Assembly (NCBI GenBank): GCA_022826005.1
Contig: JAJDVT010000121.1
Span: 1-64,000, forward strand
DNA: 64,000 nucleotides
DNA from: Gemmatimonadota bacterium
GTDB lineage: Bacteria > Gemmatimonadota > Gemmatimonadetes > Longimicrobiales > Gaopeijiaceae
Direction: 5' to 3'
The translations under genes and the position numbers were made by a program. Position 1 is the stretch's first letter. Each line of letters starts with the position of its first letter. A model generated the notes under the pieces. The model searched no databases, was not told the DNA's origin, and was given only the letters and a program-made list of their open reading frames with translations. Below, piece by piece: positions 1 to 64,000 of the stretch.

Positions 1-1
1 A

Positions 2-76
2 GACCGCGAAATGGCCACCTACCACGAACGCCACCCGGCCCTCGTCGAAACCCCGTCCGTGACCGCCGATTCCTAA
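2..76 (+). CDS. 3' end of an unidentified gene (partial)
   Basis: A reading frame open from the left edge encodes 24 residues ending in a TAA at 74-76 followed at once by TAG (77-79). Codon choice is GC-rich at third positions, as expected for a real C-terminus here. Too little remains to name a family. A short inverted repeat (GATACC at 83-88, GGTATC at 100-105) follows the stop and could be part of a terminator. The gene lies mostly outside the window. Confidence 0.35.
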   Translation, partial: DREMATYHERHPALVETPSVTADS

Positions 77-322
77 TAGCTCGATACCCATACAATCAAG
101 GTATCAGCCCCCGGCGTTTGCGTCAACTAGATAATCACCTGATAACATTACACAATGTCGTGTTTTCCTTACATCCGAGCGCTCATTGCGCCTCGGTTCG
201 ACCTGGGACTGGTTCGCGGGTGCAGGCAACTGGGGTGGGTCCCCCCGTGCGCGCGACCCGGCACGGGGCGCTACAATGTTAAGGGATCGCCAGAGCACGT
301 CTACCCGGAGAAGGACGGCCCG
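77..322. other. Intergenic region holding the first tandem 21-bp element
   Basis: This stretch separates the truncated upstream gene from the ApaG-domain gene. It contains the inverted repeat at 83-105, the tandem 21-bp element at 133-174 and a TACAAT hexamer at 272-277 that could be a -10 box for the downstream gene, although no good -35 stands before it. A frame open from ATG 155 runs through part of this region into the ApaG gene, but its N-terminal part resembles nothing and has no ribosome binding site. Confidence 0.5.
133..174 (+). promoter_or_regulatory. Tandem 21-bp element, copy 1
   Basis: Two abutting direct units, 133-153 and 154-174. Unit 2 starts AATGTCGTG and ends TTACAT; unit 1 is weaker (AAT at its start, ATTACAC at its end). 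The junction also makes a perfect inverted repeat, ACATT (145-149), four bases, AATGT (154-158). The AT-rich block stands out from its GC-rich surroundings. It lies about 150 bp upstream of the ApaG-domain gene and points toward it. Function is inferred from its recurrence at four other places. Confidence 0.6.
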
Positions 323-736
323 ATGCTCAACGGGGACAACCAGCGCCCCCCCATTCTCGAAGGCGAGATGCGTATCACCGCCGAGCCGGTGTACGCCCGG
401 GGCCATTCCGAGCCGCCGCTGCGCTACGTCTTCGTGTACTTCATCCGCATCGAGAACATCGGGAGCGACGCGGCCCAGCTTTTCTGGCGCCACTGGAAGA
501 TCCACGACTCGGTCGCCGGCGACCAGGAGGTGGAGGGCGAAGGGGTGGTGGGAGAGTCACCCGTGCTGGGGCCCGGAGATGTCCACGAGTACCAGAGCTT
601 CTGCGCGCTGGCGGGCCGCAGCGGCCACATGGAGGGTTTCTACCACTTCAGGCGCGCCGACGGGTTCCTCTTCCGCGTTCCCATCCCGCGTTTCGAACTG
701 CGCGTGCCGCGTTCGGGGTCGCACGCCCAGGCCTGA
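323..736 (+). CDS. apaG: ApaG-domain protein
   Basis: A protein of 137 residues covering a whole ApaG (DUF525) domain: an Ig-like beta sandwich with the family hallmarks RYVFVYFIRIEN, FWRHWKIHD, GEGVVGESPVLGPGD and FEL near the end. ApaG proteins are small cytosolic beta-sandwich proteins linked to Co/Mg efflux phenotypes in enterobacteria; their biochemical role is unsettled. The ATG at 323 was chosen because GGAGAAGG lies 8 bases upstream and because the domain starts just after it; ATG 368 is an alternative. The gene is monocistronic, convergent with the lipoprotein gene that follows. Confidence 0.85.
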   Translation: MLNGDNQRPPILEGEMRITAEPVYARGHSEPPLRYVFVYFIRIENIGSDAAQLFWRHWKIHDSVAGDQEVEGEGVVGESPVLGPGDVHEYQSFCALAGRSGHMEGFYHFRRADGFLFRVPIPRFELRVPRSGSHAQA

Positions 737-762
737 CCGGCAGACAGCGGGACCGGCGCCCG

Positions 763-1284
763 CTACCCGATCCGCCGGTAGACGGCGTGGCTCACGCGCT
801 CCGTGCCGTCCTGCATCGTCCGCCGGTACTCGTTGTTGATCGTGTTGCCGTCTTCCGAGAGCACGTTCACGATGGTCTGGTAGACCTCGCCGTTGCGGGC
901 GTTGTGGATGTGGTTGGTGTGCTCGTCGATCACCTCGACAGCAGTCGTCGCGTTCTCCTGCCCCTCCACCTCGTGGAACTCGCCGTCGAATAGCGTCGTG
1001 TAGCTCCATTCCGATGTCTCGCCCTCGGAATTGGTTTGCGCGACGGTGATCTTCATTCCCCCCTCGCCCCAGGGCTCGTAGGTCATGACGTTCCGGGTCG
1101 GGGGCTCGGCGTCGGACTCCAGCTCCCACACGCCGAAGCGCGGGTTCGGGGCGGCTTCTTCCAGCGTTTCGGCGGGCATGACATCGTCGGCCTGCTCGCC
1201 ACCGTCGCCGCCGGGGGCACAGGCGAACAGCGCTACCGCCGCCGCAAGCGCCAGCCAACCCGGGAAAGACTTCCGGTCGCCCAT
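763..1284 (-). CDS. Small lipoprotein of unknown function
   Basis: A 173-residue protein starting MGDRKSFPGW with a typical lipoprotein signal peptide: hydrophobic ALAAAVALFAC and a Cys at about residue 22 as the lipid anchor. The start is fixed by a strong AAGGAG a few bases upstream. The mature part, with FGVWELESD, a PWGEGGMKIT segment and TTLFDGEFHEVEG, resembles a beta-rich, lipocalin-like family of uncharacterised secreted proteins frequent in Acidobacteria and Gemmatimonadota. No catalytic residues are evident. It is divergent from the secreted A1 gene across 171 bp, which may carry promoters for both. Confidence 0.75.
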   Translation of the reverse strand: MGDRKSFPGWLALAAAVALFACAPGGDGGEQADDVMPAETLEEAAPNPRFGVWELESDAEPPTRNVMTYEPWGEGGMKITVAQTNSEGETSEWSYTTLFDGEFHEVEGQENATTAVEVIDEHTNHIHNARNGEVYQTIVNVLSEDGNTINNEYRRTMQDGTERVSHAVYRRIG

Positions 1285-1455
1285 TTTCAACTCCTTTTCG
1301 CGGGGATCGCGGCCGTTGGGACGAAGGCTCACGGCCGACCGTACGAAGTGCAGGCCGCAAAGGTAGGCCGCAGCACCGACTTGCGAAACCGCGGGCGGGC
1401 GGATTCCGTATCTTTGGAAACGCCTCCCCACTCTCCCGCTACCCGCGCGACCCAC

Positions 1456-2964
1456 ATGCACCCGACCCCTCGTGGCATTCTCCGCCACGCCGCCCCCTGC
1501 CTGCTGCTGGCGCTGCTCGCTCCCCTGCCCGCCGCGCACGCCCAGCCCACGGAACGCATCTGGGGTACGGTGCATACCACGGACGGTGCGCGCCACGAGG
1601 GATTCCTGCGCTTCGGCGGGCGGGGCTCGGGCCAGGGGCACGCCGCCAACTGGACCGATCTCCTGCTCGGCCGGGAGAACATCCGGGAAGAGCCGTTTCG
1701 CGTGTGGATAGACTCCGCCCGGGGCGGAGGCCCCTTCCTGCGCACCGTCGAGCTGAAGGGCTACCGGATTTCCTGGAACGAACTGAGCGGCGACGCCGTC
1801 AGATACGTCCGGTTCGCGGTCCCGTTCGGATCGGTCCAGGAGATCATCGTGCACGGCGAAGTGGCCGGACTGCAGCCGAGGCTACTCTCGCTCGGGGCAC
1901 GGGTCGAAGCCGTGCTTAGGCCGCTGAACGAGGGCGCGGGCGATGGCACCGGGGAGCGGGAGAGGCGATGGCTGATGGGCGAGAGCGCCCTGTTCTGGGT
2001 GGGACGCGCCGTCGAAGTGGAGGACGGCCAGGGCGGTCGCGATACGCTCGACGGGGCTGACGTCGCACGAATCGAGTTCGCTGCGGCCCCACTAGGCCCC
2101 ACCACCTCGTCGGAGCGGCTCTACGGAACCATCGAAGACGCCTCCGGCCGACAGTTCACGGGACCGGTGAGCTGGCGTGACTGGAAGCTGTCTCCGTCGG
2201 ACATGCTGGACGGCTGGACCGACCGGTCTTCGCCTCCCGGCGCGATCGCCTTCGGTTCCATACGCTCCGTGGAGCGGTTGCCCGACGACACCGATGACGA
2301 GTCCGAACCGGGGATCCGCGTGACGATGGCCAACGGGGAAGTGGTGGACCTTCCCGACCGGACGGGGGTGGAGACCTTCTCGATCGTGGTGCTGGACCAC
2401 GGCCTTGGCCGGGTGACGGTCAGTTCACTCAACTTCAGGTCGCTGCGCTTACACGACCCCGTGGAGGGTCCCGGTGGAGGTCCGGCAGGTTCGGCGGCGT
2501 CGGACGAGGCAGGGTACGACGCCTTCGGCAACGGCGCGCACCTGCGGGCCACGGTGGTGACGCGCGGCGGTGCCGAGTACGAAGGCAGGATCCGCTGGGG
2601 CACGCCGAAGAACACAACGTGGGACCACCTGCGGGGGAACTCGGACGGGGTGGGGATGTATGTGCGCTTCGCCAGGATCCGCCGGGTCGAACTGCTGGAG
2701 TTCCCGTACGTGGGGCCCGAACGTACGGGAAGGACCGATTTTGAACACGGTCGCGTGCGCGTCACCCTGCTGGACGGGCGCTCCTACGAGATGTCAGGGA
2801 TCGACGATCTCGGCGAAAAAAACGTGGGCATTCTCGTGCTGCCGACCGGCCAGGGGGATGATTCGGGCTGGCGGCGGGTGGGCTGGGAGGATCTCCGCGA
2901 GGTCAGGTTCGACCATCCGGGCACCAGCGGTGTCCGGCCGCCAGACCAGGAGGGGTGGCAGTGA
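1456..2964 (+). CDS. A1: secreted protein with three internal repeats
   Basis: A 502-residue protein with a clear signal peptide (MHPTPRGILRHAAPC, hydrophobic core, cleavage near AHAQ). The mature part has three copies of a module starting with a beta segment G-T-V/I-x-x-x-x-G-x-x-x-x-G-x-(L/V/I)-x-(F/W) and continuing to a (S/T)xDxLxG turn: around residues 33-65 (WGTVHTTDGARHEGFLRF), 220-245 (LYGTIEDASGRQFTG) and 360-395 (RATVVTRGGAEYEGRIRWG). Each is followed by a strand of the form IRFxxIRxVE. No family name is recognised. Its stop overlaps the GTG start of the B1 barrel gene, so the two are probably made together. It is a close paralogue of A2 at 5338. Confidence 0.8.
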   Translation: MHPTPRGILRHAAPCLLLALLAPLPAAHAQPTERIWGTVHTTDGARHEGFLRFGGRGSGQGHAANWTDLLLGRENIREEPFRVWIDSARGGGPFLRTVELKGYRISWNELSGDAVRYVRFAVPFGSVQEIIVHGEVAGLQPRLLSLGARVEAVLRPLNEGAGDGTGERERRWLMGESALFWVGRAVEVEDGQGGRDTLDGADVARIEFAAAPLGPTTSSERLYGTIEDASGRQFTGPVSWRDWKLSPSDMLDGWTDRSSPPGAIAFGSIRSVERLPDDTDDESEPGIRVTMANGEVVDLPDRTGVETFSIVVLDHGLGRVTVSSLNFRSLRLHDPVEGPGGGPAGSAASDEAGYDAFGNGAHLRATVVTRGGAEYEGRIRWGTPKNTTWDHLRGNSDGVGMYVRFARIRRVELLEFPYVGPERTGRTDFEHGRVRVTLLDGRSYEMSGIDDLGEKNVGILVLPTGQGDDSGWRRVGWEDLREVRFDHPGTSGVRPPDQEGWQ

Positions 2965-5333
2965 AGGTGAAGAAACGAAGCCTCGAATCCGTATACCATG
3001 TGAACCGCGTGCCTGTCGCGAGACCCCTCGCCCTCACCGCAATCGCATCCGCCACCCTTCTCGCACCTGCATCCTCCTCCACCGCCCAGCCCCCTCCCGG
3101 TCAGGACCGCTTCGCGCCGGACGCCTTCCTCGATCCCGCGGCGCGCGAAATCTACACGATCGCCTACGACCAGTGGGACGCGGCCGGCGCGAACGTCCTG
3201 CGCTACACGGCGCGGATCGAGCAGCGGATCGCGGCGGGTCTTCGCACCCCGCTCCGGGACCGGACCTTCTACCATAGCGAGAGTGCGGTGCGCTCCTTCT
3301 GGCAGCGGGATCGCCGCTCGGTCATCCAGGTTCTGGGCTCGCGCTCGGAATACCCCGGGCGGAGCATCGCCATCCGTGAAGCCGAGGAATCCGGGATCCT
3401 CTACTGGCTCCAAGAGTTCCCCTTCGAAGAGCCGTTCGCTCCCGGCAGCGACCAGCTCTTCATCGGAGCGGACCGCGATGCGGCACCCTTTCAGCCCAGC
3501 GAAGACGAATTCTGGCTCGCCCACCCGCTCGGCCAGAACGCCGACACCCTCTACCGGTTCCAGAGCGGCGACACCACCACGGTGACCCTGCAGGACGGGC
3601 GGCAGCTCGTCACGGTTCGGCTCGATGTGCTCCCGCGCGAGATCGATCCCCGCCGGATCAGCGGGTCCCTGTGGATCGAACCGGGCAGCGGTGCGCTCGT
3701 CCGCGGCCTGTACCGCCTGAGCCGGCCCGTGAACCTGCTTCGCGACATCCCCGAGGCACGGGAGGACGGCGTGGACGACAACCCCTTCATGCCCGGCTTC
3801 CTGAAGCCCATCACCTTCGAGATGAGGCTCATCGTTGTGGACTACTCCCTCTGGGACTTCAAGGCGTGGCTGCCCCGGGCGATGCACCTCGAGGGCGAGA
3901 TGGCCATGGGGATCTTCAAGGTTCCGGTCCGCACCGACGCCAAGTACACGATCGAATCGGTGACGCTTCAGGACGAAGCCGGAGCCGAGGTCCTGGAGGA
4001 GCTGCTGTTTGGAGAGCCCCTCACGGAGGTCAACTTCGACACGCGGGCCGAGGCGATGGCCTTCATCGCGCAGCTCCTTTCGGAGGACGCCGGGACGAGC
4101 TACGCGCCGATCTCGCCCGACAGCGTCGGGGCGCGCCGCAGCCGCTGGATCGCACCCGGGGACCACAGCATCATCGAGAACAGTCCTGATCTGCCTCCAC
4201 CGATCTGGGAGTACGAGCCGGGGCTCCCCTCCGACGAGGAAATCGAGAGGTATGTCAGTCACCTGGCCAGTCTTCCGGTTCCTCCGCTGCTGGAGAGCGG
4301 ATGGAACTTCGACTGGGGCTGGAGCGGACGGGACATGCTGCGGTACAACCGGGTCGAGGCGCTCGCCGTTGGAGGGGGGCTGGAACGATCGCTTCACGGG
4401 TCGTACAGGCTCACCGCTTCCGGGTATTTCGGGGTCGCGGACCTTCGGCCCAAGGCGCGGCTCGACCTGGAGCGGTCGACCGTGCTTCGCCGCCTGAAGC
4501 TCGGCGCCTACCACGAGCTTCGCCCTACCGAAGCCGAGAGCGGATACCTCGGACTCGGCAATTCGCTCGACGCCTTCTTCTTCGGGCGGGACAACGGGGA
4601 GTACTACTACGCCACCGGGGCCGACCTGACCTGGCGTCCGCCCGCGATCGCGACCCAGTCCTTCCAGGCCCGGCTGTACGCCGAGCGCCAGTCGCCCGCG
4701 GAGACCAGCACCAACTTCGCGCTCTTCCGGGCGTTCAACAGGAAGTGGGACTTCCGCCCCAATGTGGCGGCCGACGAGGTCGACGAGGCAGGGGCCGAAC
4801 TGCGGTTGTCGCCGTGGTGGGGGAACGATCCGGTGGGTGCCCGCCTCGGGCTTGAGTTGTTCGGGCGCGGGGCCGTGTGGCGGGTGCCTGGGGCCGAGGG
4901 CGGCGAACCGTACGGCCAGGCCAGCGCCACCGTGCGGGCCGTCGTCCCGCTGGCGGGCAGCGGATGGCAGCAACGGCGGATCGGAATTGAAGTGGCCGGC
5001 GGACACACCTGGGGTCAGGCTCCGGTCCAGCGTTCCTGGTTCCTGGGCGCCGGAGGGACCCTGCGCGGCTACCCCGCCTCGACGCTCTCCGGCCTTTCCT
5101 TCCTGAGGGGCCGCGTCGAACTGGCGCGGAACTACGATTTCATCGGGGGAAGCCTGTTCGGGGACGCGGGCTGGGCGGGTCCGCCCGGCGAATTCGACGC
5201 CGATGGCATCCTTTACGGGGTCGGTGTGGGATTGAGCATCCTCGACGGCCTTGTCCGCTTCGACCTGTCGCAGGGGCTGAAGGGGCCGAAGAGGGACTTC
5301 CGCGTCGAGCTGTACCTGGATCACATCCTGTAG
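2961..5333 (+). CDS. B1: Omp85-like outer-membrane barrel with a large periplasmic region
   Basis: A 790-residue protein. GTG 2961 overlaps the A1 stop (GTGA) and is preceded by AGGAGGGG; GTG 2955 is an alternative. A signal peptide (VARPLALTAIASATLLAP, cleavage near STAQ) leads to a conserved N-terminal block beginning FAPDAFLDPAAREIY, a central beta-rich block (TLYRFQSGDTTTVTL, DYSLWDFKAWLPRAM) and a C-terminal barrel of some 370 residues. The barrel carries the Omp85-type GGTLRGYPAS segment, then SLFGDAGWAG and a terminal strand ending in Leu, like bacterial surface antigens (BamA/TamA superfamily). No POTRA repeats are obvious. Role unknown; it may insert, display or export its A partner (inference). 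Confidence 0.8.
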   Translation: MKVKKRSLESVYHVNRVPVARPLALTAIASATLLAPASSSTAQPPPGQDRFAPDAFLDPAAREIYTIAYDQWDAAGANVLRYTARIEQRIAAGLRTPLRDRTFYHSESAVRSFWQRDRRSVIQVLGSRSEYPGRSIAIREAEESGILYWLQEFPFEEPFAPGSDQLFIGADRDAAPFQPSEDEFWLAHPLGQNADTLYRFQSGDTTTVTLQDGRQLVTVRLDVLPREIDPRRISGSLWIEPGSGALVRGLYRLSRPVNLLRDIPEAREDGVDDNPFMPGFLKPITFEMRLIVVDYSLWDFKAWLPRAMHLEGEMAMGIFKVPVRTDAKYTIESVTLQDEAGAEVLEELLFGEPLTEVNFDTRAEAMAFIAQLLSEDAGTSYAPISPDSVGARRSRWIAPGDHSIIENSPDLPPPIWEYEPGLPSDEEIERYVSHLASLPVPPLLESGWNFDWGWSGRDMLRYNRVEALAVGGGLERSLHGSYRLTASGYFGVADLRPKARLDLERSTVLRRLKLGAYHELRPTEAESGYLGLGNSLDAFFFGRDNGEYYYATGADLTWRPPAIATQSFQARLYAERQSPAETSTNFALFRAFNRKWDFRPNVAADEVDEAGAELRLSPWWGNDPVGARLGLELFGRGAVWRVPGAEGGEPYGQASATVRAVVPLAGSGWQQRRIGIEVAGGHTWGQAPVQRSWFLGAGGTLRGYPASTLSGLSFLRGRVELARNYDFIGGSLFGDAGWAGPPGEFDADGILYGVGVGLSILDGLVRFDLSQGLKGPKRDFRVELYLDHIL

Positions 5334-5337
5334 TCCC

Positions 5338-6885
5338 GTGTCTGGAATCCGTGGCCCTGGCCTGTTGCCCCACCTGCCGGTCGTCCTGCTGTGCCTGCTA
5401 AGCTCTTCCCTCGCCGGTCCGGTTCTCGCTCAGTCCCCGGAGCCGGCCGAAGCGCCGGCCGCGAACCGGATCTGGGGAGTGGTCTTCACGAAGGGAGGGG
5501 AGGGATACGCGGGATTCCTCCGCTTCGTTTCGGCGCGGCACTCAGCTAGCTGGGTCGATTCCTTCCAGGCGGAGCAGTCGGTCGGAGACGAGCCGTTTCG
5601 CGCCTGGGCGAACGCTATTCGGGATGGCGCGCCCTCGGTCCGAACCGTCGAGTTGAAGGGCTACCGAATCACGTGGAACACCGGCGAAGACGACTTCTCC
5701 AGTAGAAGCGGTGATTTCCCGGGAACCAGAGTGATCCGCATTCCCTTTGGATCCCTGGCGGATCTCAGGGGGCAGCCACCCCGGGGGCGGACCCTTTTCC
5801 TCAGCATCGGGCTTCGCGGCCCCGGGGCGAACGACGGGGAAACCCCGCCGAAGCCCGAGCTCGTCTGGTCCGGTGCCGGACGGGGTCTCATTCTTCGCTA
5901 CACCGACGACTGGCGCAGCACCACGATCGAGGTGGAGGGTCTCGACGGTGCCCATGCGACGGTCGCCTTCAGAGATGTCGAGTCGGTGGCGTTCCAGCCG
6001 CCCCCGGGAGCCGGGGAACCACCCTCGGCCCCCCTCTTCGGAACGGCGGTGGACCGGTCCGGCCGCTCGTTCACGGGGTTTGTGAACCTGGATGGGAACA
6101 CCGTGCTGGAGTCGGACATCCTGGAGGGATGGTTCGACGGGCGGTCGTCCCGTTCGATTCCACTGGGCGACATCCGCGCCCTCGAGCGTGTCACCATGGA
6201 GACCGGGCGGGGCCCGTCGGAGGGCTTGCGCGTCACGCTGGCCGCCGGCGAAGCGGTCGAGCTCGCCCCGGGCCGGGAGCGGCGGGGAAGTTCGATCGCC
6301 GTCGCCGTGACCGATCCCGGACTTGGCACGGTGACCATGGATTGGGAAGCATTCAGCGCTCTTCACCTTCACGACCCGGATGGCTATGCCGCCGGCTCGG
6401 CCGGCTGTCTGGGGGACAGGGTGGGGTCGGCACCAACAGCTCTCGGCTACGACTCCTTCGATGGCGGCACGCCCGTGCGGGGAACGGTCGTGACCGGCAC
6501 AGGCGAGGAGTTCGAGGGACGCATTCGGTGGGGCACCCTGAAGGAATGGTCCTGGGACCTCCTGCACGGATCAATGGACGGCACGGAGCTGGCTGTACGA
6601 TTCGCGAACGTTCGGAGCATCGAGCGGATGGCGGCCCCTGACCAGCCACCCGCCCCGGGCGGGGCGGGCGATGCCCCGGCGGGCCGCATCCGGATCAACC
6701 TGCTGGATGGGCGGACCTGCGAAATGTCCGTGCAGGGAGACATCGGGCCGGGGGATGCGGGAATTCTGGTGCGGCCGGCGGACGACGGGACCGACGAGGA
6801 CCGCTCCGGATGGCGGCTGATCAGGTGGCGGGATGTCCGAATCGTGAGGTTCGAGCATCCAGGACGGGGGGTGCCCGGATCGTGA
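5338..6885 (+). CDS. A2: secreted protein with three internal repeats
   Basis: A 515-residue paralogue of A1. It starts at GTG 5338, four bases after the B1 stop, without an obvious ribosome binding site, and has a signal peptide (hydrophobic VVLLCLLSSSLAGPV, cleavage near VLAQ). The three repeats are visible again: RIWGVVFTKGGEGYAGFLRF, LFGTAVDRSGRSFTGFV and RGTVVTGTGEEFEGRIRWG. Shared landmarks with A1 include TVELKGYRI, RINLLDGRTCEMS and a terminal RFEHPG. Its stop overlaps the start of B2 (GTGA), repeating the A1-B1 arrangement. Function unknown. Confidence 0.8.
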   Translation: MSGIRGPGLLPHLPVVLLCLLSSSLAGPVLAQSPEPAEAPAANRIWGVVFTKGGEGYAGFLRFVSARHSASWVDSFQAEQSVGDEPFRAWANAIRDGAPSVRTVELKGYRITWNTGEDDFSSRSGDFPGTRVIRIPFGSLADLRGQPPRGRTLFLSIGLRGPGANDGETPPKPELVWSGAGRGLILRYTDDWRSTTIEVEGLDGAHATVAFRDVESVAFQPPPGAGEPPSAPLFGTAVDRSGRSFTGFVNLDGNTVLESDILEGWFDGRSSRSIPLGDIRALERVTMETGRGPSEGLRVTLAAGEAVELAPGRERRGSSIAVAVTDPGLGTVTMDWEAFSALHLHDPDGYAAGSAGCLGDRVGSAPTALGYDSFDGGTPVRGTVVTGTGEEFEGRIRWGTLKEWSWDLLHGSMDGTELAVRFANVRSIERMAAPDQPPAPGGAGDAPAGRIRINLLDGRTCEMSVQGDIGPGDAGILVRPADDGTDEDRSGWRLIRWRDVRIVRFEHPGRGVPGS

Positions 6886-9245
6886 CGCTGATGACTCCTT
6901 CGTCCGCCGGGGCCGCAATGGTAGCGCTGTTCGCCTCGGTTCCGCCGGCTGGGGCCGCACAGACCCCGCCGGAAAAGCCCAGGTTCGCCAGCGACGCTTT
7001 CCTCGATCCGGCCGCCCGTGAGCTCTTCACAATGGCCTTCGACGGGTGGGGCGATCTGGGGGAGCAGGTCGAGCGCTACACGGCCCGGATCGACAAGCGC
7101 GTGGCCGTCAGCTTGCGCGCGCTGCGGAAGGATCGGGTGGTGTACCACAGCGAGACTGCGGTCCGCGCCTTCTGGGAGCGGAATCGCCGTCCCATAGTGC
7201 AGGTTCTGGGCTCGAGCGCCCGCTACCCGATGCGCGACCTTGTGCTCGGCGGAAACGACATGGCCTGGCTTGAGGAGATCCCGTTTGACGCGCCGTTCGT
7301 ACCCGGCAGCGACCAGCTCTTCGTTGGCACGGAACATGGCGTGACGGACTTCATGCCGACCGAGGGCGACTTCCTCCTCAAGCACCCGCTGGCCGAGGGG
7401 GCCGACACCCTCTACCGGTTCCGGAGCGGCGACACCACAACGATCATCCTGCCCGACGGGCGCCAGTTGGCCGCAGTGCAGCTCGACGTAACCCCCCGGG
7501 AATCAAGTCCGCATCGGATCAGCGGAAAACTCAGCATCGATCCGGCCAGCGGGGCCCTCGTGCAGGGCGTCTATCGCGTGAGCCGGCGCCTGGATGTGGT
7601 TCGGGACATCCCCGAATTCCGTGAGGAAGTGGCCTCTTCCCTGGCGTACCGCCTCATTCCGGGGTTCATGAAGCCGTTCAGCGCCGAAATGCGGGTGGTG
7701 GCCGTGGACTATTCCCTGTGGGACTTCAAGGTGTGGCTGCCGCGGACGGTCCGCTACGAAGGCGATGTCTCGATGGGGGCGGTGAAGGTGCCGGTCGAAG
7801 TCGAGGTCAAGTACCGCATCGAGTCGGTGGCGCTGCAGGACGAGTTGGCTGCCGAGGGACCGGAAGGGATGCCTGAGGGCGAGTCCCTTAAGCACATCCA
7901 CTTCGAGACCGAGGCGGAGGCGATGGCCTTCATCGCACAGCTGCTCTCGGAGGATGACGAGTTCACCTACCGGTCTGTCACCGATACGCTTCGGCCGCCG
8001 GTGGGGCAGACTACAGGTCTGCGTCCGTTCACGGCAGCCGGCCGGCGGTGGAGTCGTTGGATCACACCGGACGACCCCGGCGTTCTGGAAGAGAGCCCCC
8101 ACCTTCCTCCGCCGATATGGGAGGATGCGGTCGGATTCCCTTCGGCGGACCAGCGCGGCCAGTACATCCGACAGCTGGCAAGCCTTCCCGCGCCCCCGGT
8201 GAAGGGAGTTCTCTGGGACTTCAGCTGGGGCTGGGGAGGACAGGATCTGCTTCGCTACAACAGGGTCGAGGGACCGGCCGTGGGCGCAAGCTCGAAGTGG
8301 ACTCTGCATGGGTCGTACCGCCTCGGCGCTTCGGGCCACTTCGGTTTCGCGGACCTGAGACCGAAGGTCCGTCTCGATGTAGAGCGCTCCACCCTGCGCC
8401 GGCGGATCGAGCTTGGTGCCTACCACGAACTTCGCGCGACCGATCTGGAGAGCGGGTATCTGGGCTCCGGCAATTCCTTCGACGCGTTCCTCTTCGGGCG
8501 GGACAACGGGGAGTACTTCGGCGTGACCGGGGCCGACCTGACCTGGCGGCCGCCCGCGAGCGCGCGGCAATCCTTCTCCTTGAGGGCTTACGCCGAGCGG
8601 CAATGGGCGGTGGAGACCAGCACCGGCTTCGCCCTCTTCCGTGCCTTCGACCGCGACTGGGAGTTCCGGCCCAATCTGGCGGCGGACGAGGTGGAGGAGG
8701 CGGGGGGCGAACTGCGTCTGTCGCCGTGGTGGGGCATGGATCCCGAGCGGGCCGAGTTCGGGATTGAGGTCTTCGGCCGAAGCGCTGTATGGCGGCGGGC
8801 GGGCGAGGAAGTCCGGGAGAACTACACCCAGGCAAGCGCCACCGTGACAACGATCTTCCCGCTTCGGGGCAGCGGGTGGCGACGGTCGCGGATGGCGCTC
8901 GAAGTGGCCGGCGGGCACACGTGGGGGCAGGCACCGGTGCAGCGTTCCTGGTTTGTGGGAGGCCCCGGGAGCCTGCGCGGCTACCCGGCCTCGACGCTGT
9001 CCGGCCTCTCGTTCCTGAGGGGCCGGTTGGAGATGTCGCGAACTTTCGAGTTGTTCGGAGGAAGCCTGTTCGGGGACGCCGGGTGGGCGGGGCCGGCCAG
9101 CGGATTCGACTCCGGCGACATCCTCTACGGGATCGGCACGGGCCTGAGCATCATGGACGGGTGGATGCGCTTCGACCTGTCGCAGGGGCTGAAGGGGCCG
9201 CAGAAGGGGTTCCGCATCGAAGTGTATCTCTACGGGCTCCTGTAG
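6882..9245 (+). CDS. B2: Omp85-like outer-membrane barrel paralogue
   Basis: A 787-residue paralogue of B1 with the same order: signal peptide (AAMVALFASVPPAGAAQ), N-terminal block with FASDAFLDPAARELF, a central region with DYSLWDFKVWLPR, and a C-terminal barrel with GSLRGYPASTLSGLSFLRGR and SLFGDAGWAG. GTG 6882 overlaps the A2 stop; ATG 6891 in the same frame is an equally plausible start. The last residues (VYLYGLL) resemble a terminal barrel strand. The coupled A2-B2 order argues that A and B proteins act as a pair. Confidence 0.8.
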   Translation: MTLMTPSSAGAAMVALFASVPPAGAAQTPPEKPRFASDAFLDPAARELFTMAFDGWGDLGEQVERYTARIDKRVAVSLRALRKDRVVYHSETAVRAFWERNRRPIVQVLGSSARYPMRDLVLGGNDMAWLEEIPFDAPFVPGSDQLFVGTEHGVTDFMPTEGDFLLKHPLAEGADTLYRFRSGDTTTIILPDGRQLAAVQLDVTPRESSPHRISGKLSIDPASGALVQGVYRVSRRLDVVRDIPEFREEVASSLAYRLIPGFMKPFSAEMRVVAVDYSLWDFKVWLPRTVRYEGDVSMGAVKVPVEVEVKYRIESVALQDELAAEGPEGMPEGESLKHIHFETEAEAMAFIAQLLSEDDEFTYRSVTDTLRPPVGQTTGLRPFTAAGRRWSRWITPDDPGVLEESPHLPPPIWEDAVGFPSADQRGQYIRQLASLPAPPVKGVLWDFSWGWGGQDLLRYNRVEGPAVGASSKWTLHGSYRLGASGHFGFADLRPKVRLDVERSTLRRRIELGAYHELRATDLESGYLGSGNSFDAFLFGRDNGEYFGVTGADLTWRPPASARQSFSLRAYAERQWAVETSTGFALFRAFDRDWEFRPNLAADEVEEAGGELRLSPWWGMDPERAEFGIEVFGRSAVWRRAGEEVRENYTQASATVTTIFPLRGSGWRRSRMALEVAGGHTWGQAPVQRSWFVGGPGSLRGYPASTLSGLSFLRGRLEMSRTFELFGGSLFGDAGWAGPASGFDSGDILYGIGTGLSIMDGWMRFDLSQGLKGPQKGFRIEVYLYGLL

Positions 9246-9397
9246 CGGTCCGTGGAGACTGGTCCGCGTGGGGCGCAGCAGACGCGAGGAACCGTGCGGG
9301 CACAAGGGCTGGATGCACCGCGTCCGTTTCCTTCCCACATTGGGACGATGTTCGCCTGTTGTTGTGATTCGCGTACCTGCGCCGGACGGTCCGTAGC

Positions 9398-11713
9398 GTG
9401 ATTCTGCCAAGGCGCGCCGGGGCCGTCGCGGTGGCGCTCGTCATCCTGGCTGCGGGCGCTAGTGCCACCGCCCAGGCCGCCCCGGAGCAGGCCCGGTTCG
9501 CGGAGGACGCGTTCCTGGATCCGGCCGCGCGGAATCTCTTCAGCAGGGCCTTCGCCGGGTGGGACGCGGCCGGCCAAAGCCTCGATGCCTACACGGCACG
9601 CATCGACCAGCGGATCGCGGCGGCTCTGCGCACGCCGCTGAAGGACCGGGTGATCTACAACGGCGAGGTCGCCGTCCGGGCGTTCTGGGAACGGGACCGG
9701 CTGCCGGTGGTTCAACTGCTGGGCTCGCGGGCCCGCTATCCCGGGCGAAGCCTCTTCATGCGGGAGGCGATGCTGGGATGGATCGAGGAAATCCCCTTCG
9801 ACGGGCCGGTCGTGCCCGGGAGCGACCGGCTCTTCATCGGCACCGGCGAAGGCGCGGGGTATTTCATCCCCGCGTCGGACGACTACCTGGCGCACCCGCT
9901 CGGCGAGGGCGCGGACACGCTGTACCGTTTCCGGAGCGGGGACACCACCACCATCACCTTCCCCGACGGGCGCCAACAGGCTGCGGTCAGGCTCGATGTG
10001 ATTCCCAGGGTGTCCGACCCCCACCTGATCAGCGGGACGCTCTGGATCGATCCGGTGAGCGGGGCCCTGGTGCGGGGCGCCTACCGCGTCGCCAGGCGGC
10101 TGGACATGGCCCGGGAGTTCCCGGAGGAGATCGGCCGAACGCTGGAATACCGACTGGTGCCCGGCCTGCTGAAGCCGCTCACCGTGGACATCCAGCTGGT
10201 AGTGGTGGACTACTCGCTCTGGGAGTTCGAAGTGTGGATGCCGCGAATGGTCCGCTACGAGGGGCAGGTCGCCGCGGGAGTCGTGAAGATACCGCTGTCG
10301 ATCGACTATGTGTACCGGATCGAATCGGTAGCGCGGAGTGAGGAGGTGGCGGACGCGGCGGAGAGCCCCGTGGGCCAGTCCCGCGAGGGAGCCCCGCCCG
10401 AACCCGACTGGCAGCGGATCGCCGATCTTGTGCAGATGCTGTCCGAGGAGGGTGGCGTCAGCTACCGCGCCGTCTCAAACGACGAACTGGATCCCGAACC
10501 GGGCCGTGGAGTGGCGTGGATCGCGCCGGTTGACCCGGGCGTGCTGGAAGACAGTCCCCACCTGCCTCCGCCGATCTGGGAGGATGCGCCCGGACTCCTG
10601 TCGGAGGACGATGTGGAGGCATACTTCGAACTACTCGCCGGGATTCCGCAGGCTCCGGTACGCGCCTTCGTCGCGGACCTGAATGTGGGTTGGGAACGGC
10701 CGGATCTGCTTCGCTACAACCGGGTCGAGGGACCCGCCCTGGGCGGGCGGTTCGAGTGGACGATGCACGGGTCGTACAGTCTCGATGCCACGGCATTCTT
10801 CGGGTTCGCCGACCGGGACCCCAAGGTGCGGCTGGACGTGGAACGTATGACCGTGCTCCGCCGCGTGGGGCTGGGCGTCTACCACGAACTTCGTGCGACC
10901 GAGACCGGGAGCGGATACCTCGGTCCCGGCAATTCGCTCGACGCGTTCCTCTTCGGGCGCGACAACGGTGAGTACTTCGGCGCGACCGGTGCAGACTTCA
11001 CCTGGCGCCCACCCGCAGCCGCACGGCAGTCCTTCCTCGTACGGGCCTATGCGGAGCGCCAGGAGCCCGTCTCGTCCAACACCGGTTTCGCGCTCATCCG
11101 GGCCTTCGACGAGGAATGGGACTTCCGGCCCAACCTCGCGGCCGACGAGGTCGAAGAAGCCGGGGGTGAGGTGCGTCTGACGCCAAGGTGGGGCAAGGAT
11201 TCGGAGCGGGCCGAGCTCGGCGTCGACCTCTTTGGGCGGACCGCGATGTGGCGGCATGCGGGGAATGAGGGTGAAGAGGCCCGTGAGGGGTACGCGCAGG
11301 CCAGTGCGACAGTGACGGCGATCGTTCCGCTGTGGGCGAGCGGATGGCAGCGGGCGCGGCTCGGGTTGCAAGCCGCAGGCGGTCACACGTGGGGTCAGGC
11401 TCCGGTCCAGCGTTCCTGGTTTCTGGGAGGTCCCCGTACCTTGCGCGGCTACCCCGCATCGGAGATGTCGGGCATGTCGTACTTCAGGGGCCGGACCGAG
11501 CTGTCGGGGACCTTTGAATGGCTGGGCGCGAGCGTGTTCACGGACGCGGGGTGGGCGGGTCCGGCTGGCGACTTCGAATCCGGCGACATCCTGTACGGGG
11601 TCGGCGTGGGCCTGAGCCTGCTGGACGGCGTGATGCGGCTTGATCTGTCGCGGGGGCTCGGCGGGCCGGCCCGCGGCATTCGCATCGAAGCCTATTTCGA
11701 CGCGATTCTGTAG
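9398..11713 (+). CDS. B3: orphan Omp85-like outer-membrane barrel paralogue
   Basis: A 771-residue third member of the B family, starting at GTG 9398 with a signal peptide (AGAVAVALVILAAGASATAQA). The N-terminal block (FAEDAFLDPAARNLF), the DYSLWEFEVWMPRMV segment and the barrel segment RTLRGYPASEMSG are conserved. Unlike B1 and B2 it has no A gene before it; the 152 bp between B2 and B3 hold no coding sequence that I can see. It is either an unpaired duplicate or it serves the A proteins encoded upstream. Confidence 0.8.
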   Translation: MILPRRAGAVAVALVILAAGASATAQAAPEQARFAEDAFLDPAARNLFSRAFAGWDAAGQSLDAYTARIDQRIAAALRTPLKDRVIYNGEVAVRAFWERDRLPVVQLLGSRARYPGRSLFMREAMLGWIEEIPFDGPVVPGSDRLFIGTGEGAGYFIPASDDYLAHPLGEGADTLYRFRSGDTTTITFPDGRQQAAVRLDVIPRVSDPHLISGTLWIDPVSGALVRGAYRVARRLDMAREFPEEIGRTLEYRLVPGLLKPLTVDIQLVVVDYSLWEFEVWMPRMVRYEGQVAAGVVKIPLSIDYVYRIESVARSEEVADAAESPVGQSREGAPPEPDWQRIADLVQMLSEEGGVSYRAVSNDELDPEPGRGVAWIAPVDPGVLEDSPHLPPPIWEDAPGLLSEDDVEAYFELLAGIPQAPVRAFVADLNVGWERPDLLRYNRVEGPALGGRFEWTMHGSYSLDATAFFGFADRDPKVRLDVERMTVLRRVGLGVYHELRATETGSGYLGPGNSLDAFLFGRDNGEYFGATGADFTWRPPAAARQSFLVRAYAERQEPVSSNTGFALIRAFDEEWDFRPNLAADEVEEAGGEVRLTPRWGKDSERAELGVDLFGRTAMWRHAGNEGEEAREGYAQASATVTAIVPLWASGWQRARLGLQAAGGHTWGQAPVQRSWFLGGPRTLRGYPASEMSGMSYFRGRTELSGTFEWLGASVFTDAGWAGPAGDFESGDILYGVGVGLSLLDGVMRLDLSRGLGGPARGIRIEAYFDAIL

Positions 11714-11727
11714 GAGCCCTCGCTTGA

Positions 11728-11745
11728 CGCCGCCCGGGTGCGGCG
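11728..11745 (+). terminator. GC-rich hairpin after the A/B array
   Basis: CGCCGC (11728-11733) and GCGGCG (11740-11745) can pair around a six-base loop 15 bp after the B3 stop. No T-tract follows, so it would not be a classical intrinsic terminator; it may still end or protect the transcript. Confidence 0.3.
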
Positions 11746-11805
11746 GCTAGTGAATCAGTGGGCCGCGCCACCATTGTCGGCCACACCTCAACCCGGGGAC
11801 ACATC

Positions 11806-13017
11806 ATGAGATTCGTCGTTGCCCTCCGCCCGTCCGGGACCACGCGGCGGCGCTGCCAAGCGCTACGGGCCGCTCCCTCCACCCTCACCGCCCTCGCCCT
11901 CCTCGCCGCCCCCACCCCCCTCACCGCCCAGGACGCGTCGCGCGGCGAGATCGCGGAGCCCTTCAAGGTCGGCACCTTCGAGATCGGCGGCGAGGCCCGG
12001 GTCGGCCTCGTGCTCCGCGACGCCCTCATCGTGGACATCGGCGCGGCCAACCGCGCGCTCGAACGCGACCCGGCCTACCCGCAGATCCCCATGCCCGGCG
12101 ACATGCTGGACCTGATCGGACGCTACGAGTACGGCGTGAAACTCCGCCTCTACGAAATCGTCAACCATCTCGCCGCCCACGACCTCATCGACGGAAACAC
12201 GCGCGCCCCCTACATACACGACGTCGGCAACGTGAGGACCCTTCCCCCGATCATGTACCCGGGCAAGATCCTCAACGCCGCGGTGAACTTCTACAGCCAC
12301 GTCAGCGAGACCGGATCCGAGGAGGAGCGCGCGGCGGCGCGGCGGGCGCGGCGCGAGAACCGGGGCGTCCCCTACCTCTTCCTCAAGCCCACCCGGGGCG
12401 CCGTGATCGGCAACGACGACCACGTCGTCATCCCCTGGGGCCGGGACCGCACCGACTGGGAGGTCGAACTCGGCACGGTGATCGGCCGCGCCGCCAAGTA
12501 CGTCTCAGCCGATGAGGCGCAGGACTACATCTTCGGCTACACGGTCACCATCGACATCTCCGACCGGGGCGGACGGCCTCCCGGCGGGTACCCGATGACC
12601 TCCGACTGGTTCGTCGGCAAGGGTCACGACACCTTCGCGCCGATGGGCCCCTGGATCGTGCCCAAGGAGTTCTACGGCGACCCGATGGAAAACCTGCGCC
12701 AAACCCTGAGCGTCGGCGGCGAGCAGATGCAGGAGGCGCGCGCGGGCGACATGATCCACACCCTCTACGAACTCATCGAGTACGGCTCATCCATCATCAC
12801 CCTCTTCCCGGGCGACGTCATCAACAACGGGACATCGGGCGGGGTTGGGATGGGAACGGCGGTACGGGGCGCGCAGCGGTTCCTCCAGCCCGGTGACCTG
12901 ATCGAGGCCACGATCGACGGGATCGGGACGCTGACCATTCCAGTGGTCGCCGAAGACGAGCCGCCGGGGGGGACGGGTGCCAGGCTGCCTCCGGTGCGTA
13001 CCTACCGGGGGCGCTGA
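11806..13017 (+). CDS. Secreted fumarylacetoacetate-hydrolase family protein
   Basis: A 403-residue protein of the FAH superfamily, which cleaves or rearranges beta-diketo and 2-oxo acids with a divalent metal. Family landmarks: PPIMYPGKILNAAVNFYSH (substrate lid and start of the domain), YLFLKPTRGAVIG, the ExE metal site in DWEVELGTVIGR, YTVTIDISDR, and NNGTSGGVGMGT near the end. An N-terminal segment with hydrophobic STLTALALLAAPTPLTAQ looks like a signal peptide, so this enzyme is probably periplasmic, unusual for the family. ATG 11806 has GGGGA upstream. The tRNA gene follows on the other strand. Confidence 0.85.
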   Translation: MRFVVALRPSGTTRRRCQALRAAPSTLTALALLAAPTPLTAQDASRGEIAEPFKVGTFEIGGEARVGLVLRDALIVDIGAANRALERDPAYPQIPMPGDMLDLIGRYEYGVKLRLYEIVNHLAAHDLIDGNTRAPYIHDVGNVRTLPPIMYPGKILNAAVNFYSHVSETGSEEERAAARRARRENRGVPYLFLKPTRGAVIGNDDHVVIPWGRDRTDWEVELGTVIGRAAKYVSADEAQDYIFGYTVTIDISDRGGRPPGGYPMTSDWFVGKGHDTFAPMGPWIVPKEFYGDPMENLRQTLSVGGEQMQEARAGDMIHTLYELIEYGSSIITLFPGDVINNGTSGGVGMGTAVRGAQRFLQPGDLIEATIDGIGTLTIPVVAEDEPPGGTGARLPPVRTYRGR

Positions 13018-13027
13018 CGTTGTCCAA

Positions 13028-13111
13028 TGCCGGGGGCGGGACTTGAACCCGCATGGGATTGCTCCCGGGGGATTTTAAGTCCCCTGTGTATACCGATTTC
13101 ACCACCCCGGC
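13028..13111 (-). tRNA. tRNA-Leu (TAA)
   Basis: Read on the minus strand it folds as a type II tRNA: acceptor GCCGGGG pairing with CCCCGGC plus discriminator A, D-arm region GTGAAATCGGTATACAC, anticodon stem GGGGA/TCCCC with loop CTTAAAA giving anticodon TAA, a long variable arm (CGGGAGCAATCCCATG) and T-arm GCGGGTTCAAGTCCCGC. CCA is not encoded. The long variable arm and anticodon TAA identify leucine. Confidence 0.95.
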
Positions 13112-13126
13112 GGGTGCGACGTCCCC

Positions 13127-14107
13127 CTACAGTATCGACTTTCCGAGCGCGGACGCCACCAGGCCTACGGCGATCGCGGCCGTCAGATTCCGGTCGTCCA
13201 GGACCGGGTTGAGTTCGACGACCTCCAGGCTGAGGAGCTGCCCGGAGCGCGACGCCTTCTCGCACACGAGGTGGCCCTCGCGGTAGGTCAGGCCACCCTG
13301 CTCCGGCGTCCCGACCCCCGGGGCCAGCCGCGGATCCAGTGCATCCAGGTCGAGGGAAAGGTGGAAGCCGGCGGTCTCCGCCCCGGCCCTCCGCAGCGCC
13401 TCGTCCATGCAGGCCCCCACGCCACGTTCGTCGATCTCGGACATGGTGAAGACGCGCACACCCAGCTCGGTGATCAGGGCGCGCTCCCCGGGGTCGATGG
13501 ACCGCGCTCCCAGGATGCTCACGTTCTCCGGCCGCAGGGAGGGCTCCGCACCAACCAGGCGCTCGTCCCCGTGGCCGAGGAGAACCGCCAGCGACATTCC
13601 GTGGATGTTCCCCGTGGGCGAGTTCCCGGGCTGGTTCATGTCGGCGTGAGCATCGACCCAGATGACTCCGACGGGCGCGCCCCGCTGACGGTGATGATCG
13701 GCCACGGCGGCCACCGAACCGATCGACAGCGAGTGGTCGCCGCCCAGGACCAGCGGCAGACAGCCCGCCTTCAGCCCTTGTGCCACCGCGGCACGCGTGC
13801 CCTCCGCGACTCGGGAGATCTCGCTGAGGAAGGGAAGTCCGTTCGAGCCGGACTCGGTCGTCTCAATCCCCCCGGCGGTGATCGTGCCAAGCTCCACCAA
13901 ACGGTGTCCGATGCCCCTGATCTCGTCGGCGATGCCGGCGATCCGCAGTGCCGAGGGTCCCATGTCGACTCCGCGGCGACCCGCCCCGAGGTCGATCGAC
14001 ACGGAGACCAGCGCGACGTCCCGCCCGTTCGCGGGCGCGCCGCCGGATTGCCTCGCTGGCGGCCCCTCGAAGGCGTGGCGCCCATGTCCGGCACGCGTCG
14101 ATGTCAC
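13127..14107 (-). CDS. rocF: Arginase
   Basis: A 326-residue ureohydrolase that hydrolyses arginine to ornithine and urea with a binuclear manganese centre. The metal ligands are all present: GGDHS (His125), DAHAD (Asp152, His154, Asp156) and SLDLDALDP (Asp253, Asp255). N-terminal DLGAGRRGVDMGPSALR and the VGTPEQGGLTYRE segment favour arginase over agmatinase. GTG 14107 is supported by GGAGG a few bases upstream. The first 28 residues before the conserved strand are poorly conserved, so a later start cannot be excluded. It is divergent from the amidohydrolase operon. Confidence 0.88.
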   Translation of the reverse strand: MTSTRAGHGRHAFEGPPARQSGGAPANGRDVALVSVSIDLGAGRRGVDMGPSALRIAGIADEIRGIGHRLVELGTITAGGIETTESGSNGLPFLSEISRVAEGTRAAVAQGLKAGCLPLVLGGDHSLSIGSVAAVADHHRQRGAPVGVIWVDAHADMNQPGNSPTGNIHGMSLAVLLGHGDERLVGAEPSLRPENVSILGARSIDPGERALITELGVRVFTMSEIDERGVGACMDEALRRAGAETAGFHLSLDLDALDPRLAPGVGTPEQGGLTYREGHLVCEKASRSGQLLSLEVVELNPVLDDRNLTAAIAVGLVASALGKSIL

Positions 14108-14146
14108 GAAGCCTCCTCTCCCGTCGGCGCATGGCCGCGCGGCACG

Positions 14147-14176
14147 TTGGACCCTCTTATCGGTTGCTACTACTAT
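14147..14176 (+). promoter_or_regulatory. Candidate promoter for the amidohydrolase pair
   Basis: TTGGAC (14147-14152) and TACTAT (14171-14176) are separated by 18 bases inside an AT-rich patch of the divergent rocF/amidohydrolase interval. They resemble sigma-70-type -35 and -10 boxes and would give a leader of roughly 110 nt before ATG 14293. Confidence 0.3.
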
Positions 14177-14292
14177 TGTGACGAAACGTAATGCCCCGAG
14201 CCGGGTCGCTCACATGGGTACCGCCATTGACGCACCGCCGGCCCGGCAGCCCGGCGGCCCGCTTGTCCCACTCGCTCACAGGAGGCCCGTGT

Positions 14293-17200
14293 ATGCGACC
14301 GCTTGCCCATGGCGTGCGATCAGCCATGCTGCTCATGCTCACGCCCTTCGCCACCATGGCCCAACAGGAGGAACCAAGGGACCCCGACCGGGGCCTCCCC
14401 CTCGAACCCGCCCGCTGGGCACGATTCACCACCAACGAGGGGACCTGGATCTCGCTCGATGTGAGCCCGGACGGCCAGACCATCGTCTTCGACATGGTCG
14501 GAGACCTGTACTCGATGCCGATCACCGGCGGTGAGGCGACACGCCTGACCAGCGGGATGGCCTACGACATGCAGCCGCGCTTCAGTCCGGATGGCGAGCG
14601 CATCGTCTTCGTGTCCGACCGGAGCGGCGACAACAACGTCTGGCTGATGCCGGCCGCGGGCGGTGAGCCGACCCAGCTGAGCAAGGGGGTCGGAAGCTAC
14701 TTCCTGTCGCCGGAGTGGATGCCCGACGGAAAGTACGTGATCGTGTCCAGATCCTACACCAGCGTGGAGAAGCTGTGGCTCTACCACGTGGACGGGGGGA
14801 CAGGACCCGAGATGGTCGGGGGAGGCGGCGGGGCGCGCATGCTGGGCGCCGCCGTCGATGCCGAGGGGCGCCAGATCTGGTACGCGCAGCGAAACGGCAC
14901 CTGGCAATACAACGCCATCTTCCCGCAGTACCAGATCTGGATGTACGACCGCAAGACGGGCACCCGCACGCCGATGACCAACCGCTACGGGTCGGCGTTC
15001 CGCCCGGCGCTCTCCTCCGATGGGTCGCTGCTGGCCTATGGGAGCCGCGAGGATGCCGATACCGGGATGCGCCTGCGCGAGCTCGACTCCGGGGAGGAGC
15101 GCTGGCTGGCCTACCCGGTGCAGCGCGACGACATGGAGTCGACGGCGTCGATGGACGTGCTTCCGGGCTACTCCTTCACGCCCGAGTCGGACGCGCTGGT
15201 GATGTCGTACGGCGGGCGCATCTGGCGGGTGCCGGTGGACGGGAGCGACCCGGTGGAGATTCCCTTCACGGTCAACGCCGAGGTCGCGATCGGGCCCGAG
15301 GTCGAGTTCGAGTACCCGATCGAAGACACGCCCACCTTCACGGTCAAGCAGATCCGCGACGCGCGCGCCTCGCCCGACGGCAGCCGCATTGCGTTCGTCG
15401 CGCTGGACCGGCTGTACGTGGCGGAGCTGCCCGACGGGACGCCGCGTCGGCTCACCAGCGACGAGGTCGGCGAGTTTCAGCCGGTGTGGTCGCCGGACGG
15501 GAGCCAGGTCGCCTACGTGACGTGGGACGACATCGCCGGCGAGGGGTACATCCGGCGCGTTGCCGCGGACGGCGGCGCGTCCGCCAACCTGACGACCGCG
15601 CCCGGCTACTACCAGCAGCTGGCGTGGTCGCCGGACGGAGAGCGGATCGTGGCGATGCGCGCTGCATCGCGTAATGTGCGGGACGTGTTGGGACTCTCGG
15701 CCGGCACCGGCCAGGGCGCGGAGTTCATCTGGATCCCGGCCGGAGGCGGGGACGAGACGGTGATCGGCCCCACCCTGGGCCGCCGCGCGCCCCACTTCAC
15801 CGAGGATCCGGATCGCATCTACTACTACGGGACGGCACGCCCGGACCCGATTCCGGGATCACCCCCGGCTCCGGCGCTCGGCACCGCTCTCTCCTCGGCC
15901 CGCTGGGACGACACCGACAAGCGGGCCCACGTGCGGGTCACAGCGCGCACCAACAGCGCGGCGGGCAGTCTGCGGCCCGGGTACGAGCTGTCCGAGAACA
16001 GCGACCTGCTCCTGCCGCAGGAGGTGTTCGACGACCTGGATGACGAGCCGCGCGAGACGGGCTTCCCCCAGTCGGCCAGCCTGATCCAGATGGCGCCGCA
16101 GGGCGACCAGGCGCTCGCCTGGATCGGGGACAACCTGTATGTGGTCACGGTTCCCGACCTGGGTGCCGCGGTGCCAGCGATCGAAGTCGCCAAGCCGGAC
16201 TCGGCGGCCGTCCCCGCGCGCCAGCTGAACGAGCTGGGAATCGAATTCCCCTCCTGGGGCGCGGACGGACGCACCGTGCACTGGTGGCTCGGCAACGCGC
16301 TCTTCACCTACGACCTCGACGCGGCCGCGGGCGATCCCGACTACGCCCCCACCGAGCAGCAGATCGCCGTGACCGCCCAGCGCGACATTCCCCAGGGCAC
16401 GGTCGTGCTGCGGGGCGCGCGCGCGATCACCATGAACGGCGACGAGATCCTCGAGAACGCGGACATCGTGGTCACGAACAACCGGATCGCGTCGGTTTCG
16501 GCGGGCCCGGGCGAGGTCCCCGAGGGCGCGACGGTCATCGATGTCGCGGGCAAGACCATCGTTCCCGGCTTCGTCGACACCCATGCGCACATGTGGAACC
16601 TGTGGCAGCTGCACTGGTCCCGTTCGTGGCTCTACCAGGCCAATCTCGCCTACGGAGTCACCACCACGCGCGACCCGCAGACGGCCACGACCGACGTTCT
16701 CTCCTACGAGGACCTCGTCCGCGCGGGGAGGATGGTCGGTCCCCGCGTCTATTCGACCGGCCCCGGAGTCTTCTCGTCCGACTACATCGACAGCTACGAG
16801 CACGCGCTGGACGTGCTCAGGAAGTACAGCCGCTACTACGACACCAAGACCTTCAAGATGTACATGTCCGGCAACCGCCGGCAGCGCCAGTGGCTGATCA
16901 TGGCGGCCCGCGAGCTTGAACTCATGCCGACCACCGAGGGCGGCCTGGAATACCGGCTCGACATGACGCACGCGATCGACGGCTACCCGGGGGTCGAGCA
17001 CTCGCTGCCGATCGTCCCGGCGTACCAGGACATCGTGGAGCTCTTCGCGACATCCGGCACCGTCAATTCGCCGACGCTGCTCGTCTCCTACGGCGGTCCC
17101 TGGGCCGAGAACTACTTCTTCACCAACGAAGACCTCTTCGGCGACGAGAAGCTGACCCACTTCACCCCGCGCCGGGAGCTGGAGAACAAGGCGCGGCGCC

Positions 17201-17676
17201 TGCAGAGCGACGGACCGGGACCCGGCGGATGGTTCATGGAGGAGGAGTACGCGTTCCCGAAGCACTCCGCCTGGCTGGTGAAGCTCGTGGAAGGCGGCGG
17301 GAAGACCGGAGTGGGGAGCCACGGACAGCTGCAGGGCCTCGGCTACCACTGGGAGCTGTGGGCGATGCAGAGCGGCGACATGGACGAACACGACGCGCTG
17401 CGCGCGGCAACGATCATGGGCGCCGAAGCGATCGGGCTGGGCCGCGACCTCGGTTCGATCGAGGCGGGCAAGCTGGCCGACCTGGTCATCCTGGATGCGA
17501 ATCCGCTCGACAACATCCGCAACTCGAACACCATCCATCAGGTGATGATGAACGGACGGCTCTACGACGGCGACACCCTCGACGAGGTGTGGCCGAGGCA
17601 GCGGGCGGCGCCGGACGAGCCATGGAGGCACCTCGCGCCGAACGTCGCGGCGGGGATCCGGGGAGGTGACAAATGA
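14293..17676 (+). CDS. Secreted TolB-like propeller/amidohydrolase fusion 1
   Basis: A 1127-residue protein. GGAGG lies 7 bases before ATG 14293, and a signal peptide follows (SAMLLMLTPFATMAQ). Residues about 50-650 form a TolB/WD40-like (PD40) propeller with repeated SPDG signatures (DVSPDGQTIVFD, RFSPDGERIVFVSDRSG, WSPDGSQVAYVTWDD). The C-terminal domain, from about 700, is an amidohydrolase: the HxH metal motif in GFVDTHAHMW (about residue 760), TTTRDPQT, and a C-terminal AGKLADLVILDANPLD strand. The family contains imidazolonepropionase- and prolidase-like hydrolases; the substrate here is unknown. The next paralogue overlaps its stop by ATGA. Confidence 0.88.
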   Translation: MRPLAHGVRSAMLLMLTPFATMAQQEEPRDPDRGLPLEPARWARFTTNEGTWISLDVSPDGQTIVFDMVGDLYSMPITGGEATRLTSGMAYDMQPRFSPDGERIVFVSDRSGDNNVWLMPAAGGEPTQLSKGVGSYFLSPEWMPDGKYVIVSRSYTSVEKLWLYHVDGGTGPEMVGGGGGARMLGAAVDAEGRQIWYAQRNGTWQYNAIFPQYQIWMYDRKTGTRTPMTNRYGSAFRPALSSDGSLLAYGSREDADTGMRLRELDSGEERWLAYPVQRDDMESTASMDVLPGYSFTPESDALVMSYGGRIWRVPVDGSDPVEIPFTVNAEVAIGPEVEFEYPIEDTPTFTVKQIRDARASPDGSRIAFVALDRLYVAELPDGTPRRLTSDEVGEFQPVWSPDGSQVAYVTWDDIAGEGYIRRVAADGGASANLTTAPGYYQQLAWSPDGERIVAMRAASRNVRDVLGLSAGTGQGAEFIWIPAGGGDETVIGPTLGRRAPHFTEDPDRIYYYGTARPDPIPGSPPAPALGTALSSARWDDTDKRAHVRVTARTNSAAGSLRPGYELSENSDLLLPQEVFDDLDDEPRETGFPQSASLIQMAPQGDQALAWIGDNLYVVTVPDLGAAVPAIEVAKPDSAAVPARQLNELGIEFPSWGADGRTVHWWLGNALFTYDLDAAAGDPDYAPTEQQIAVTAQRDIPQGTVVLRGARAITMNGDEILENADIVVTNNRIASVSAGPGEVPEGATVIDVAGKTIVPGFVDTHAHMWNLWQLHWSRSWLYQANLAYGVTTTRDPQTATTDVLSYEDLVRAGRMVGPRVYSTGPGVFSSDYIDSYEHALDVLRKYSRYYDTKTFKMYMSGNRRQRQWLIMAARELELMPTTEGGLEYRLDMTHAIDGYPGVEHSLPIVPAYQDIVELFATSGTVNSPTLLVSYGGPWAENYFFTNEDLFGDEKLTHFTPRRELENKARRLQSDGPGPGGWFMEEEYAFPKHSAWLVKLVEGGGKTGVGSHGQLQGLGYHWELWAMQSGDMDEHDALRAATIMGAEAIGLGRDLGSIEAGKLADLVILDANPLDNIRNSNTIHQVMMNGRLYDGDTLDEVWPRQRAAPDEPWRHLAPNVAAGIRGGDK

Positions 17677-20600
17677 GCGCCCGTGCGAAGTTTTCCGGAT
17701 GGGCGGCGCCGGTGATGGCGCTCGCCCTGCTCGCAGTCATGACCGCGCCCCTGATGGCCCAGATCCCAAGGCCAGGCGGAGGCCGCCAGAACCCCCTGCC
17801 GCTCCGCAGCGCCCGCACGGCCGAGTTCACCGCCACCGAAGGCACCTGGATCTCCCTGGACGTCAGCCCCGACGGCCGGATGATCGTCTTCGACCTCCTC
17901 GGCGACCTCTACACCATGCCGATCACCGGCGGCAGGGCGTCCCCGCTGCTCACCGGCATGGCCTACGAGACGCAGCCGCGGTTCAGCCCCGACGGGGAAT
18001 CGGTGGTGTTCGTATCCGACCGCAGCGGCGGCGACAACATCTGGACGATGCGGCTCGACCGCACCGACACCACCCAGGTCACCCGGGGCAACAACAACCT
18101 CTACCTGTCGCCCGAGTGGGAGCCGGGCGGCGAATTCGTCGTCGCCAGCCGCTCCAGCGGACTGGGCGGAGCCGCCTCGCTGATCATGGTCAACGCCGAG
18201 CGCGGTTCGCCGGTGTCGTTGAGCGGGATTACACCAGGCAAGAACATCGGGGCCGCGTTCAGCCCGGACGGACGCCACATGTGGTACGCGAGGTCGTTTT
18301 CCGACTGGACCTACAACGCCACCCTGCCCATCTACCAGCTGTACCGGTACGACTTCGAGAGGGCCACCAGTTCCGTGATGACGAACCGTTACGGCTCGGC
18401 GATGCGGCCCGCCGTCTCCCCGGACGGGCAGTGGCTCGTCTATGCCTCGCGCCACGGCCCCGAGACCGGCCTGCTCAAGCGCAACCTCGAGACGGAGGAC
18501 GAGGAGTGGCTGGCCTACCCGGTGCAGCGCGACGAACAGGAGTCGCGGGCGCCGCTCGACGTGCACCCGGGCTATTCCTTCATGCCGGATGGCTCGGCCA
18601 TCGTGGTTTCGTACGGCGGGAAGATCTGGAACGTGCCGATGAACGGCAGCGAACCCACCGAGATTCCCTTCGAGGTCGAGGTCGAGCTGGCGATCGGTCC
18701 CGAGGTCGACTTCGACTTCCAGATCGACACGGCCGAGATGGTAACCGCCAGCCAGATCCGCACGCCGGTGGCATCTCCCGACGGCGAACGGATGGCCTTC
18801 GTCGCCTTCGACCGCCTTTGGGTCCGGGACATGCCCGACGGCGAGCCCGAGCGGCTGACCGAGGCGGACGCGGGCGAGTTCCACCCGCAGTGGTCTCCCG
18901 ACGGACAGTGGATCGCGTACGTGACGTGGGACGATTCCGAGGGCGGCCACATCATGAAGGTGCCGGCGTCCGGCGGCGAGCCCATGCGGCTCACGGCGAG
19001 CGCGGCCGCGTACTCGAATGTGGCCTGGGCACCCGGCGGCGACCGGATCGTCGCGACCCGTTCGGCGGCCGGCGACCTGCTGGCGACCTCCGGCCTCTTC
19101 GCCGGCCCGCTCGGCGGCACCTTCGTCTGGGTGCCGTCCGACGCGGCCGAACCCGCCGAACCCGAGGTGATCTCTCCCACGGGCATCCGCGACGTGATGC
19201 ACTTCGTCGAGGACGAACCGGACCGGATCTACGCCTACAGCCCGATCGAGGGGCTGGTGTCGTTCCGGTGGGACGGGACCGACGTGAAGAGTCATCTCCT
19301 GGTGCGCGGCACCGTGGGGGCGGGGGGAATCACTGACCCGCACCCGGAGCAGTGGGAGTACCTGCCGCGCCGCGTCTTCCCGTGGAGGAAGGGGCCGGAC
19401 CCGACGGAACCGATCGTGGACCCGTCGGATCCGGTGATGGACCCCGCCGATCCGGATCCTGACCCGCCCGCCGAACCGGGATTCCCGCAGCCCGCCGGGC
19501 TGGTGATGATGTCCCCGCAGGGCGACCGGGCCTTCGCCCAGATCGGCAGGGACATCTACGTCGTCGATGTGCCGGACGTGGGGGCGCAGCCCGCCAGCCT
19601 GGTGGCTTCCCCAGGCGCCGCCCGCAGGCTGACCGACGTCGGCGGCGAGTTCCCGTCCTGGGCCGCGGACGGATCCATGGTGCACTGGGCGTTCGGCAAC
19701 GTGCTGTTCAGCTATGATCTGGACCATGTGGAGGCGGAGGAGGCGGAGGCGAAGGAGATCCGCCACGAGCGCGCGCTGATCCGGGCGCGTGCGATCGCCG
19801 TGACCGACACGCTGAAGGAGAAGCGCACCGAGGCGGACAGCCTCGAGAATGCGGACGGGGAGGTGCCGGATTCGCTCGAAGCGGAGATCGCGCGGCTGGC
19901 CGGCGACTCGGTGCAGGTGGTGGCCGATTCGCTGATGGCGCGCGCCGACTCGCTGCAGAGGGCGGCGGCGGAGTTCGCCGAGAAGGCGAGCGCGATCCGG
20001 GCTGGCGACAAGGAGATCCTCGAGGATTCGACCGAGACCTACGAGGCGAAGGAACGGAGGATCGAGGCCAGGCTGCCGCGCGATATTCCGCGTGGCACGG
20101 TCGCGCTGACCGGGGGGCGCATCATCACGATGACGGACATGCCGGGCGACACCACCGGAGCGCCCCACATCATCGAGGGCGGGGTGGTGGTCGTCAGCGA
20201 CAACAGGATCGTGGACGTGGGCGTTGCCGACTCGGTCGAGATCCCCGACAGCGCGGTCGTGATCGACGTCACCGGCAACACGCTGGTGCCCGGCTTCGTC
20301 GACACGCACTACCACGCGCAGTGGCTGGTGCAGGAGATCCATCCCGAGGAGGTGTGGCAGTACCTGAGCACCCTGTCCTACGGCGTCACCACCACGCGGG
20401 ATCCCCAGACGGCGGTCACCGACATCCTGAGCTACACCGACCGCGTGAACATCGGCGGAATGACCGGGCCGCGCATCTACTCCACCGGGCCGGGCGTCTT
20501 CAGCAGCGAGCCGATCCGCGACGCCGACCACGCGAAGACCATCCTGCGGCGGTATTCCCAGTACTTCGACACGAAGACGCTCAAGATGTACATGTCCGGG

Positions 20601-21425
20601 AACCGCCAGCAGCGGCAGTGGATCATCCAGGCCGCCCGGGAGCTCCGCCTGATGCCCACCACCGAAGGCGGACTCGACTACAAGATCGACATCACGCACG
20701 CAATCGACGGGTACTCCGGCGTCGAGCACAACCTGCCGATCGCGCCGATGTTCTCCGATGTGGTCGAACTCTTCAAGACTTCCGGTACCACGAACTCCCC
20801 CACCCTCCTCGTGTCGTACGGCGGGCCGTTCGGCGAGAACTTCTTCTACGTCACGGAGAACGCACACGACGACGCGAAGCTGAACGTGTTCGCGCCGGCG
20901 GACTACCTCGACGCAAGAACGCGGCGCAGGGGACCCGGCGCCGGCGGCAGCCCCGGAGCAGCCGGCTGGTTCCTGGAAGAGGAACACGTCTTCCCCCGGC
21001 ATGCGGAATTCGTGAAGCAGATGCTGGAGGGCGATGCGCCCGTCGGCGTGGGGAGCCACGGACAGCTGCAGGGACTCGGATACCACTGGGAGCTGTGGGC
21101 GATGGCCGCGGGCGGAGCGTCGAACTACGACATGCTGCGGGCCGCGACGATCCTGGGTGCGGAGGCGATCGGCTTCGGAAACCACCTCGGCACCATCGAG
21201 AAGGACAAGTTCGCCGACATCGTGATCCTCAACTCCAACCCGCTCGACGACCTGCGCAACACGGTGGACATCCGCTACGTGATGAAGGATGGCCGCCTGT
21301 ACGACGGCATGACGCTGGACGAGGTATACCCCGAGCCGCGCCCCTTCCAGCGCAAGGGTCCGGTTGAGGGGAGCGCGGGGGATGCGCCGGCGGGGATCGG
21401 GAAGGTGGGGAGCGCGAGACGGTAG
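17673..21425 (+). CDS. Secreted TolB-like propeller/amidohydrolase fusion 2
   Basis: A 1250-residue paralogue, ATGA-coupled to the gene before it. After a signal peptide (VMALALLAVMTAPLMAQ) come the propeller (DVSPDGRMIVFDLLGDLY, RFSPDGESVVFVSDRSG) and a C-terminal amidohydrolase with HxH in GFVDTHYHAQW (about residue 874) and DKFADIVILNSNPLDDL. Unlike copy 1 it has about 110 charged residues inserted between the domains (from about residue 685: VEAEEAEAKEIRHERALIRA and onward), rich in Glu, Ala, Arg and predicted to form a coiled coil. It may work with copy 1 as a hetero-oligomer, or act on a related substrate (inference). Confidence 0.87.
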   Translation: MSARAKFSGWAAPVMALALLAVMTAPLMAQIPRPGGGRQNPLPLRSARTAEFTATEGTWISLDVSPDGRMIVFDLLGDLYTMPITGGRASPLLTGMAYETQPRFSPDGESVVFVSDRSGGDNIWTMRLDRTDTTQVTRGNNNLYLSPEWEPGGEFVVASRSSGLGGAASLIMVNAERGSPVSLSGITPGKNIGAAFSPDGRHMWYARSFSDWTYNATLPIYQLYRYDFERATSSVMTNRYGSAMRPAVSPDGQWLVYASRHGPETGLLKRNLETEDEEWLAYPVQRDEQESRAPLDVHPGYSFMPDGSAIVVSYGGKIWNVPMNGSEPTEIPFEVEVELAIGPEVDFDFQIDTAEMVTASQIRTPVASPDGERMAFVAFDRLWVRDMPDGEPERLTEADAGEFHPQWSPDGQWIAYVTWDDSEGGHIMKVPASGGEPMRLTASAAAYSNVAWAPGGDRIVATRSAAGDLLATSGLFAGPLGGTFVWVPSDAAEPAEPEVISPTGIRDVMHFVEDEPDRIYAYSPIEGLVSFRWDGTDVKSHLLVRGTVGAGGITDPHPEQWEYLPRRVFPWRKGPDPTEPIVDPSDPVMDPADPDPDPPAEPGFPQPAGLVMMSPQGDRAFAQIGRDIYVVDVPDVGAQPASLVASPGAARRLTDVGGEFPSWAADGSMVHWAFGNVLFSYDLDHVEAEEAEAKEIRHERALIRARAIAVTDTLKEKRTEADSLENADGEVPDSLEAEIARLAGDSVQVVADSLMARADSLQRAAAEFAEKASAIRAGDKEILEDSTETYEAKERRIEARLPRDIPRGTVALTGGRIITMTDMPGDTTGAPHIIEGGVVVVSDNRIVDVGVADSVEIPDSAVVIDVTGNTLVPGFVDTHYHAQWLVQEIHPEEVWQYLSTLSYGVTTTRDPQTAVTDILSYTDRVNIGGMTGPRIYSTGPGVFSSEPIRDADHAKTILRRYSQYFDTKTLKMYMSGNRQQRQWIIQAARELRLMPTTEGGLDYKIDITHAIDGYSGVEHNLPIAPMFSDVVELFKTSGTTNSPTLLVSYGGPFGENFFYVTENAHDDAKLNVFAPADYLDARTRRRGPGAGGSPGAAGWFLEEEHVFPRHAEFVKQMLEGDAPVGVGSHGQLQGLGYHWELWAMAAGGASNYDMLRAATILGAEAIGFGNHLGTIEKDKFADIVILNSNPLDDLRNTVDIRYVMKDGRLYDGMTLDEVYPEPRPFQRKGPVEGSAGDAPAGIGKVGSARR

Positions 21426-21430
21426 GAGGG

Positions 21431-21494
21431 TCGGCCGCCGTCGTGCGCGGGCAGGCTGGCTGGCAAGCTGGCGCTGGCTCACGACGGCGGCCGA
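21431..21494. terminator. 15-bp perfect inverted repeat between convergent genes
   Basis: TCGGCCGCCGTCGTG (21431-21445) and CACGACGGCGGCCGA (21480-21494) are perfect complements around a 34-base spacer. The structure begins 5 bp after the stop of the amidohydrolase gene and lies between convergent genes, so a bidirectional transcription stop is plausible. There is no T-run, and the long loop is unusual for an intrinsic terminator. The tandem 21-bp element copy 2 begins 31 bp beyond it. Confidence 0.5.
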
Positions 21495-21525
21495 ACATTG
21501 TGTGGCGGTTAACTCTGACGGTCAA

Positions 21526-21567
21526 ATGTAACGTAGGTACGACATTAAGTAATGTAAACATTACATT
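21526..21567 (-). promoter_or_regulatory. Tandem 21-bp element, copy 2
   Basis: On the minus strand unit 1 occupies 21567-21547 and unit 2 occupies 21546-21526. Both begin AATGT; unit 2 reads AATGTCGTA, six bases, GTTACAT, and unit 1 contains AATGTAATG and ATTAC. ACATT (21542-21546), four bases, AATGT (21551-21555) is a perfect inverted repeat across the junction. This copy lies between two convergent genes, so it is not upstream of any gene I can recognise. Confidence 0.6.
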
Positions 21568-21670
21568 TTGGCGGTAGGAGTGGATGCGGCAGGGGTGAGG
21601 CGCGCCAAGGGTGGAGTACGGGGCCGAAGCGCGGCCCCATGTCGTGGACCCACGGCGGGCCGGTGCAGCG

Positions 21671-22171
21671 TCAGTCTCCAGCTGGCAACCGCAGAACGCT
21701 CGGCCCCCCGTCCACCACCTGCTGCCGGGCCAGCGTCAACGCCAGCTCGGCGGCAAACTCCTCCGCGATCAACCGGTCGGCACGCTTGATTCGGAGCACG
21801 AGCTTGGCCGGATGCATGAGCTTCAGTCCCTGCTGTCCCGCGATCTTCTCGAAGGCCAGCAGATCGGTCGCCGTCAGCACCAGCCTCGGTCCGGTGAGCT
21901 GCCACCACCGCCGGCGCGGCACGACGGCCCCGGCCACGCTGGCGAGCGGGATCACCATCTCCTGAACCGGCTCGATCTCCTCGCGCGTCTCGTAGCCCGC
22001 TCCGTCGATCGACTCCGTCCGCACGGCAACGCGCCACTGGAGAACCAGCCGCTCGGACTCGAGCCGCACCAGGCCGTGGGCAGTCTCGGTCGTGGATTCG
22101 TAGTCACCCCCGGAGGTCCACAGATCCGTGCTGCGCTTGAGTGTGAAGGGGACGGCGGCGAGGCTGGTCAT
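21671..22171 (-). CDS. Hypothetical protein with a PH-like beta fold
   Basis: A 166-residue cytosolic-looking protein from ATG 22171; GTG 22207 in the same frame would add 12 residues, and neither start has a clear ribosome binding site. Visible blocks are HGLVRLESERLVLQWRVAVR, VQEMVIPLASVAGAV, RRRWWQLTGPRLVLTATDLL and a C-terminal helix (RADRLIAEEFAAELALTLAR). Alternating beta segments followed by one helix suggest a pleckstrin-homology-like fold as in bacterial PH-domain proteins. No function is assigned. It is downstream of and on the same strand as amidohydrolase 3. Confidence 0.6.
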   Translation of the reverse strand: MTSLAAVPFTLKRSTDLWTSGGDYESTTETAHGLVRLESERLVLQWRVAVRTESIDGAGYETREEIEPVQEMVIPLASVAGAVVPRRRWWQLTGPRLVLTATDLLAFEKIAGQQGLKLMHPAKLVLRIKRADRLIAEEFAAELALTLARQQVVDGGPSVLRLPAGD

Positions 22172-22268
22172 CGCTCGACCAAGCCCCGACCAACCAGCCG
22201 TGCCCACCGACCAACGGACGTGGGGTGCCTCAGGGCAACGGTCCCGACTTCCGGGTGGCCCCCCAATA

Positions 22269-25200
22269 TCACCGTCCCCGCTGCTCCCTCACGTCCGGCG
22301 GCTCGACCCTCCACCACCACTGCGTCGGCAGCGGCCGTTGCCGTGGCCACACCTCGGTCAGGTCCGCGGCGGCATACAGTCTTCCGTTCTTCATGACGTA
22401 TTCTATATCGGTACTGTTCTCCAGATCCTCCAGAGGATTGGAATTCAGCACCTGGAGGTCGGCCAGCTTGCCGGGCTCCAGCGATCCCAGGTCGCCTGCC
22501 AGGCCGATGGCGTCGGCGCTCATCAGGGTGGCCATGCGCAGGGCGTCGTGGTTGTCCAGCCCGCCCGACGCCATCATCCACAGCTCCCAGTGCGTGCCCA
22601 GCCCCTGCACCTCCCCGTGCGAGCCCAGTCCCGCCTGCCCGCCCGCCTCCATCCACTTGGTGAGCTGCTCGGCCTGCTGGAAGTGCACGTACTGGTCGTC
22701 GCGGTACCAGGTGGTGGATTTCCACTTGTCGAGCTCGTCGTGGGGGGTGAAGACGCGCAGGCGCTCGACCTCGTCCAGGTTGGTGCGCGTCAGGTAGTAC
22801 TGGCGTCCCGAGGGCCCGCCGTAGGCGACGTTGAAGGTGGGCGTGTACACCATCCCGCTGAAGGCGCCGAGCTCGACGACGTCCCGGTAGAAGGGACTGA
22901 TGGGCAGCGAATGCTCCAGCCCCGCGTAGCCGTCCTGCGCAAGCGTGAGGTTCATGGTGAAGTTGGAGCCGCCCTCGGTGGTGGGCGTGAGGCCGAGTTC
23001 GCGGGCCGCCATGATGACCCACTGGCGCACCTTGCGGTCGCCCGCCATGTACTGCTTGATCGTCAGGGTGTTGTAGTGGTCGGAGTAGCGCCTGAGGACG
23101 TTGCGTGCGTCGTCGAGGCTCCGGATCCGGTCGGCGCTGAAGACGCCGGGGCCGGTCGAATAGACCCGCGGGCCGATCAGCTCGCCGGTCTCCATCAGGT
23201 CGGAATATGTGACTACGTCTTCCGACGACGTCTGCGGGTCGCGCTGGGTGGTGACGCCGTATGCGAGCTGGGCGAGGAACTGCGAGACCTGGGTGCGGTG
23301 GACGCCCCACGCAACCCAGGTGTGCGCGTGGATGTCGACCAGTCCCGGCAGGATCGTCTTGCCCGACATGTCGAGGACCTCGGCGCCATCGGGAATCGCG
23401 ACGGTGCCGCTCGGACCCACCGCCGCGATGCGGTTGTCGCGCACCACGATGTCCCCGCGCGGGACGATCTCGTCGCCGCGCATCGTGATGAGGCGGGCAC
23501 CGCCCAGGACCAGGGTGCCGCGCGGCCGATCCTTCGCCACCGTGATCTCGATATCGAAGCGCGCGGCCTCGTACACGGGGCGGCCTTCCTCCTCCGCGCT
23601 CGTCGTGTCGGCCTCGACCGCATCGGCCGAATCCGCCCCGGGGGCGTCCCCCACCCCACCCCCCGCGCCCGTCGTGTCCGCCGCGGCCTCCTCGTCCTCC
23701 TCCTCCGCCTCGGCGCGGGCCGTCGCCAGCGAATCCGCAATCAGCGAATCGGCCACCGCCACGTCGTAGCGGAAAAAGCTGCGCCCGATCGAGTAGACCG
23801 CGGCGGCGCCATCCGTCGACCATCCCACGAAGTCCCCCCCGACCCGGGTCAGGCGGCGGGTCGGCACGGCCCGCGATGTCACCGAAATGCTCGGCGCGGT
23901 CCCCGCGGCAGGCGGCACCGTGATCAGGAACACGTTGCGGTTCGCGCGCACGACCGCACGCCTGCCGTCCGGCGACAGCACCACCTCGTCCGGCGTGCCG
24001 CCGCCCCCACCCACCGACGGCGCGGTGACCCTCACCACCGTGCGCGGATCCGTGCCGTCGTAGCGCACCGAGACGAGCCCGTCGGAGCCCGTCCACACGT
24101 AGACGCGATCGGGATCCGGACCCGGGTGCGGCGCGTTGCGACCCTGCTGCGTCGCGCCCGCCCCGACCCACATGATCCTTGTCGCCGCACCGCCCCCGGC
24201 CGGCAGCCACACATACTCCAGTTCGGCGGCGGAACCGTGCCGTCCGAAGTCCTCGAGGGTCCGCATGCGGTGCATCTTCGAGCCGTGGACGGCCAGGATG
24301 CGCGTGCCGTCGCCGTTGTACGCGACCCGGTCGTAGAAGGCGGATTCAGCGGTCAGCCGTTCGGGCTCGCCGCCGCCGTCGGCGCTCACCCGCCAGATGT
24401 CGCCGCCGACCGAGTCGTTCCAGGTGGCGTACGCGACATGGCGGCCGTCGGGGGACCACGCCGGACCGTGCTCGATGTCGGTGGAGGCGGTCAGGCGCCG
24501 CGCGTCGCGAATGACGGGATAGCCTTCGTCCCGGGTGCCGGCGGCCTCGGGCAGGGGCGCGATCCAGAGGCGGTCCAGCGCCGTGAACACGACCTGGCTG
24601 CCGTCGGGCGAGGGCCGGGCGCCGCGGATCTGCGAGACGGTGAGCGTCGAGTCGTTGATGGGGTAGTCGAACTTGACAAGCGGACCGACTTCCTGCTGGA
24701 CGTGAGCGGTGAACGGGATCTCCACCGTCTCGCCCGACGGCACCTCGACGCGCATGATCCTGCCGCCGTAGCTGGTGATCAGCGCCTGCGAGTCCGCCAT
24801 CCACGCGCCGCCGGGGTACACGTCGCGGTCCCTGGAGCCACCGCCCTGCGAATCGTCACGCTGCACGTCCATGACCAGCCAGCTCTCCTCGCCGGTTTCC
24901 AGGTCGAGCAGCTTCAGCGCCTCGCGGGCGTCGTAGCGGGTGGCATAGACCACCCAGCGTCCGTCGGGGCTGGGCATCGGACGGAAGGCGCCCTCGTGCT
25001 CGTGGGTGCGGACCTGGACCTGCCCGGTCTCGCGGTCGAGCAGACCGATCTGGTAGCGGCCGACTTCGCGGGCGGAGCTCTGCGGACCGGGGCCAAAGGG
25101 GTCGGCGGGGCCGTAGGCGTGGCCGGGGCCGAACCGGTCGCCCGGACCGTACCCGCTCCCGGAGCCCGGCCCGGCGCCCGTGCCCGGCCCGCCGGCGGCA

Positions 25201-26042
25201 CCACCCGCCACCCGCAGCGGAAACCCTCCGCCCAGATTGCCGGATACATTCACCCACAGGAAGCGCGGATCGGCGGCGAAGGCGGCGCCGATCATCGACG
25301 GCGGCGCGGGTGCGCCCTCTTCCCGCTGGCCGGCAAACTGAAGTCCGCCGCCGCCGTCAAGGTGGAAGAGCCAGAGCTGCGAGCCCCGGTTTGCGACCAC
25401 ATAGTCACCGTCGGGCGTCCAGATGGGAGACATGTAGCTCTGCCGTTCGGTGTCGGTCAGCTGCCTCGCGCCCGTGCCGTCGGCCTGCGCGACCCACAGG
25501 TTCTCCGATCCGTCGCGGTCGCTCACGAAGACGATCATCGACCCGTCCGGCGAGTAGCGCGGCTGCATGTCGTAGCCCTGGCCGCTGGTGATTCGCGTGG
25601 CACCCCCTCCCGCCACGGGCAGCGTGTACAGGTCGCCCAGCAGCTCGAAGAGGATGGTTCCCCCGTCGGGCGAAAGGTCGGGCGAAATCCACGTCCCTTC
25701 GTCGGTCGTGAAGTCGAGCGTGCGCGAGGGGATCAGCGGCAGCGAGTTGGCCCGCCGGGCGGCCCTCGCCGAGCTGTCGTTCTGTTCGACGGTCTGGGCG
25801 GAAAGCGGGGGCACGGCCGGCCTCGGGCCAGGCCCCGCGGCCAGCGCCGTAACCGCGAGTGCCAAGCCGACGACTGCAAGCCGCCTCCGGGTCGTGCGCG
25901 TCCCCCTTCCACTGGCCGGCGCCGGGTGGATGGACGCGACCCGGCGCCCGGCGCGGTGGGCGAGCGGCCCGACGCCCCGCGACCTCCGCCAACCGTTCGA
26001 CAACTCGCGGACACACCTGAACGGCCGTGATTGAACAGTCAT
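22269..26042 (-). CDS. Secreted TolB-like propeller/amidohydrolase fusion 3
   Basis: A 1257-residue third paralogue, on the opposite strand. From ATG 26042 an Arg-rich start of about 55 residues precedes the signal-like hydrophobic segment RRLAVVGLALAVTALAAG. The propeller (LSPDGGTILFELLGDLYTL, YSPDGSMIVFVSDRDG) is followed by an acidic linker (AEAEEEDEEAAADTTGAGGG) and an amidohydrolase domain with HxH in GLVDIHAHTWVAW (about residue 900) and GKLADLQVLNSNPLEDL. A glycine/proline-rich stretch interrupts the propeller near residue 300. The long basic leader before the signal segment makes the start uncertain. Confidence 0.84.
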   Translation of the reverse strand: MTVQSRPFRCVRELSNGWRRSRGVGPLAHRAGRRVASIHPAPASGRGTRTTRRRLAVVGLALAVTALAAGPGPRPAVPPLSAQTVEQNDSSARAARRANSLPLIPSRTLDFTTDEGTWISPDLSPDGGTILFELLGDLYTLPVAGGGATRITSGQGYDMQPRYSPDGSMIVFVSDRDGSENLWVAQADGTGARQLTDTERQSYMSPIWTPDGDYVVANRGSQLWLFHLDGGGGLQFAGQREEGAPAPPSMIGAAFAADPRFLWVNVSGNLGGGFPLRVAGGAAGGPGTGAGPGSGSGYGPGDRFGPGHAYGPADPFGPGPQSSAREVGRYQIGLLDRETGQVQVRTHEHEGAFRPMPSPDGRWVVYATRYDAREALKLLDLETGEESWLVMDVQRDDSQGGGSRDRDVYPGGAWMADSQALITSYGGRIMRVEVPSGETVEIPFTAHVQQEVGPLVKFDYPINDSTLTVSQIRGARPSPDGSQVVFTALDRLWIAPLPEAAGTRDEGYPVIRDARRLTASTDIEHGPAWSPDGRHVAYATWNDSVGGDIWRVSADGGGEPERLTAESAFYDRVAYNGDGTRILAVHGSKMHRMRTLEDFGRHGSAAELEYVWLPAGGGAATRIMWVGAGATQQGRNAPHPGPDPDRVYVWTGSDGLVSVRYDGTDPRTVVRVTAPSVGGGGGTPDEVVLSPDGRRAVVRANRNVFLITVPPAAGTAPSISVTSRAVPTRRLTRVGGDFVGWSTDGAAAVYSIGRSFFRYDVAVADSLIADSLATARAEAEEEDEEAAADTTGAGGGVGDAPGADSADAVEADTTSAEEEGRPVYEAARFDIEITVAKDRPRGTLVLGGARLITMRGDEIVPRGDIVVRDNRIAAVGPSGTVAIPDGAEVLDMSGKTILPGLVDIHAHTWVAWGVHRTQVSQFLAQLAYGVTTQRDPQTSSEDVVTYSDLMETGELIGPRVYSTGPGVFSADRIRSLDDARNVLRRYSDHYNTLTIKQYMAGDRKVRQWVIMAARELGLTPTTEGGSNFTMNLTLAQDGYAGLEHSLPISPFYRDVVELGAFSGMVYTPTFNVAYGGPSGRQYYLTRTNLDEVERLRVFTPHDELDKWKSTTWYRDDQYVHFQQAEQLTKWMEAGGQAGLGSHGEVQGLGTHWELWMMASGGLDNHDALRMATLMSADAIGLAGDLGSLEPGKLADLQVLNSNPLEDLENSTDIEYVMKNGRLYAAADLTEVWPRQRPLPTQWWWRVEPPDVREQRGR

Positions 26043-26435
26043 CTTCTCTACCCTCGCTTTGCTCTGTGACCTGGCGGCCCCCCGCCCACCGGCAAGGGGC
26101 GCTGCAAGGTGACGTTGCGTTGGGCCCGGGCTTCGAACAAGACCGGACAAGTGGTTTGTCCGCGGGACCGCCAGCCGCGGGCCGACGACCTACCCATATG
26201 CACATATGCTCATATGCACACATGCCCGGCCGCTGGAATCGCGGTCCCGTTTCCGCTATGGTTGGGTCTGTACGGCTCGCGTTGACTGGTGCAAGCGGGC
26301 CTGCGCAAAGGCGATTTGTGGCGTATTGCGGCCAGGAAACAGCTAAAAAGCCACGTCCGCCGGGAGGATTCGGCCCCTGGCAGCAGGGTTCGGCGCCGCC
26401 TGACGGGCGGATCGGCGGGAAGCGCGGAACATCGA
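26043..26435. other. Divergent intergenic region before metH
   Basis: About 390 bp between amidohydrolase 3 and metH. It contains the CATATG tandem repeat (26195-26226). I looked for SAM, SAH and cobalamin riboswitch cores, which often precede metH, and recognise none. No small gene is evident. Confidence 0.5.
26195..26226. repeat. Four 8-bp tandem units (CATATGCA type)
   Basis: Units at 26195-26202, 26203-26210, 26211-26218 and 26219-26226 read CATATGCA, CATATGCT, CATATGCA and CACATGCC. The block is almost purely alternating purine-pyrimidine and AT-rich within a GC-rich divergent region. It could be a regulatory site cluster, a site prone to Z-DNA or melting, or a microsatellite. Confidence 0.7.
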
Positions 26436-30602
<4,167 letters not shown>

Positions 30603-30667
30603 CCTGCGCGGACCCACCCGCCGAAGCCGGACCGGAAACCCGGTCGCGGCGATGCCGGAATGCGCCC

Positions 30668-32611
30668 ATGCCTGACCTGCGCTCCCTCCTCTCTGACGGC
30701 CGCGTCCACGTCATCGACGGCGCGATGGGCACGATGCTCTACGACCGCGGCGTATTCGTGAACGTCTGCTACGACGAGCTGAACGCGACCCACCCCGATC
30801 TCGTGGAGGACGTGCACGCGCAGTACGTCCGCGCCGGTGCGGAGGTCATCGAGACGAACACCTTCGGCGCGAACCCGGTGAAGCTCTCGTCGCACCGGCT
30901 GGAGGCGCGCACCGTGGAACTCAACCGTCTCGCCGCCCGGATCGCCGTGCGGGCTGCAAACGGGAGGGCTGCGGTGGCGGGTGCCATCGGCCCGCTGGGG
31001 ATCCGAATCGAGCCGCTGGGGCCGACGTCGCTGGAGGAGGCGCGGGACTACTTCGGACGGCAGGTGGACGGGCTGCTGGAAGGCGGCGTGGACGGATTCA
31101 TCCTGGAGACGTTCTCCGATCTGGCCGAGCTGGAGCAGGCGTTCCGAGCGGTGAGGAGCCGTTGCGATCTGCCTGTGATGGCGCAGGTGACGGTGGAGGG
31201 CGAGGACTGCAAGACCGCCACCGGAGCCTCCGCCCGGCAGGCGGCGCGCGCGGCCGAGGAATGGGGCGCCGACGCGGTGGGCCTCAACTGCTCGGTGGGC
31301 CCGGCCGTGGTGCTGGACGGCCTCGAGCGCATGGCCGAGGCCACGACCCTCCCCCTCTCCGCCCAGCCCAACGCGGGACTCCCACGCGCAGTCGGCGACC
31401 GCAAGATGTACCTCACCCGGCCCGACTACACGGCGCAGTACGCGCGCCGCTTCATCGGCGCGGGAGCGCGCTTCGTCGGCGGCTGCTGCGGCACCACCCC
31501 GGAGCACATCCGCCGCATCCGCGAGCAGGTCGCCGCGATCCAGCCCCGCAGGACCCAGGTGCGGGTCACCCGGGAGGCGGCTGCGGGCGCGGCTCCACGA
31601 GCGGCCCCGGAAGCGGCTGCGGGCGTGGCTCCACGAGCGGCCCCGGAAGCGGTCCCGAACCCGGCCCGGAAGGGGGCCCTCGACGCGCTCCGGAACCCGG
31701 CGCGCCCGCTGCAAGATCGCTCCGCACTGGGCCGCCGCCTCGCGGCCGGAGACTTCATCACCTCGGTACGGGTCCTGCCCCCGCACGGATGGGACACGGC
31801 CGGGCTCGTCAGGGACTGCCGCGCCCTCGCCGCCGCCGGCGCCAACCTGATCGCCGTGCACGAGGACCGCGGCTCCGCCCGGCTGGACGCGCGCGCCACC
31901 GCCGCGATCATCGCGCGCTCCTGTCCCGGCACCGAACCCCTCGTGCACTACACCTGCCGGGACCGCAAGCTCTCGCGCATGATGAGCGACCTCCTCGGCG
32001 CCGCGGCCACCGGCGTGCAGAACATCCTCCTCCTCACCGGTGACCCTCCCGGACCGGGTCCCTACGCCGACTACCAGTCCGTTGTCGATGTCGATTCGAT
32101 CGGCCTCACCAATGTCGTTACGGGACTCAACGCCGGCGTTGACCCATCCGGCAACGAGATCGGAAATCCCGCCGGGTTCGTCGTGGGGGTCGCCCTCAAC
32201 CAGTCGGCCCGCGACCGGACCCGGGAGCTGGGCCGGTTCCATTGGAAGGTGGACGCGGGCGCCGATTTCGCCGTGACCCAGCCGGTCTTCGACGTTGATC
32301 AGTTGCACGGATTCCTGGCCGAGATCGAGCAGTGCATACCCGTCATCGCGGGGATCCTGCCGCTGGAGAGCGCCCGGCAGGCGGAGTTCCTGCAGAACGA
32401 GGTGCCGGGCGTGCACGTGCCGGGCCGCGTGGTGGAGCGGATGCGCCGGGCGCAGGCGCGGGGTGCGGGCCGCGCGGCCGCCGAAGGCGCGGAGATCGCG
32501 CGGGAGGTCGTGAGGGCGCTGCGGGGCGAGGTCGCCGGGATCCAGATCGCGGGGGAACGTGAAGCGGTGGAAGCCGTGCTGGGGGTCTGGAAGGCGAGCA
32601 ACCTCCCATGA
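30668..32611 (+). CDS. Homocysteine S-methyltransferase / methylenetetrahydrofolate reductase fusion
   Basis: A 647-residue two-domain protein like Bacillus YitJ. Residues 1-295 are a homocysteine S-methyltransferase TIM barrel (IDGAMGTMLYDRG, ETNTFGANPVKL, zinc-ligand [14 protein letters not shown]). Residues about 345-640 are an MTHFR-type domain (GDFITSVRVLPP, HYTCRDRKLSRM, LLLTGDPP, GADFAVTQPVFD), which makes 5-methyl-THF from 5,10-methylene-THF. It starts 65 bp after metH in the same direction, so both steps of methionine methyl supply are probably co-transcribed. The bases ATGCCTGACCTGCGC at its start also occur 73 bp upstream at the end of metH, suggesting a small local duplication. 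Ribosome binding site weak. Confidence 0.9.
   Translation: MPDLRSLLSDGRVHVIDGAMGTMLYDRGVFVNVCYDELNATHPDLVEDVHAQYVRAGAEVIETNTFGANPVKLSSHRLEARTVELNRLAARIAVRAANGRAAVAGAIGPLGIRIEPLGPTSLEEARDYFGRQVDGLLEGGVDGFILETFSDLAELEQAFRAVRSRCDLPVMAQVTVEGEDCKTATGASARQAARAAEEWGADAVGLNCSVGPAVVLDGLERMAEATTLPLSAQPNAGLPRAVGDRKMYLTRPDYTAQYARRFIGAGARFVGGCCGTTPEHIRRIREQVAAIQPRRTQVRVTREAAAGAAPRAAPEAAAGVAPRAAPEAVPNPARKGALDALRNPARPLQDRSALGRRLAAGDFITSVRVLPPHGWDTAGLVRDCRALAAAGANLIAVHEDRGSARLDARATAAIIARSCPGTEPLVHYTCRDRKLSRMMSDLLGAAATGVQNILLLTGDPPGPGPYADYQSVVDVDSIGLTNVVTGLNAGVDPSGNEIGNPAGFVVGVALNQSARDRTRELGRFHWKVDAGADFAVTQPVFDVDQLHGFLAEIEQCIPVIAGILPLESARQAEFLQNEVPGVHVPGRVVERMRRAQARGAGRAAAEGAEIAREVVRALRGEVAGIQIAGEREAVEAVLGVWKASNLP
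31577..31648 (+). repeat. 36-bp tandem duplication in the fusion linker
   Basis: Units 31577-31612 and 31613-31648 differ at a single position and encode AAAGAAPRAAPE then AAAGVAPRAAPE. They lie exactly in the linker joining the methyltransferase and MTHFR domains. Confidence 0.8.
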
Positions 32612-32748
32612 ACCAGCCGATCTGCCCGAAGAACACACTGACCGGGCAATCCGAGGTCCGGCGTGATCGCGAGCATATTCCCGCTCCTTGCGACGTCAAC
32701 TCGAAATCTCCAATACTCAGCCATGACGTGACGAAGGGAGATGACTTC

Positions 32749-33881
32749 ATGAGAACGGTTGGATTGATCTTGTCCGCCGTGAGTGTCGTCGGATGTGGCT
32801 CGCCACGCGACGAGGAACTCGCCGGAGCGTGTCCTTCGTGCTCGATCAGGATCGAGAGGGAGGTGGTTATCGGGGATGACGGGAACGGGATAGTCGGCGG
32901 AGGGGTCAATCTGGTCCAGTTGGGTGATCGGTACTACGTCAGCACCGCCGCCGCCCAACACGAGATCATGGTCTTCGATCTTGCGGGCAGGCTCGTCCGA
33001 TCCATGGGCGGGGAAGGGCCGGGCCCGATGGAGTTCTCCTCCATTCAAGATCTCGATATTGGGCCAGACGGTAACCTGTGGATCTTCCACACGGGACGTG
33101 GGCTCACGGTTATCGACACCCTCGGAGCACACGTCGATACGCATTCAGGAACCTGGATATCTGTCTTCGACGGGATCGAGGTCCTTTCCGACAGCACCAT
33201 CATCATGAACGCTGTCGTGCCCACTCCCGAGTTGGTTGGAAAATGGGTGCACGCCTGGAAGCCAGGAGCCGGGATGCTATGGTCTCTGGATGACGAGATC
33301 ACCGTGTACCAGCGACTGACGGAGATACGGCATGTGGCGCCCTACATGGATGGCTTCTGGCTTGCGTGGTGGGCGGATCAGTTCCGTCTTCTACAGTACA
33401 ACATGCTGGGGGAACTCATCAGGGAGTTGCGCCCAGTGAGGCCGTGGTTTGAGGATTTCAAGGTGACCCCGCCTCCCTCACGGGAGAACGAGGGCGTGAC
33501 CGACAGGGCCGCTATACTATGGCCTGGCCGCGTCCAACGGCGGCGATTGAGGACATCCATGTGGATGGCTCCGTCCTCTGGGTTCTCGGATACACGGCCG
33601 ATGAGCATTGGGAGAGGGTGAACGACGATGGGTGGTTTGATCTGGGGCAGTACAGTGATGCCGTTGTTGAGGCGTACGACGTGTCATCGGGCAAGTTGCT
33701 GGCGTCGCAGGTATTCGATCCGGATAACGCGTGGTTCGAGAGCTTCACGGCGGATGGCAGGATCATAGCGAGCGAACATTACGAGTTCACCAACAGAGTC
33801 AGTCTCTGGTCCGTCAGACTGGCCGGGAAGCCCGGAGGCGACTCATCGCTGGAACGACCACACACCAACCAATCCAAATAG
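32749..33881 (+). pseudogene. Frameshifted 6-bladed propeller lipoprotein
   Basis: ATG 32749 (GGGAG eight bases upstream) opens a lipoprotein signal (MRTVGLILSAVSVVGCGS). The mature protein has a CxxC motif (GACPSCSIRIE), the blade signature GGEGPGPMEFSSI and then loses frame near 33510-33520: the first frame drifts into Arg-rich sequence and ends at 33621, while the propeller continues in another frame from about 33519 (WPRPTAAIEDIHVDGSVLW) to 33881. Together the parts make a protein of about 375 residues, the size of its neighbours. Either a real pseudogene or a one-base sequencing error. The GC content is visibly lower than in flanking genes. Confidence 0.75.
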
Positions 33882-33888
33882 ACCGGCA

Positions 33889-35085
33889 ATGCGACAAACC
33901 CCACGGAATCTCGTTTCGACCGTTCCATGCGCTCTCACGGTGATCGCAACAGCCTGTGAAGCCGGGCCGCCGCTTCCGGACGATTTCTCCGTCCGCGACA
34001 GTGCTGATGTGCGGATTCTGGAGAACCGGCGAGCGGCTTGGGGACCGAGTGACGTTTGGCATCTGGACGACGTTCCTGCGGTGGTCATCGAGGTGTCCGA
34101 AGACCGGGACGGTCCCTACGATCCTGCAAGCGTCTTCCGGACGCCGGAAGGGGAGATCGTCGTTGCAGATGGCCATATGGTGGGCGAGCACCGGATTCTG
34201 GTCTACGATCGGGAGGGAGAGCTCCAACGGGTGATGGGACGCCTGGGCGAGGGTCCGTGTGAGTTCAGGCAACTGTGGTGGGCGGCGCCGTACCGAGGAG
34301 ATTCGATCGCGGCGTACGATCAGGGACGGCACGCCGTGACGGTTTTCGCCCCGGACGGAAGCTGCGGCAGAACGATCGGACTTCCAACAGGCACGCTTCA
34401 GAGGCACGCTTTCCATTGGGGGGCGGTTGGTCCATACCCGGACGGATCCATCCTGGCCCGACCATTTGGAGACGCTCTGAATGCTCCCTCCAGTCCTGGA
34501 CCAGTCTGGGCTCAGCAAGCGCTCCTGCGGGTAGGGGAGGATGGCGCTGTGCAGGATACCCTGGGCCATTTCCGAGCCTCCCAAGTCTATTGGACCGGGC
34601 AAGAGGCAGATCGGTTGGCCTTTGGTCGTGCGTCAGTTTCGACGCTGGACGGATTCGATCTCATTCATGGAGACCAGACCTCATTCGAGTTCTGGCGCAT
34701 CGATACACTTGGCGTACTTCGGCAGATTGTCCGTCTTGAGTTCGAGACGGTGCCCGTCGAGGAGGTCGACCTCACGGGCTTCCTTGCCGGTTTTGAGTAC
34801 CATCTCGACACGAAACCCGCGTACTCGGCACTTGTGGCTGATTCGTTGGGCAACATCTGGGTTGGAGAATACCGGCACCCTGGTGTCCCGCCGGACTCAC
34901 GTTCGATGGATTGGCTCATCTTCGCGCGGGATGGACGATGGTTGGGAAACGTAGCAGTGCCCGGCCGACTTCGCCCAGTACGGATCTATGATGACACGGT
35001 ATTCGGGATCTGGACGGATGAACTGGGAGTCGTCAGCGTGCGGGCATACACTCTGATCAAACCCCGGTTGAGTGGCAGAGAATGA
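33889..35085 (+). CDS. 6-bladed propeller lipoprotein
   Basis: A 398-residue protein with a lipoprotein-type signal (VSTVPCALTVIATAC, Cys at about residue 23). Blade-like repeats follow: SVFRTPEGEIVVADGH, ILVYDREGELQRVMGRLGEGPCEFRQL (the family signature) and LVADSLGNIWVGEYR. Such secreted NHL/6-bladed propeller proteins (DUF5128-like) are common in Bacteroidota and Gemmatimonadota; most have no known function and are thought to bind ligands or proteins at the cell surface. The next gene overlaps its stop (ATGA). Confidence 0.75.
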   Translation: MRQTPRNLVSTVPCALTVIATACEAGPPLPDDFSVRDSADVRILENRRAAWGPSDVWHLDDVPAVVIEVSEDRDGPYDPASVFRTPEGEIVVADGHMVGEHRILVYDREGELQRVMGRLGEGPCEFRQLWWAAPYRGDSIAAYDQGRHAVTVFAPDGSCGRTIGLPTGTLQRHAFHWGAVGPYPDGSILARPFGDALNAPSSPGPVWAQQALLRVGEDGAVQDTLGHFRASQVYWTGQEADRLAFGRASVSTLDGFDLIHGDQTSFEFWRIDTLGVLRQIVRLEFETVPVEEVDLTGFLAGFEYHLDTKPAYSALVADSLGNIWVGEYRHPGVPPDSRSMDWLIFARDGRWLGNVAVPGRLRPVRIYDDTVFGIWTDELGVVSVRAYTLIKPRLSGRE

Positions 35086-36269
35086 TCGGACTCTGCCCGC
35101 AGAGCATCATCAGACGCGTCGAAGCAGGACCGCTATCGGCATTCCTCTTGACCGCGCTTATCGCCAGTTGCGACGTGCCCGGATCCGCTCCTTGTGAAGT
35201 CGCTGCCCCCAATGGTCAGGTTGTAACAAACACGAGCGTCGGCGTCTGGCCTGCCGACCTGTCCTGGCGTGAAGTCTGGCGTGCCGGAGGCCTGAATGAA
35301 GGCGAGGTGTTGGTCCGGCCGGCCGGCATTGCCGTGAGTCCCGACGGATCGGTCGCCGTCGTGGACTGGGGCTTGGGCGAAGTCATCCTGCTCGGCCCCG
35401 ATGGAGAGTGGCAGGGGGCGGTCAGCGCGCGCGGCGAAGGCCCGGGCGAGGTCCAGGCACCCGTTGCCGTGACCTGGGCAGACGCCAACACCCTGCTCAT
35501 CCTGGACGTGAGTGCATTCCGGATCGTCGCACTGGACCCTGCTTCCGGTTCGGCCAGCGTCACTCCGGTCGATCCGGCGTTTCTGGCGCCGGTGTTCGCA
35601 GCTGGTCAGGTCAGGTTCGTGGCGCTACAACCGGACCGCACCGTGTGGCTGGAGTTCCCCGGCCCCGTCGCGGATGGCTGGGAGGAGCGATCCTTCGTCC
35701 GCTGGTCTCCCGACCGGCCCGTGAACGATACGATCATGGGGTCCCGCGCCAGAGGATTCGCGGGTGCGACGCTGGCCGCATGGCCGCGGTCGCTGCTGGG
35801 GGTCGGTCCGGAGACCTGGGTTGTCTCCGACCCGGACGGACGCTACGAACTGGAGGTATTCGAGCGGGACGGCAGGAGCCTCGTTCGGTTCTGCCACGCC
35901 GCAGAGGCGCTCCCGCTGTCGCCCGCCGAGCGCGGGGAGGATCCTGACGCAGAAATGCCCGACGCGTTGCGGGACGCCCTCCGCGAACTCGATGAATCAC
36001 GGAATCCGGCAGTCATCTCCAGAATCGTCGTCGACCTGGACGGGCGGATCTGGGTTCAGCGCGACCGCCCGTTGCCCGGTGAATTCGCCGGGCACGGAGC
36101 AGCGGGAGCCATGTATGACGTATTCCTCCCGTCCGGGCGGTTTCTCGGCTCGATTCGCCTGCCGGACGAACAGCGACTGATGGAAGCGAGAGGACGCAGG
36201 GTATGGACGATCCACACCGGCAGCCTCGGCGAATCCTCGATCGTGGCGCTCGAAATCGAGGGATTCTGA
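35082..36269 (+). CDS. 6-bladed propeller lipoprotein
   Basis: A 395-residue lipoprotein (SAFLLTALIASC, Cys at about 30), ATGA-coupled to the preceding propeller gene. Visible blades include IAVSPDGSVAVVDWGLGEV, the signature SARGEGPGEVQAP, and IVVDLDGRIWVQRDRPLPGE. Weakly similar to the preceding and following members, so this is an old paralogue rather than a recent copy. It is convergent with the next gene across an exceptionally AT-rich interval. Confidence 0.75.
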   Translation: MIGLCPQSIIRRVEAGPLSAFLLTALIASCDVPGSAPCEVAAPNGQVVTNTSVGVWPADLSWREVWRAGGLNEGEVLVRPAGIAVSPDGSVAVVDWGLGEVILLGPDGEWQGAVSARGEGPGEVQAPVAVTWADANTLLILDVSAFRIVALDPASGSASVTPVDPAFLAPVFAAGQVRFVALQPDRTVWLEFPGPVADGWEERSFVRWSPDRPVNDTIMGSRARGFAGATLAAWPRSLLGVGPETWVVSDPDGRYELEVFERDGRSLVRFCHAAEALPLSPAERGEDPDAEMPDALRDALRELDESRNPAVISRIVVDLDGRIWVQRDRPLPGEFAGHGAAGAMYDVFLPSGRFLGSIRLPDEQRLMEARGRRVWTIHTGSLGESSIVALEIEGF

Positions 36270-36339
36270 GGTCGTTGTGATCGTAATCCAGGCAGGGCAC
36301 TATGGCCTCGTCGGCCTGAATCGGTGCGGGCAGAGCCGA

Positions 36340-36425
36340 ATCGTCTATATACGATAGTATATATTCTATTGGCGAAAATATAGATTAGCATATATTCGCA
36401 TTCGCAATATATATAATGCTATATG
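36340..36425. other. Extremely AT-rich block between convergent propeller genes
   Basis: About 85 bp made mostly of TATA-type steps (CTATATACGATAGTATATA, then AATATATATAATGCTATAT), in a window otherwise about two-thirds GC. Near-complementary arms AGCATATATT (from about 36389) and AATATATATAATGCT can form a hairpin. It sits at the 3' ends of two convergent genes. A bidirectional stop, a DNA-unwinding site or a relic of inserted DNA are all possible; no gene is present. Confidence 0.6.
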
Positions 36426-36455
36426 ACAGAACAGCCGGAAAGCGAAACCCGGCGT

Positions 36456-37721
36456 CTACTTGACCAACCCGTACATCCTCACGTATTCCACCTCGAGTTC
36501 GTCGCGCCAGACCCCGAGGATGTAGTCGTCGCCGATCTCAAGCCTGACCGGGAGCCCCAGGTTCTCCTGCTGGAGCCCGGGCGGCACGGAGACGGTCCCC
36601 ATCCACTCGCCGTCCGGCGTGTAGACCTGGAACGGCGGGACCTGGGACCCATGCCGCGAGTGCGGCTCCACCCAGAGATTCCCGCCCGCGTCCAGATGAA
36701 TCGACGCCAGCGCCGGGAGCGTCGGGGCCATGGGCTGGTCGCGCAAGCCGGGCGGAACGTGCAACCCGGCCGCAACACTGCCGGCAGTCATCCAATCGAC
36801 GTACGCATCCACATCCTCGTCCGTGACCTCGCGCACGGGTTCGTCCCGCCGCAGGATCGCCGTGACCGCGCCGTCGTCCAGGGAAACCGACCGTACGGAA
36901 AAACGCTCGGTGTCGACGACGGCCAGCCAGCCCGCCGAAACCGAGTACCGTGGCCCCTTGCCGAAGGGGTACTCCATCACCTGGACGAACTCTTCGTTCG
37001 CGTCAGCCCTCACCTCGCGCCCGGGGACATCCATGACCACCCGCACACCGCCGTCCTCCAGAGACAGGGTCGCGATCCGAACCGCGGGCCATCGCACGAT
37101 CCCATCCTCGGGCTCTTCGGCATCGGCGCCGAATGTGTGGACGAGTTGTCGTCCGGACACTCCGATGACGCCGGTGGGCGGCGCTCCCGACCAGGGTGCC
37201 TCCACGCGAAACGTGCGCATCGGGGCACCGTCGGGATCGAAGAGCTGGACCCGGTTCAGCCGGGCATCCCAGGTCACCACGGTATCACCCGGGATCAACC
37301 CCACGAACATCAGCACCCGATGCTCCCCGGGACCCTCCCCCTGCCCCGCCGCGCGCCACACCAGGGTGCCCTCCGTATCGTAACGGCGCAGCTCGCCGGT
37401 GGTCCATTCGCCCAGCACGATGTCGCCATTGCTCATGCGCACGGCCGCGACCACTCCGTCCAACAGCTGGTCGCGCGGCCCATCCACGGCGCCGATCCGG
37501 ACCAGTGGTTCGGCGCTGACCGTCCAGCCCTCGCCGGGGCCCCACATCGGCGCCTCCGCCGTGACGATGCGGATCCCGGCCGAATCCGACCGGGTCGTGA
37601 GCGAGGGGTCCGGGGGCGCGTCGCAGGCTGCGAGGACTGCGGAAAGACAGCATGGAAGACAGGCGCGAGCCGTCCTTCGCTGCATCTGCCGCCGTGTATT
37701 GCGCGAGGAACCTGATGCCAT
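36456..37721 (-). CDS. 6-bladed propeller lipoprotein
   Basis: A 421-residue lipoprotein. From ATG 37721 a basic leader (RRQMQRRTARA) runs into CLPCCLSAVLAAC, the lipid-attachment Cys being at about residue 33; ATG 37685 is an alternative start closer to the signal peptide. The blade signature is AAGQGEGPGEHRVL, with VVAAVRMSNGDIVLGEWTTG before it and IHLDAGGNLWVEPHSR later. The only propeller gene of the island on the minus strand; it is divergent from the triplicated set. Confidence 0.75.
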   Translation of the reverse strand: MASGSSRNTRRQMQRRTARACLPCCLSAVLAACDAPPDPSLTTRSDSAGIRIVTAEAPMWGPGEGWTVSAEPLVRIGAVDGPRDQLLDGVVAAVRMSNGDIVLGEWTTGELRRYDTEGTLVWRAAGQGEGPGEHRVLMFVGLIPGDTVVTWDARLNRVQLFDPDGAPMRTFRVEAPWSGAPPTGVIGVSGRQLVHTFGADAEEPEDGIVRWPAVRIATLSLEDGGVRVVMDVPGREVRADANEEFVQVMEYPFGKGPRYSVSAGWLAVVDTERFSVRSVSLDDGAVTAILRRDEPVREVTDEDVDAYVDWMTAGSVAAGLHVPPGLRDQPMAPTLPALASIHLDAGGNLWVEPHSRHGSQVPPFQVYTPDGEWMGTVSVPPGLQQENLGLPVRLEIGDDYILGVWRDELEVEYVRMYGLVK

Positions 37722-37908
37722 GGGCGGGGGTATCACCTCCGGGGAGTCGGCCTGATGTGTGCCTGTCGCGTGGTGGGAGGCTGCACGCGTGCAACGGAAG
37801 ACAAGATTGCAGCCAAGCGGACAACCCGCCATCGGTTGATGGGATCAGGTTACCGGAAGAGAGGGTTGTCGGAAGGATGATTGCGAAGCCGCCAGCCGGG
37901 AAGGTGGT

Positions 37909-39330
37909 ATGAGTCTGAAGGACGCGAGGATATCGCTGATGGCCCCCTCGCTGCTGGCCGCGATCGTCCTGCTCGCCGGCTGTGACGAGAACGCGACGAC
38001 CGCGCCCGAGGAGCAGGCCGAGCGGGTCGTGGAAGCGGAGCCGCCCAGCCCGGAGTGGGAAGTCCACACTTGGGAGTGGGTGTCGGCGACGGTGCTCTTT
38101 CCGGATGGGTCCCAACGAGTGTACAAGGGAGGGTCGGTCTACAACTTTCCATCTGCCGCAGCGCGCAATGCCGTATTCCCCCCGGACGCGGAAGCCCTGA
38201 GATACATTCCTTCGCTCAGGGACTACGAAGTCGCCCCAATCCACAAGACCGTCAACTGGAACGACTTCCAACTCTGCGCCGAATGCGGACTCGTGTTGAG
38301 CGAAGTCGTCCGCTTCGGCGAGGCGGATGGCCCGGGACTCATCGAAGGCGCCGCTCCCCCGGTGAGTTGGAGCGAACAGCTGGGCTATGTGGTCGTCGGC
38401 CGCACCTTTCTTCAGGTCTTTGACGACGAGGGCCGGTTCGTGCGCCGGATCGGCCGGGAGGGAGAGGGACCGGGCGAATTCAGCGGAATCGCGGATGCGC
38501 ATGTCGTAGGCGGCCGGCTGGTCGTGCTCGACCGGGTCAGGAGGAGCTGGTCGATCTTCAACCGGGCGGGCCAGTTCGTCGGGCGGCGTCCGTACGGCAA
38601 CCAGACGGGCCCGTTCGTGCCGGTCGGCGGCGACCGCGTGGCTGTGGTGGCCAGGGACCGGTCGTCCCAAGCCGGCGACTCCCCCCTTCACCTCGCGCAT
38701 GTCGACAGCGGAGTGCCCTCGCTTCACTTCGGGGCCAGGGAGGTATGGGAATACGACCGCCGGGACCGGCCGTTTTCGGACATCGTCCGCGGAAGCGTGG
38801 TCGGCCGGCCCGGGACGGTGTGGTGGGGCGCGGCGGGCAGCCCCCGCGTCCAGGAGTGGTCCATCGACGACGAGCTGCTCCGCGTCATCGAGGGCGATCT
38901 GCCGTGGTTCCCCGAGGTCACGGAACCGGTCGACCGGACCCGCGAACCGCCGCCGACGCTGCTCGGCTCCCTGGCTCTGGAGGGACAGAACCGCTTCTGG
39001 ATGATCACCCGGACGGCGGATCCCGATTGGCGGGACGTCGAACTCGAGCCCGGGCCGGAGGGTCCGCGGATCCCGGCGAGCAAACGAGCCGACTACCTGG
39101 ACACCCGTCTCGACATCTTCGACCTGGAGGAACAGCGCCACATCGGCCGGTACGTTTGGGACTCCCCGTACCCCCGGCTGTTCAACCTCGGCGGCGAACC
39201 CGCGGTCAGCATCGTCGAGTACAACGAGGACAACGTGCCGCGGGTTGTGATCTACCGGGTGGGTTGGGATGGAGCCGAAGTCCGCGATGCGGCTGCGCGG
39301 TCGCCAGTTCGAAGGGTGAAGCGGGTATGA
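37909..39330 (+). CDS. Propeller lipoprotein with CxxC, tandem copy 1
   Basis: A 473-residue lipoprotein (MAPSLLAAIVLLAGC) preceded by AAGGTGG. A disordered Glu/Pro-rich stretch and a variable region precede the conserved module WNDFQLCAECGLVLSEVVRFGEADG, whose CxxC (LCAEC) is kept in both following copies. Then come the signature GREGEGPGEFSG, DAHVVGGRLVVLD and a C-terminal DIFDLEEQRHIGRYVWDSPY. The CxxC pair could be a disulfide or a metal site; no haem motif is complete. First of three tandem paralogues joined by ATGA overlaps. Confidence 0.78.
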   Translation: MSLKDARISLMAPSLLAAIVLLAGCDENATTAPEEQAERVVEAEPPSPEWEVHTWEWVSATVLFPDGSQRVYKGGSVYNFPSAAARNAVFPPDAEALRYIPSLRDYEVAPIHKTVNWNDFQLCAECGLVLSEVVRFGEADGPGLIEGAAPPVSWSEQLGYVVVGRTFLQVFDDEGRFVRRIGREGEGPGEFSGIADAHVVGGRLVVLDRVRRSWSIFNRAGQFVGRRPYGNQTGPFVPVGGDRVAVVARDRSSQAGDSPLHLAHVDSGVPSLHFGAREVWEYDRRDRPFSDIVRGSVVGRPGTVWWGAAGSPRVQEWSIDDELLRVIEGDLPWFPEVTEPVDRTREPPPTLLGSLALEGQNRFWMITRTADPDWRDVELEPGPEGPRIPASKRADYLDTRLDIFDLEEQRHIGRYVWDSPYPRLFNLGGEPAVSIVEYNEDNVPRVVIYRVGWDGAEVRDAAARSPVRRVKRV

Positions 39331-40685
39331 GCGGCGGTGCAAGGTGGTCCAGGATGGTCCCACTGCTCGTTGCGATGGCCTCCGCCAGCTGCGACGACAA
39401 CGCAGTCACCGCGCCGGGGGATGAGCCGCCGCCCGAGGAAAGGGTTGTCGAAGAAGCGGAATCGAGTCCGTTCCTGGACCCCGCCGATCTTCCGACCATC
39501 TACCTCGCGTCCGCCGACGGAGGCGTGTTCGTTGTGTATCAGGGATTCGACTACCCGTTCGATGCGTTCGAAGCAATGCTTGCGGACGGCTTCGACCCGG
39601 ACGCGGCCCGTGACGGCCTGGACGCGTGGACCAGAACCTTCACACTCCCCACCCACGAAGTCACCACCTGGAGCGACTTCGACCTCTGCACGGACTGCGA
39701 GCTCGAACTTGCCGAGCTTGTCCGCTTCGGGGAGGCCGAAGGCCCCGGAGCCATCGGGAGCGCTGCGCCGCGAGTCTCGTGGAACAGGCAGCTGGGCTAT
39801 CTGGTCGTCAGCTCCACCTTCCTGCAGGTCTTCGACGATCACGGCCGGTTCGTACGCCGGGTCGGGCGCCGGGGCGACGGCCCAGGCGAATTCAGCCGGG
39901 TGATCGATGCGCATGTCGTCGACGGCCGGCTCGTCGCCCTCGACCAGGCCGGCAGCACCTGGTCGATCTTCAGCCTGGCGGGCGAGTCCATCGAACGGCG
40001 CCCCTACGGATACGCTCCGGGTCCGTTCGTGCCCATCGGCGGCAGCCATGTGGTAGTGGTGAGCATGGACCGGTCGCCCGATGTCGCTGGCCTGCCCCTT
40101 CACCTCGCGGACATCGACAGCGGGGTGCCTTCGCTTCACTTCGGGTCCGGACCGGACCGGGACCGCAACCGGGACAACGGGCCGTATTCGGACAATGTCG
40201 CGGGAAGCGTGGCCAGCCGGCCGGGAACCGTCTGGTGGGGGACGGCGGACAGCCCGCGGGTTGAGGAGTGGTCCACCGAAGACGAACTGCTCCGGGTCGT
40301 CGACGGCGAACTGCCGTGGTTCCCCGAGGTCACGGCATCGAGCGACCCGGCCACCGAGCCCCCCTCCACCCTGCTGAGATCGATGGCGCTGGACGGTCGG
40401 GAGTACTTGTGGATGATGGTGCGCACAGCTGATCCGCGGTGGCGTGACGTCGAACTCGAACGCACTGCCGACGGCTACCGCATCCCCCCGGAGCGCAGAG
40501 CCGACTACATGGACACCCGCCTCGACATCTTCGACCTCGAGGAACGGCGGCACCTCGGCCGGTACGTCTGGGACTCCCCGTACGCCAGACTCATCGACCT
40601 CGGCGGCGAGCCCGCGGTCAGCATCGTCGAGTACACCCGGGAAGGGGTGCCGGAGGTGGTCGTCTACGAAATGGTCCGAAGATGA
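39327..40685 (+). CDS. Propeller lipoprotein with CxxC, tandem copy 2
   Basis: A 452-residue paralogue starting inside the preceding stop codon (ATGA). Lipoprotein signal VPLLVAMASASC; CxxC module WSDFDLCTDCELELAELVRF; signature GRRGDGPGEFSRV; ending IFDLEERRHLGRYVWDSPYA. From the CxxC onward it is very similar to copies 1 and 3, whereas the segment between the lipid anchor and CxxC differs in each copy (here LPTIYLASADGGVFVVYQGF), suggesting that this N-terminal region is the variable, specificity-determining part. Confidence 0.78.
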   Translation: MSGGARWSRMVPLLVAMASASCDDNAVTAPGDEPPPEERVVEEAESSPFLDPADLPTIYLASADGGVFVVYQGFDYPFDAFEAMLADGFDPDAARDGLDAWTRTFTLPTHEVTTWSDFDLCTDCELELAELVRFGEAEGPGAIGSAAPRVSWNRQLGYLVVSSTFLQVFDDHGRFVRRVGRRGDGPGEFSRVIDAHVVDGRLVALDQAGSTWSIFSLAGESIERRPYGYAPGPFVPIGGSHVVVVSMDRSPDVAGLPLHLADIDSGVPSLHFGSGPDRDRNRDNGPYSDNVAGSVASRPGTVWWGTADSPRVEEWSTEDELLRVVDGELPWFPEVTASSDPATEPPSTLLRSMALDGREYLWMMVRTADPRWRDVELERTADGYRIPPERRADYMDTRLDIFDLEERRHLGRYVWDSPYARLIDLGGEPAVSIVEYTREGVPEVVVYEMVRR

Positions 40686-42112
40686 TGGGCACGAGGAAAT
40701 GGCCATCCGCAACCGCGTTACTCGCTGCGATTGTCCCGCTCGGCGGATGTGACGAGACCTCCACAACTGCGCCTGCAGAGCCCCCGGAGAGAGTTCCCGT
40801 AGAGGAAGTCCCGGAAGCTGTGGTGTTGGGCGAGACGGATCTGGTCCTCTTGGACGAGGCCTTTCGGTACAACATCGAGCGCTTGCAACGGAGAATTCAG
40901 GAGTTGTACCTCGCAGCGTACCCTTCTTCCGACTTCCCTGCGCATCCGGAAACTGAAGATGACTTCCCCACTCGGCAGACGCACGAACTCACCAACTGGA
41001 GCAACTTCGCAATCTGCGCCGACTGTGAACTCCAGCTGACCGAAGTCGTTCGCTTCGGCGAGGCGGACGGCCACGGCGTCATCGATGGCATCGCTCCCAG
41101 GGTGTCGTGGAATGAAAAGCCGGGATACGTGGTCGTCGGCTCCACCTTCCTCCAGCTTTTCGACGACGACGGCCGGTTCGTGCGCAGGATCGGCCGGGAG
41201 GGCGACGGGCCGGGGGAATTCGGCCGTGTGATCGATGCACATGTCGTCGACGGCCGGCTCGTCGCACTCGACCAGGCCAGGCGCGCCTGGTCGATCTTCA
41301 ACCTGGCGGGCGAGTTCATCGAAGCGCGTCCCTACGGGTACCGGGCGGGTCCGTTCACGCCCGTCGGCGGCAGCCATGTGGTGGTGGTGGCCATGGACCC
41401 GTCGCCCGAGGCCGCGGGCCTGCCCTTCCACCTCGCACACATCGACAGCGGGGTGCCTTCGCGTCACTTCGGGTCCGGGCAAGGACGGGACCGCAACCGG
41501 GAGAACGGGCCGTATTCGGACAATCTCACGGGAAGCGTGGCCAGCCGGCCGGGAACCGTGTGGTGGGGCTCGGCGGGTAGCCCGCGGGTTGAGGAGTGGT
41601 CCGTTGACGACGAGTTGCTGCGCGTCGTCGACGGCGAACTCCCGTGGTTCCCCGAGGTCACGGAGTCGATAGACCCAACCACGGACCCGCCCTCCACCCT
41701 CCTGATGTCCATCGCGCTGGACGGTCGGGAGTACTTGTGGATGACGGTACGCACCGCCGATCCCGGGTGGCGGGAGGTTGAACTCGAACGCACCCCGGAA
41801 GGCTACCGCGTCCCCCCGGAGCGGAGAGGCGACTACATGGACACCCGCCTCGACATCTTCGACCTCGAGGAACGGCGCCACCTCGGCCGGTACGTCTGGG
41901 ACTCCCCGTACGCCAGACTCATCGACCTCGGCGGCGAGCCCGCGGTCAGCATCGTCGAATACGATGAGGAGATGGTGCCGCAGGTGGTGGTTTACCGGGT
42001 GGGTGGGAGTAGGACGCGCCAACCAATCGTCGGCTTGCGGTGTCATCAGATCAACGTGGAGTGTGGCACGACAAACGGGACCGCGTGGCTCTTTTCCGAA
42101 AAAGCGTCATGA
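40682..42112 (+). CDS. Propeller lipoprotein with CxxC, tandem copy 3
   Basis: A 476-residue paralogue, again ATGA-coupled. Lipoprotein signal TALLAAIVPLGGC; CxxC module WSNFAICADCELQLTEVV; signature GREGDGPGEFGRV. The conserved part ends at VVVYRVGG and is followed by about 36 unrelated residues (RTRQPIVGLRCHQ and onward) up to the stop, unlike copies 1 and 2. That extra tail is encoded immediately before the tandem 21-bp element copy 3, so the end of the gene may have been altered when that DNA arrived. Confidence 0.78.
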   Translation: MMGTRKWPSATALLAAIVPLGGCDETSTTAPAEPPERVPVEEVPEAVVLGETDLVLLDEAFRYNIERLQRRIQELYLAAYPSSDFPAHPETEDDFPTRQTHELTNWSNFAICADCELQLTEVVRFGEADGHGVIDGIAPRVSWNEKPGYVVVGSTFLQLFDDDGRFVRRIGREGDGPGEFGRVIDAHVVDGRLVALDQARRAWSIFNLAGEFIEARPYGYRAGPFTPVGGSHVVVVAMDPSPEAAGLPFHLAHIDSGVPSRHFGSGQGRDRNRENGPYSDNLTGSVASRPGTVWWGSAGSPRVEEWSVDDELLRVVDGELPWFPEVTESIDPTTDPPSTLLMSIALDGREYLWMTVRTADPGWREVELERTPEGYRVPPERRGDYMDTRLDIFDLEERRHLGRYVWDSPYARLIDLGGEPAVSIVEYDEEMVPQVVVYRVGGSRTRQPIVGLRCHQINVECGTTNGTAWLFSEKAS

Positions 42113-42144
42113 ATACATTACATAATGTCATGTCCTGTTTACAT
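42103..42144 (+). promoter_or_regulatory. Tandem 21-bp element, copy 3
   Basis: Units 42103-42123 and 42124-42144. Unit 1 contains GTCATG and ATTACAT; unit 2 reads AATGTCATG, six bases, TTACAT, the full consensus. The junction gives ACATT (42115-42119), four bases, AATGT (42124-42128). The element overlaps both the stop of the third tandem lipoprotein and the first codons of the next lipoprotein, so it is AT-rich DNA inside coding sequence. Confidence 0.6.
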
Positions 42145-43359
42145 TCCGCTATTCGCGCTTCGTCGACCCTTGCTGCTGCCTTCGTCACCAGCGGCCTCCT
42201 TCTCCTGGCCGCCTGCTCCGATGCCGCCCCTGTCGCCGAGCCACCCGTCATTGACCTCCCCCCGGCCGACCTGACGCTGCAAGGCCGTGACTTCTCGCGC
42301 GTGCGCTCCGTCGTCGAGCTCCCCGACGGCAGGGTTCTAATGACCGACGCGATCGAAAACTCGCTCTACGTCATCGACCTTCAAACCGGCGACGTGCGCA
42401 CCGAAGGACGCGCGGGAGAGGGGCCGGGAGAATACTGGCGCGTGGACCACCTCTATCCCCTCGGTGGAGATTCGACGCTGTTTGTCGGGGAACCTCCGCG
42501 GCTCCTCCTCCTGGTTGGCGACCGGATCGTGCAGGGCCTGGAGCCCGTCTATCCCCGGCTCGGCATGGGCCGCACCGGAGAGACGCCCTGGGGCGTCGAT
42601 CGGACCGGGCGCGTTCTGGGGGTCGCGGGATTCGCCTTCCAGCCGCGTTCCGGGTGGTCGCGCACGCACGCGGATTCGCTGTACATCCTGCTTTCCACAG
42701 GATCCGTCTTTGACACCGCGCCGAGCGAACCGGATACGATCGCCCGCGTGGGGGGACAGGGGCGGTGGGGACTCGCGCGCGTCTCCACGGTCGCGCAGAT
42801 GGGCGGACGGGAGGTGACGATGAATTCGACCCTGGTAAGCCCGCTCGCCAGCGAGGGACAGGGATGGCTCTTCGCTGACGGATGGGTCGCGCTGGCGCAC
42901 CCGGACCCCTACCGGGTCGATTGGATGAGTCCAAGCGGAGAATGGACCCGGGGCGATCCCCTTCCCGCCACGCGGCCGGAGGTGACGCGTGAGGAGCAGT
43001 GTCTGGCGATCAGCCGGCGGTCCGGTGCCGAGTGCGACCCGGACCTGTACGCGGGCTGGCCCAACCGGGTCCCGCCCTTCACGATGGTGGTCGATCAGGG
43101 ATGGAACACCCCCGGCGGGACGGCGCTTCACCCGGGTCCCCACGGCCTGCTGCTGATCCGGCGAACCCCGACGACCGCAGCGCTGGAGACGCGCTACGAC
43201 GTGGTCGACCGGAGCGGGACGCTGCGCGGGGCCATTCGGATGCCGGAGGGAGCCACCATCGTCGGCTTTGGAGTCGAGTCCCTCTATGTGGTGCAGAAGG
43301 ATGAAATGGACCTGTTGACCCTGAGCCGGCATCCGTGGCCGGCCGAACTGGGGGATTGA
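42109..43359 (+). CDS. 6-bladed propeller lipoprotein
   Basis: A 416-residue lipoprotein. ATG 42109 overlaps the stop of the gene before (ATGA), but this start lies within the 21-bp element; the true start could be a later codon before the hydrophobic AAAFVTSGLLLLAAC. Blade features: VRSVVELPDGRVLMTDAIENSLYVID and the signature GRAGEGPGEYWRV. No CxxC before the first blade, so it belongs to a different subgroup than the three tandem copies. Convergent with the MTHFR-family gene. Confidence 0.74.
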   Translation: MNTLHNVMSCLHSAIRASSTLAAAFVTSGLLLLAACSDAAPVAEPPVIDLPPADLTLQGRDFSRVRSVVELPDGRVLMTDAIENSLYVIDLQTGDVRTEGRAGEGPGEYWRVDHLYPLGGDSTLFVGEPPRLLLLVGDRIVQGLEPVYPRLGMGRTGETPWGVDRTGRVLGVAGFAFQPRSGWSRTHADSLYILLSTGSVFDTAPSEPDTIARVGGQGRWGLARVSTVAQMGGREVTMNSTLVSPLASEGQGWLFADGWVALAHPDPYRVDWMSPSGEWTRGDPLPATRPEVTREEQCLAISRRSGAECDPDLYAGWPNRVPPFTMVVDQGWNTPGGTALHPGPHGLLLIRRTPTTAALETRYDVVDRSGTLRGAIRMPEGATIVGFGVESLYVVQKDEMDLLTLSRHPWPAELGD

Positions 43360-43369
43360 GGGGCCGAGG

Positions 43370-44320
43370 TCACGTCCGGCCCTCCGCGCCCGGCAGCCCC
43401 GCCACCCTCCCCAGCCGCCGCGCCGCGTCCCGGCTGCGCAGGTTGCTCACGTAGACCTTGTCGGCCCCGGCCTCCGCAAGCCCGCGGACCGACCTCGCGC
43501 TGATTTCCTCCGCGCTCATCCCGGCCGCGAACTCCGCCGTGATCTCGCGGGCCGGAACCGGGAAGTAGCGGCCCAGATACTCGAGCGTGCGCGGATTGGC
43601 GCTCCGGTACAGGAACACCCCGTACACGACGGGGAGATCGACGCCCAGGCGGTCCAGCTCGGCGCGGAAGCGCTCCACGCGGCCGAGCGAGTGGTGCGAG
43701 ACGATCTGCGTGAGGACGAAGTCGGCGCTGAAGTCGTCCGCCGCGACGAAGCGGGCCTGCTCCACCGGGTCGCGGTGCGGGTTCGCCCACCCGCCGAGCG
43801 GGAAGCCGGGCTGGTCGCGGCGGAGAATCGCGCGGAGGTCCTTGCCGTGCGGGACGCAGCGCTCGGGCCCCACCGCGTGGTCGCCCCCGACGACGGCGAC
43901 TCCCGCCGTTCCCAGCGCGGCCGCCCTGCGCGCGAACATCCTGCAGTACTCGAGGGGATGCTTGCAGGTCAGGAAGGGGACCACGGTGCCGAAGTCGGAG
44001 CCGTCGCCGAGGTTCGCGGCGAGGTGGGCCAGGCTCTCCTCCTCCGCGTCGCCGGCCGCGTCGTCGGTGAGCAGCACGAAGGTGCCCTGCCTGGCGAAGC
44101 GCTGGACCGCGTGGTACATGTCGATCCAGAAATCCATGCTGCGGGTGGTGTCAAGGCCGAGGCGGGGCGGCCTGAGCTCGACGGCGGCCATGCGGCCGGG
44201 CCGGGCGAGGCGTGCAACGAGTTCGGAGCGCTTCGTCTCCTCCGGGGGCCAGGCATCCGTTCGGCCCGCCTCGGCAGACTGCCGTCCGGCCGGCTCCGGT
44301 TCGGGAACCCGGCGGGTCAT
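43370..44320 (-). CDS. MTHFR-family (methylenetetrahydrofolate reductase-like) protein
   Basis: A 316-residue single-domain protein of the flavin-dependent MTHFR superfamily. Seen: AAVELRPPRLGLD, LTDDAAGDAEEESLAHL, VPFLTCKHPLEYC, VVGGDHAVG, LGGWANPHRDPVEQ, LTQIVSHHS and RSANPRTLEYL. These match stand-alone MTHFR-like proteins rather than classical MetF. It may reduce methylene-THF or act in folate-linked C1 metabolism; the substrate cannot be decided from sequence. Its start overlaps the stop of the aminopeptidase P gene (ATGA). It is the second MTHFR-type gene in the window. Confidence 0.75.
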   Translation of the reverse strand: MTRRVPEPEPAGRQSAEAGRTDAWPPEETKRSELVARLARPGRMAAVELRPPRLGLDTTRSMDFWIDMYHAVQRFARQGTFVLLTDDAAGDAEEESLAHLAANLGDGSDFGTVVPFLTCKHPLEYCRMFARRAAALGTAGVAVVGGDHAVGPERCVPHGKDLRAILRRDQPGFPLGGWANPHRDPVEQARFVAADDFSADFVLTQIVSHHSLGRVERFRAELDRLGVDLPVVYGVFLYRSANPRTLEYLGRYFPVPAREITAEFAAGMSAEEISARSVRGLAEAGADKVYVSNLRSRDAARRLGRVAGLPGAEGRT

Positions 44321-45615
44321 CCTTCCACCCCAGTGTCCACCGGAAGCGCCTCCGTCAACACCTCCGTCCCCTCCTCCGTGATCAGCACGTCGTCCTCGAT
44401 CCGGATCCCGGTGCCTTCCAACTCCGGGACCCGCGGGCAGCTCCCCGGCGCGAAGTACAGCCCGGGCTCCACCGTGAAGACCATCCCCGGCTCCAACGGC
44501 ACCGGCCCGTCCCCGTCCCGGTAGAGTCCCGGATCGTGGGTGTCCAGTCCCAGCCAGTGCGATGTCTGATGGGGAAAGAAGGCTTCGTGGCGCTTCTCGG
44601 CGAGCACCTCCTCCGCAGGTCCTGCCACCACCCCCATCCCCACCAGCCCCTCCGCGATCGCCCGGCAAGCCTCGCCGTGCACCTCTTCCACCGTCCCGCC
44701 CGGCCTGCACGCCGCCATCGCCGCCCGGCGCGCCCGCCTCACCACCTCGTGCGCCTCGCCGCGGGCCCCGTCGACCTTGCCCGACGCCGGCACCGTCCGC
44801 GTGATGTCGGCCGCGTACCACCCGAATTCGGCGCCCGCATCGATCAGCACCAGGTCGTCGGGCACGATCCGCGCCCCGTTCGCCGAGTAGTGCAGCGTGC
44901 ACGCGTTCGCACCCGCGGCCACGATCGTCGCGAAGGCGGGGCCCCCTGCTCCCCTGCGCCGGAATCCGCTCTCCAGCGCGGCCTCCACCTCCCACTCGCC
45001 CACCCCCGCCCGCACCTCCGGCACCGCGTCCCGGAACGCCTCCACCGTGATCCGCGCGGCCTCCCTCAAGCGCGCGATCTCGGCCCCGTCCTTGCGCACC
45101 CGCATCCCGTCCAGCACGGCCCCCGGATCCGCCAGCAAATGCGCTCCGGCCCCCCTCCGCGCTCGCTGCACGCGCCCTCGCCGCAGAGCCTCCCGCACCA
45201 CGCCGTCACACCCGGCGGACGCCCCCAGGCGGTAGTGGATCGCATCGCCCCCGGCCAGCAGGCCCGGCCCCTTCTCGGCCAGCTCCCGCAAGGGATGCAC
45301 CACATCGGCGCCAAACCGCTCCTTCACCTCCTCAAGATCCGGTCGCGGCCCCGTCCACAGCTCCGCCTTCGCGTCGCGCTCGGGAACGAAGAGCATGAAC
45401 CGGTCCTCGTCCGCAAAGCCCCGCAGGACCGCCACGCAGTTCGGCGCCGCCCAGCCGGTCGCGTACAGGAGCTCCGAGTCGGGGCGATAGCGGTACTCCG
45501 AATCTCCACCCATGAACTGCAGCGGGGCGGCCGGAAGAACCATGGATCCGCTCCTGAGCCGGGTCAGGATGATGTCGCGCCGTTCTTGAAAGGGCAGCGG
45601 CGGCAGCTTGGTCAT
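44317..45615 (-). CDS. pepP: Xaa-Pro aminopeptidase (aminopeptidase P)
   Basis: A 432-residue M24 metallopeptidase that removes N-terminal residues preceding proline. The N-terminal creatinase-like domain (FQERRDIILTRLRSGSMVL, FMLFVPERD) is followed by the pita-bread domain with dinuclear metal ligands in LIDAGAEFGWYAADITRTVP, PHQTSHWLGLDTHD, VFTVEPGLYF and GTGIRIEDDVL. ATG 45615 has a G-rich sequence upstream. No signal peptide, so cytosolic. Probably transcribed with the S9 peptidase gene 125 bp upstream. Confidence 0.9.
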   Translation of the reverse strand: MTKLPPLPFQERRDIILTRLRSGSMVLPAAPLQFMGGDSEYRYRPDSELLYATGWAAPNCVAVLRGFADEDRFMLFVPERDAKAELWTGPRPDLEEVKERFGADVVHPLRELAEKGPGLLAGGDAIHYRLGASAGCDGVVREALRRGRVQRARRGAGAHLLADPGAVLDGMRVRKDGAEIARLREAARITVEAFRDAVPEVRAGVGEWEVEAALESGFRRRGAGGPAFATIVAAGANACTLHYSANGARIVPDDLVLIDAGAEFGWYAADITRTVPASGKVDGARGEAHEVVRRARRAAMAACRPGGTVEEVHGEACRAIAEGLVGMGVVAGPAEEVLAEKRHEAFFPHQTSHWLGLDTHDPGLYRDGDGPVPLEPGMVFTVEPGLYFAPGSCPRVPELEGTGIRIEDDVLITEEGTEVLTEALPVDTGVEG

Positions 45616-45739
45616 CTGCCCCCGGCCCCGGCGGTCCGCCCCCATCCAATCGAGCCCCCGGCTCCGGGACGGCCACGACGCGCGGACCTGCCCCGTGCTA
45701 CCGCCCGCCCGCCGCCCTGGCCCAGGGCTCCCGCATCCA

Positions 45740-47887
45740 CTACGGCGTACTCCGCGGCCGCTGATCGATCAGATAGTGTACGAACCAGCTGCGGATCCGT
45801 TCCAGCCGGTCCACCAGCAACCACGGCTCACCGGTCCGGGACAGGCCGTGCGAGGACCTGGGGTAGCGGACCAGTTCCACCGGCACCCCCAGCTTCATCA
45901 GCGACATGAACCACTGCTCCGCGTCGGCGACCGGGGTGCGGTAGTCCTGCTCGCTGTGGATGATCAGCGTCGGCGCGACCACGTTCTCGACGTAGCTGAT
46001 CGGCGACAGGCGGCGGTACAGATCGCGCTGCTCCCAGGGCGTCCCGTAGAACTCGTACTCGGTCAGCCGCTGGGCGTCCGATGTCCCCCACCAGCTCTCC
46101 CAGTTCGTAATCGAGCGCGAGGTTACGGCCGCGTGGAAGCGCTCGGGCTCCGTGGCGGTGAGCCAGTTGGTCATGAAGCCGCCGTAGCTGCCGCCGGCAA
46201 CGCCGAGCCGCGTCGGATCGATCTGTGGATACGCGGCGATGGCGGCGTCGACGCCGGAAAGGTAGTCCTCGCGGTCCACGATCCCCCACTCGCCGCGGGT
46301 CGCGTACTGGAAGTCGTGGCCGTACCCGGAGGAGCCGCGGGGGTTGGTGTAGAGGACGAAGAACCCCGCCGCGGAAAGGACGTGGAAGGTGGGAAAGAAG
46401 GTGTTGCCGTACGCCGAGTGCGGCCCGCCGTGGATCTTGAGGATCATCGGGTAGGAGCCCCCCTCGGCGAACCCGACCGGCTTCACGACCCACCCCTGCA
46501 CCTCGGTACCGTCGTCGGAGGTCCAGACCAGTTCTTCGGCGGGCATCATCGTCACCCGCGCGAGCCAGTCGTCGTTGAACCCGGTCACCTTCTGCTCGGT
46601 GGAGCCATCCGGCGAACCGAGATAGAGCTCCGCCGGCGTGACCGCGTCCGTGGCGGTGAAGGCCATCACGCTCCCGTCGACGGAGAACGAGAACGACGAA
46701 AGCCGCCGCGCCCCGTCCGTGACCTGCTCGACGGGCAGTCCCTCCTGCGCGCGGAAGAGGTGGCTGTCCCCTTCGATCCCGGCGGAAAAGACGACCGCGC
46801 CGCCATCCGCCGTCCAGCTCGGAGAGCCCGGCCGCAGATCCCAGTCGCCCGTCAGGTTGCGGGGCTCTCCGCGGAAGTGCCCGTCCGGCCCGAGTTCGGC
46901 CAGAAGCAGGTCCGTCTGGCTGCCGCGCGCGGGAGTGGAGAGGAAGGCGATCGTGCGACCGTCCGGCGACAGCGCCGGGGCGCTTTCCGTGCCCGGGTTG
47001 GAGGTCAGCCGCCGCACCGCCCCGCCCCGCGTGTCCACGGCCCAGATGTCGCCGGTGTTCTCGGAGTTGAGTTCGTCGTCCTCGCGGTCGTTCCCGGTGA
47101 AGAAGATCACCCGCCCGTCTTCGGACCACACCGGGGCGCCCGCATTGAAGGACAGTCGCGTGAGCTGCCGGGGCTCACCCCCATCCGCATCCGCGAGCAT
47201 GATCTGCCGTTTGTTCTGCGTCAGGTAGTGGGGCTGGAACGATAGGCTGCCGTCGCGCTTGTAGCGGAGCGAAGTGATCACCCGTCCATCGAAGCGCTCG
47301 GCGTCGAGGGTGCGGCTCACCGCGTCGGGAGCGATCCACCCCCTCCGCTCGGCCGGCCCGTCCCCCTCCTCCGGCTCATCGTCACCCTCGGGCGCCTTCA
47401 CGAAGGCGATCTGCGAGCCGTCCGGGGACCACACCGGCGGACCGTCCACCCCTTCGATGTGGAAGGCCTCCCCCGCCGGGCGGTCCATCCGCAGGAACCA
47501 GACCGGGTTGGGATCGCCGCTGCGGGTGGAGGTGAATGCGAGCAGCGAGCCGTCCGGGGACCAGCGCGGACCGCTCGACTCCTCGTTCGTGGCGGTCACC
47601 GGGAAGGCCTCCCCCGCTGGCCGCCCGCCCGAAAGCGGCTGCAGCCAGATCTCGCGGTGACGGCGGTTATCCGCTTCGACCACGGTCGTGACGGTGAAGG
47701 CCACATAGGCCCCGTTGGGCGCAACCGCAACCTCCCCGACGCCGACGAGCCGGTAGTAGTGTTGCGGCGTGTATCCGCCGTTCTGGGCACACACTCCGCC
47801 GGTGGTCCATCCGGTGACCGCCAGGACCATGCCCACGGCATACCCCAGCCTGCTAAACCGTCGCGGTGTCATGCCTTTCATTCCCAT
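45740..47887 (-). CDS. Secreted S9-family prolyl oligopeptidase / dipeptidyl peptidase
   Basis: A 715-residue serine peptidase. The N-terminus (SRLGYAVGMVLAVTGW, cleavage near VCAQ) is a signal peptide. Residues about 40-430 form a propeller with WSPDGSLLAFTSTRSGD and related repeats. The C-terminal alpha/beta hydrolase has ILKIHGGPHSAYG (oxyanion region), nucleophile Ser in GVAGGSYGGF (about residue 567), Asp in HSEQDYRTPV and His in RSSHGLSRTG. It releases di- or oligopeptides in the periplasm; the cytosolic aminopeptidase P next door could continue peptide breakdown. Starts at 47881 and 47872 are alternatives. Confidence 0.9.
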   Translation of the reverse strand: MGMKGMTPRRFSRLGYAVGMVLAVTGWTTGGVCAQNGGYTPQHYYRLVGVGEVAVAPNGAYVAFTVTTVVEADNRRHREIWLQPLSGGRPAGEAFPVTATNEESSGPRWSPDGSLLAFTSTRSGDPNPVWFLRMDRPAGEAFHIEGVDGPPVWSPDGSQIAFVKAPEGDDEPEEGDGPAERRGWIAPDAVSRTLDAERFDGRVITSLRYKRDGSLSFQPHYLTQNKRQIMLADADGGEPRQLTRLSFNAGAPVWSEDGRVIFFTGNDREDDELNSENTGDIWAVDTRGGAVRRLTSNPGTESAPALSPDGRTIAFLSTPARGSQTDLLLAELGPDGHFRGEPRNLTGDWDLRPGSPSWTADGGAVVFSAGIEGDSHLFRAQEGLPVEQVTDGARRLSSFSFSVDGSVMAFTATDAVTPAELYLGSPDGSTEQKVTGFNDDWLARVTMMPAEELVWTSDDGTEVQGWVVKPVGFAEGGSYPMILKIHGGPHSAYGNTFFPTFHVLSAAGFFVLYTNPRGSSGYGHDFQYATRGEWGIVDREDYLSGVDAAIAAYPQIDPTRLGVAGGSYGGFMTNWLTATEPERFHAAVTSRSITNWESWWGTSDAQRLTEYEFYGTPWEQRDLYRRLSPISYVENVVAPTLIIHSEQDYRTPVADAEQWFMSLMKLGVPVELVRYPRSSHGLSRTGEPWLLVDRLERIRSWFVHYLIDQRPRSTP

Positions 47888-48252
47888 CCGGCCGCAACCA
47901 TGAACGGACGGGAATCGGCCGGCGCCCGTCCGCTTGTGAGCCTCCTGTCCCGGCACCCGGCCGAGGCGGAGGCATGAACAGGGCAAGGTAAGGCAGGATG
48001 CCGAGGTTGCTCAAGTCGGGTGTCCGCGCACCGCCGCCGCGTTACCTTGGAGCGCGCAGACAAAACACCCGCGGCATTTGGAGCGACGATGCATCCGCCG
48101 TTGGGCCGCGCTGCCCGGCCGGCCGAAGTGTAATGTCAGCTTGGCAGAATGTAATGTTCTCTTTACTGTTCGTGCCCTCCGGGCGCCCCACCCGGCGCGC
48201 GCGTCCCTGCCGGCTCGCCACCTTGGTCCGCCCAAGTTCGTGGAGCATCAGG
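47888..48252. other. Divergent intergenic region with element copy 4
   Basis: About 365 bp between the S9 peptidase gene and the broken carboxypeptidase-like gene. Apart from the tandem 21-bp element at 48127-48168 I see no gene, RNA or clear promoter. Confidence 0.5.
48127..48168 (+). promoter_or_regulatory. Tandem 21-bp element, copy 4
   Basis: Units 48127-48147 and 48148-48168. Unit 2 reads AATGTAATG, six bases, TTACTG; unit 1 is degenerate (AGTGTAATG, then TTGGCAG). It is the weakest copy, but the spacing of exactly 21 and the AATGT and TTAC cores are kept. It lies about 85 bp upstream of the broken carboxypeptidase-like gene and the TonB-dependent receptor. Confidence 0.45.
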
Positions 48253-48599
48253 ATGCCCCGCGCGGACAAATACGCCAACCCCTTCACCGGCGGCTCCGGC
48301 GTGCGACTCGCGGGGCTCGTGGAACAGGCAGGAGAGGTCCTGCCGGGCGCCCGGGTCTCATCGAAGGGGCGGACACGAAGGTGCTGACCGGCCGGGACGG
48401 GAGGTTCGTGCTGGCGCACCTCCGCACGGGCACCTACACCGTCAACTTCTCCCACCGTACCCGGCCCGACGACGGGCGCTCGGAGGCCGAGTTGTTGTCG
48501 GATCGGGCTGTCCGGGTGGAAGACGTGGTTCCGGTCGGCTCCGGCCTCCCGCTCGCAACGCTCGACTTCGTGGTTGAGACGGAGCCGGGCTCCCCGTAG
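48253..48599 (+). pseudogene. Frameshifted carboxypeptidase-regulatory-like domain protein
   Basis: From ATG 48253 (GGAG seven bases upstream) the frame encodes MPRADKYANPFTGG, then VRLAGLVEQAGEVLPGARV, the first half of a carboxypeptidase D regulatory-like (Ig-like) domain. Near 48350 the rest of the domain is in another frame: LIEGADTKVLTGRDGRFVLA, then LRTGTYTVNFSH, to the stop at 48599. A one-base shift explains it. Such domains often sit in front of TonB-dependent receptor barrels, and the receptor gene follows 38 bp later. Confidence 0.65.
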
Positions 48600-48637
48600 C
48601 TTCCCGGTATCCACCCCCACCGGAACAGGAACGCGCG

Positions 48638-50743
48638 GTGAAAACTAAACCCACCCACCCCCGATTCGTCGCCCTGATTGCCCTGCTGGGCTCCACGGCA
48701 CCGTTCTCGACACCACCTGCCCATGGCCAGCCCGAGCCCCGGGACACCGTCACGCTGCCACCCATCGTGGTGACGGTCCTCCGATCCCCCGTGCGGCTCG
48801 ACCGCATGCCTTTCGCCACCTCCGTGCTGGCGGGGCCCGAGCTCGCGGAGGGCAACAGCGGGGTGTTCATCGAGGAGGCGCTGCACGGCCTCCCGGGGGT
48901 GAGGGTGCAAAACCGCTACAACCCGTCTCAGGGGGAACGAATTTCGATTCGGGGCTTCGGGGCCCGGTCACAGTTCGGCGTGCGCGGCATCAAGATCCTG
49001 GTGGACGGCATCCCTGCGACCCTTCCCGACGGGCAGTCCACCCTGGACCACCTCGATATCGGCTCGCTGGGGCGCGTCGAAGCGCTCCGGGGCCCCGCTG
49101 CCGCCCTGTACGGCAACGGTTCCGGCGGGGTGATCCTCTTCGAGAGCGCGGCACCGCACGCAGGCCCGTACCGCCAGGACGCGACCGTGGTGGCCGGCTC
49201 GGACGGGCTGCTGCGCCTCCAGGCGACCGGATCGGGCACTTCCGGAGGGATCGCCTTTCGTGCCAGCGCGGTTCAGAGCCGGTTCGACGGCTTTCGCGAC
49301 AACACCACGGGCGCCGGCGAGGACCCCTACAGCCAGGCAACGCGCACCACCCTGAACGCCGGCTTCACGACTGCCGCCGCCGGGGGCACCCTGGCGCTCC
49401 GGCTCAGCGGCGTCGACCTCGACGCGCTCAACGGCGGCTCCCTGCCGGCCGAGCTCTTCAACGAGGGGAGTAACGAGGCGTGGGGGTTCAACGTGCGGCG
49501 CCGCACGCGCAAACAGGCCAGGCAGGGCCAGGCGGGGATGAGCTGGCGGGGCGGCGTTGGCGACCTCGAAGGGACGTTCTCGGCGTACGCCGTGCGGCGT
49601 GAGCTGGACAATCCGATCCCCAACACCGTGATCGACCTGACGCGCAGCGGCGGCGGGATCCGGCTGGGAATGGCCCGGGGATGGGAAACGGGAAGCGGTA
49701 CCGCGCGCGTCGACTTCGGGGTCGAAGGAGAACTCCAGAGCGACGACCGCCTGAACTTCGCCAACGACGGAGGCGAGCGAGGCGCGCTCAGGCTGGACCA
49801 GCAGGAGGATGTCCGTGCAGGCGCCCTCTTCGCCCAGCTTCAATTCCCCCTTACCGGGCAGCTGGGCGTCGTAGGCGCGCTTCGCTTCGACCACTTCACC
49901 TTCAGCGCCGACGACCGCTTCCAGGCCGCCGGCAACCCCGACGATTCCGGCTCCCGCACGATGACCGGCCTCAATCCCTCACTCGGCTTCCACCTCGACC
50001 TGGGCGGCCACGGCCTTTTCGCCTCGGTGGCGCGGTCCATCGAGACCCCGACCACCACCGAGCTGGCCAACCGACCCGACCGCGCCGGCGGGTTCAACCC
50101 CGAGCTGGAGCCGCAGCAGGGCTGGACGCTGGAGGGTGGCCTGCGCGGCGAGCTCGGCGACCGCACCACCTACGACCTCGCCGCCTACTCCACCACGCTC
50201 ACCAACCAGCTGGTGCCCTTCGAGGTCCCCACCGACCCGGGACGCCGCTTCTACCGCAACGCGGGACGGTCGCGCGTCCAGGGATTCGAGCTGTCGGCAC
50301 GCACCGCGCTCTCTTCGGCCCTCACCGCCCGCATCTCCTACGGCTACCTCGACGCCCGCTTCACCGAATTCACGGTCGGAGGCAACGACTACTCCGACAA
50401 CTCGATTCCCGGAATCGCGCCCCACCGGTTGGAGGCCGCCTTGCGGGCCGGACACGGTCCGTGGTTCGGCGAGGTGCGGGTGGAGGTGCGTGGCGAGGTG
50501 CCCGCGAACGACGCCAACGACGCCAGCGTCGAGGGCTACACGCTCGTCGAGCTACGGGCCGGAGGCACCGGCATCCGCGCGGGCAACCTCCGGCTCTCCC
50601 CCTTCGCCGCTGTCACCAACCTCACCGATGTGCGCTACGCCTCGTCCGTCGTGGTGAACGCCTTCGGGGGGCGGTATTACGAGCCGGGACCGGATCGCGG
50701 CGGCTACGTCGGGCTTTCGCTGGCGTGGGAGCGGGGGCGGTAA
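48638..50743 (+). CDS. TonB-dependent outer-membrane receptor
   Basis: A 701-residue receptor starting at GTG 48638, with a signal peptide (FVALIALLGSTAPFSTPPAHGQ). The plug domain (about 45-165) includes PIVVTVLRSP, EALHGLPGVRVQNRYNPSQG, SIRGFGARSQFGVRGIKILV and VEALRGPAAALYGNGSGGVI. A 22-strand type barrel follows and ends GGYVGLSLAWERGR. The plug resembles catecholate-siderophore and metal-chelate receptors, but the ligand cannot be named. No TonB/ExbB/ExbD genes are present here. Confidence 0.9.
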   Translation: MKTKPTHPRFVALIALLGSTAPFSTPPAHGQPEPRDTVTLPPIVVTVLRSPVRLDRMPFATSVLAGPELAEGNSGVFIEEALHGLPGVRVQNRYNPSQGERISIRGFGARSQFGVRGIKILVDGIPATLPDGQSTLDHLDIGSLGRVEALRGPAAALYGNGSGGVILFESAAPHAGPYRQDATVVAGSDGLLRLQATGSGTSGGIAFRASAVQSRFDGFRDNTTGAGEDPYSQATRTTLNAGFTTAAAGGTLALRLSGVDLDALNGGSLPAELFNEGSNEAWGFNVRRRTRKQARQGQAGMSWRGGVGDLEGTFSAYAVRRELDNPIPNTVIDLTRSGGGIRLGMARGWETGSGTARVDFGVEGELQSDDRLNFANDGGERGALRLDQQEDVRAGALFAQLQFPLTGQLGVVGALRFDHFTFSADDRFQAAGNPDDSGSRTMTGLNPSLGFHLDLGGHGLFASVARSIETPTTTELANRPDRAGGFNPELEPQQGWTLEGGLRGELGDRTTYDLAAYSTTLTNQLVPFEVPTDPGRRFYRNAGRSRVQGFELSARTALSSALTARISYGYLDARFTEFTVGGNDYSDNSIPGIAPHRLEAALRAGHGPWFGEVRVEVRGEVPANDANDASVEGYTLVELRAGGTGIRAGNLRLSPFAAVTNLTDVRYASSVVVNAFGGRYYEPGPDRGGYVGLSLAWERGR

Positions 50744-50759
50744 CAGCTACGGCCCGCCG

Positions 50760-51761
50760 CTAGCCCGAGGGCTCTCCCGCGGACCGACGGAGTCCGCCGC
50801 AACCCGCACCGTCGCGCATTAGCCACAGACTGTTGGCCACCGTGCGCTCGCCCTCCGCGTCGGAGGGCCGGCTCACCACGCGCCCTCGCAGCAACATCGC
50901 CGAGGAGCCGCCGCCATCAAGATTCAGCGCCTCGTCCGCGCCGAGCGCGACCAGGAGATCGGCCAGCTCGGGCAGCGACATCCCGGCGGACCGGGGGGCC
51001 TGCCGTCCGTCTACGACCACGAGCCAGAGCCGGCTCCGGGCGCTGTCGAAGCCGACCGCCGTTCGCGGGTGCCGGGCCGCCGCGAAGGACGGCCTCTCGG
51101 CAACTCCGAGATCACCCCTGGGGATGCCGCGTTCCAGGAGCACGGGATACCCCCCGATAACCTGCAGCCCGGCTGCGGCCGAACCGGCGCCACTGTCGGC
51201 CGGGCCGACGGTGTCGGGGCCGAACCCCATACGGCTGCCACCCGGAGCCGGGCTCGCGACACGTACCGGATCACCAATCCACAGGACCCGGGACGCCCCC
51301 CACGACACCGCCGGACGAAGGGCCAGGCGGCCCGTGCTGGCGGTGAACTCCGGGCCCACCGGGGCGCCGCCCCGCAGGTCGAAGAAGTCGCCGTTGACGC
51401 CCGCCAGAGGCCTGCCCGGCCCCACCGGGACCATCTCCGCCACCGTGCGCCTGGTCCGAGTGACCCCGTCCTCGTCCAGGGCGGGCTCGACCTGAAGACC
51501 CAGCTCGCACCGCGCCAGGTCGGCCGCGACCATGTGGACCGCCCACGGCCCTCGGGGGGACCACGCGAAGTGGTAGAAGGCACCGTCGCCCAGCCTGAGG
51601 CCGCGCGCGGAATCGGGGTCCAGGAACTCGCGGGCCGTCTCGGGCAGCTCGGGTACCCTCCCGGCGGGACGGTCGGGCATCGCACAGGCCACAACCGCCA
51701 GGAGAACGCCACTACCGGCGGCCGGAACCGCAGCATGACGTGTCCACGCGCAAGCTCGCAT
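50760..51761 (-). CDS. Phosphodiester glycosidase (NAGPA-domain) lipoprotein
   Basis: A 333-residue protein. ATG 51761 follows a GGAAGGGGG stretch some 12 bases away. The signal peptide AAGSGVLLAVVAC carries a lipobox Cys at about residue 26. The mature part is a NAGPA/DUF2233 domain, known from uncovering enzyme and bacterial exopolysaccharide phosphodiesterases: PLAGVNGDFFDLRGG, VIGGYPVLLERG, PRTAVGFDS, RLWLVVVDGRQ and EALNLDGGGSSAMLLRG. It probably acts on phosphodiester-linked sugars in the envelope (inference). Convergent with the TonB receptor. Confidence 0.85.
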   Translation of the reverse strand: MRACAWTRHAAVPAAGSGVLLAVVACAMPDRPAGRVPELPETAREFLDPDSARGLRLGDGAFYHFAWSPRGPWAVHMVAADLARCELGLQVEPALDEDGVTRTRRTVAEMVPVGPGRPLAGVNGDFFDLRGGAPVGPEFTASTGRLALRPAVSWGASRVLWIGDPVRVASPAPGGSRMGFGPDTVGPADSGAGSAAAGLQVIGGYPVLLERGIPRGDLGVAERPSFAAARHPRTAVGFDSARSRLWLVVVDGRQAPRSAGMSLPELADLLVALGADEALNLDGGGSSAMLLRGRVVSRPSDAEGERTVANSLWLMRDGAGCGGLRRSAGEPSG

Positions 51762-51935
51762 TTGCGACTGCCCCCTTCCAGTCCTGTCCGGTGGCCGGGC
51801 GCGCCGGACCCGTTTGCACGACGAACTCGTGTCGACATCACCCGGCGACCCGGACGTTCGCACCCTCGCCGGATTCTATCGCGATATCCCGTCCTGGCAA
51901 CCGCGCGGCACTGGCGCCGCCTCGCCGCGATCCTG

Positions 51936-51941
51936 TATAAT
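51936..51941 (+). promoter_or_regulatory. -10 box placed for a leaderless transcript
   Basis: A perfect TATAAT ends 8 bases before ATG 51950. Transcription would begin at or next to the start codon, so the mRNA would have little or no 5' leader. There is no ribosome binding site before the ATG, which fits. No recognisable -35 lies 17-18 bases upstream. Confidence 0.5.
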
Positions 51942-51949
51942 GCGCGGCC

Positions 51950-52450
51950 ATGATGTTCTCCCGCCCCCAGCGCCTCCTCGTTTACGCGGGGCTCGCCGCA
52001 CTGGCCACCGCCTCCATCCCGGACACTGCCTCGGCCCAGTACCGCGTCGGCGTCGTCCTCGGCGGAACCAGCCCGTGGGGCCTGCTGGTAGAGTATCGCT
52101 GGAAGCGCCAGGGGCTGGAGTTGCAGGCGGGGACGTGGAGCTTCCGCGATCTGAGCCTCTCCGTAACCGCGAAGCAGTACGTGGGTTCCAATGCCGTGGA
52201 GCCGTACGTCGGAGCCGGACTCTGGGGAATTGTCGCGCGAACCGAAGAGGGAACCGGATACGGACTCATCGCCCGTCTGCCGGTCGGCCTGGACTGGGAG
52301 TTCATCTCCCGTCACTCCGCCGGGTTCGCGATCCACTTCAACCGCGCGCTGGCCCTCAAGCGGCCGGACCCCGTGGACCGGCGTCCGCCCCGCACCGCCT
52401 TCATCCCGTTGCCGGAATTGAGCTACCGCTGGCTCGCGAAGGAAAACTGA
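51950..52450 (+). CDS. Small outer-membrane barrel-like protein
   Basis: A 166-residue protein, with ATG at 51950 and 51953. A signal peptide (LLVYAGLAALATASIPDTASAQ) precedes short amphipathic strands: YRVGVVLGGTSPWGLLVEYR, LELQAGTWSFRDLSLSVTAK, AVEPYVGAGLWGIV and AGFAIHFNRALAL, ending ELSYRWLAKEN. Length and pattern suggest an eight-stranded OmpA/OmpX-like barrel. No family assigned. It is divergent from the NAGPA lipoprotein gene. Confidence 0.65.
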   Translation: MMFSRPQRLLVYAGLAALATASIPDTASAQYRVGVVLGGTSPWGLLVEYRWKRQGLELQAGTWSFRDLSLSVTAKQYVGSNAVEPYVGAGLWGIVARTEEGTGYGLIARLPVGLDWEFISRHSAGFAIHFNRALALKRPDPVDRRPPRTAFIPLPELSYRWLAKEN

Positions 52451-52471
52451 CCCCTCAGGGCGTGGCGCGAG

Positions 52472-53662
52472 TCAGTCGAGCGGCTCCATCCCCACGTACT
52501 TCAGACCGCTCCCCGTGTTGAACAGGACGACTTCGTCCTTCGCTCCGATCAGCCCCATTTCCCGGAGCCTGGGGACGGCGGCTGCCGTGGCGCCCCCCTC
52601 CGGCGCAGCGAAGATCCCCGTCGCGGCTCCCATCACTTCGACCCACTCGTGCATGGCCCGGTCCGGGACCGCCACCGCCCCACCCCCCGACTCGCGCAGC
52701 GCGCGCAGGATGAGGAAGTCCCCCACCGCGCCCGGGACCCTCAGCCCGGCCGCGTAGGTCGCCGCGTTCTCCCATGGCGTCGCGGCCTCACGCCCCTCTT
52801 CCCACGCCCGCACCATCGGGGCACATCCGGTCGACTGCACAGCGAACATCCGCGGCCGCCCGGAGCCGATCCAGCCCAGCGCCTCCATCTCCGCGAAGGC
52901 CTTCCACATCCCGATCAGTCCGGTGCCACCCCCCGTCGGATACACGATCGCATCGGGCAGCCGTCCACCCAGCTGCTCGAAGAGCTCGTAGCCCATCGTC
53001 TTCTTCCCCTCGACCCGGTAGGGTTCCTTCAGCGTGGACAGATCCCACCACCCGTCCCGGTCGCAGCGTTCGCGCACGACCGCCCCGCAGTCGCTGATCA
53101 GGCCATCGAGGAGCTGCAGGTCCGCGCCCAGCGCGCGGATCTCGGCCAGGATGGGGAGCGGGGTATCCAGCGGCACCACCACGTGCACGGGCAGACCGGC
53201 GGCCGCCCCGTACGCGGCGGCCGAGCCGGCCGCATTCCCCGCCGACGGGATCGCCAGCTCGGCGGCGCCCAGTTCGAAGGCGCGCGACACGGCCATGCAC
53301 AGTCCCCGGTCCTTGAACGAACCGGTCGGATTCTGTCCCTCGTCCTTGATCCAGAGGCGCCCAACGCCGAGGCGGCGCGCCAGGCGCGGAGAGTTCACCA
53401 GCGGCGTGAAGCCCTCGCCGAGGCTCACGCGGAAGGCCGGGTCGCGAACGGGCAGGACCTCGCCGTAGCGCCAAAGGGTCGCGGGGCGTCCTGCCAGGGC
53501 CGCGGGGGTGAAGCCGGGCCGGAGGGAGTCCAGATCGTACCGGGCGAAAAGGGGCTTGCCCGCTGGTGAGAGGCCGATGAGCTGCTCGGACTCGAACGTG
53601 TCGCCGGTAGCGGTACACTCCAGGAACTTCGCGCCGGGTATCGGGGTATTAGTTGGGTTCAT
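52472..53662 (-). CDS. thrC: Threonine synthase
   Basis: A 396-residue PLP enzyme that converts O-phosphohomoserine to threonine. Seen: N-terminal FLECTATGDTFES, the LGEGFTPLVNSPRLARRLG substrate loop, the PLP Lys in QNPTGSFKDRG (Lys117), SAGNAAGSAAAYGAAAGLP, the phosphate-binding YPTGGGTGLIGMWKAF and a C-terminal TGSGLKY. This N-terminal arrangement matches the plant/archaeal-type threonine synthases. ATG 53662 is the only start near the conserved N-terminus; its ribosome binding site is weak. Divergent from the ECF sigma gene. Confidence 0.92.
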   Translation of the reverse strand: MNPTNTPIPGAKFLECTATGDTFESEQLIGLSPAGKPLFARYDLDSLRPGFTPAALAGRPATLWRYGEVLPVRDPAFRVSLGEGFTPLVNSPRLARRLGVGRLWIKDEGQNPTGSFKDRGLCMAVSRAFELGAAELAIPSAGNAAGSAAAYGAAAGLPVHVVVPLDTPLPILAEIRALGADLQLLDGLISDCGAVVRERCDRDGWWDLSTLKEPYRVEGKKTMGYELFEQLGGRLPDAIVYPTGGGTGLIGMWKAFAEMEALGWIGSGRPRMFAVQSTGCAPMVRAWEEGREAATPWENAATYAAGLRVPGAVGDFLILRALRESGGGAVAVPDRAMHEWVEVMGAATGIFAAPEGGATAAAVPRLREMGLIGAKDEVVLFNTGSGLKYVGMEPLD

Positions 53663-53831
53663 CTTGCGTCTGGGGTGATGGAGTCGGGAAGGGGCCGCCC
53701 GGCGGAATGTCGCAGGCAACCCTATCTTTGATGGTGAGCATCGTATGGTACGACAAAGGCATGGAAGGCGCCCAGATTCGCGTCCGGAGCAAAGTGGGAT
53801 CACCCGTGGAACAGACCTGGAGCACCGCGCG

Positions 53832-54422
53832 GTGAGCCACTCGCCCGGCCAAAGTCCTGGATCCAGAGAAATCGAAGCCCAGTTGATTCGCCGAGCGTGC
53901 GAAGGTGACGGACGAGCCGTCCGGACACTCTACGACCGGTACGCCCCTCGGGTCTACGCGGTGGTACGGCGCATCGCGGGAGACGATGATACTGCACAGG
54001 ACTACGCACAGGAAGCGTGGATACGGGCCATCCGGGCCCTGCCCACCTTCCGCGGCGACGCGCGGTTCTCGACCTGGCTGCACCGGATTGCAGTCAATTC
54101 GGCGCTGCAGGCGGTGAGGAAGGAAAAGACGAGGCGAATGCGGGAGGTGCCGGTTCCCGAGGTGGTGCCGGTGGCGCCCGACGTAGGCGATGTGCTGCTG
54201 GAACGCAAGCTGGAGGCGGCCCTAGACAGGTTGCCGGACGGAATGCGCAAGGTGTTGATTCTGCATGACGTGGAGGGATACACGCACGAGGAGATCGGCA
54301 CGGCGTTGGGCGTGACGGCTGGCTCCTCGAAATCACAGCTATTCAAGGCGCGAGCAAAGATGAGACGAATGCTCCGCGGATTTGAAGCAAGTGCAAAGGA
54401 AGTGGAAGCATGGAGCGTATGA
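53832..54422 (+). CDS. ECF-type RNA polymerase sigma factor
   Basis: A 196-residue sigma-70 family protein. Region 2 (LIRRACEGDGRAVRTLYDRY, DDTAQDYAQEAWIRAIRAL, FSTWLHRIAVNSALQAVR) and region 4 (ALDRLPDGMRKVLILHDVEG, YTHEEIGTALGVTAGSSKSQ) are complete; region 3 is absent, as in ECF factors. GTG 53832 has GGAG nine bases upstream. The anti-sigma gene overlaps its end by 13 bp, so the pair is translationally coupled; the factor likely responds to envelope conditions. Confidence 0.92.
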   Translation: MSHSPGQSPGSREIEAQLIRRACEGDGRAVRTLYDRYAPRVYAVVRRIAGDDDTAQDYAQEAWIRAIRALPTFRGDARFSTWLHRIAVNSALQAVRKEKTRRMREVPVPEVVPVAPDVGDVLLERKLEAALDRLPDGMRKVLILHDVEGYTHEEIGTALGVTAGSSKSQLFKARAKMRRMLRGFEASAKEVEAWSV

Positions 54423-55063
54423 CTCTTGAACAGTTGGCGCGGCTGGTGGATGAGCGGCCGACGCCGGAGGAACAGAGGGTCCTGGATGGGGACCCCGGGC
54501 TCCGCCGCGAGTTGGAGGCGCTGAAGGAGCAGTCGTGGTCGCTCAGGAACCTTCCCGCACTATTGCCTCCCGTGGGCGGCTGGCATCAGCTCGAAAAGGA
54601 GCTGTCGGCCGCGGGCCTGATTCACGGCCAGTCGCGGGCTGCCGTATGGGGCAAGTGGATGCAGGTGGCCGCTGCGGTGGTCCTCTTCATCGGGGGCACG
54701 GCGGTGGGGTGGGTCTCGGCGAGCCAGCCCGGCTTGCGGCCGGGGGGCGGCGAATCGGTGGCGGCCCTGGTGTCGTTCGACCAGCCGGCCACCCTTGCGG
54801 AAGCCACGGCGCTGGTGGAACAGAAGGACTTGGAGTTCAAGGCTGCGTTGGCGGAATACCGCCATCTCCTGCTTGCCCAGGCGGGAGCGCAACCCGGACA
54901 GAATCCGGCTGCCCGTCTTCCCTATATCCAGACCCTTGCCGCAGCCACCCACATCGCGGCGGAAGCAAACCCGGGCGACCCCTGGATCAACAGCTTTCTG
55001 GTAAGAGTCATGGAGGAACACGAGCAATTGCAGCGCCGGATCAGTCTGGACAACTGGAATTGA
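54410..55063 (+). CDS. Membrane anti-sigma factor
   Basis: A 217-residue protein coupled to the sigma gene. The N-terminal cytosolic part (MTLEQLARLVDERPTPEEQR) would bind the sigma factor; no zinc HxxxCxxC is present. One membrane segment (MQVAAAVVLFIGGTAVGWV, about 82-100) is followed by a periplasmic helical region (ATLAEATALVEQKDLEFKAA). The position in the operon, not a strong family motif, supports the call. Confidence 0.78.
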   Translation: MERMTLEQLARLVDERPTPEEQRVLDGDPGLRRELEALKEQSWSLRNLPALLPPVGGWHQLEKELSAAGLIHGQSRAAVWGKWMQVAAAVVLFIGGTAVGWVSASQPGLRPGGGESVAALVSFDQPATLAEATALVEQKDLEFKAALAEYRHLLLAQAGAQPGQNPAARLPYIQTLAAATHIAAEANPGDPWINSFLVRVMEEHEQLQRRISLDNWN

Positions 55064-55068
55064 ACCGG

Positions 55069-56208
55069 ATGAAGGGGCGTTCTTCTCTCCTCGCCGGTGC
55101 CTGTTTGGCGCTTGTCCTCGGGGGCGCGCCGGTCATCGGCCTGCCGCAGGCGGTGTGCGCCCAGAATCCCGTTGTGGATCCCGGGGTATGGATCGGCATC
55201 AAGACCGATACGGCCCGGGTGTTCATTCCGGCGAGTGGGGAGACGACCCTGGTGATCAGGGTAACGGGAATAGAGCAGGGCGGACCAGCCGCCCGGGGAG
55301 GGGTGCTCCTGGGTGACGTTCTCGTCGCCCTCAATGGTCGCGAGCTGCCGGACTACGAGGTATGGCTCACCTCTCTGGCGGCTCTGGGTCCCGGCCAGGA
55401 GGCGCATCTGAGGCTCAACCGGAGAGGAATCGAGGTGGAGACGCTTGTGGTCGTGGCCGACGAGCGTCCGCCGTCTTTCGCGGCCCTGCTGGACGTACCG
55501 GAACGCGATGCCGCCTGGGAGGCAATGCGGCGGGAATTCGAAGCACTGCTGGAGACCTTGCCCGACACCTTCGGGCCCGGGCTGGAGGTGTTGTCCGCAA
55601 CGATCCGCGGCATTATCGAACTCGATTCCGGCTCGGTGTCGTTCATGTTGAGCGACACTTCCATGACACTCGACATCCAGAGGGCAGAACGCACCCTATC
55701 CCGGGTGGGACCGACCCCCGTGCGGGGCGAACCGGGGACCACCGGCCGTCTCGAGCCCCCGGACCGCGATCCCCCAGCCGAGGGGAGCGCTGCGGGTGCG
55801 GAGGCGGCCCGGACAACCACGCCGGATTCCGGCGTCTACCTTTTCGCACGGGGGGATTCGATTCTCGCCGAGTACGGGCTGGCGCCGCTGCCGCCTTCGA
55901 GGATGTTGCCGGCCAAAGTCGCGCTGTTGAGTTCCGTTGTTCTGGGGGGTGCCCAGGTGCGCACCCTCTCCGGTGCGCTCGGACGCTATTTCGGTGTGTC
56001 GTCGGGCGTCCTCATCATCGACGTGCTCGCCGACAGTCCGGCGAGGCGGGCCGGATTCCGTCCCGGCGACGTGATCGTGGCGCTGGAGGACCGCGGCCTG
56101 GCAACGCTCGACCAGCTTCGGAGCGACCTGGCGCTGGCGGAACTCCCCATAAGCGTGACGGTCATCCGCCACGGCGAACTCATCGAGCTCACATACCCGG
56201 TTCGCTGA
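55069..56208 (+). CDS. Secreted protein with two PDZ domains
   Basis: A 379-residue protein with signal peptide (SLLAGACLALVLGGAPVIG). PDZ 1 (about 60-135: GIEQGGPAARGGVLLGDVLV, ALNGRELPDYEVWL) and PDZ 2 (about 295-375: GVLIIDVLADSPARRAGFRP, GDVIVALEDRGLATLDQLRS) flank a middle region without catalytic motif; no HtrA or RseP protease domain is seen. Downstream of sigma/anti-sigma genes, it may sense or scaffold misfolded envelope proteins (inference). Convergent with the efflux permease. Confidence 0.8.
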   Translation: MKGRSSLLAGACLALVLGGAPVIGLPQAVCAQNPVVDPGVWIGIKTDTARVFIPASGETTLVIRVTGIEQGGPAARGGVLLGDVLVALNGRELPDYEVWLTSLAALGPGQEAHLRLNRRGIEVETLVVVADERPPSFAALLDVPERDAAWEAMRREFEALLETLPDTFGPGLEVLSATIRGIIELDSGSVSFMLSDTSMTLDIQRAERTLSRVGPTPVRGEPGTTGRLEPPDRDPPAEGSAAGAEAARTTTPDSGVYLFARGDSILAEYGLAPLPPSRMLPAKVALLSSVVLGGAQVRTLSGALGRYFGVSSGVLIIDVLADSPARRAGFRPGDVIVALEDRGLATLDQLRSDLALAELPISVTVIRHGELIELTYPVR

Positions 56209-56214
56209 GTCCTG

Positions 56215-57429
56215 CTACTCGTAGCGCAGCGCGTCGATCGGGTCGAGGATTGAGGCCCGGCGCGCGGGCCAGATTCCGAAGAAGAGCCCGATAGCGGCAG
56301 AGAATCCGATCGCGACCGCCACGATCTCGATGGCCACCGCGGTCTGGCTCCCGAATGTCGTACTGACCACGTGTGCGGCGCCGTATCCCCCGGCGACGCC
56401 GAGCGCACCGCCGAGCATGCACAGAACCAGCGCCTCCACGAGGAACTGGAAGAGGATGGTCTTCCTCGTCGCGCCCAGCGCCTTCCTCACACCGATCTCG
56501 CGGGTCCGTTCGGTCACGCTCACCAGCATGATGTTCATGATCCCGATCCCGCCGACGAGCAGGCTCACCCCCGCGATTCCCGCGAGGAGCAGCGTGAAGG
56601 TCTGAGTGTTCTCGTTCAGCGTCTCGAGGAAGTCGGAAGACTGGGAAATGCTGAAGTCGGCATCCTCCATGGGGAGAATTCGGTGCTGCCGCCGGATGAT
56701 CCGGTCGATATCGGCCCAGAGCGGATCCAGCTGGTCCGGGGACGGCGCGGCGACGAAGATGGAACGCAACCGATCCCGGTTGCCCATGACCCGGTACATC
56801 GCCGTGGAAAGCGGGATGTAGACCCGGTCGTCGGGCTGCTCCCACATCGCGCCACCCTTCTCCTTGAGCACGCCCAGAACCTCGAAGGAGATGCCCCGAA
56901 TCTGGACCGTGCGACCCACCATTAGACCCGGTGGGTTGTTCAGCTCCTCGGGCACGTTGGAGCCCAGCACGGCGACCCGCCGCCGTCCCTGCACATGGCC
57001 CTGGTCGAAAAGCTCCCCATGCTCGATCTCGTGATCGTGCAGCCTGAAGTAGGATGGCCAGGTTCCGACCACCGAGTGGGAGGAGTTGTACCGGCTGTAC
57101 GACACCTGGTACCGGGACTCCACTTCGGGAGCCACCTCGTACATTGCGCCGAGCTGGTCGCGAAGCGCCACCGCGTCATCTTCCTCCAGGCGCGTACTCC
57201 CGCTGGCGACGCCCCAGCGGAACCCCTGTCCGGGCCGCACGGTCAGGATGTTCGTCCCGAGGTTTTCGATCTGCTCCTCGACTGCCCGCTGCGCGCCTTC
57301 GCCCAGTGCGAACATGGTGATCACCGCAGAGGTGCCGATCACGATCCCCAGCGTCGTAAGCGCCGACCGTAGCAGGTTGGCCTTGATCGAGGCCAGCGCC
57401 ACCACGATGATCTCCTTGATTACGAACAT
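56215..57429 (-). CDS. MacB-type ABC transporter permease
   Basis: A 404-residue permease with AGGAGAGGG before ATG 57429. One N-terminal membrane helix (LLRSALTTLGIVIGTSAVIT, about 20-40) is followed by a large periplasmic MacB_PCD domain (LGTNILTVRPGQGFRWGVAS, VAVLGSNVPEELN) and three C-terminal helices of the FtsX domain (LLLAGIAGVSLLVGGIGIMN, VLCMLGGALGVAGGYG, IGLFFGIWPARRASILDPID). It would form a tripartite mechanotransmission pump with the ATPase, adaptor and TolC encoded upstream, but is separated from them by 307 bp. Confidence 0.9.
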   Translation of the reverse strand: MFVIKEIIVVALASIKANLLRSALTTLGIVIGTSAVITMFALGEGAQRAVEEQIENLGTNILTVRPGQGFRWGVASGSTRLEEDDAVALRDQLGAMYEVAPEVESRYQVSYSRYNSSHSVVGTWPSYFRLHDHEIEHGELFDQGHVQGRRRVAVLGSNVPEELNNPPGLMVGRTVQIRGISFEVLGVLKEKGGAMWEQPDDRVYIPLSTAMYRVMGNRDRLRSIFVAAPSPDQLDPLWADIDRIIRRQHRILPMEDADFSISQSSDFLETLNENTQTFTLLLAGIAGVSLLVGGIGIMNIMLVSVTERTREIGVRKALGATRKTILFQFLVEALVLCMLGGALGVAGGYGAAHVVSTTFGSQTAVAIEIVAVAIGFSAAIGLFFGIWPARRASILDPIDALRYE

Positions 57430-57736
57430 GGAATCCCTCTCCTAGAGCAGTGCGTGGATAAAGCCCCGCGAGCACCGAGAGCTGTGAGGCGCCGGGCTGG
57501 CAAGGCGCGACGAAGGGCGCATAGCGGAGCCATTCGTCCGAGGAGCAACGCAGAGCGGTGCTTCAGAGACCCGACAAGTAAGGTTGACATGACATTTGGT
57601 AAAGTTTTCATGACATTGTGAATGCGTGGGCACCCGCGGGCCAGCCTGGATGCATCGCTTCTCGAATGCCGGGGGGATTCTGTCCCACGGGCTGCCAAGT
57701 CGGTGTTGCAAACTCATCGCGCCTCTCGACCTGGCC
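57430..57736. other. 307-bp gap inside the efflux gene cluster
   Basis: All neighbouring junctions in this cluster are overlaps or a few bases, yet here the adaptor stop and the permease start are 307 bp apart. The gap holds element copy 5 (57576-57617). A frame of 63 codons starting at ATG 57611 and overlapping the permease start can be read on the minus strand, but its composition does not look like a protein. The gap looks like inserted or regulatory DNA giving the permease its own control. Confidence 0.55.
57576..57617 (-). promoter_or_regulatory. Tandem 21-bp element, copy 5
   Basis: On the minus strand unit 1 is 57617-57597 and unit 2 is 57596-57576. Both begin AATGTCATG and have TTAC at positions 16-19; this is the copy in which the two units resemble each other most. 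It lies about 150 bp upstream of the permease gene and is oriented toward it. Confidence 0.65.
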
Positions 57737-59605
57737 TCAGAACGGCCGCCCGCCTCCCATCCGCCGGCTCATCCGCTCCATGCGCTCCTGCTGCCGCGCC
57801 TGCAGTTCCGCCGCGCCGATCAGTGCGATCTCCTCGCCCGCCTGCAGACCGGCGAGAACCTCGGCGTAGTCCCAGTCGCTGATCCCCAGGATGACCGCGC
57901 GGGGCGTAAGCTCCCCGTCCGCGGCCATCACGAACACCACGCCCATCTTGTAGGCGGGATCACCACTCGACCCGCCCATCATGGCCCCGAAGCCGCCCAT
58001 TCCACCGAAACCACCGAAGCCGCCCTGGCCACCACCGAAGCCGCCCTGACCGCGGCCGCCGCCACCCTGACCCGCACCGAAGCCGCCCTGGCCGCGCCCT
58101 TGACCGCGCTGTCCACCCTCGGCCGCGCCGACACCTGCTTCGCCCTCAGCCGCTCGGCCGTCGGGATTACCGCCCATGCGCTGGCCGCCACCCATCTGCT
58201 GGCCGCCACCCGCGCGCTGGCCACCCGGCATCGCCTGGGCACCGGACCTCTGGCCGCCCGCACCCATGCGCTGGCCACCAGGACCACCCGCTGCGCTGAG
58301 CAGAGTCATCGCCGAGTCCCGGCTGATCTCACCGCTCTGCATCAGGGCCACGATCTCGTCCATCGGCATGCCCCCCGCACCGCCCCCGTTTCCGGGGGTG
58401 GCGCGCGCAGCCGCTCCGTCCTCGCCGTTGGCCGCGGCACCGGCGCCGCCCTCAACGGGGGCCGCCCCGCCTGCAGCGCCTCTCTGTCCTGCGCGCATTG
58501 CACCGAAGCCGGCAGCGGCGCCCGCATCGGCCGTCATCGTCGGCACGTTGTCGCGCCGCAGCGCGTTCAGCTTCTGCTGCGCCTCCGTGATCAGGGAACC
58601 CCAGACCGTGCGATCGATCGTCGCCGTAGTCGGGTCCAAGCCGAGCACCTCGGCGGCGGGGGCCACCTCCTGCGGCTGCACCACCGAGTTGTTCGGTACT
58701 GTAAGCGTGTTTTCGCGTTCGTCGATCAGGATCTCGACCTCTGCGTTCATGCCGGGCTTCAGGAGGCCGGCCCTGTTGTCGAGCAGCACGATCACCGGGA
58801 ACATCGTGACGTTCTGCTGCACCAGCGCCTGGGGCTCGATCTTCTCGATCACGCCCTGGAAGGACCGGTCCGAGAACGCTTCGACCGTCACCGTGGCGAC
58901 CATCCCCGCCCCCAGTTGGCCAACATCCTGCTCGTCGACGAAGGTCCGCACCCGCATGTCATCCAGGTTGGCCATCACGAACAGGGTAGTGCCGCCCGAG
59001 ACGTTCTGCGTGGCCGACTGAATCACCTGGCCGTACTCGACCAGCTTCTCAAGGATCGTGCCGGACATCGGAGCCGTGATCCTGACGTCGGCCCGCCGCA
59101 GGGTGGCCAGCTCGAGGTTGGTCGTCGCCCGTACGAGCCCCGCCTGTGAGTTCGCGTATTCAAGTTCGGCCTGCTCGAATTCCCGCGGCGTGATGACCGC
59201 CGAGTCCAGCAGCTGCTTGGAACGGTCGAGCTGTTTCTTGGAGATATCCATCCGCGCCACCGCCACGTCCAGGTCTGCCTGCGCCTGTTCGTAGGCGTTG
59301 TTGACGTCGCGGGGATCGACCTCGGCCAGGAGTGCACCCTCTTCGACCTCGTCACCGGAGTCGGTGAAGAGCTGCAGGATCTCGCCGGACGCCTTCGACT
59401 TCACCTCGACCTTGAGGACAGGTTCCAGCTCTCCGTTGGATTCGGCCGTGACCCGCATGGACCGCAACTCCGCCGGCGCCGTCTGGATTCCGTACTCGAC
59501 ATCCTGGTCCTGCTGCATCGTACAGCCTGCCACAAGTGCCAGAGCTGCCGCAAGTGACGCCGGCGCCCCCGCAAGGAGACTCCGGTCAGTGAGAAAACGT
59601 CGCAT
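57737..59605 (-). CDS. HlyD/MacA-type efflux adaptor with a Gly/Gln-rich insertion
   Basis: A 622-residue lipoprotein ([12 protein letters not shown]). ATG 59605 has AAAGGA nine bases upstream; ATG 59623 is an alternative. Adaptor domains: lipoyl/barrel strands ([15 protein letters not shown]), alpha hairpin ([35 protein letters not shown]), a second lipoyl half ([20 protein letters not shown]) and beta-barrel ([20 protein letters not shown]). Adaptors of this type are usually near 400 residues; here about 200 extra residues, rich in Gly, Gln, Arg, Met and Ala ([18 protein letters not shown]), are placed before the last conserved block ([20 protein letters not shown]). The start overlaps the ATPase gene end. 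Confidence 0.88.
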
Positions 59606-60356
59606 CAGTCTTGATCCTTTCATTCAGGATGTCACGCTCGACCAGGCCGTCGTTCAAGTGGACCTGGCGCGAGGTCATGGCCGCGATGTCGGCTTCGTGC
59701 GTTACAACGACAATCGTCTGCCCCGCACCGTTGAGTTCCCCGAAGATCTGCATGATCTCGCGGGAGGTGGTGGAGTCAAGGTTTCCGGTCGGCTCGTCGG
59801 CGAGAAGGAGCGCGGGATCGTTCACCAGCGCGCGCGCGATCGCCACGCGCTGCCGCTGCCCACCCGAGAGCTCCGGGGGCTTGTGGTGCATCCGGTCGCC
59901 GAGGCCCACCCGCTCGAGCTTGTCCGCCGCCTGCCTGCGCCGCCTCCTGGCCGGCATGCCCGCATAGATCAGCGGCAGCTCGACGTTGTGGAGCGCGGTG
60001 GCACGCGGCAGGAGGTTGAAGGTCTGGAAGACGAACCCGATGTCCCGGTTGCGCACGCGGGCGAGCTGGTCGTCCGACAGCTCGGAGACCTTGCGTCCGT
60101 TGAGCCAGTAGTTCCCGGCCGTCGGCGTGTCCAGGCACCCGATCAGGTTCATGAAGGTGGACTTGCCGCTCCCGGACGGTCCCATGATGGAAAGGAACTC
60201 ACCCGGCTCGACGTTCAGATCGACGCCGCGCACGGCGCGCACCGTTTCGGCGCCGAGGACGTAGTACTTGCGGAGGCCTTCGGTCTGGATGACCAGCCCG
60301 TTCGCGGCCCTTTCGTCCCCGTTCCCGCCCCGCCGCCTTCTCTTGCTTCTTGCCAT
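59586..60356 (-). CDS. MacB/LolD-type ABC transporter ATPase
   Basis: A 256-residue ATPase that powers the permease. Walker [10 protein letters not shown] (59-67), Q-loop [10 protein letters not shown], signature LSGGQRQR (163-170), Walker B LLLADEPT and H-loop VVTHEAD are intact. The [15 protein letters not shown] and FQTFNLLPR context is typical of MacB and LolD subfamilies. It starts right after the TolC stop codon, without intervening bases. The basic N-terminus (KRRRRGG) is an extra feature. Confidence 0.93.
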
Positions 60357-61667
60357 CTATAGCTCCACTCCGATGATCGACTCGAGTTCCGCCTTCGCGA
60401 GCGAGTAGTCGAACCGGGCCGCGACCAGGTTCACCTCCGCCTGCTCGAGGGCCACCTGGCTCACGATTACGTCCAGGATCGTGCTCTGGGCGGCCTGGTA
60501 CCTCAGCCGGACGATGCGGAAGTCCTCCTCTGCGACCAGGACCGATTCCTCTGCGATTGCGATTGCCTGAACCTGCGTCTCCAGTGTCCGGAGCGCCGCG
60601 TCCACCTCCTGCCTCACGCTCCGGCGGGCGTCCTCCTCCGAAAGGCGGGACACGCGCCGGGTCTGGGTGGCCTGGCTCAGACTCGCCTCGCGGCCGAAGC
60701 CGTCGAAGAGCGTGTAGCTGCCGGACAGGCTGAGGCCCCAGCTGGTGCTGCCTCCGGAGAAGCTGCGCTCCTGGTTGGCCCAGTTGTACCGCGTCGACAT
60801 CGACAGATTCGGCAAATAGCTGCTGCGGGAATTGTCCACACCGATCTGCGCCACGCGTGTTGCCGCTTCGGCGGCCCGCACGGCTGGCGAGGCCGACTCG
60901 GCGAGGGCGATGATCTCGGCCTCGCTGAGCCGGAGCGGAGCCGGGTCCAGTCCCTCTTCGGGAGCCACCGGCACAACCGGTCCGCTCACACCCACCTGTC
61001 TGCCCAGCGACCACTGTGCGGCGCGCAGCTGGTTCCGTGCCTGGAGGAGGCTCTGGCGTCCATTGGACACGTCGAGCAACGTCCGCAGGGTGTCGGACTG
61101 GGTGGCTTCCCCGGCCGCGAAGCGGGAAAGACTGATCGAGTGATTCTGCTGCGTCCGCTCGAGGCTGGCTACCTGGATGCTCACCAGGTCCGCCTGGCGG
61201 AGTGCGTTGAGGAAAAGGGTGCGCGTCTGCAGCAGGACGGAAAAGCGCTGCGTCTGGAGCCGTGCCTCCGCCTCCTGGTAGGCAGTCGCCGTCCTGCCCA
61301 TTTCGAGGAACTTGCGTCCGCCCTGAAAGAGCTGGTAGCTGGCGCTGATGCCCGCGCTGTACGACGTGCTGCTGCCGGTCACGATGCGCTGCGTGTTCTG
61401 GTCGAAGCGCTGCGAACTGGAAAGCGAGCTGCCCGAGCTCATGTTGACGTTCGGCAGGAAGGACCCCCAGGCGCGCTGGCGGGTGGTGCCGGCGTTGATC
61501 AGGCTGGCGTTGCTCTGGGCCAGCTGTGGATTGTTGATGAGGGCGAGCTCGACGGCCCGCTCCAGCGTGATCGTCTGCCCGGTTTCCTGTGCCGCGGCGC
61601 TTGCGCCGGCGACGGGACTGCCCAGCACGGTCAGCGCCACCGCGAGGATGATCCTGCTCTTCGTCAT
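60357..61667 (-). CDS. tolC: TolC-family outer-membrane efflux protein
   Basis: A 436-residue outer-membrane factor. After the signal peptide (IILAVALTVLGSPVAGASAA) come two similar halves, each with long helices and short barrel strands: first half TLERAVELALINNPQLAQSN, second half RLSEAEIIALAESASPAV; ends AELESIIGVEL. It supplies the exit duct for the adaptor and ABC genes that follow at zero or negative spacing. Start chosen at ATG 61667, just after the stop of the preceding gene. Confidence 0.92.
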   Translation of the reverse strand: MTKSRIILAVALTVLGSPVAGASAAAQETGQTITLERAVELALINNPQLAQSNASLINAGTTRQRAWGSFLPNVNMSSGSSLSSSQRFDQNTQRIVTGSSTSYSAGISASYQLFQGGRKFLEMGRTATAYQEAEARLQTQRFSVLLQTRTLFLNALRQADLVSIQVASLERTQQNHSISLSRFAAGEATQSDTLRTLLDVSNGRQSLLQARNQLRAAQWSLGRQVGVSGPVVPVAPEEGLDPAPLRLSEAEIIALAESASPAVRAAEAATRVAQIGVDNSRSSYLPNLSMSTRYNWANQERSFSGGSTSWGLSLSGSYTLFDGFGREASLSQATQTRRVSRLSEEDARRSVRQEVDAALRTLETQVQAIAIAEESVLVAEEDFRIVRLRYQAAQSTILDVIVSQVALEQAEVNLVAARFDYSLAKAELESIIGVEL

Positions 61668-61668
61668 G

Positions 61669-62274
61669 TCAGTGACCCTTCCAGTATTTTTCCGGGAAAT
61701 GGGGCCGGCGGTTGCCGTCCTGGCCGTCCGGACGCCGGCTGCGGTCGCGGCCACTGCCTCGGTCGCCATCGCTTCGGGTGGTGTCGTTACGGTTGCCGCG
61801 GGAGTACCTCGCGCTCAGGAGCGAGTCGTACATGGCGAGCTGGTCGGGGCGCAGGACGGCGCGGGTGGAATCCCAGGCCGCCCGCCTGAGCTCCCTGCGC
61901 CTGGCTTCCATCCTGTCGTCCAGTGCCTCCAATTCCCGGGAGAACGCTTCGAATTCCCGGGTGAAGTGCTGGTAGTTTTCGTCGAGCCGTGCCAGCTGGA
62001 CCGAGTCCAGATCCACCTCGAAGATCAGCGGGCGGCGACTGCCGCGGTTCCCGTCCGGGCGGGCCTCGCCGGAATCTGCACGCTCGGCACCAGCGCCGGT
62101 ATCGTCCGCTCCTTCGGCTCCGGCGGTCTGTCGGGCCGTCTCCAGCCCTTCCATCGGAACGGCGTCCGCGCCGCTGCCGCGCTCGCTCCAGGCGATACCG
62201 ATCAGGATCCCGGCGGCGAAGGTGGCGAACAGCAGCACCACCGACATGAGGCGTGCCTGCTTGAAGGGTGCCAT
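61669..62274 (-). CDS. CpxP/Spy-like periplasmic protein with an N-terminal anchor
   Basis: A 201-residue protein with one N-terminal membrane helix (SVVLLFATFAAGILIGIAW), a disordered acidic/Gly segment, then a helical hairpin region (LDSVQLARLDENYQHFTREF, LEALDDRMEARRRELRRAAW) and VLRPDQLAMYDSLL, reminiscent of CpxP/Spy or CnrR-type periplasmic sensors. Its tail is rich in Arg, Asp and Gly. Its ATG 62274 shares a base with the anti-sigma stop (TGATG). Position between anti-sigma and TolC genes suggests a stress-sensing role for the efflux operon (inference). Confidence 0.7.
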   Translation of the reverse strand: MAPFKQARLMSVVLLFATFAAGILIGIAWSERGSGADAVPMEGLETARQTAGAEGADDTGAGAERADSGEARPDGNRGSRRPLIFEVDLDSVQLARLDENYQHFTREFEAFSRELEALDDRMEARRRELRRAAWDSTRAVLRPDQLAMYDSLLSARYSRGNRNDTTRSDGDRGSGRDRSRRPDGQDGNRRPHFPEKYWKGH

Positions 62275-62660
62275 CAACGCGTGTCCTCTTCGACGAAGGC
62301 CAGGAATGCCGCGGTGTTGGACTGCACTCCTGCGCCCAGCGCGGCGCGGAAGGAGCTTTCGCCCAGCGGCCCGCCCAGCATGTCTTCGAGGACCAGGCGC
62401 GGCGGCGGCTGGCGCTGCTGCCGCGCCTCGTTCACGATCATGATCGAGGCGATGAGCGCGGCGGCGGCGGCCACGGGAATCAGGCTCCGCGACCAGCCGG
62501 AGAGCACGGCCGCCACCGTCTCCCGGGCCGCTTCACGCCGCCGGGCGAGTTCGAAGGCCGCGTTCTCCAGGATTCGGGCGCGGAATTGCTCCCAGTAGCC
62601 CGGACGCTCACGGGCTGGATCAAAAGCCTCCAGCGCTGTGACTCTGTCGTTGTCTTCCAT
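62274..62660 (-). CDS. Membrane anti-sigma factor
   Basis: A 128-residue protein. ATG 62660 follows GAGGTG. The N-terminal cytosolic part (ALEAFDPARERPGYWEQFRA) is followed by a membrane segment (SLIPVAAAAALIASIMIV, about 60-77) and a short periplasmic tail. It is 15 bp downstream of the sigma gene. There is no zinc-binding motif; the function is called from context and topology. Confidence 0.75.
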   Translation of the reverse strand: MEDNDRVTALEAFDPARERPGYWEQFRARILENAAFELARRREAARETVAAVLSGWSRSLIPVAAAAALIASIMIVNEARQQRQPPPRLVLEDMLGGPLGESSFRAALGAGVQSNTAAFLAFVEEDTR

Positions 62661-62675
62661 GTTCACCTCGAAGGC

Positions 62676-63224
62676 CTATATGTGGTCCTTCCACCCGGCC
62701 AGCCGGGCGCGCAGTGCCTTGCGTGCAAAGTGAAGGTGCGACCGGACGGTCCCCGAAGGGATCCCGATGCGCTCCGAAATCTCGTCGTGCTTCCAGCCCT
62801 CCAGGTCGTGAAGCAGAACGATCTCCCGCTGCACCTCCGTCAATGTGCTCAACGCCTCCTTCAGCCGGCCCCGCAGGGCCGATATGTCCGCCATCCTGTC
62901 GGGACCGGGCCCCGACGAACTCGCGCTTGCCGGGATCTCGTCCCCGCTGCGCAGGTTTTCACGCCGGATGAGGTTCCGCGAGCGGTTCCGGACGATTGCC
63001 AGGAGCCAGCCTGCGAACCGGTCCGCGTTGCGGCAGTCGTCCAGTCGCTGCAGCGCCACCATGAAAGACTCCTGGGCCGCGTCCTCTGCGTCCTGGTGCT
63101 TTCCTGTGACCGAGAGGGCCACGGAGTAGGCCGCACGCTGGTAGCGCCTGACCAGCTCCCCGAACGCCTCCCTGTCGCCGCAACGCGCCTGGGTCACGAG
63201 TTCCGCGTCAGACCGTTGCCTCAT
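62676..63224 (-). CDS. ECF-type RNA polymerase sigma factor
   Basis: A 182-residue sigma factor with region 2 (DREAFGELVRRYQRAAYSVA, DAEDAAQESFMVALQRL, FAGWLLAIVRNRSRNLIRR) and region 4 (LSTLTEVQREIVLLHDLEG, WKHDEISERIGIPSGTVRSH). It heads the operon anti-sigma, CpxP-like, TolC, ATPase, adaptor, (permease). Autoregulation through an ECF-type promoter is likely; GTCTAA lies just upstream of the start, but a matching AAC-type -35 at the usual distance is not clear. Confidence 0.92.
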   Translation of the reverse strand: MRQRSDAELVTQARCGDREAFGELVRRYQRAAYSVALSVTGKHQDAEDAAQESFMVALQRLDDCRNADRFAGWLLAIVRNRSRNLIRRENLRSGDEIPASASSSGPGPDRMADISALRGRLKEALSTLTEVQREIVLLHDLEGWKHDEISERIGIPSGTVRSHLHFARKALRARLAGWKDHI

Positions 63225-63357
63225 TCCTGGAGATTAGACACCTGTAACAGCTTCCTTGTTGAAGCCGCCCGCGTTCGTCTCTCCTCACCGACCGCCGCGT
63301 GCGGGATTCCGTTAGCGCTCCCGGGCTGCCCGGGGCATCCGGGAGGATTCGGCCGCC

Positions 63358-64000
63358 TCACGTCCTTCCCCTGCGGCGGCGGCGCTGCCGGCCGGAACCG
63401 CGCCGTCGTCGCCGGGAAGATCCTGACGTTGCAACCGGCTGCCTGGCTACCTCACGGACCAGGGTAAGGAGTTCGTCCTCGCTGACTTCTTCGAGCCTGC
63501 GCGCAAGGACGTACCGGGTCTCAACGGGATCCGCCCGGTCCTCCGGGGCCTCGAAGCCCACGCTCAGAATCCGGGCGCCGGCATGTCCCGATCCGACGGT
63601 GGCGGCACCCTTCAGCCGGACCCTCCAGGTCTCCTCTCCGAGCCGCACGTGACGGGCGGGTTCGGTCCGGGGGCCGGCCCGGTCCAGGTCGCGCGCGGAG
63701 GGCGGGGAGGTCTCCCGGGCCGCGGGGGGCTTCCGGGGCCCGGGCGTATCGCGCTCCGCGGGCTTCGGCGGCCTTGAGGCAGCGCCGCGATTGGCAGGAG
63801 CGGGGCGCGGTGGCGGACCGCCGTCGCGGACGGGTATCGGCTTCGGCGGCGGATGGACGGACTCCCGGGCAGGGACGGGCCTGGCCGCAGGGGGCGGGGC
63901 CGTGAGGGGCTCACGCGCCGAGGGGGGTGCATCCGGTGCGGGGGAGGGCATCTTGCGCGCCGGTGCAGGAGAGCCCCGATCACGCCTGTCCGAATCTCGC
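63358..64000 (-). CDS. Proline-rich protein with a C-terminal conserved domain (5' truncated)
   Basis: The frame is open to the right edge of the window, so the N-terminus is missing; ATG 63951 is a possible internal or true start. From there about 100 residues are Pro/Arg/Ala-rich (PPPKPIPVRDGGPPPRPAPA), followed by a compact domain of about 75 residues: ARHVRLGEETWRVRLKGAAT, ARILSVGFEAPEDRA, RRLEEVSEDELLTLV, and a very basic tail (RRRRRGSGRQRRRRR). The basic end could bind nucleic acid. No family recognised. Confidence 0.6.
   Translation of the reverse strand, partial: RDSDRRDRGSPAPARKMPSPAPDAPPSAREPLTAPPPAARPVPARESVHPPPKPIPVRDGGPPPRPAPANRGAASRPPKPAERDTPGPRKPPAARETSPPSARDLDRAGPRTEPARHVRLGEETWRVRLKGAATVGSGHAGARILSVGFEAPEDRADPVETRYVLARRLEEVSEDELLTLVREVARQPVATSGSSRRRRRGSGRQRRRRRGRT

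Follow-up and report, generated by a model that had tools for sequence, protein, structure and literature searches.

In two-partner secretion, TpsB proteins recognise their TpsA substrate in the periplasm and pass it through the barrel. In BamA, the RGF motif of loop L6 contacts E717 and D740, which lie on strands 12 and 13 (PMC3871556). A beta domain may also take hold of a peptide, as in HsiE1, where a groove next to the ImpE-fold barrel accommodates an extended peptide of HsiB1 (PMC4239648). Here we describe a gene pair, A and B, that is conserved in marine Gemmatimonadota and whose products probably form a two-part outer-membrane machine, with B as a predicted barrel of the Omp85 superfamily. 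Throughout, the window denotes the whole stretch of 64,000 nucleotides that was analysed.

Results

An earlier note on this DNA had described an A1-B1-A2-B2-B3 array of two alternating families, with each A stop overlapping its B start. The analysis confirmed five genes of these families, all on the + strand:

A1, 1456..2964, + strand: signal peptide and three beta modules, 502 amino acids, without a Pfam family
B1, 2961..5333, + strand: GTG start; signal peptide, periplasmic domain, linker and predicted 16-strand Omp85-type barrel
A2, 5338..6885, + strand: GTG start; 515 amino acids
B2, 6882..9245, + strand: GTG start
B3, 9398..11713, + strand: GTG start; 3' of B2, without an A of its own

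The overlap is the same four bases, GTGA, at the A1/B1 and A2/B2 junctions. A1 and A2 are 43% identical, and identity to B1 is 61% for B2 and 57% for B3. The A-B-A-B-B content recurs in two more genomes of the same genus, in one of them split over contigs, and the A-B pairs have been duplicated as units in this genus, which agrees with what the note had read from the array. The 152-base gap between B2 and B3 contains an open frame that runs from the B2 stop to a TGA overlapping the GTG of B3. Inspection of this gap by eye for a vestigial A revealed no likeness to A.

The coupling seen in the window extends to its relatives. In a sample of 200 genomes of the phylum, A was found in 35 (12 of 92 genera) and B homologues in 183 (83 of 92 genera). 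Counting only A genes with enough flanking sequence, and leaving out the lone A' type described below, B lies directly 3' on the same strand for 33 of 35 A genes in this sample; the exceptions are L077, which is followed by another gene, and L079, which is split into two frames and has no adjoining B. The stop-start overlap also holds among the relatives, as a four-base RTGA at 29 of the 32 A/B junctions measured, and at the remaining three an in-frame start just 5' of the A stop would allow it too. Public genome contigs yielded 77 related loci, and in ~53 of these the gene immediately 5' of B is an A; this set has many genomes in common with the 200-genome sample, and the relatives are mostly metagenome assemblies. 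One locus (L150) is from the Rhodothermales. Because the pair occurs in at least three different genomic neighbourhoods, the linkage of A and B is more than inherited synteny.

B is older and more widespread than A, and it occurs without A. On the tree, the A-preceded Bs form one clade (SH-aLRT 100) with about two losses, and the out-group Bs stand alone, without A. Three label changes are needed on the tree for the Bs of paired genomes when B-after-B rows are scored as paired, and independent events are therefore few. The ancestral B probably stood alone and was joined by A once.

The note had described A as secreted, with three internal beta modules; a signal peptide and the three modules are indeed present. 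From the AlphaFold2 model and module comparison, the modules are placed in A1 as follows:

A1 module 1, 1549..2091, + strand: holds the pair-specific insert
A1 module 2, 2104..2460, + strand
A1 module 3, 2527..2928, + strand

The model of A1 has a pLDDT of 80 and a pTM of 0.84, and the modules are mutually homologous by hhalign (E 4e-19 for modules 1 and 2, 2e-19 for 1 and 3, 4e-29 for 2 and 3). Neither A1 nor A2 has a Pfam or NCBIfam match, and a PDB sequence search with A gave no match; A, built of three homologous beta modules, is a new protein family. Its signal peptide is probably cleavable, it has no membrane anchor, and it is conserved across relatives, not hypervariable. A second type, the lone A', begins with what by eye is a hydrophobic anchor and has no B beside it. 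The fold search put the ImpE domain of HsiE1 first among the matches of A, in one alignment with Z 8.7 (114 residues, rmsd 8.0) and in another with Z 8.3 (107 residues, rmsd 3.6). The three HsiE1 structures scored 8.7 (4uqz), 8.6 (4uqx) and 8.3 (4uqy), values near the level of chance matches, and the next row scored 3.2; the HsiE1 ImpE domain is only suggestively the nearest solved fold to A. Similarity to bacterial PH domains is seen in some lone A homologues (E 8e-9), and among the matches listed L085 (35.8 bits) and L084 (25.4 bits) pass the Pfam cut-off for bPH_6 (PF10756), which neither A1 nor A2 passes. The Pfam matches of 29 A rows, taken up to E 0.1, included no TPS or haemagglutination family, and a control comparison of A with the LolA_like profile was not significant.

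The main features of B are best seen in B1:

B1 periplasmic domain, 3087..3986, + strand: in the model, ~10 strands and at least three helices; no POTRA by sequence; LolA-like by topology only
B1 Omp85-type barrel, 4299..5330, + strand: predicted, delimited by VIA-align against BamA 8xnb_A
B1 LRGYP, loop L6 motif, 5061..5075, + strand: E at 5118-5120 and D at 5163-5165 correspond to E717 and D740 of BamA

The C-terminal half of B is predicted to be a 16-strand barrel of the Omp85 superfamily, in agreement with the C-terminal barrel that the note had described. Neither outcome that the note had named as refuting its reading, a B model lacking a closed 16-strand barrel or A and B homologues that do not occur together elsewhere, was observed. 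The AlphaFold2 model of B1, built with 74 rows, has a pLDDT of 85.9 and a pTM of 0.83. Residues 405-748 of this model superpose on BamA 8xnb_A with a VIA-align Z of 21.9 (rmsd 4.2, 297 residues aligned) and on the barrels of BamA, Sam50 and TamA with Z of 19-22, and the DSSP strand count of the barrel is 16 if residues 406-421 form one strand. LRGYP sits in the loop that links strand 11 to strand 12; E678 is part of strand 12 itself and D693 of strand 13. Across the 74 B rows, R660 is conserved in 74, G661 in 73, Y or F at position 662 in 68, E678 in 72 and D693 in 71; this near-strict retention of RGY, E678 and D693 suggests that the Omp85 core has been kept.

Against PF01103, with a cut-off of 24 bits, B2 scores 14.5 and B3 16.1 bits, with no match listed for B1; the cut-off is passed by the more distant Bs L145 (30.9 bits), L162 (27.7) and L144 (24.1). 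In Pfam, the window's Bs match only Omp85, ShlB and DUF5686, in each case below threshold; the ShlB cut-off is passed by the out-group rows L160 and L145, and some other Bs have sub-threshold ShlB matches. A PDB sequence search with B gave only weak BamA-like and TamA matches, and among open-licence papers we found none on Omp85 proteins in Gemmatimonadota.

The note had also assigned a conserved periplasmic region to B. The domain is indeed present in the model; by sequence it is not POTRA, no such match being found at E up to 1. In the same genome, PF07244 occurs only on contigs C104 and C33, as separate POTRA-bearing proteins. A PDB sequence search with the N-terminal domain of B returned nothing meaningful, and the fold-match list for B1, which shows neither a POTRA nor a LolA match for this domain, is filled by barrel matches and so carries no information on it. 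By our own reading of its topology, helices and strands follow each other in the modelled domain much as in LolA; hhalign comparison with LolA-type profiles (LolA and LolA_like) was not significant, the two probabilities being 0.2% and 6.4%. In the part of the 2014 survey of ten Omp85 subfamilies considered here, none is noted as having an N-terminal domain of the B type (PMC4104836). By profile comparison, B is distantly related to DUF5686 (PF18939) over its whole length. B1 scores 13.6 bits against the curated cut-off of 39.2. When B was compared by hhalign with Gemmatimonadota proteins that pass this cut-off, the probability was 98.4% (E 8e-15), and for sub-threshold ones it was 99.7% (E 1e-25). 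A literature search for DUF5686 among open-licence papers found none, and no function.

Certain segments of A and B come and go with the pairing itself:

A1 insert in module 1, 1678..1797, + strand: helix and hairpin, ...FRVWIDSA...RTVELKGYRISW, from the anchor-to-anchor length compared with lone A'
A2 insert in module 1, 5569..5694, + strand: likewise from the anchor-to-anchor length compared with lone A'
B1 RDIPE loop, 3735..3782, + strand: second segment tracking an own A in the scan of 12-residue windows
B1 linker helix PLTEVNFDTRAEAMAFIAQLLSED, 4017..4088, + strand: best tracker of an own A
B2 linker helix SLKHIHFETEAEAMAFIAQLLSED, 7884..7955, + strand: from motif comparison
B3 linker segment SREGAPPEPDWQRIADLVQMLSEE, 10379..10450, + strand: EAM motif degenerate

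A linker-helix motif before the barrel, with the consensus FxTRAEAMAFIA, is found in 48 of 48 A-preceded Bs and in none of the 26 other Bs, which comprise 5 B-after-B, 5 A-less inside the clade and 16 out-group rows (74 Bs). The full pattern is present in 44 of the 48, and the other four keep EAM (by eye). The EAM motif had been spotted by eye before it was tested, and as a guard against this choice 737 windows of 12 residues were scanned, with the A-preceded Bs scored against each of the other groups. The linker segment ranks first in all three comparisons (z 4.7, 6.1 and 3.5); in the A-less comparison the top-scoring window begins a few residues upstream, at 311, and that of the EAM motif is tenth of 737. 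Next in rank is the RDIPE loop (residues 217-232), which takes second place twice and third place against the out-group.

On the side of A, the stretch of module 1 between two conserved anchors measures 54-67 residues in 24 of 24 A and 22-25 residues in five lone A', a pair-linked insert of ~35-45 residues being carried by all of the former and none of the latter; one of the 24, L077, has the insert without an adjoining B. Because the lone A' rows form one group, this correlation may reflect a single event. Few B lineages lack an A (about three losses if B-after-B is included), and some of these are generally divergent. In inter-protein mutual information, underpowered at 47 pairs (Neff 35), the A insert takes part in 48% of the top 50 pairs against 14% expected, and the nominated B sites were not picked out. 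To judge from the sequences, A and B appear to have evolved matching parts, and the linked presence and loss of their segments suggests that they are in contact. A degenerate helix in B3, which is without an A of its own, is what would be expected if the linker helix serves A.

Discussion

Because the segments that track the pairing (linker and periplasmic loop) precede the barrel of B, and because B is wider than A, out-group Bs are alone and anchored A homologues have no adjoining B, we lean, by a little, towards A being docked on B as a periplasmic subunit and not exported by it as cargo; both the location and the docking are what we infer. According to this model, B would be exported by Sec and would then fold into the outer membrane as a 16-strand Omp85-type barrel that carries a large periplasmic domain other than POTRA. 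A, co-translated just ahead of B, would also be exported by Sec, would stay in the periplasm and would dock on the periplasmic side of B, where its module 1 insert and the body of its beta modules would meet two elements of the cognate B, the FxTRAEAMAFIA linker helix and the RDIPE loop. The docked A may tune or feed the barrel, whose basic activity, inserting some lipid or protein cargo or letting it pass, would predate A and work without it. B3, its docking helix lost, would act without an A of its own. By analogy, HsiE1 with HsiB1 may be taken as a precedent for a beta domain that grips a partner's peptide, HsiE1 being the best fold match of A. A could also be released, as it has no membrane anchor. 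One may speculate further that A is a new dedicated subunit of POTRA-less Omp85 barrels, replacing the POTRA arms by clamping the linker helix, so that the pair, duplicating as a whole, would be a minimal two-protein insertase or translocase; we regard this extended version as rather doubtful.

The earlier note had suggested instead that B exports or displays A, which in two-partner fashion would mean that A is recognised by B in the periplasm, leaves through the barrel and acts at the surface or outside the cell. A protein with a likely cleavable signal peptide and no anchor, encoded just 5' of its cognate Omp85 barrel, is consistent with such a route, and so are the putative docking segments, TpsB likewise reading its substrate in the periplasm, and the ShlB matches, sub-threshold in some Bs and above the cut-off in the out-group rows L160 and L145. 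The suggestion has nevertheless lost ground and we consider it unlikely: A has no TPS-domain family match and is conserved where a hypervariable protein might be looked for, B has no POTRA by sequence, its homologues are widespread without A (183 of 200 genomes against 35) and stand alone in the out-group, the pairing segments come before the barrel, and anchored A homologues exist without an adjoining B.

Quite improbable, in our view, is that A and B serve one pathway without touching, B moving for example a lipid or lipoprotein and A binding or modifying the same cargo, with co-translation only balancing their amounts. This would accord with the delivery of lipoproteins or lipids proposed for POTRA-less Omp85 barrels in the case of Borrelia BBJ25 (PMC13078400), with the N-domain topology of B that recalls LolA and with the bacterial PH-domain matches of some lone A homologues (E 8e-9); however, the profile similarity to LolA is not significant, and the linked presence and loss of segments in the two proteins suggests contact. 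It is very unlikely that B is a plain outer-membrane pore or scaffold, having the Omp85 shape without insertase or translocase activity, and A a stabiliser of the envelope. Such a role would suit the placing of the window's Bs under the Pfam Omp85 cut-offs and the lack of a known function for DUF5686-type proteins, but the near-strict RGY, E678 and D693 of the 74 rows suggest a core still maintained as in Omp85 proteins.

As a unit of two genes whose candidate docking segments are paired and lineage-specific, the locus offers a small test case for how POTRA-less Omp85 barrels function. The B linker helix and the A insert are newly described here as segments that track the pairing, and nature provides controls in B1 and B2, which have the helix, in B3, which lacks it, and in lone A, which lacks the insert.

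Compared with the Omp85 superfamily (BamA, TamA, Sam50), B shares the predicted 16-strand barrel, the RGY of loop L6 and the acidic partners on strands 12 and 13, and differs in its N-terminal domain, in having no POTRA by sequence and in its dedicated A partner. Closer in layout are the DUF5686 (PF18939) proteins, which resemble B over the whole length and in which HFNRVDG corresponds to RYNRVEG of B; the window's Bs are nonetheless far under the curated cut-off, and no A-like partner has been described for that family. DUF5686-type Omp85 barrels, for which we found no function, are widespread in the phylum, with relatives of B in 183 of 200 genomes. As in two-partner secretion (TpsB/TpsA), a partner gene adjoins the gene for an Omp85-superfamily barrel, whereas here no POTRA and no TPS domain were found and A is small and conserved. 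HsiE1/TagJ, whose ImpE fold (4uqx, 4uqy, 4uqz) is the best match of A module 3 (Z 8.3-8.7, 107-117 residues), is in contrast a type VI secretion accessory protein with a TPR domain, to which A has no sequence family match. The BBJ25 cluster of Borrelia (PMC13078400) likewise places a POTRA-less Omp85-like barrel in an envelope gene cluster, with a LolA-like protein nearby; that cluster has seven genes, including an ABC transporter, and no A-like protein described, whereas the system reported here is a unit of two genes.

Possible partners of B

In a branch of B, the Omp85-type barrel family, that lacks A, the exported three-module protein, the gene preceding B encodes a different exported protein:

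L126:248-1945
L127:8125-9810
L128:8037-9794
L131, upstream of B

The start of this protein is lipoprotein-like, and the protein reads like a member of the endonuclease/exonuclease/phosphatase family. It is perhaps a swapped partner. Elsewhere in the genome of the window, the following relatives were found:

L008:5213-7834 (contig C28), distant B homologue (∼30% identity) without A
L173 (contig C45), additional, sub-threshold protein resembling DUF5686, a family distantly related to B

Lone A homologues, carrying an N-terminal membrane anchor (as judged by eye) and having no adjoining B, occur in L078 and L082-L086; for two of these, the match to a bacterial PH domain exceeds the Pfam cut-off.

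A-B pairs are also present in loci titled Gammaproteobacteria (L117-L119 and L130). These are probably mislabelled bins. The one represented in the B tree, L118, clusters with Gemmatimonadota rows.

Organization of the window

The window also encodes propeller-amidohydrolase and propeller-like proteins:

14191-26150, three paralogous propeller-amidohydrolase genes (tandem pair on +, third on -)
32608-43359, series of exported propeller-like proteins related to one another, several of which are encoded in tandem (e.g. 37909-42112)

Between B2 and B3 (9246-9397), the sequence is open from the B2 stop as far as a TGA overlapping the GTG start of B3. This layout is similar to that of an A/B junction, but A is absent.
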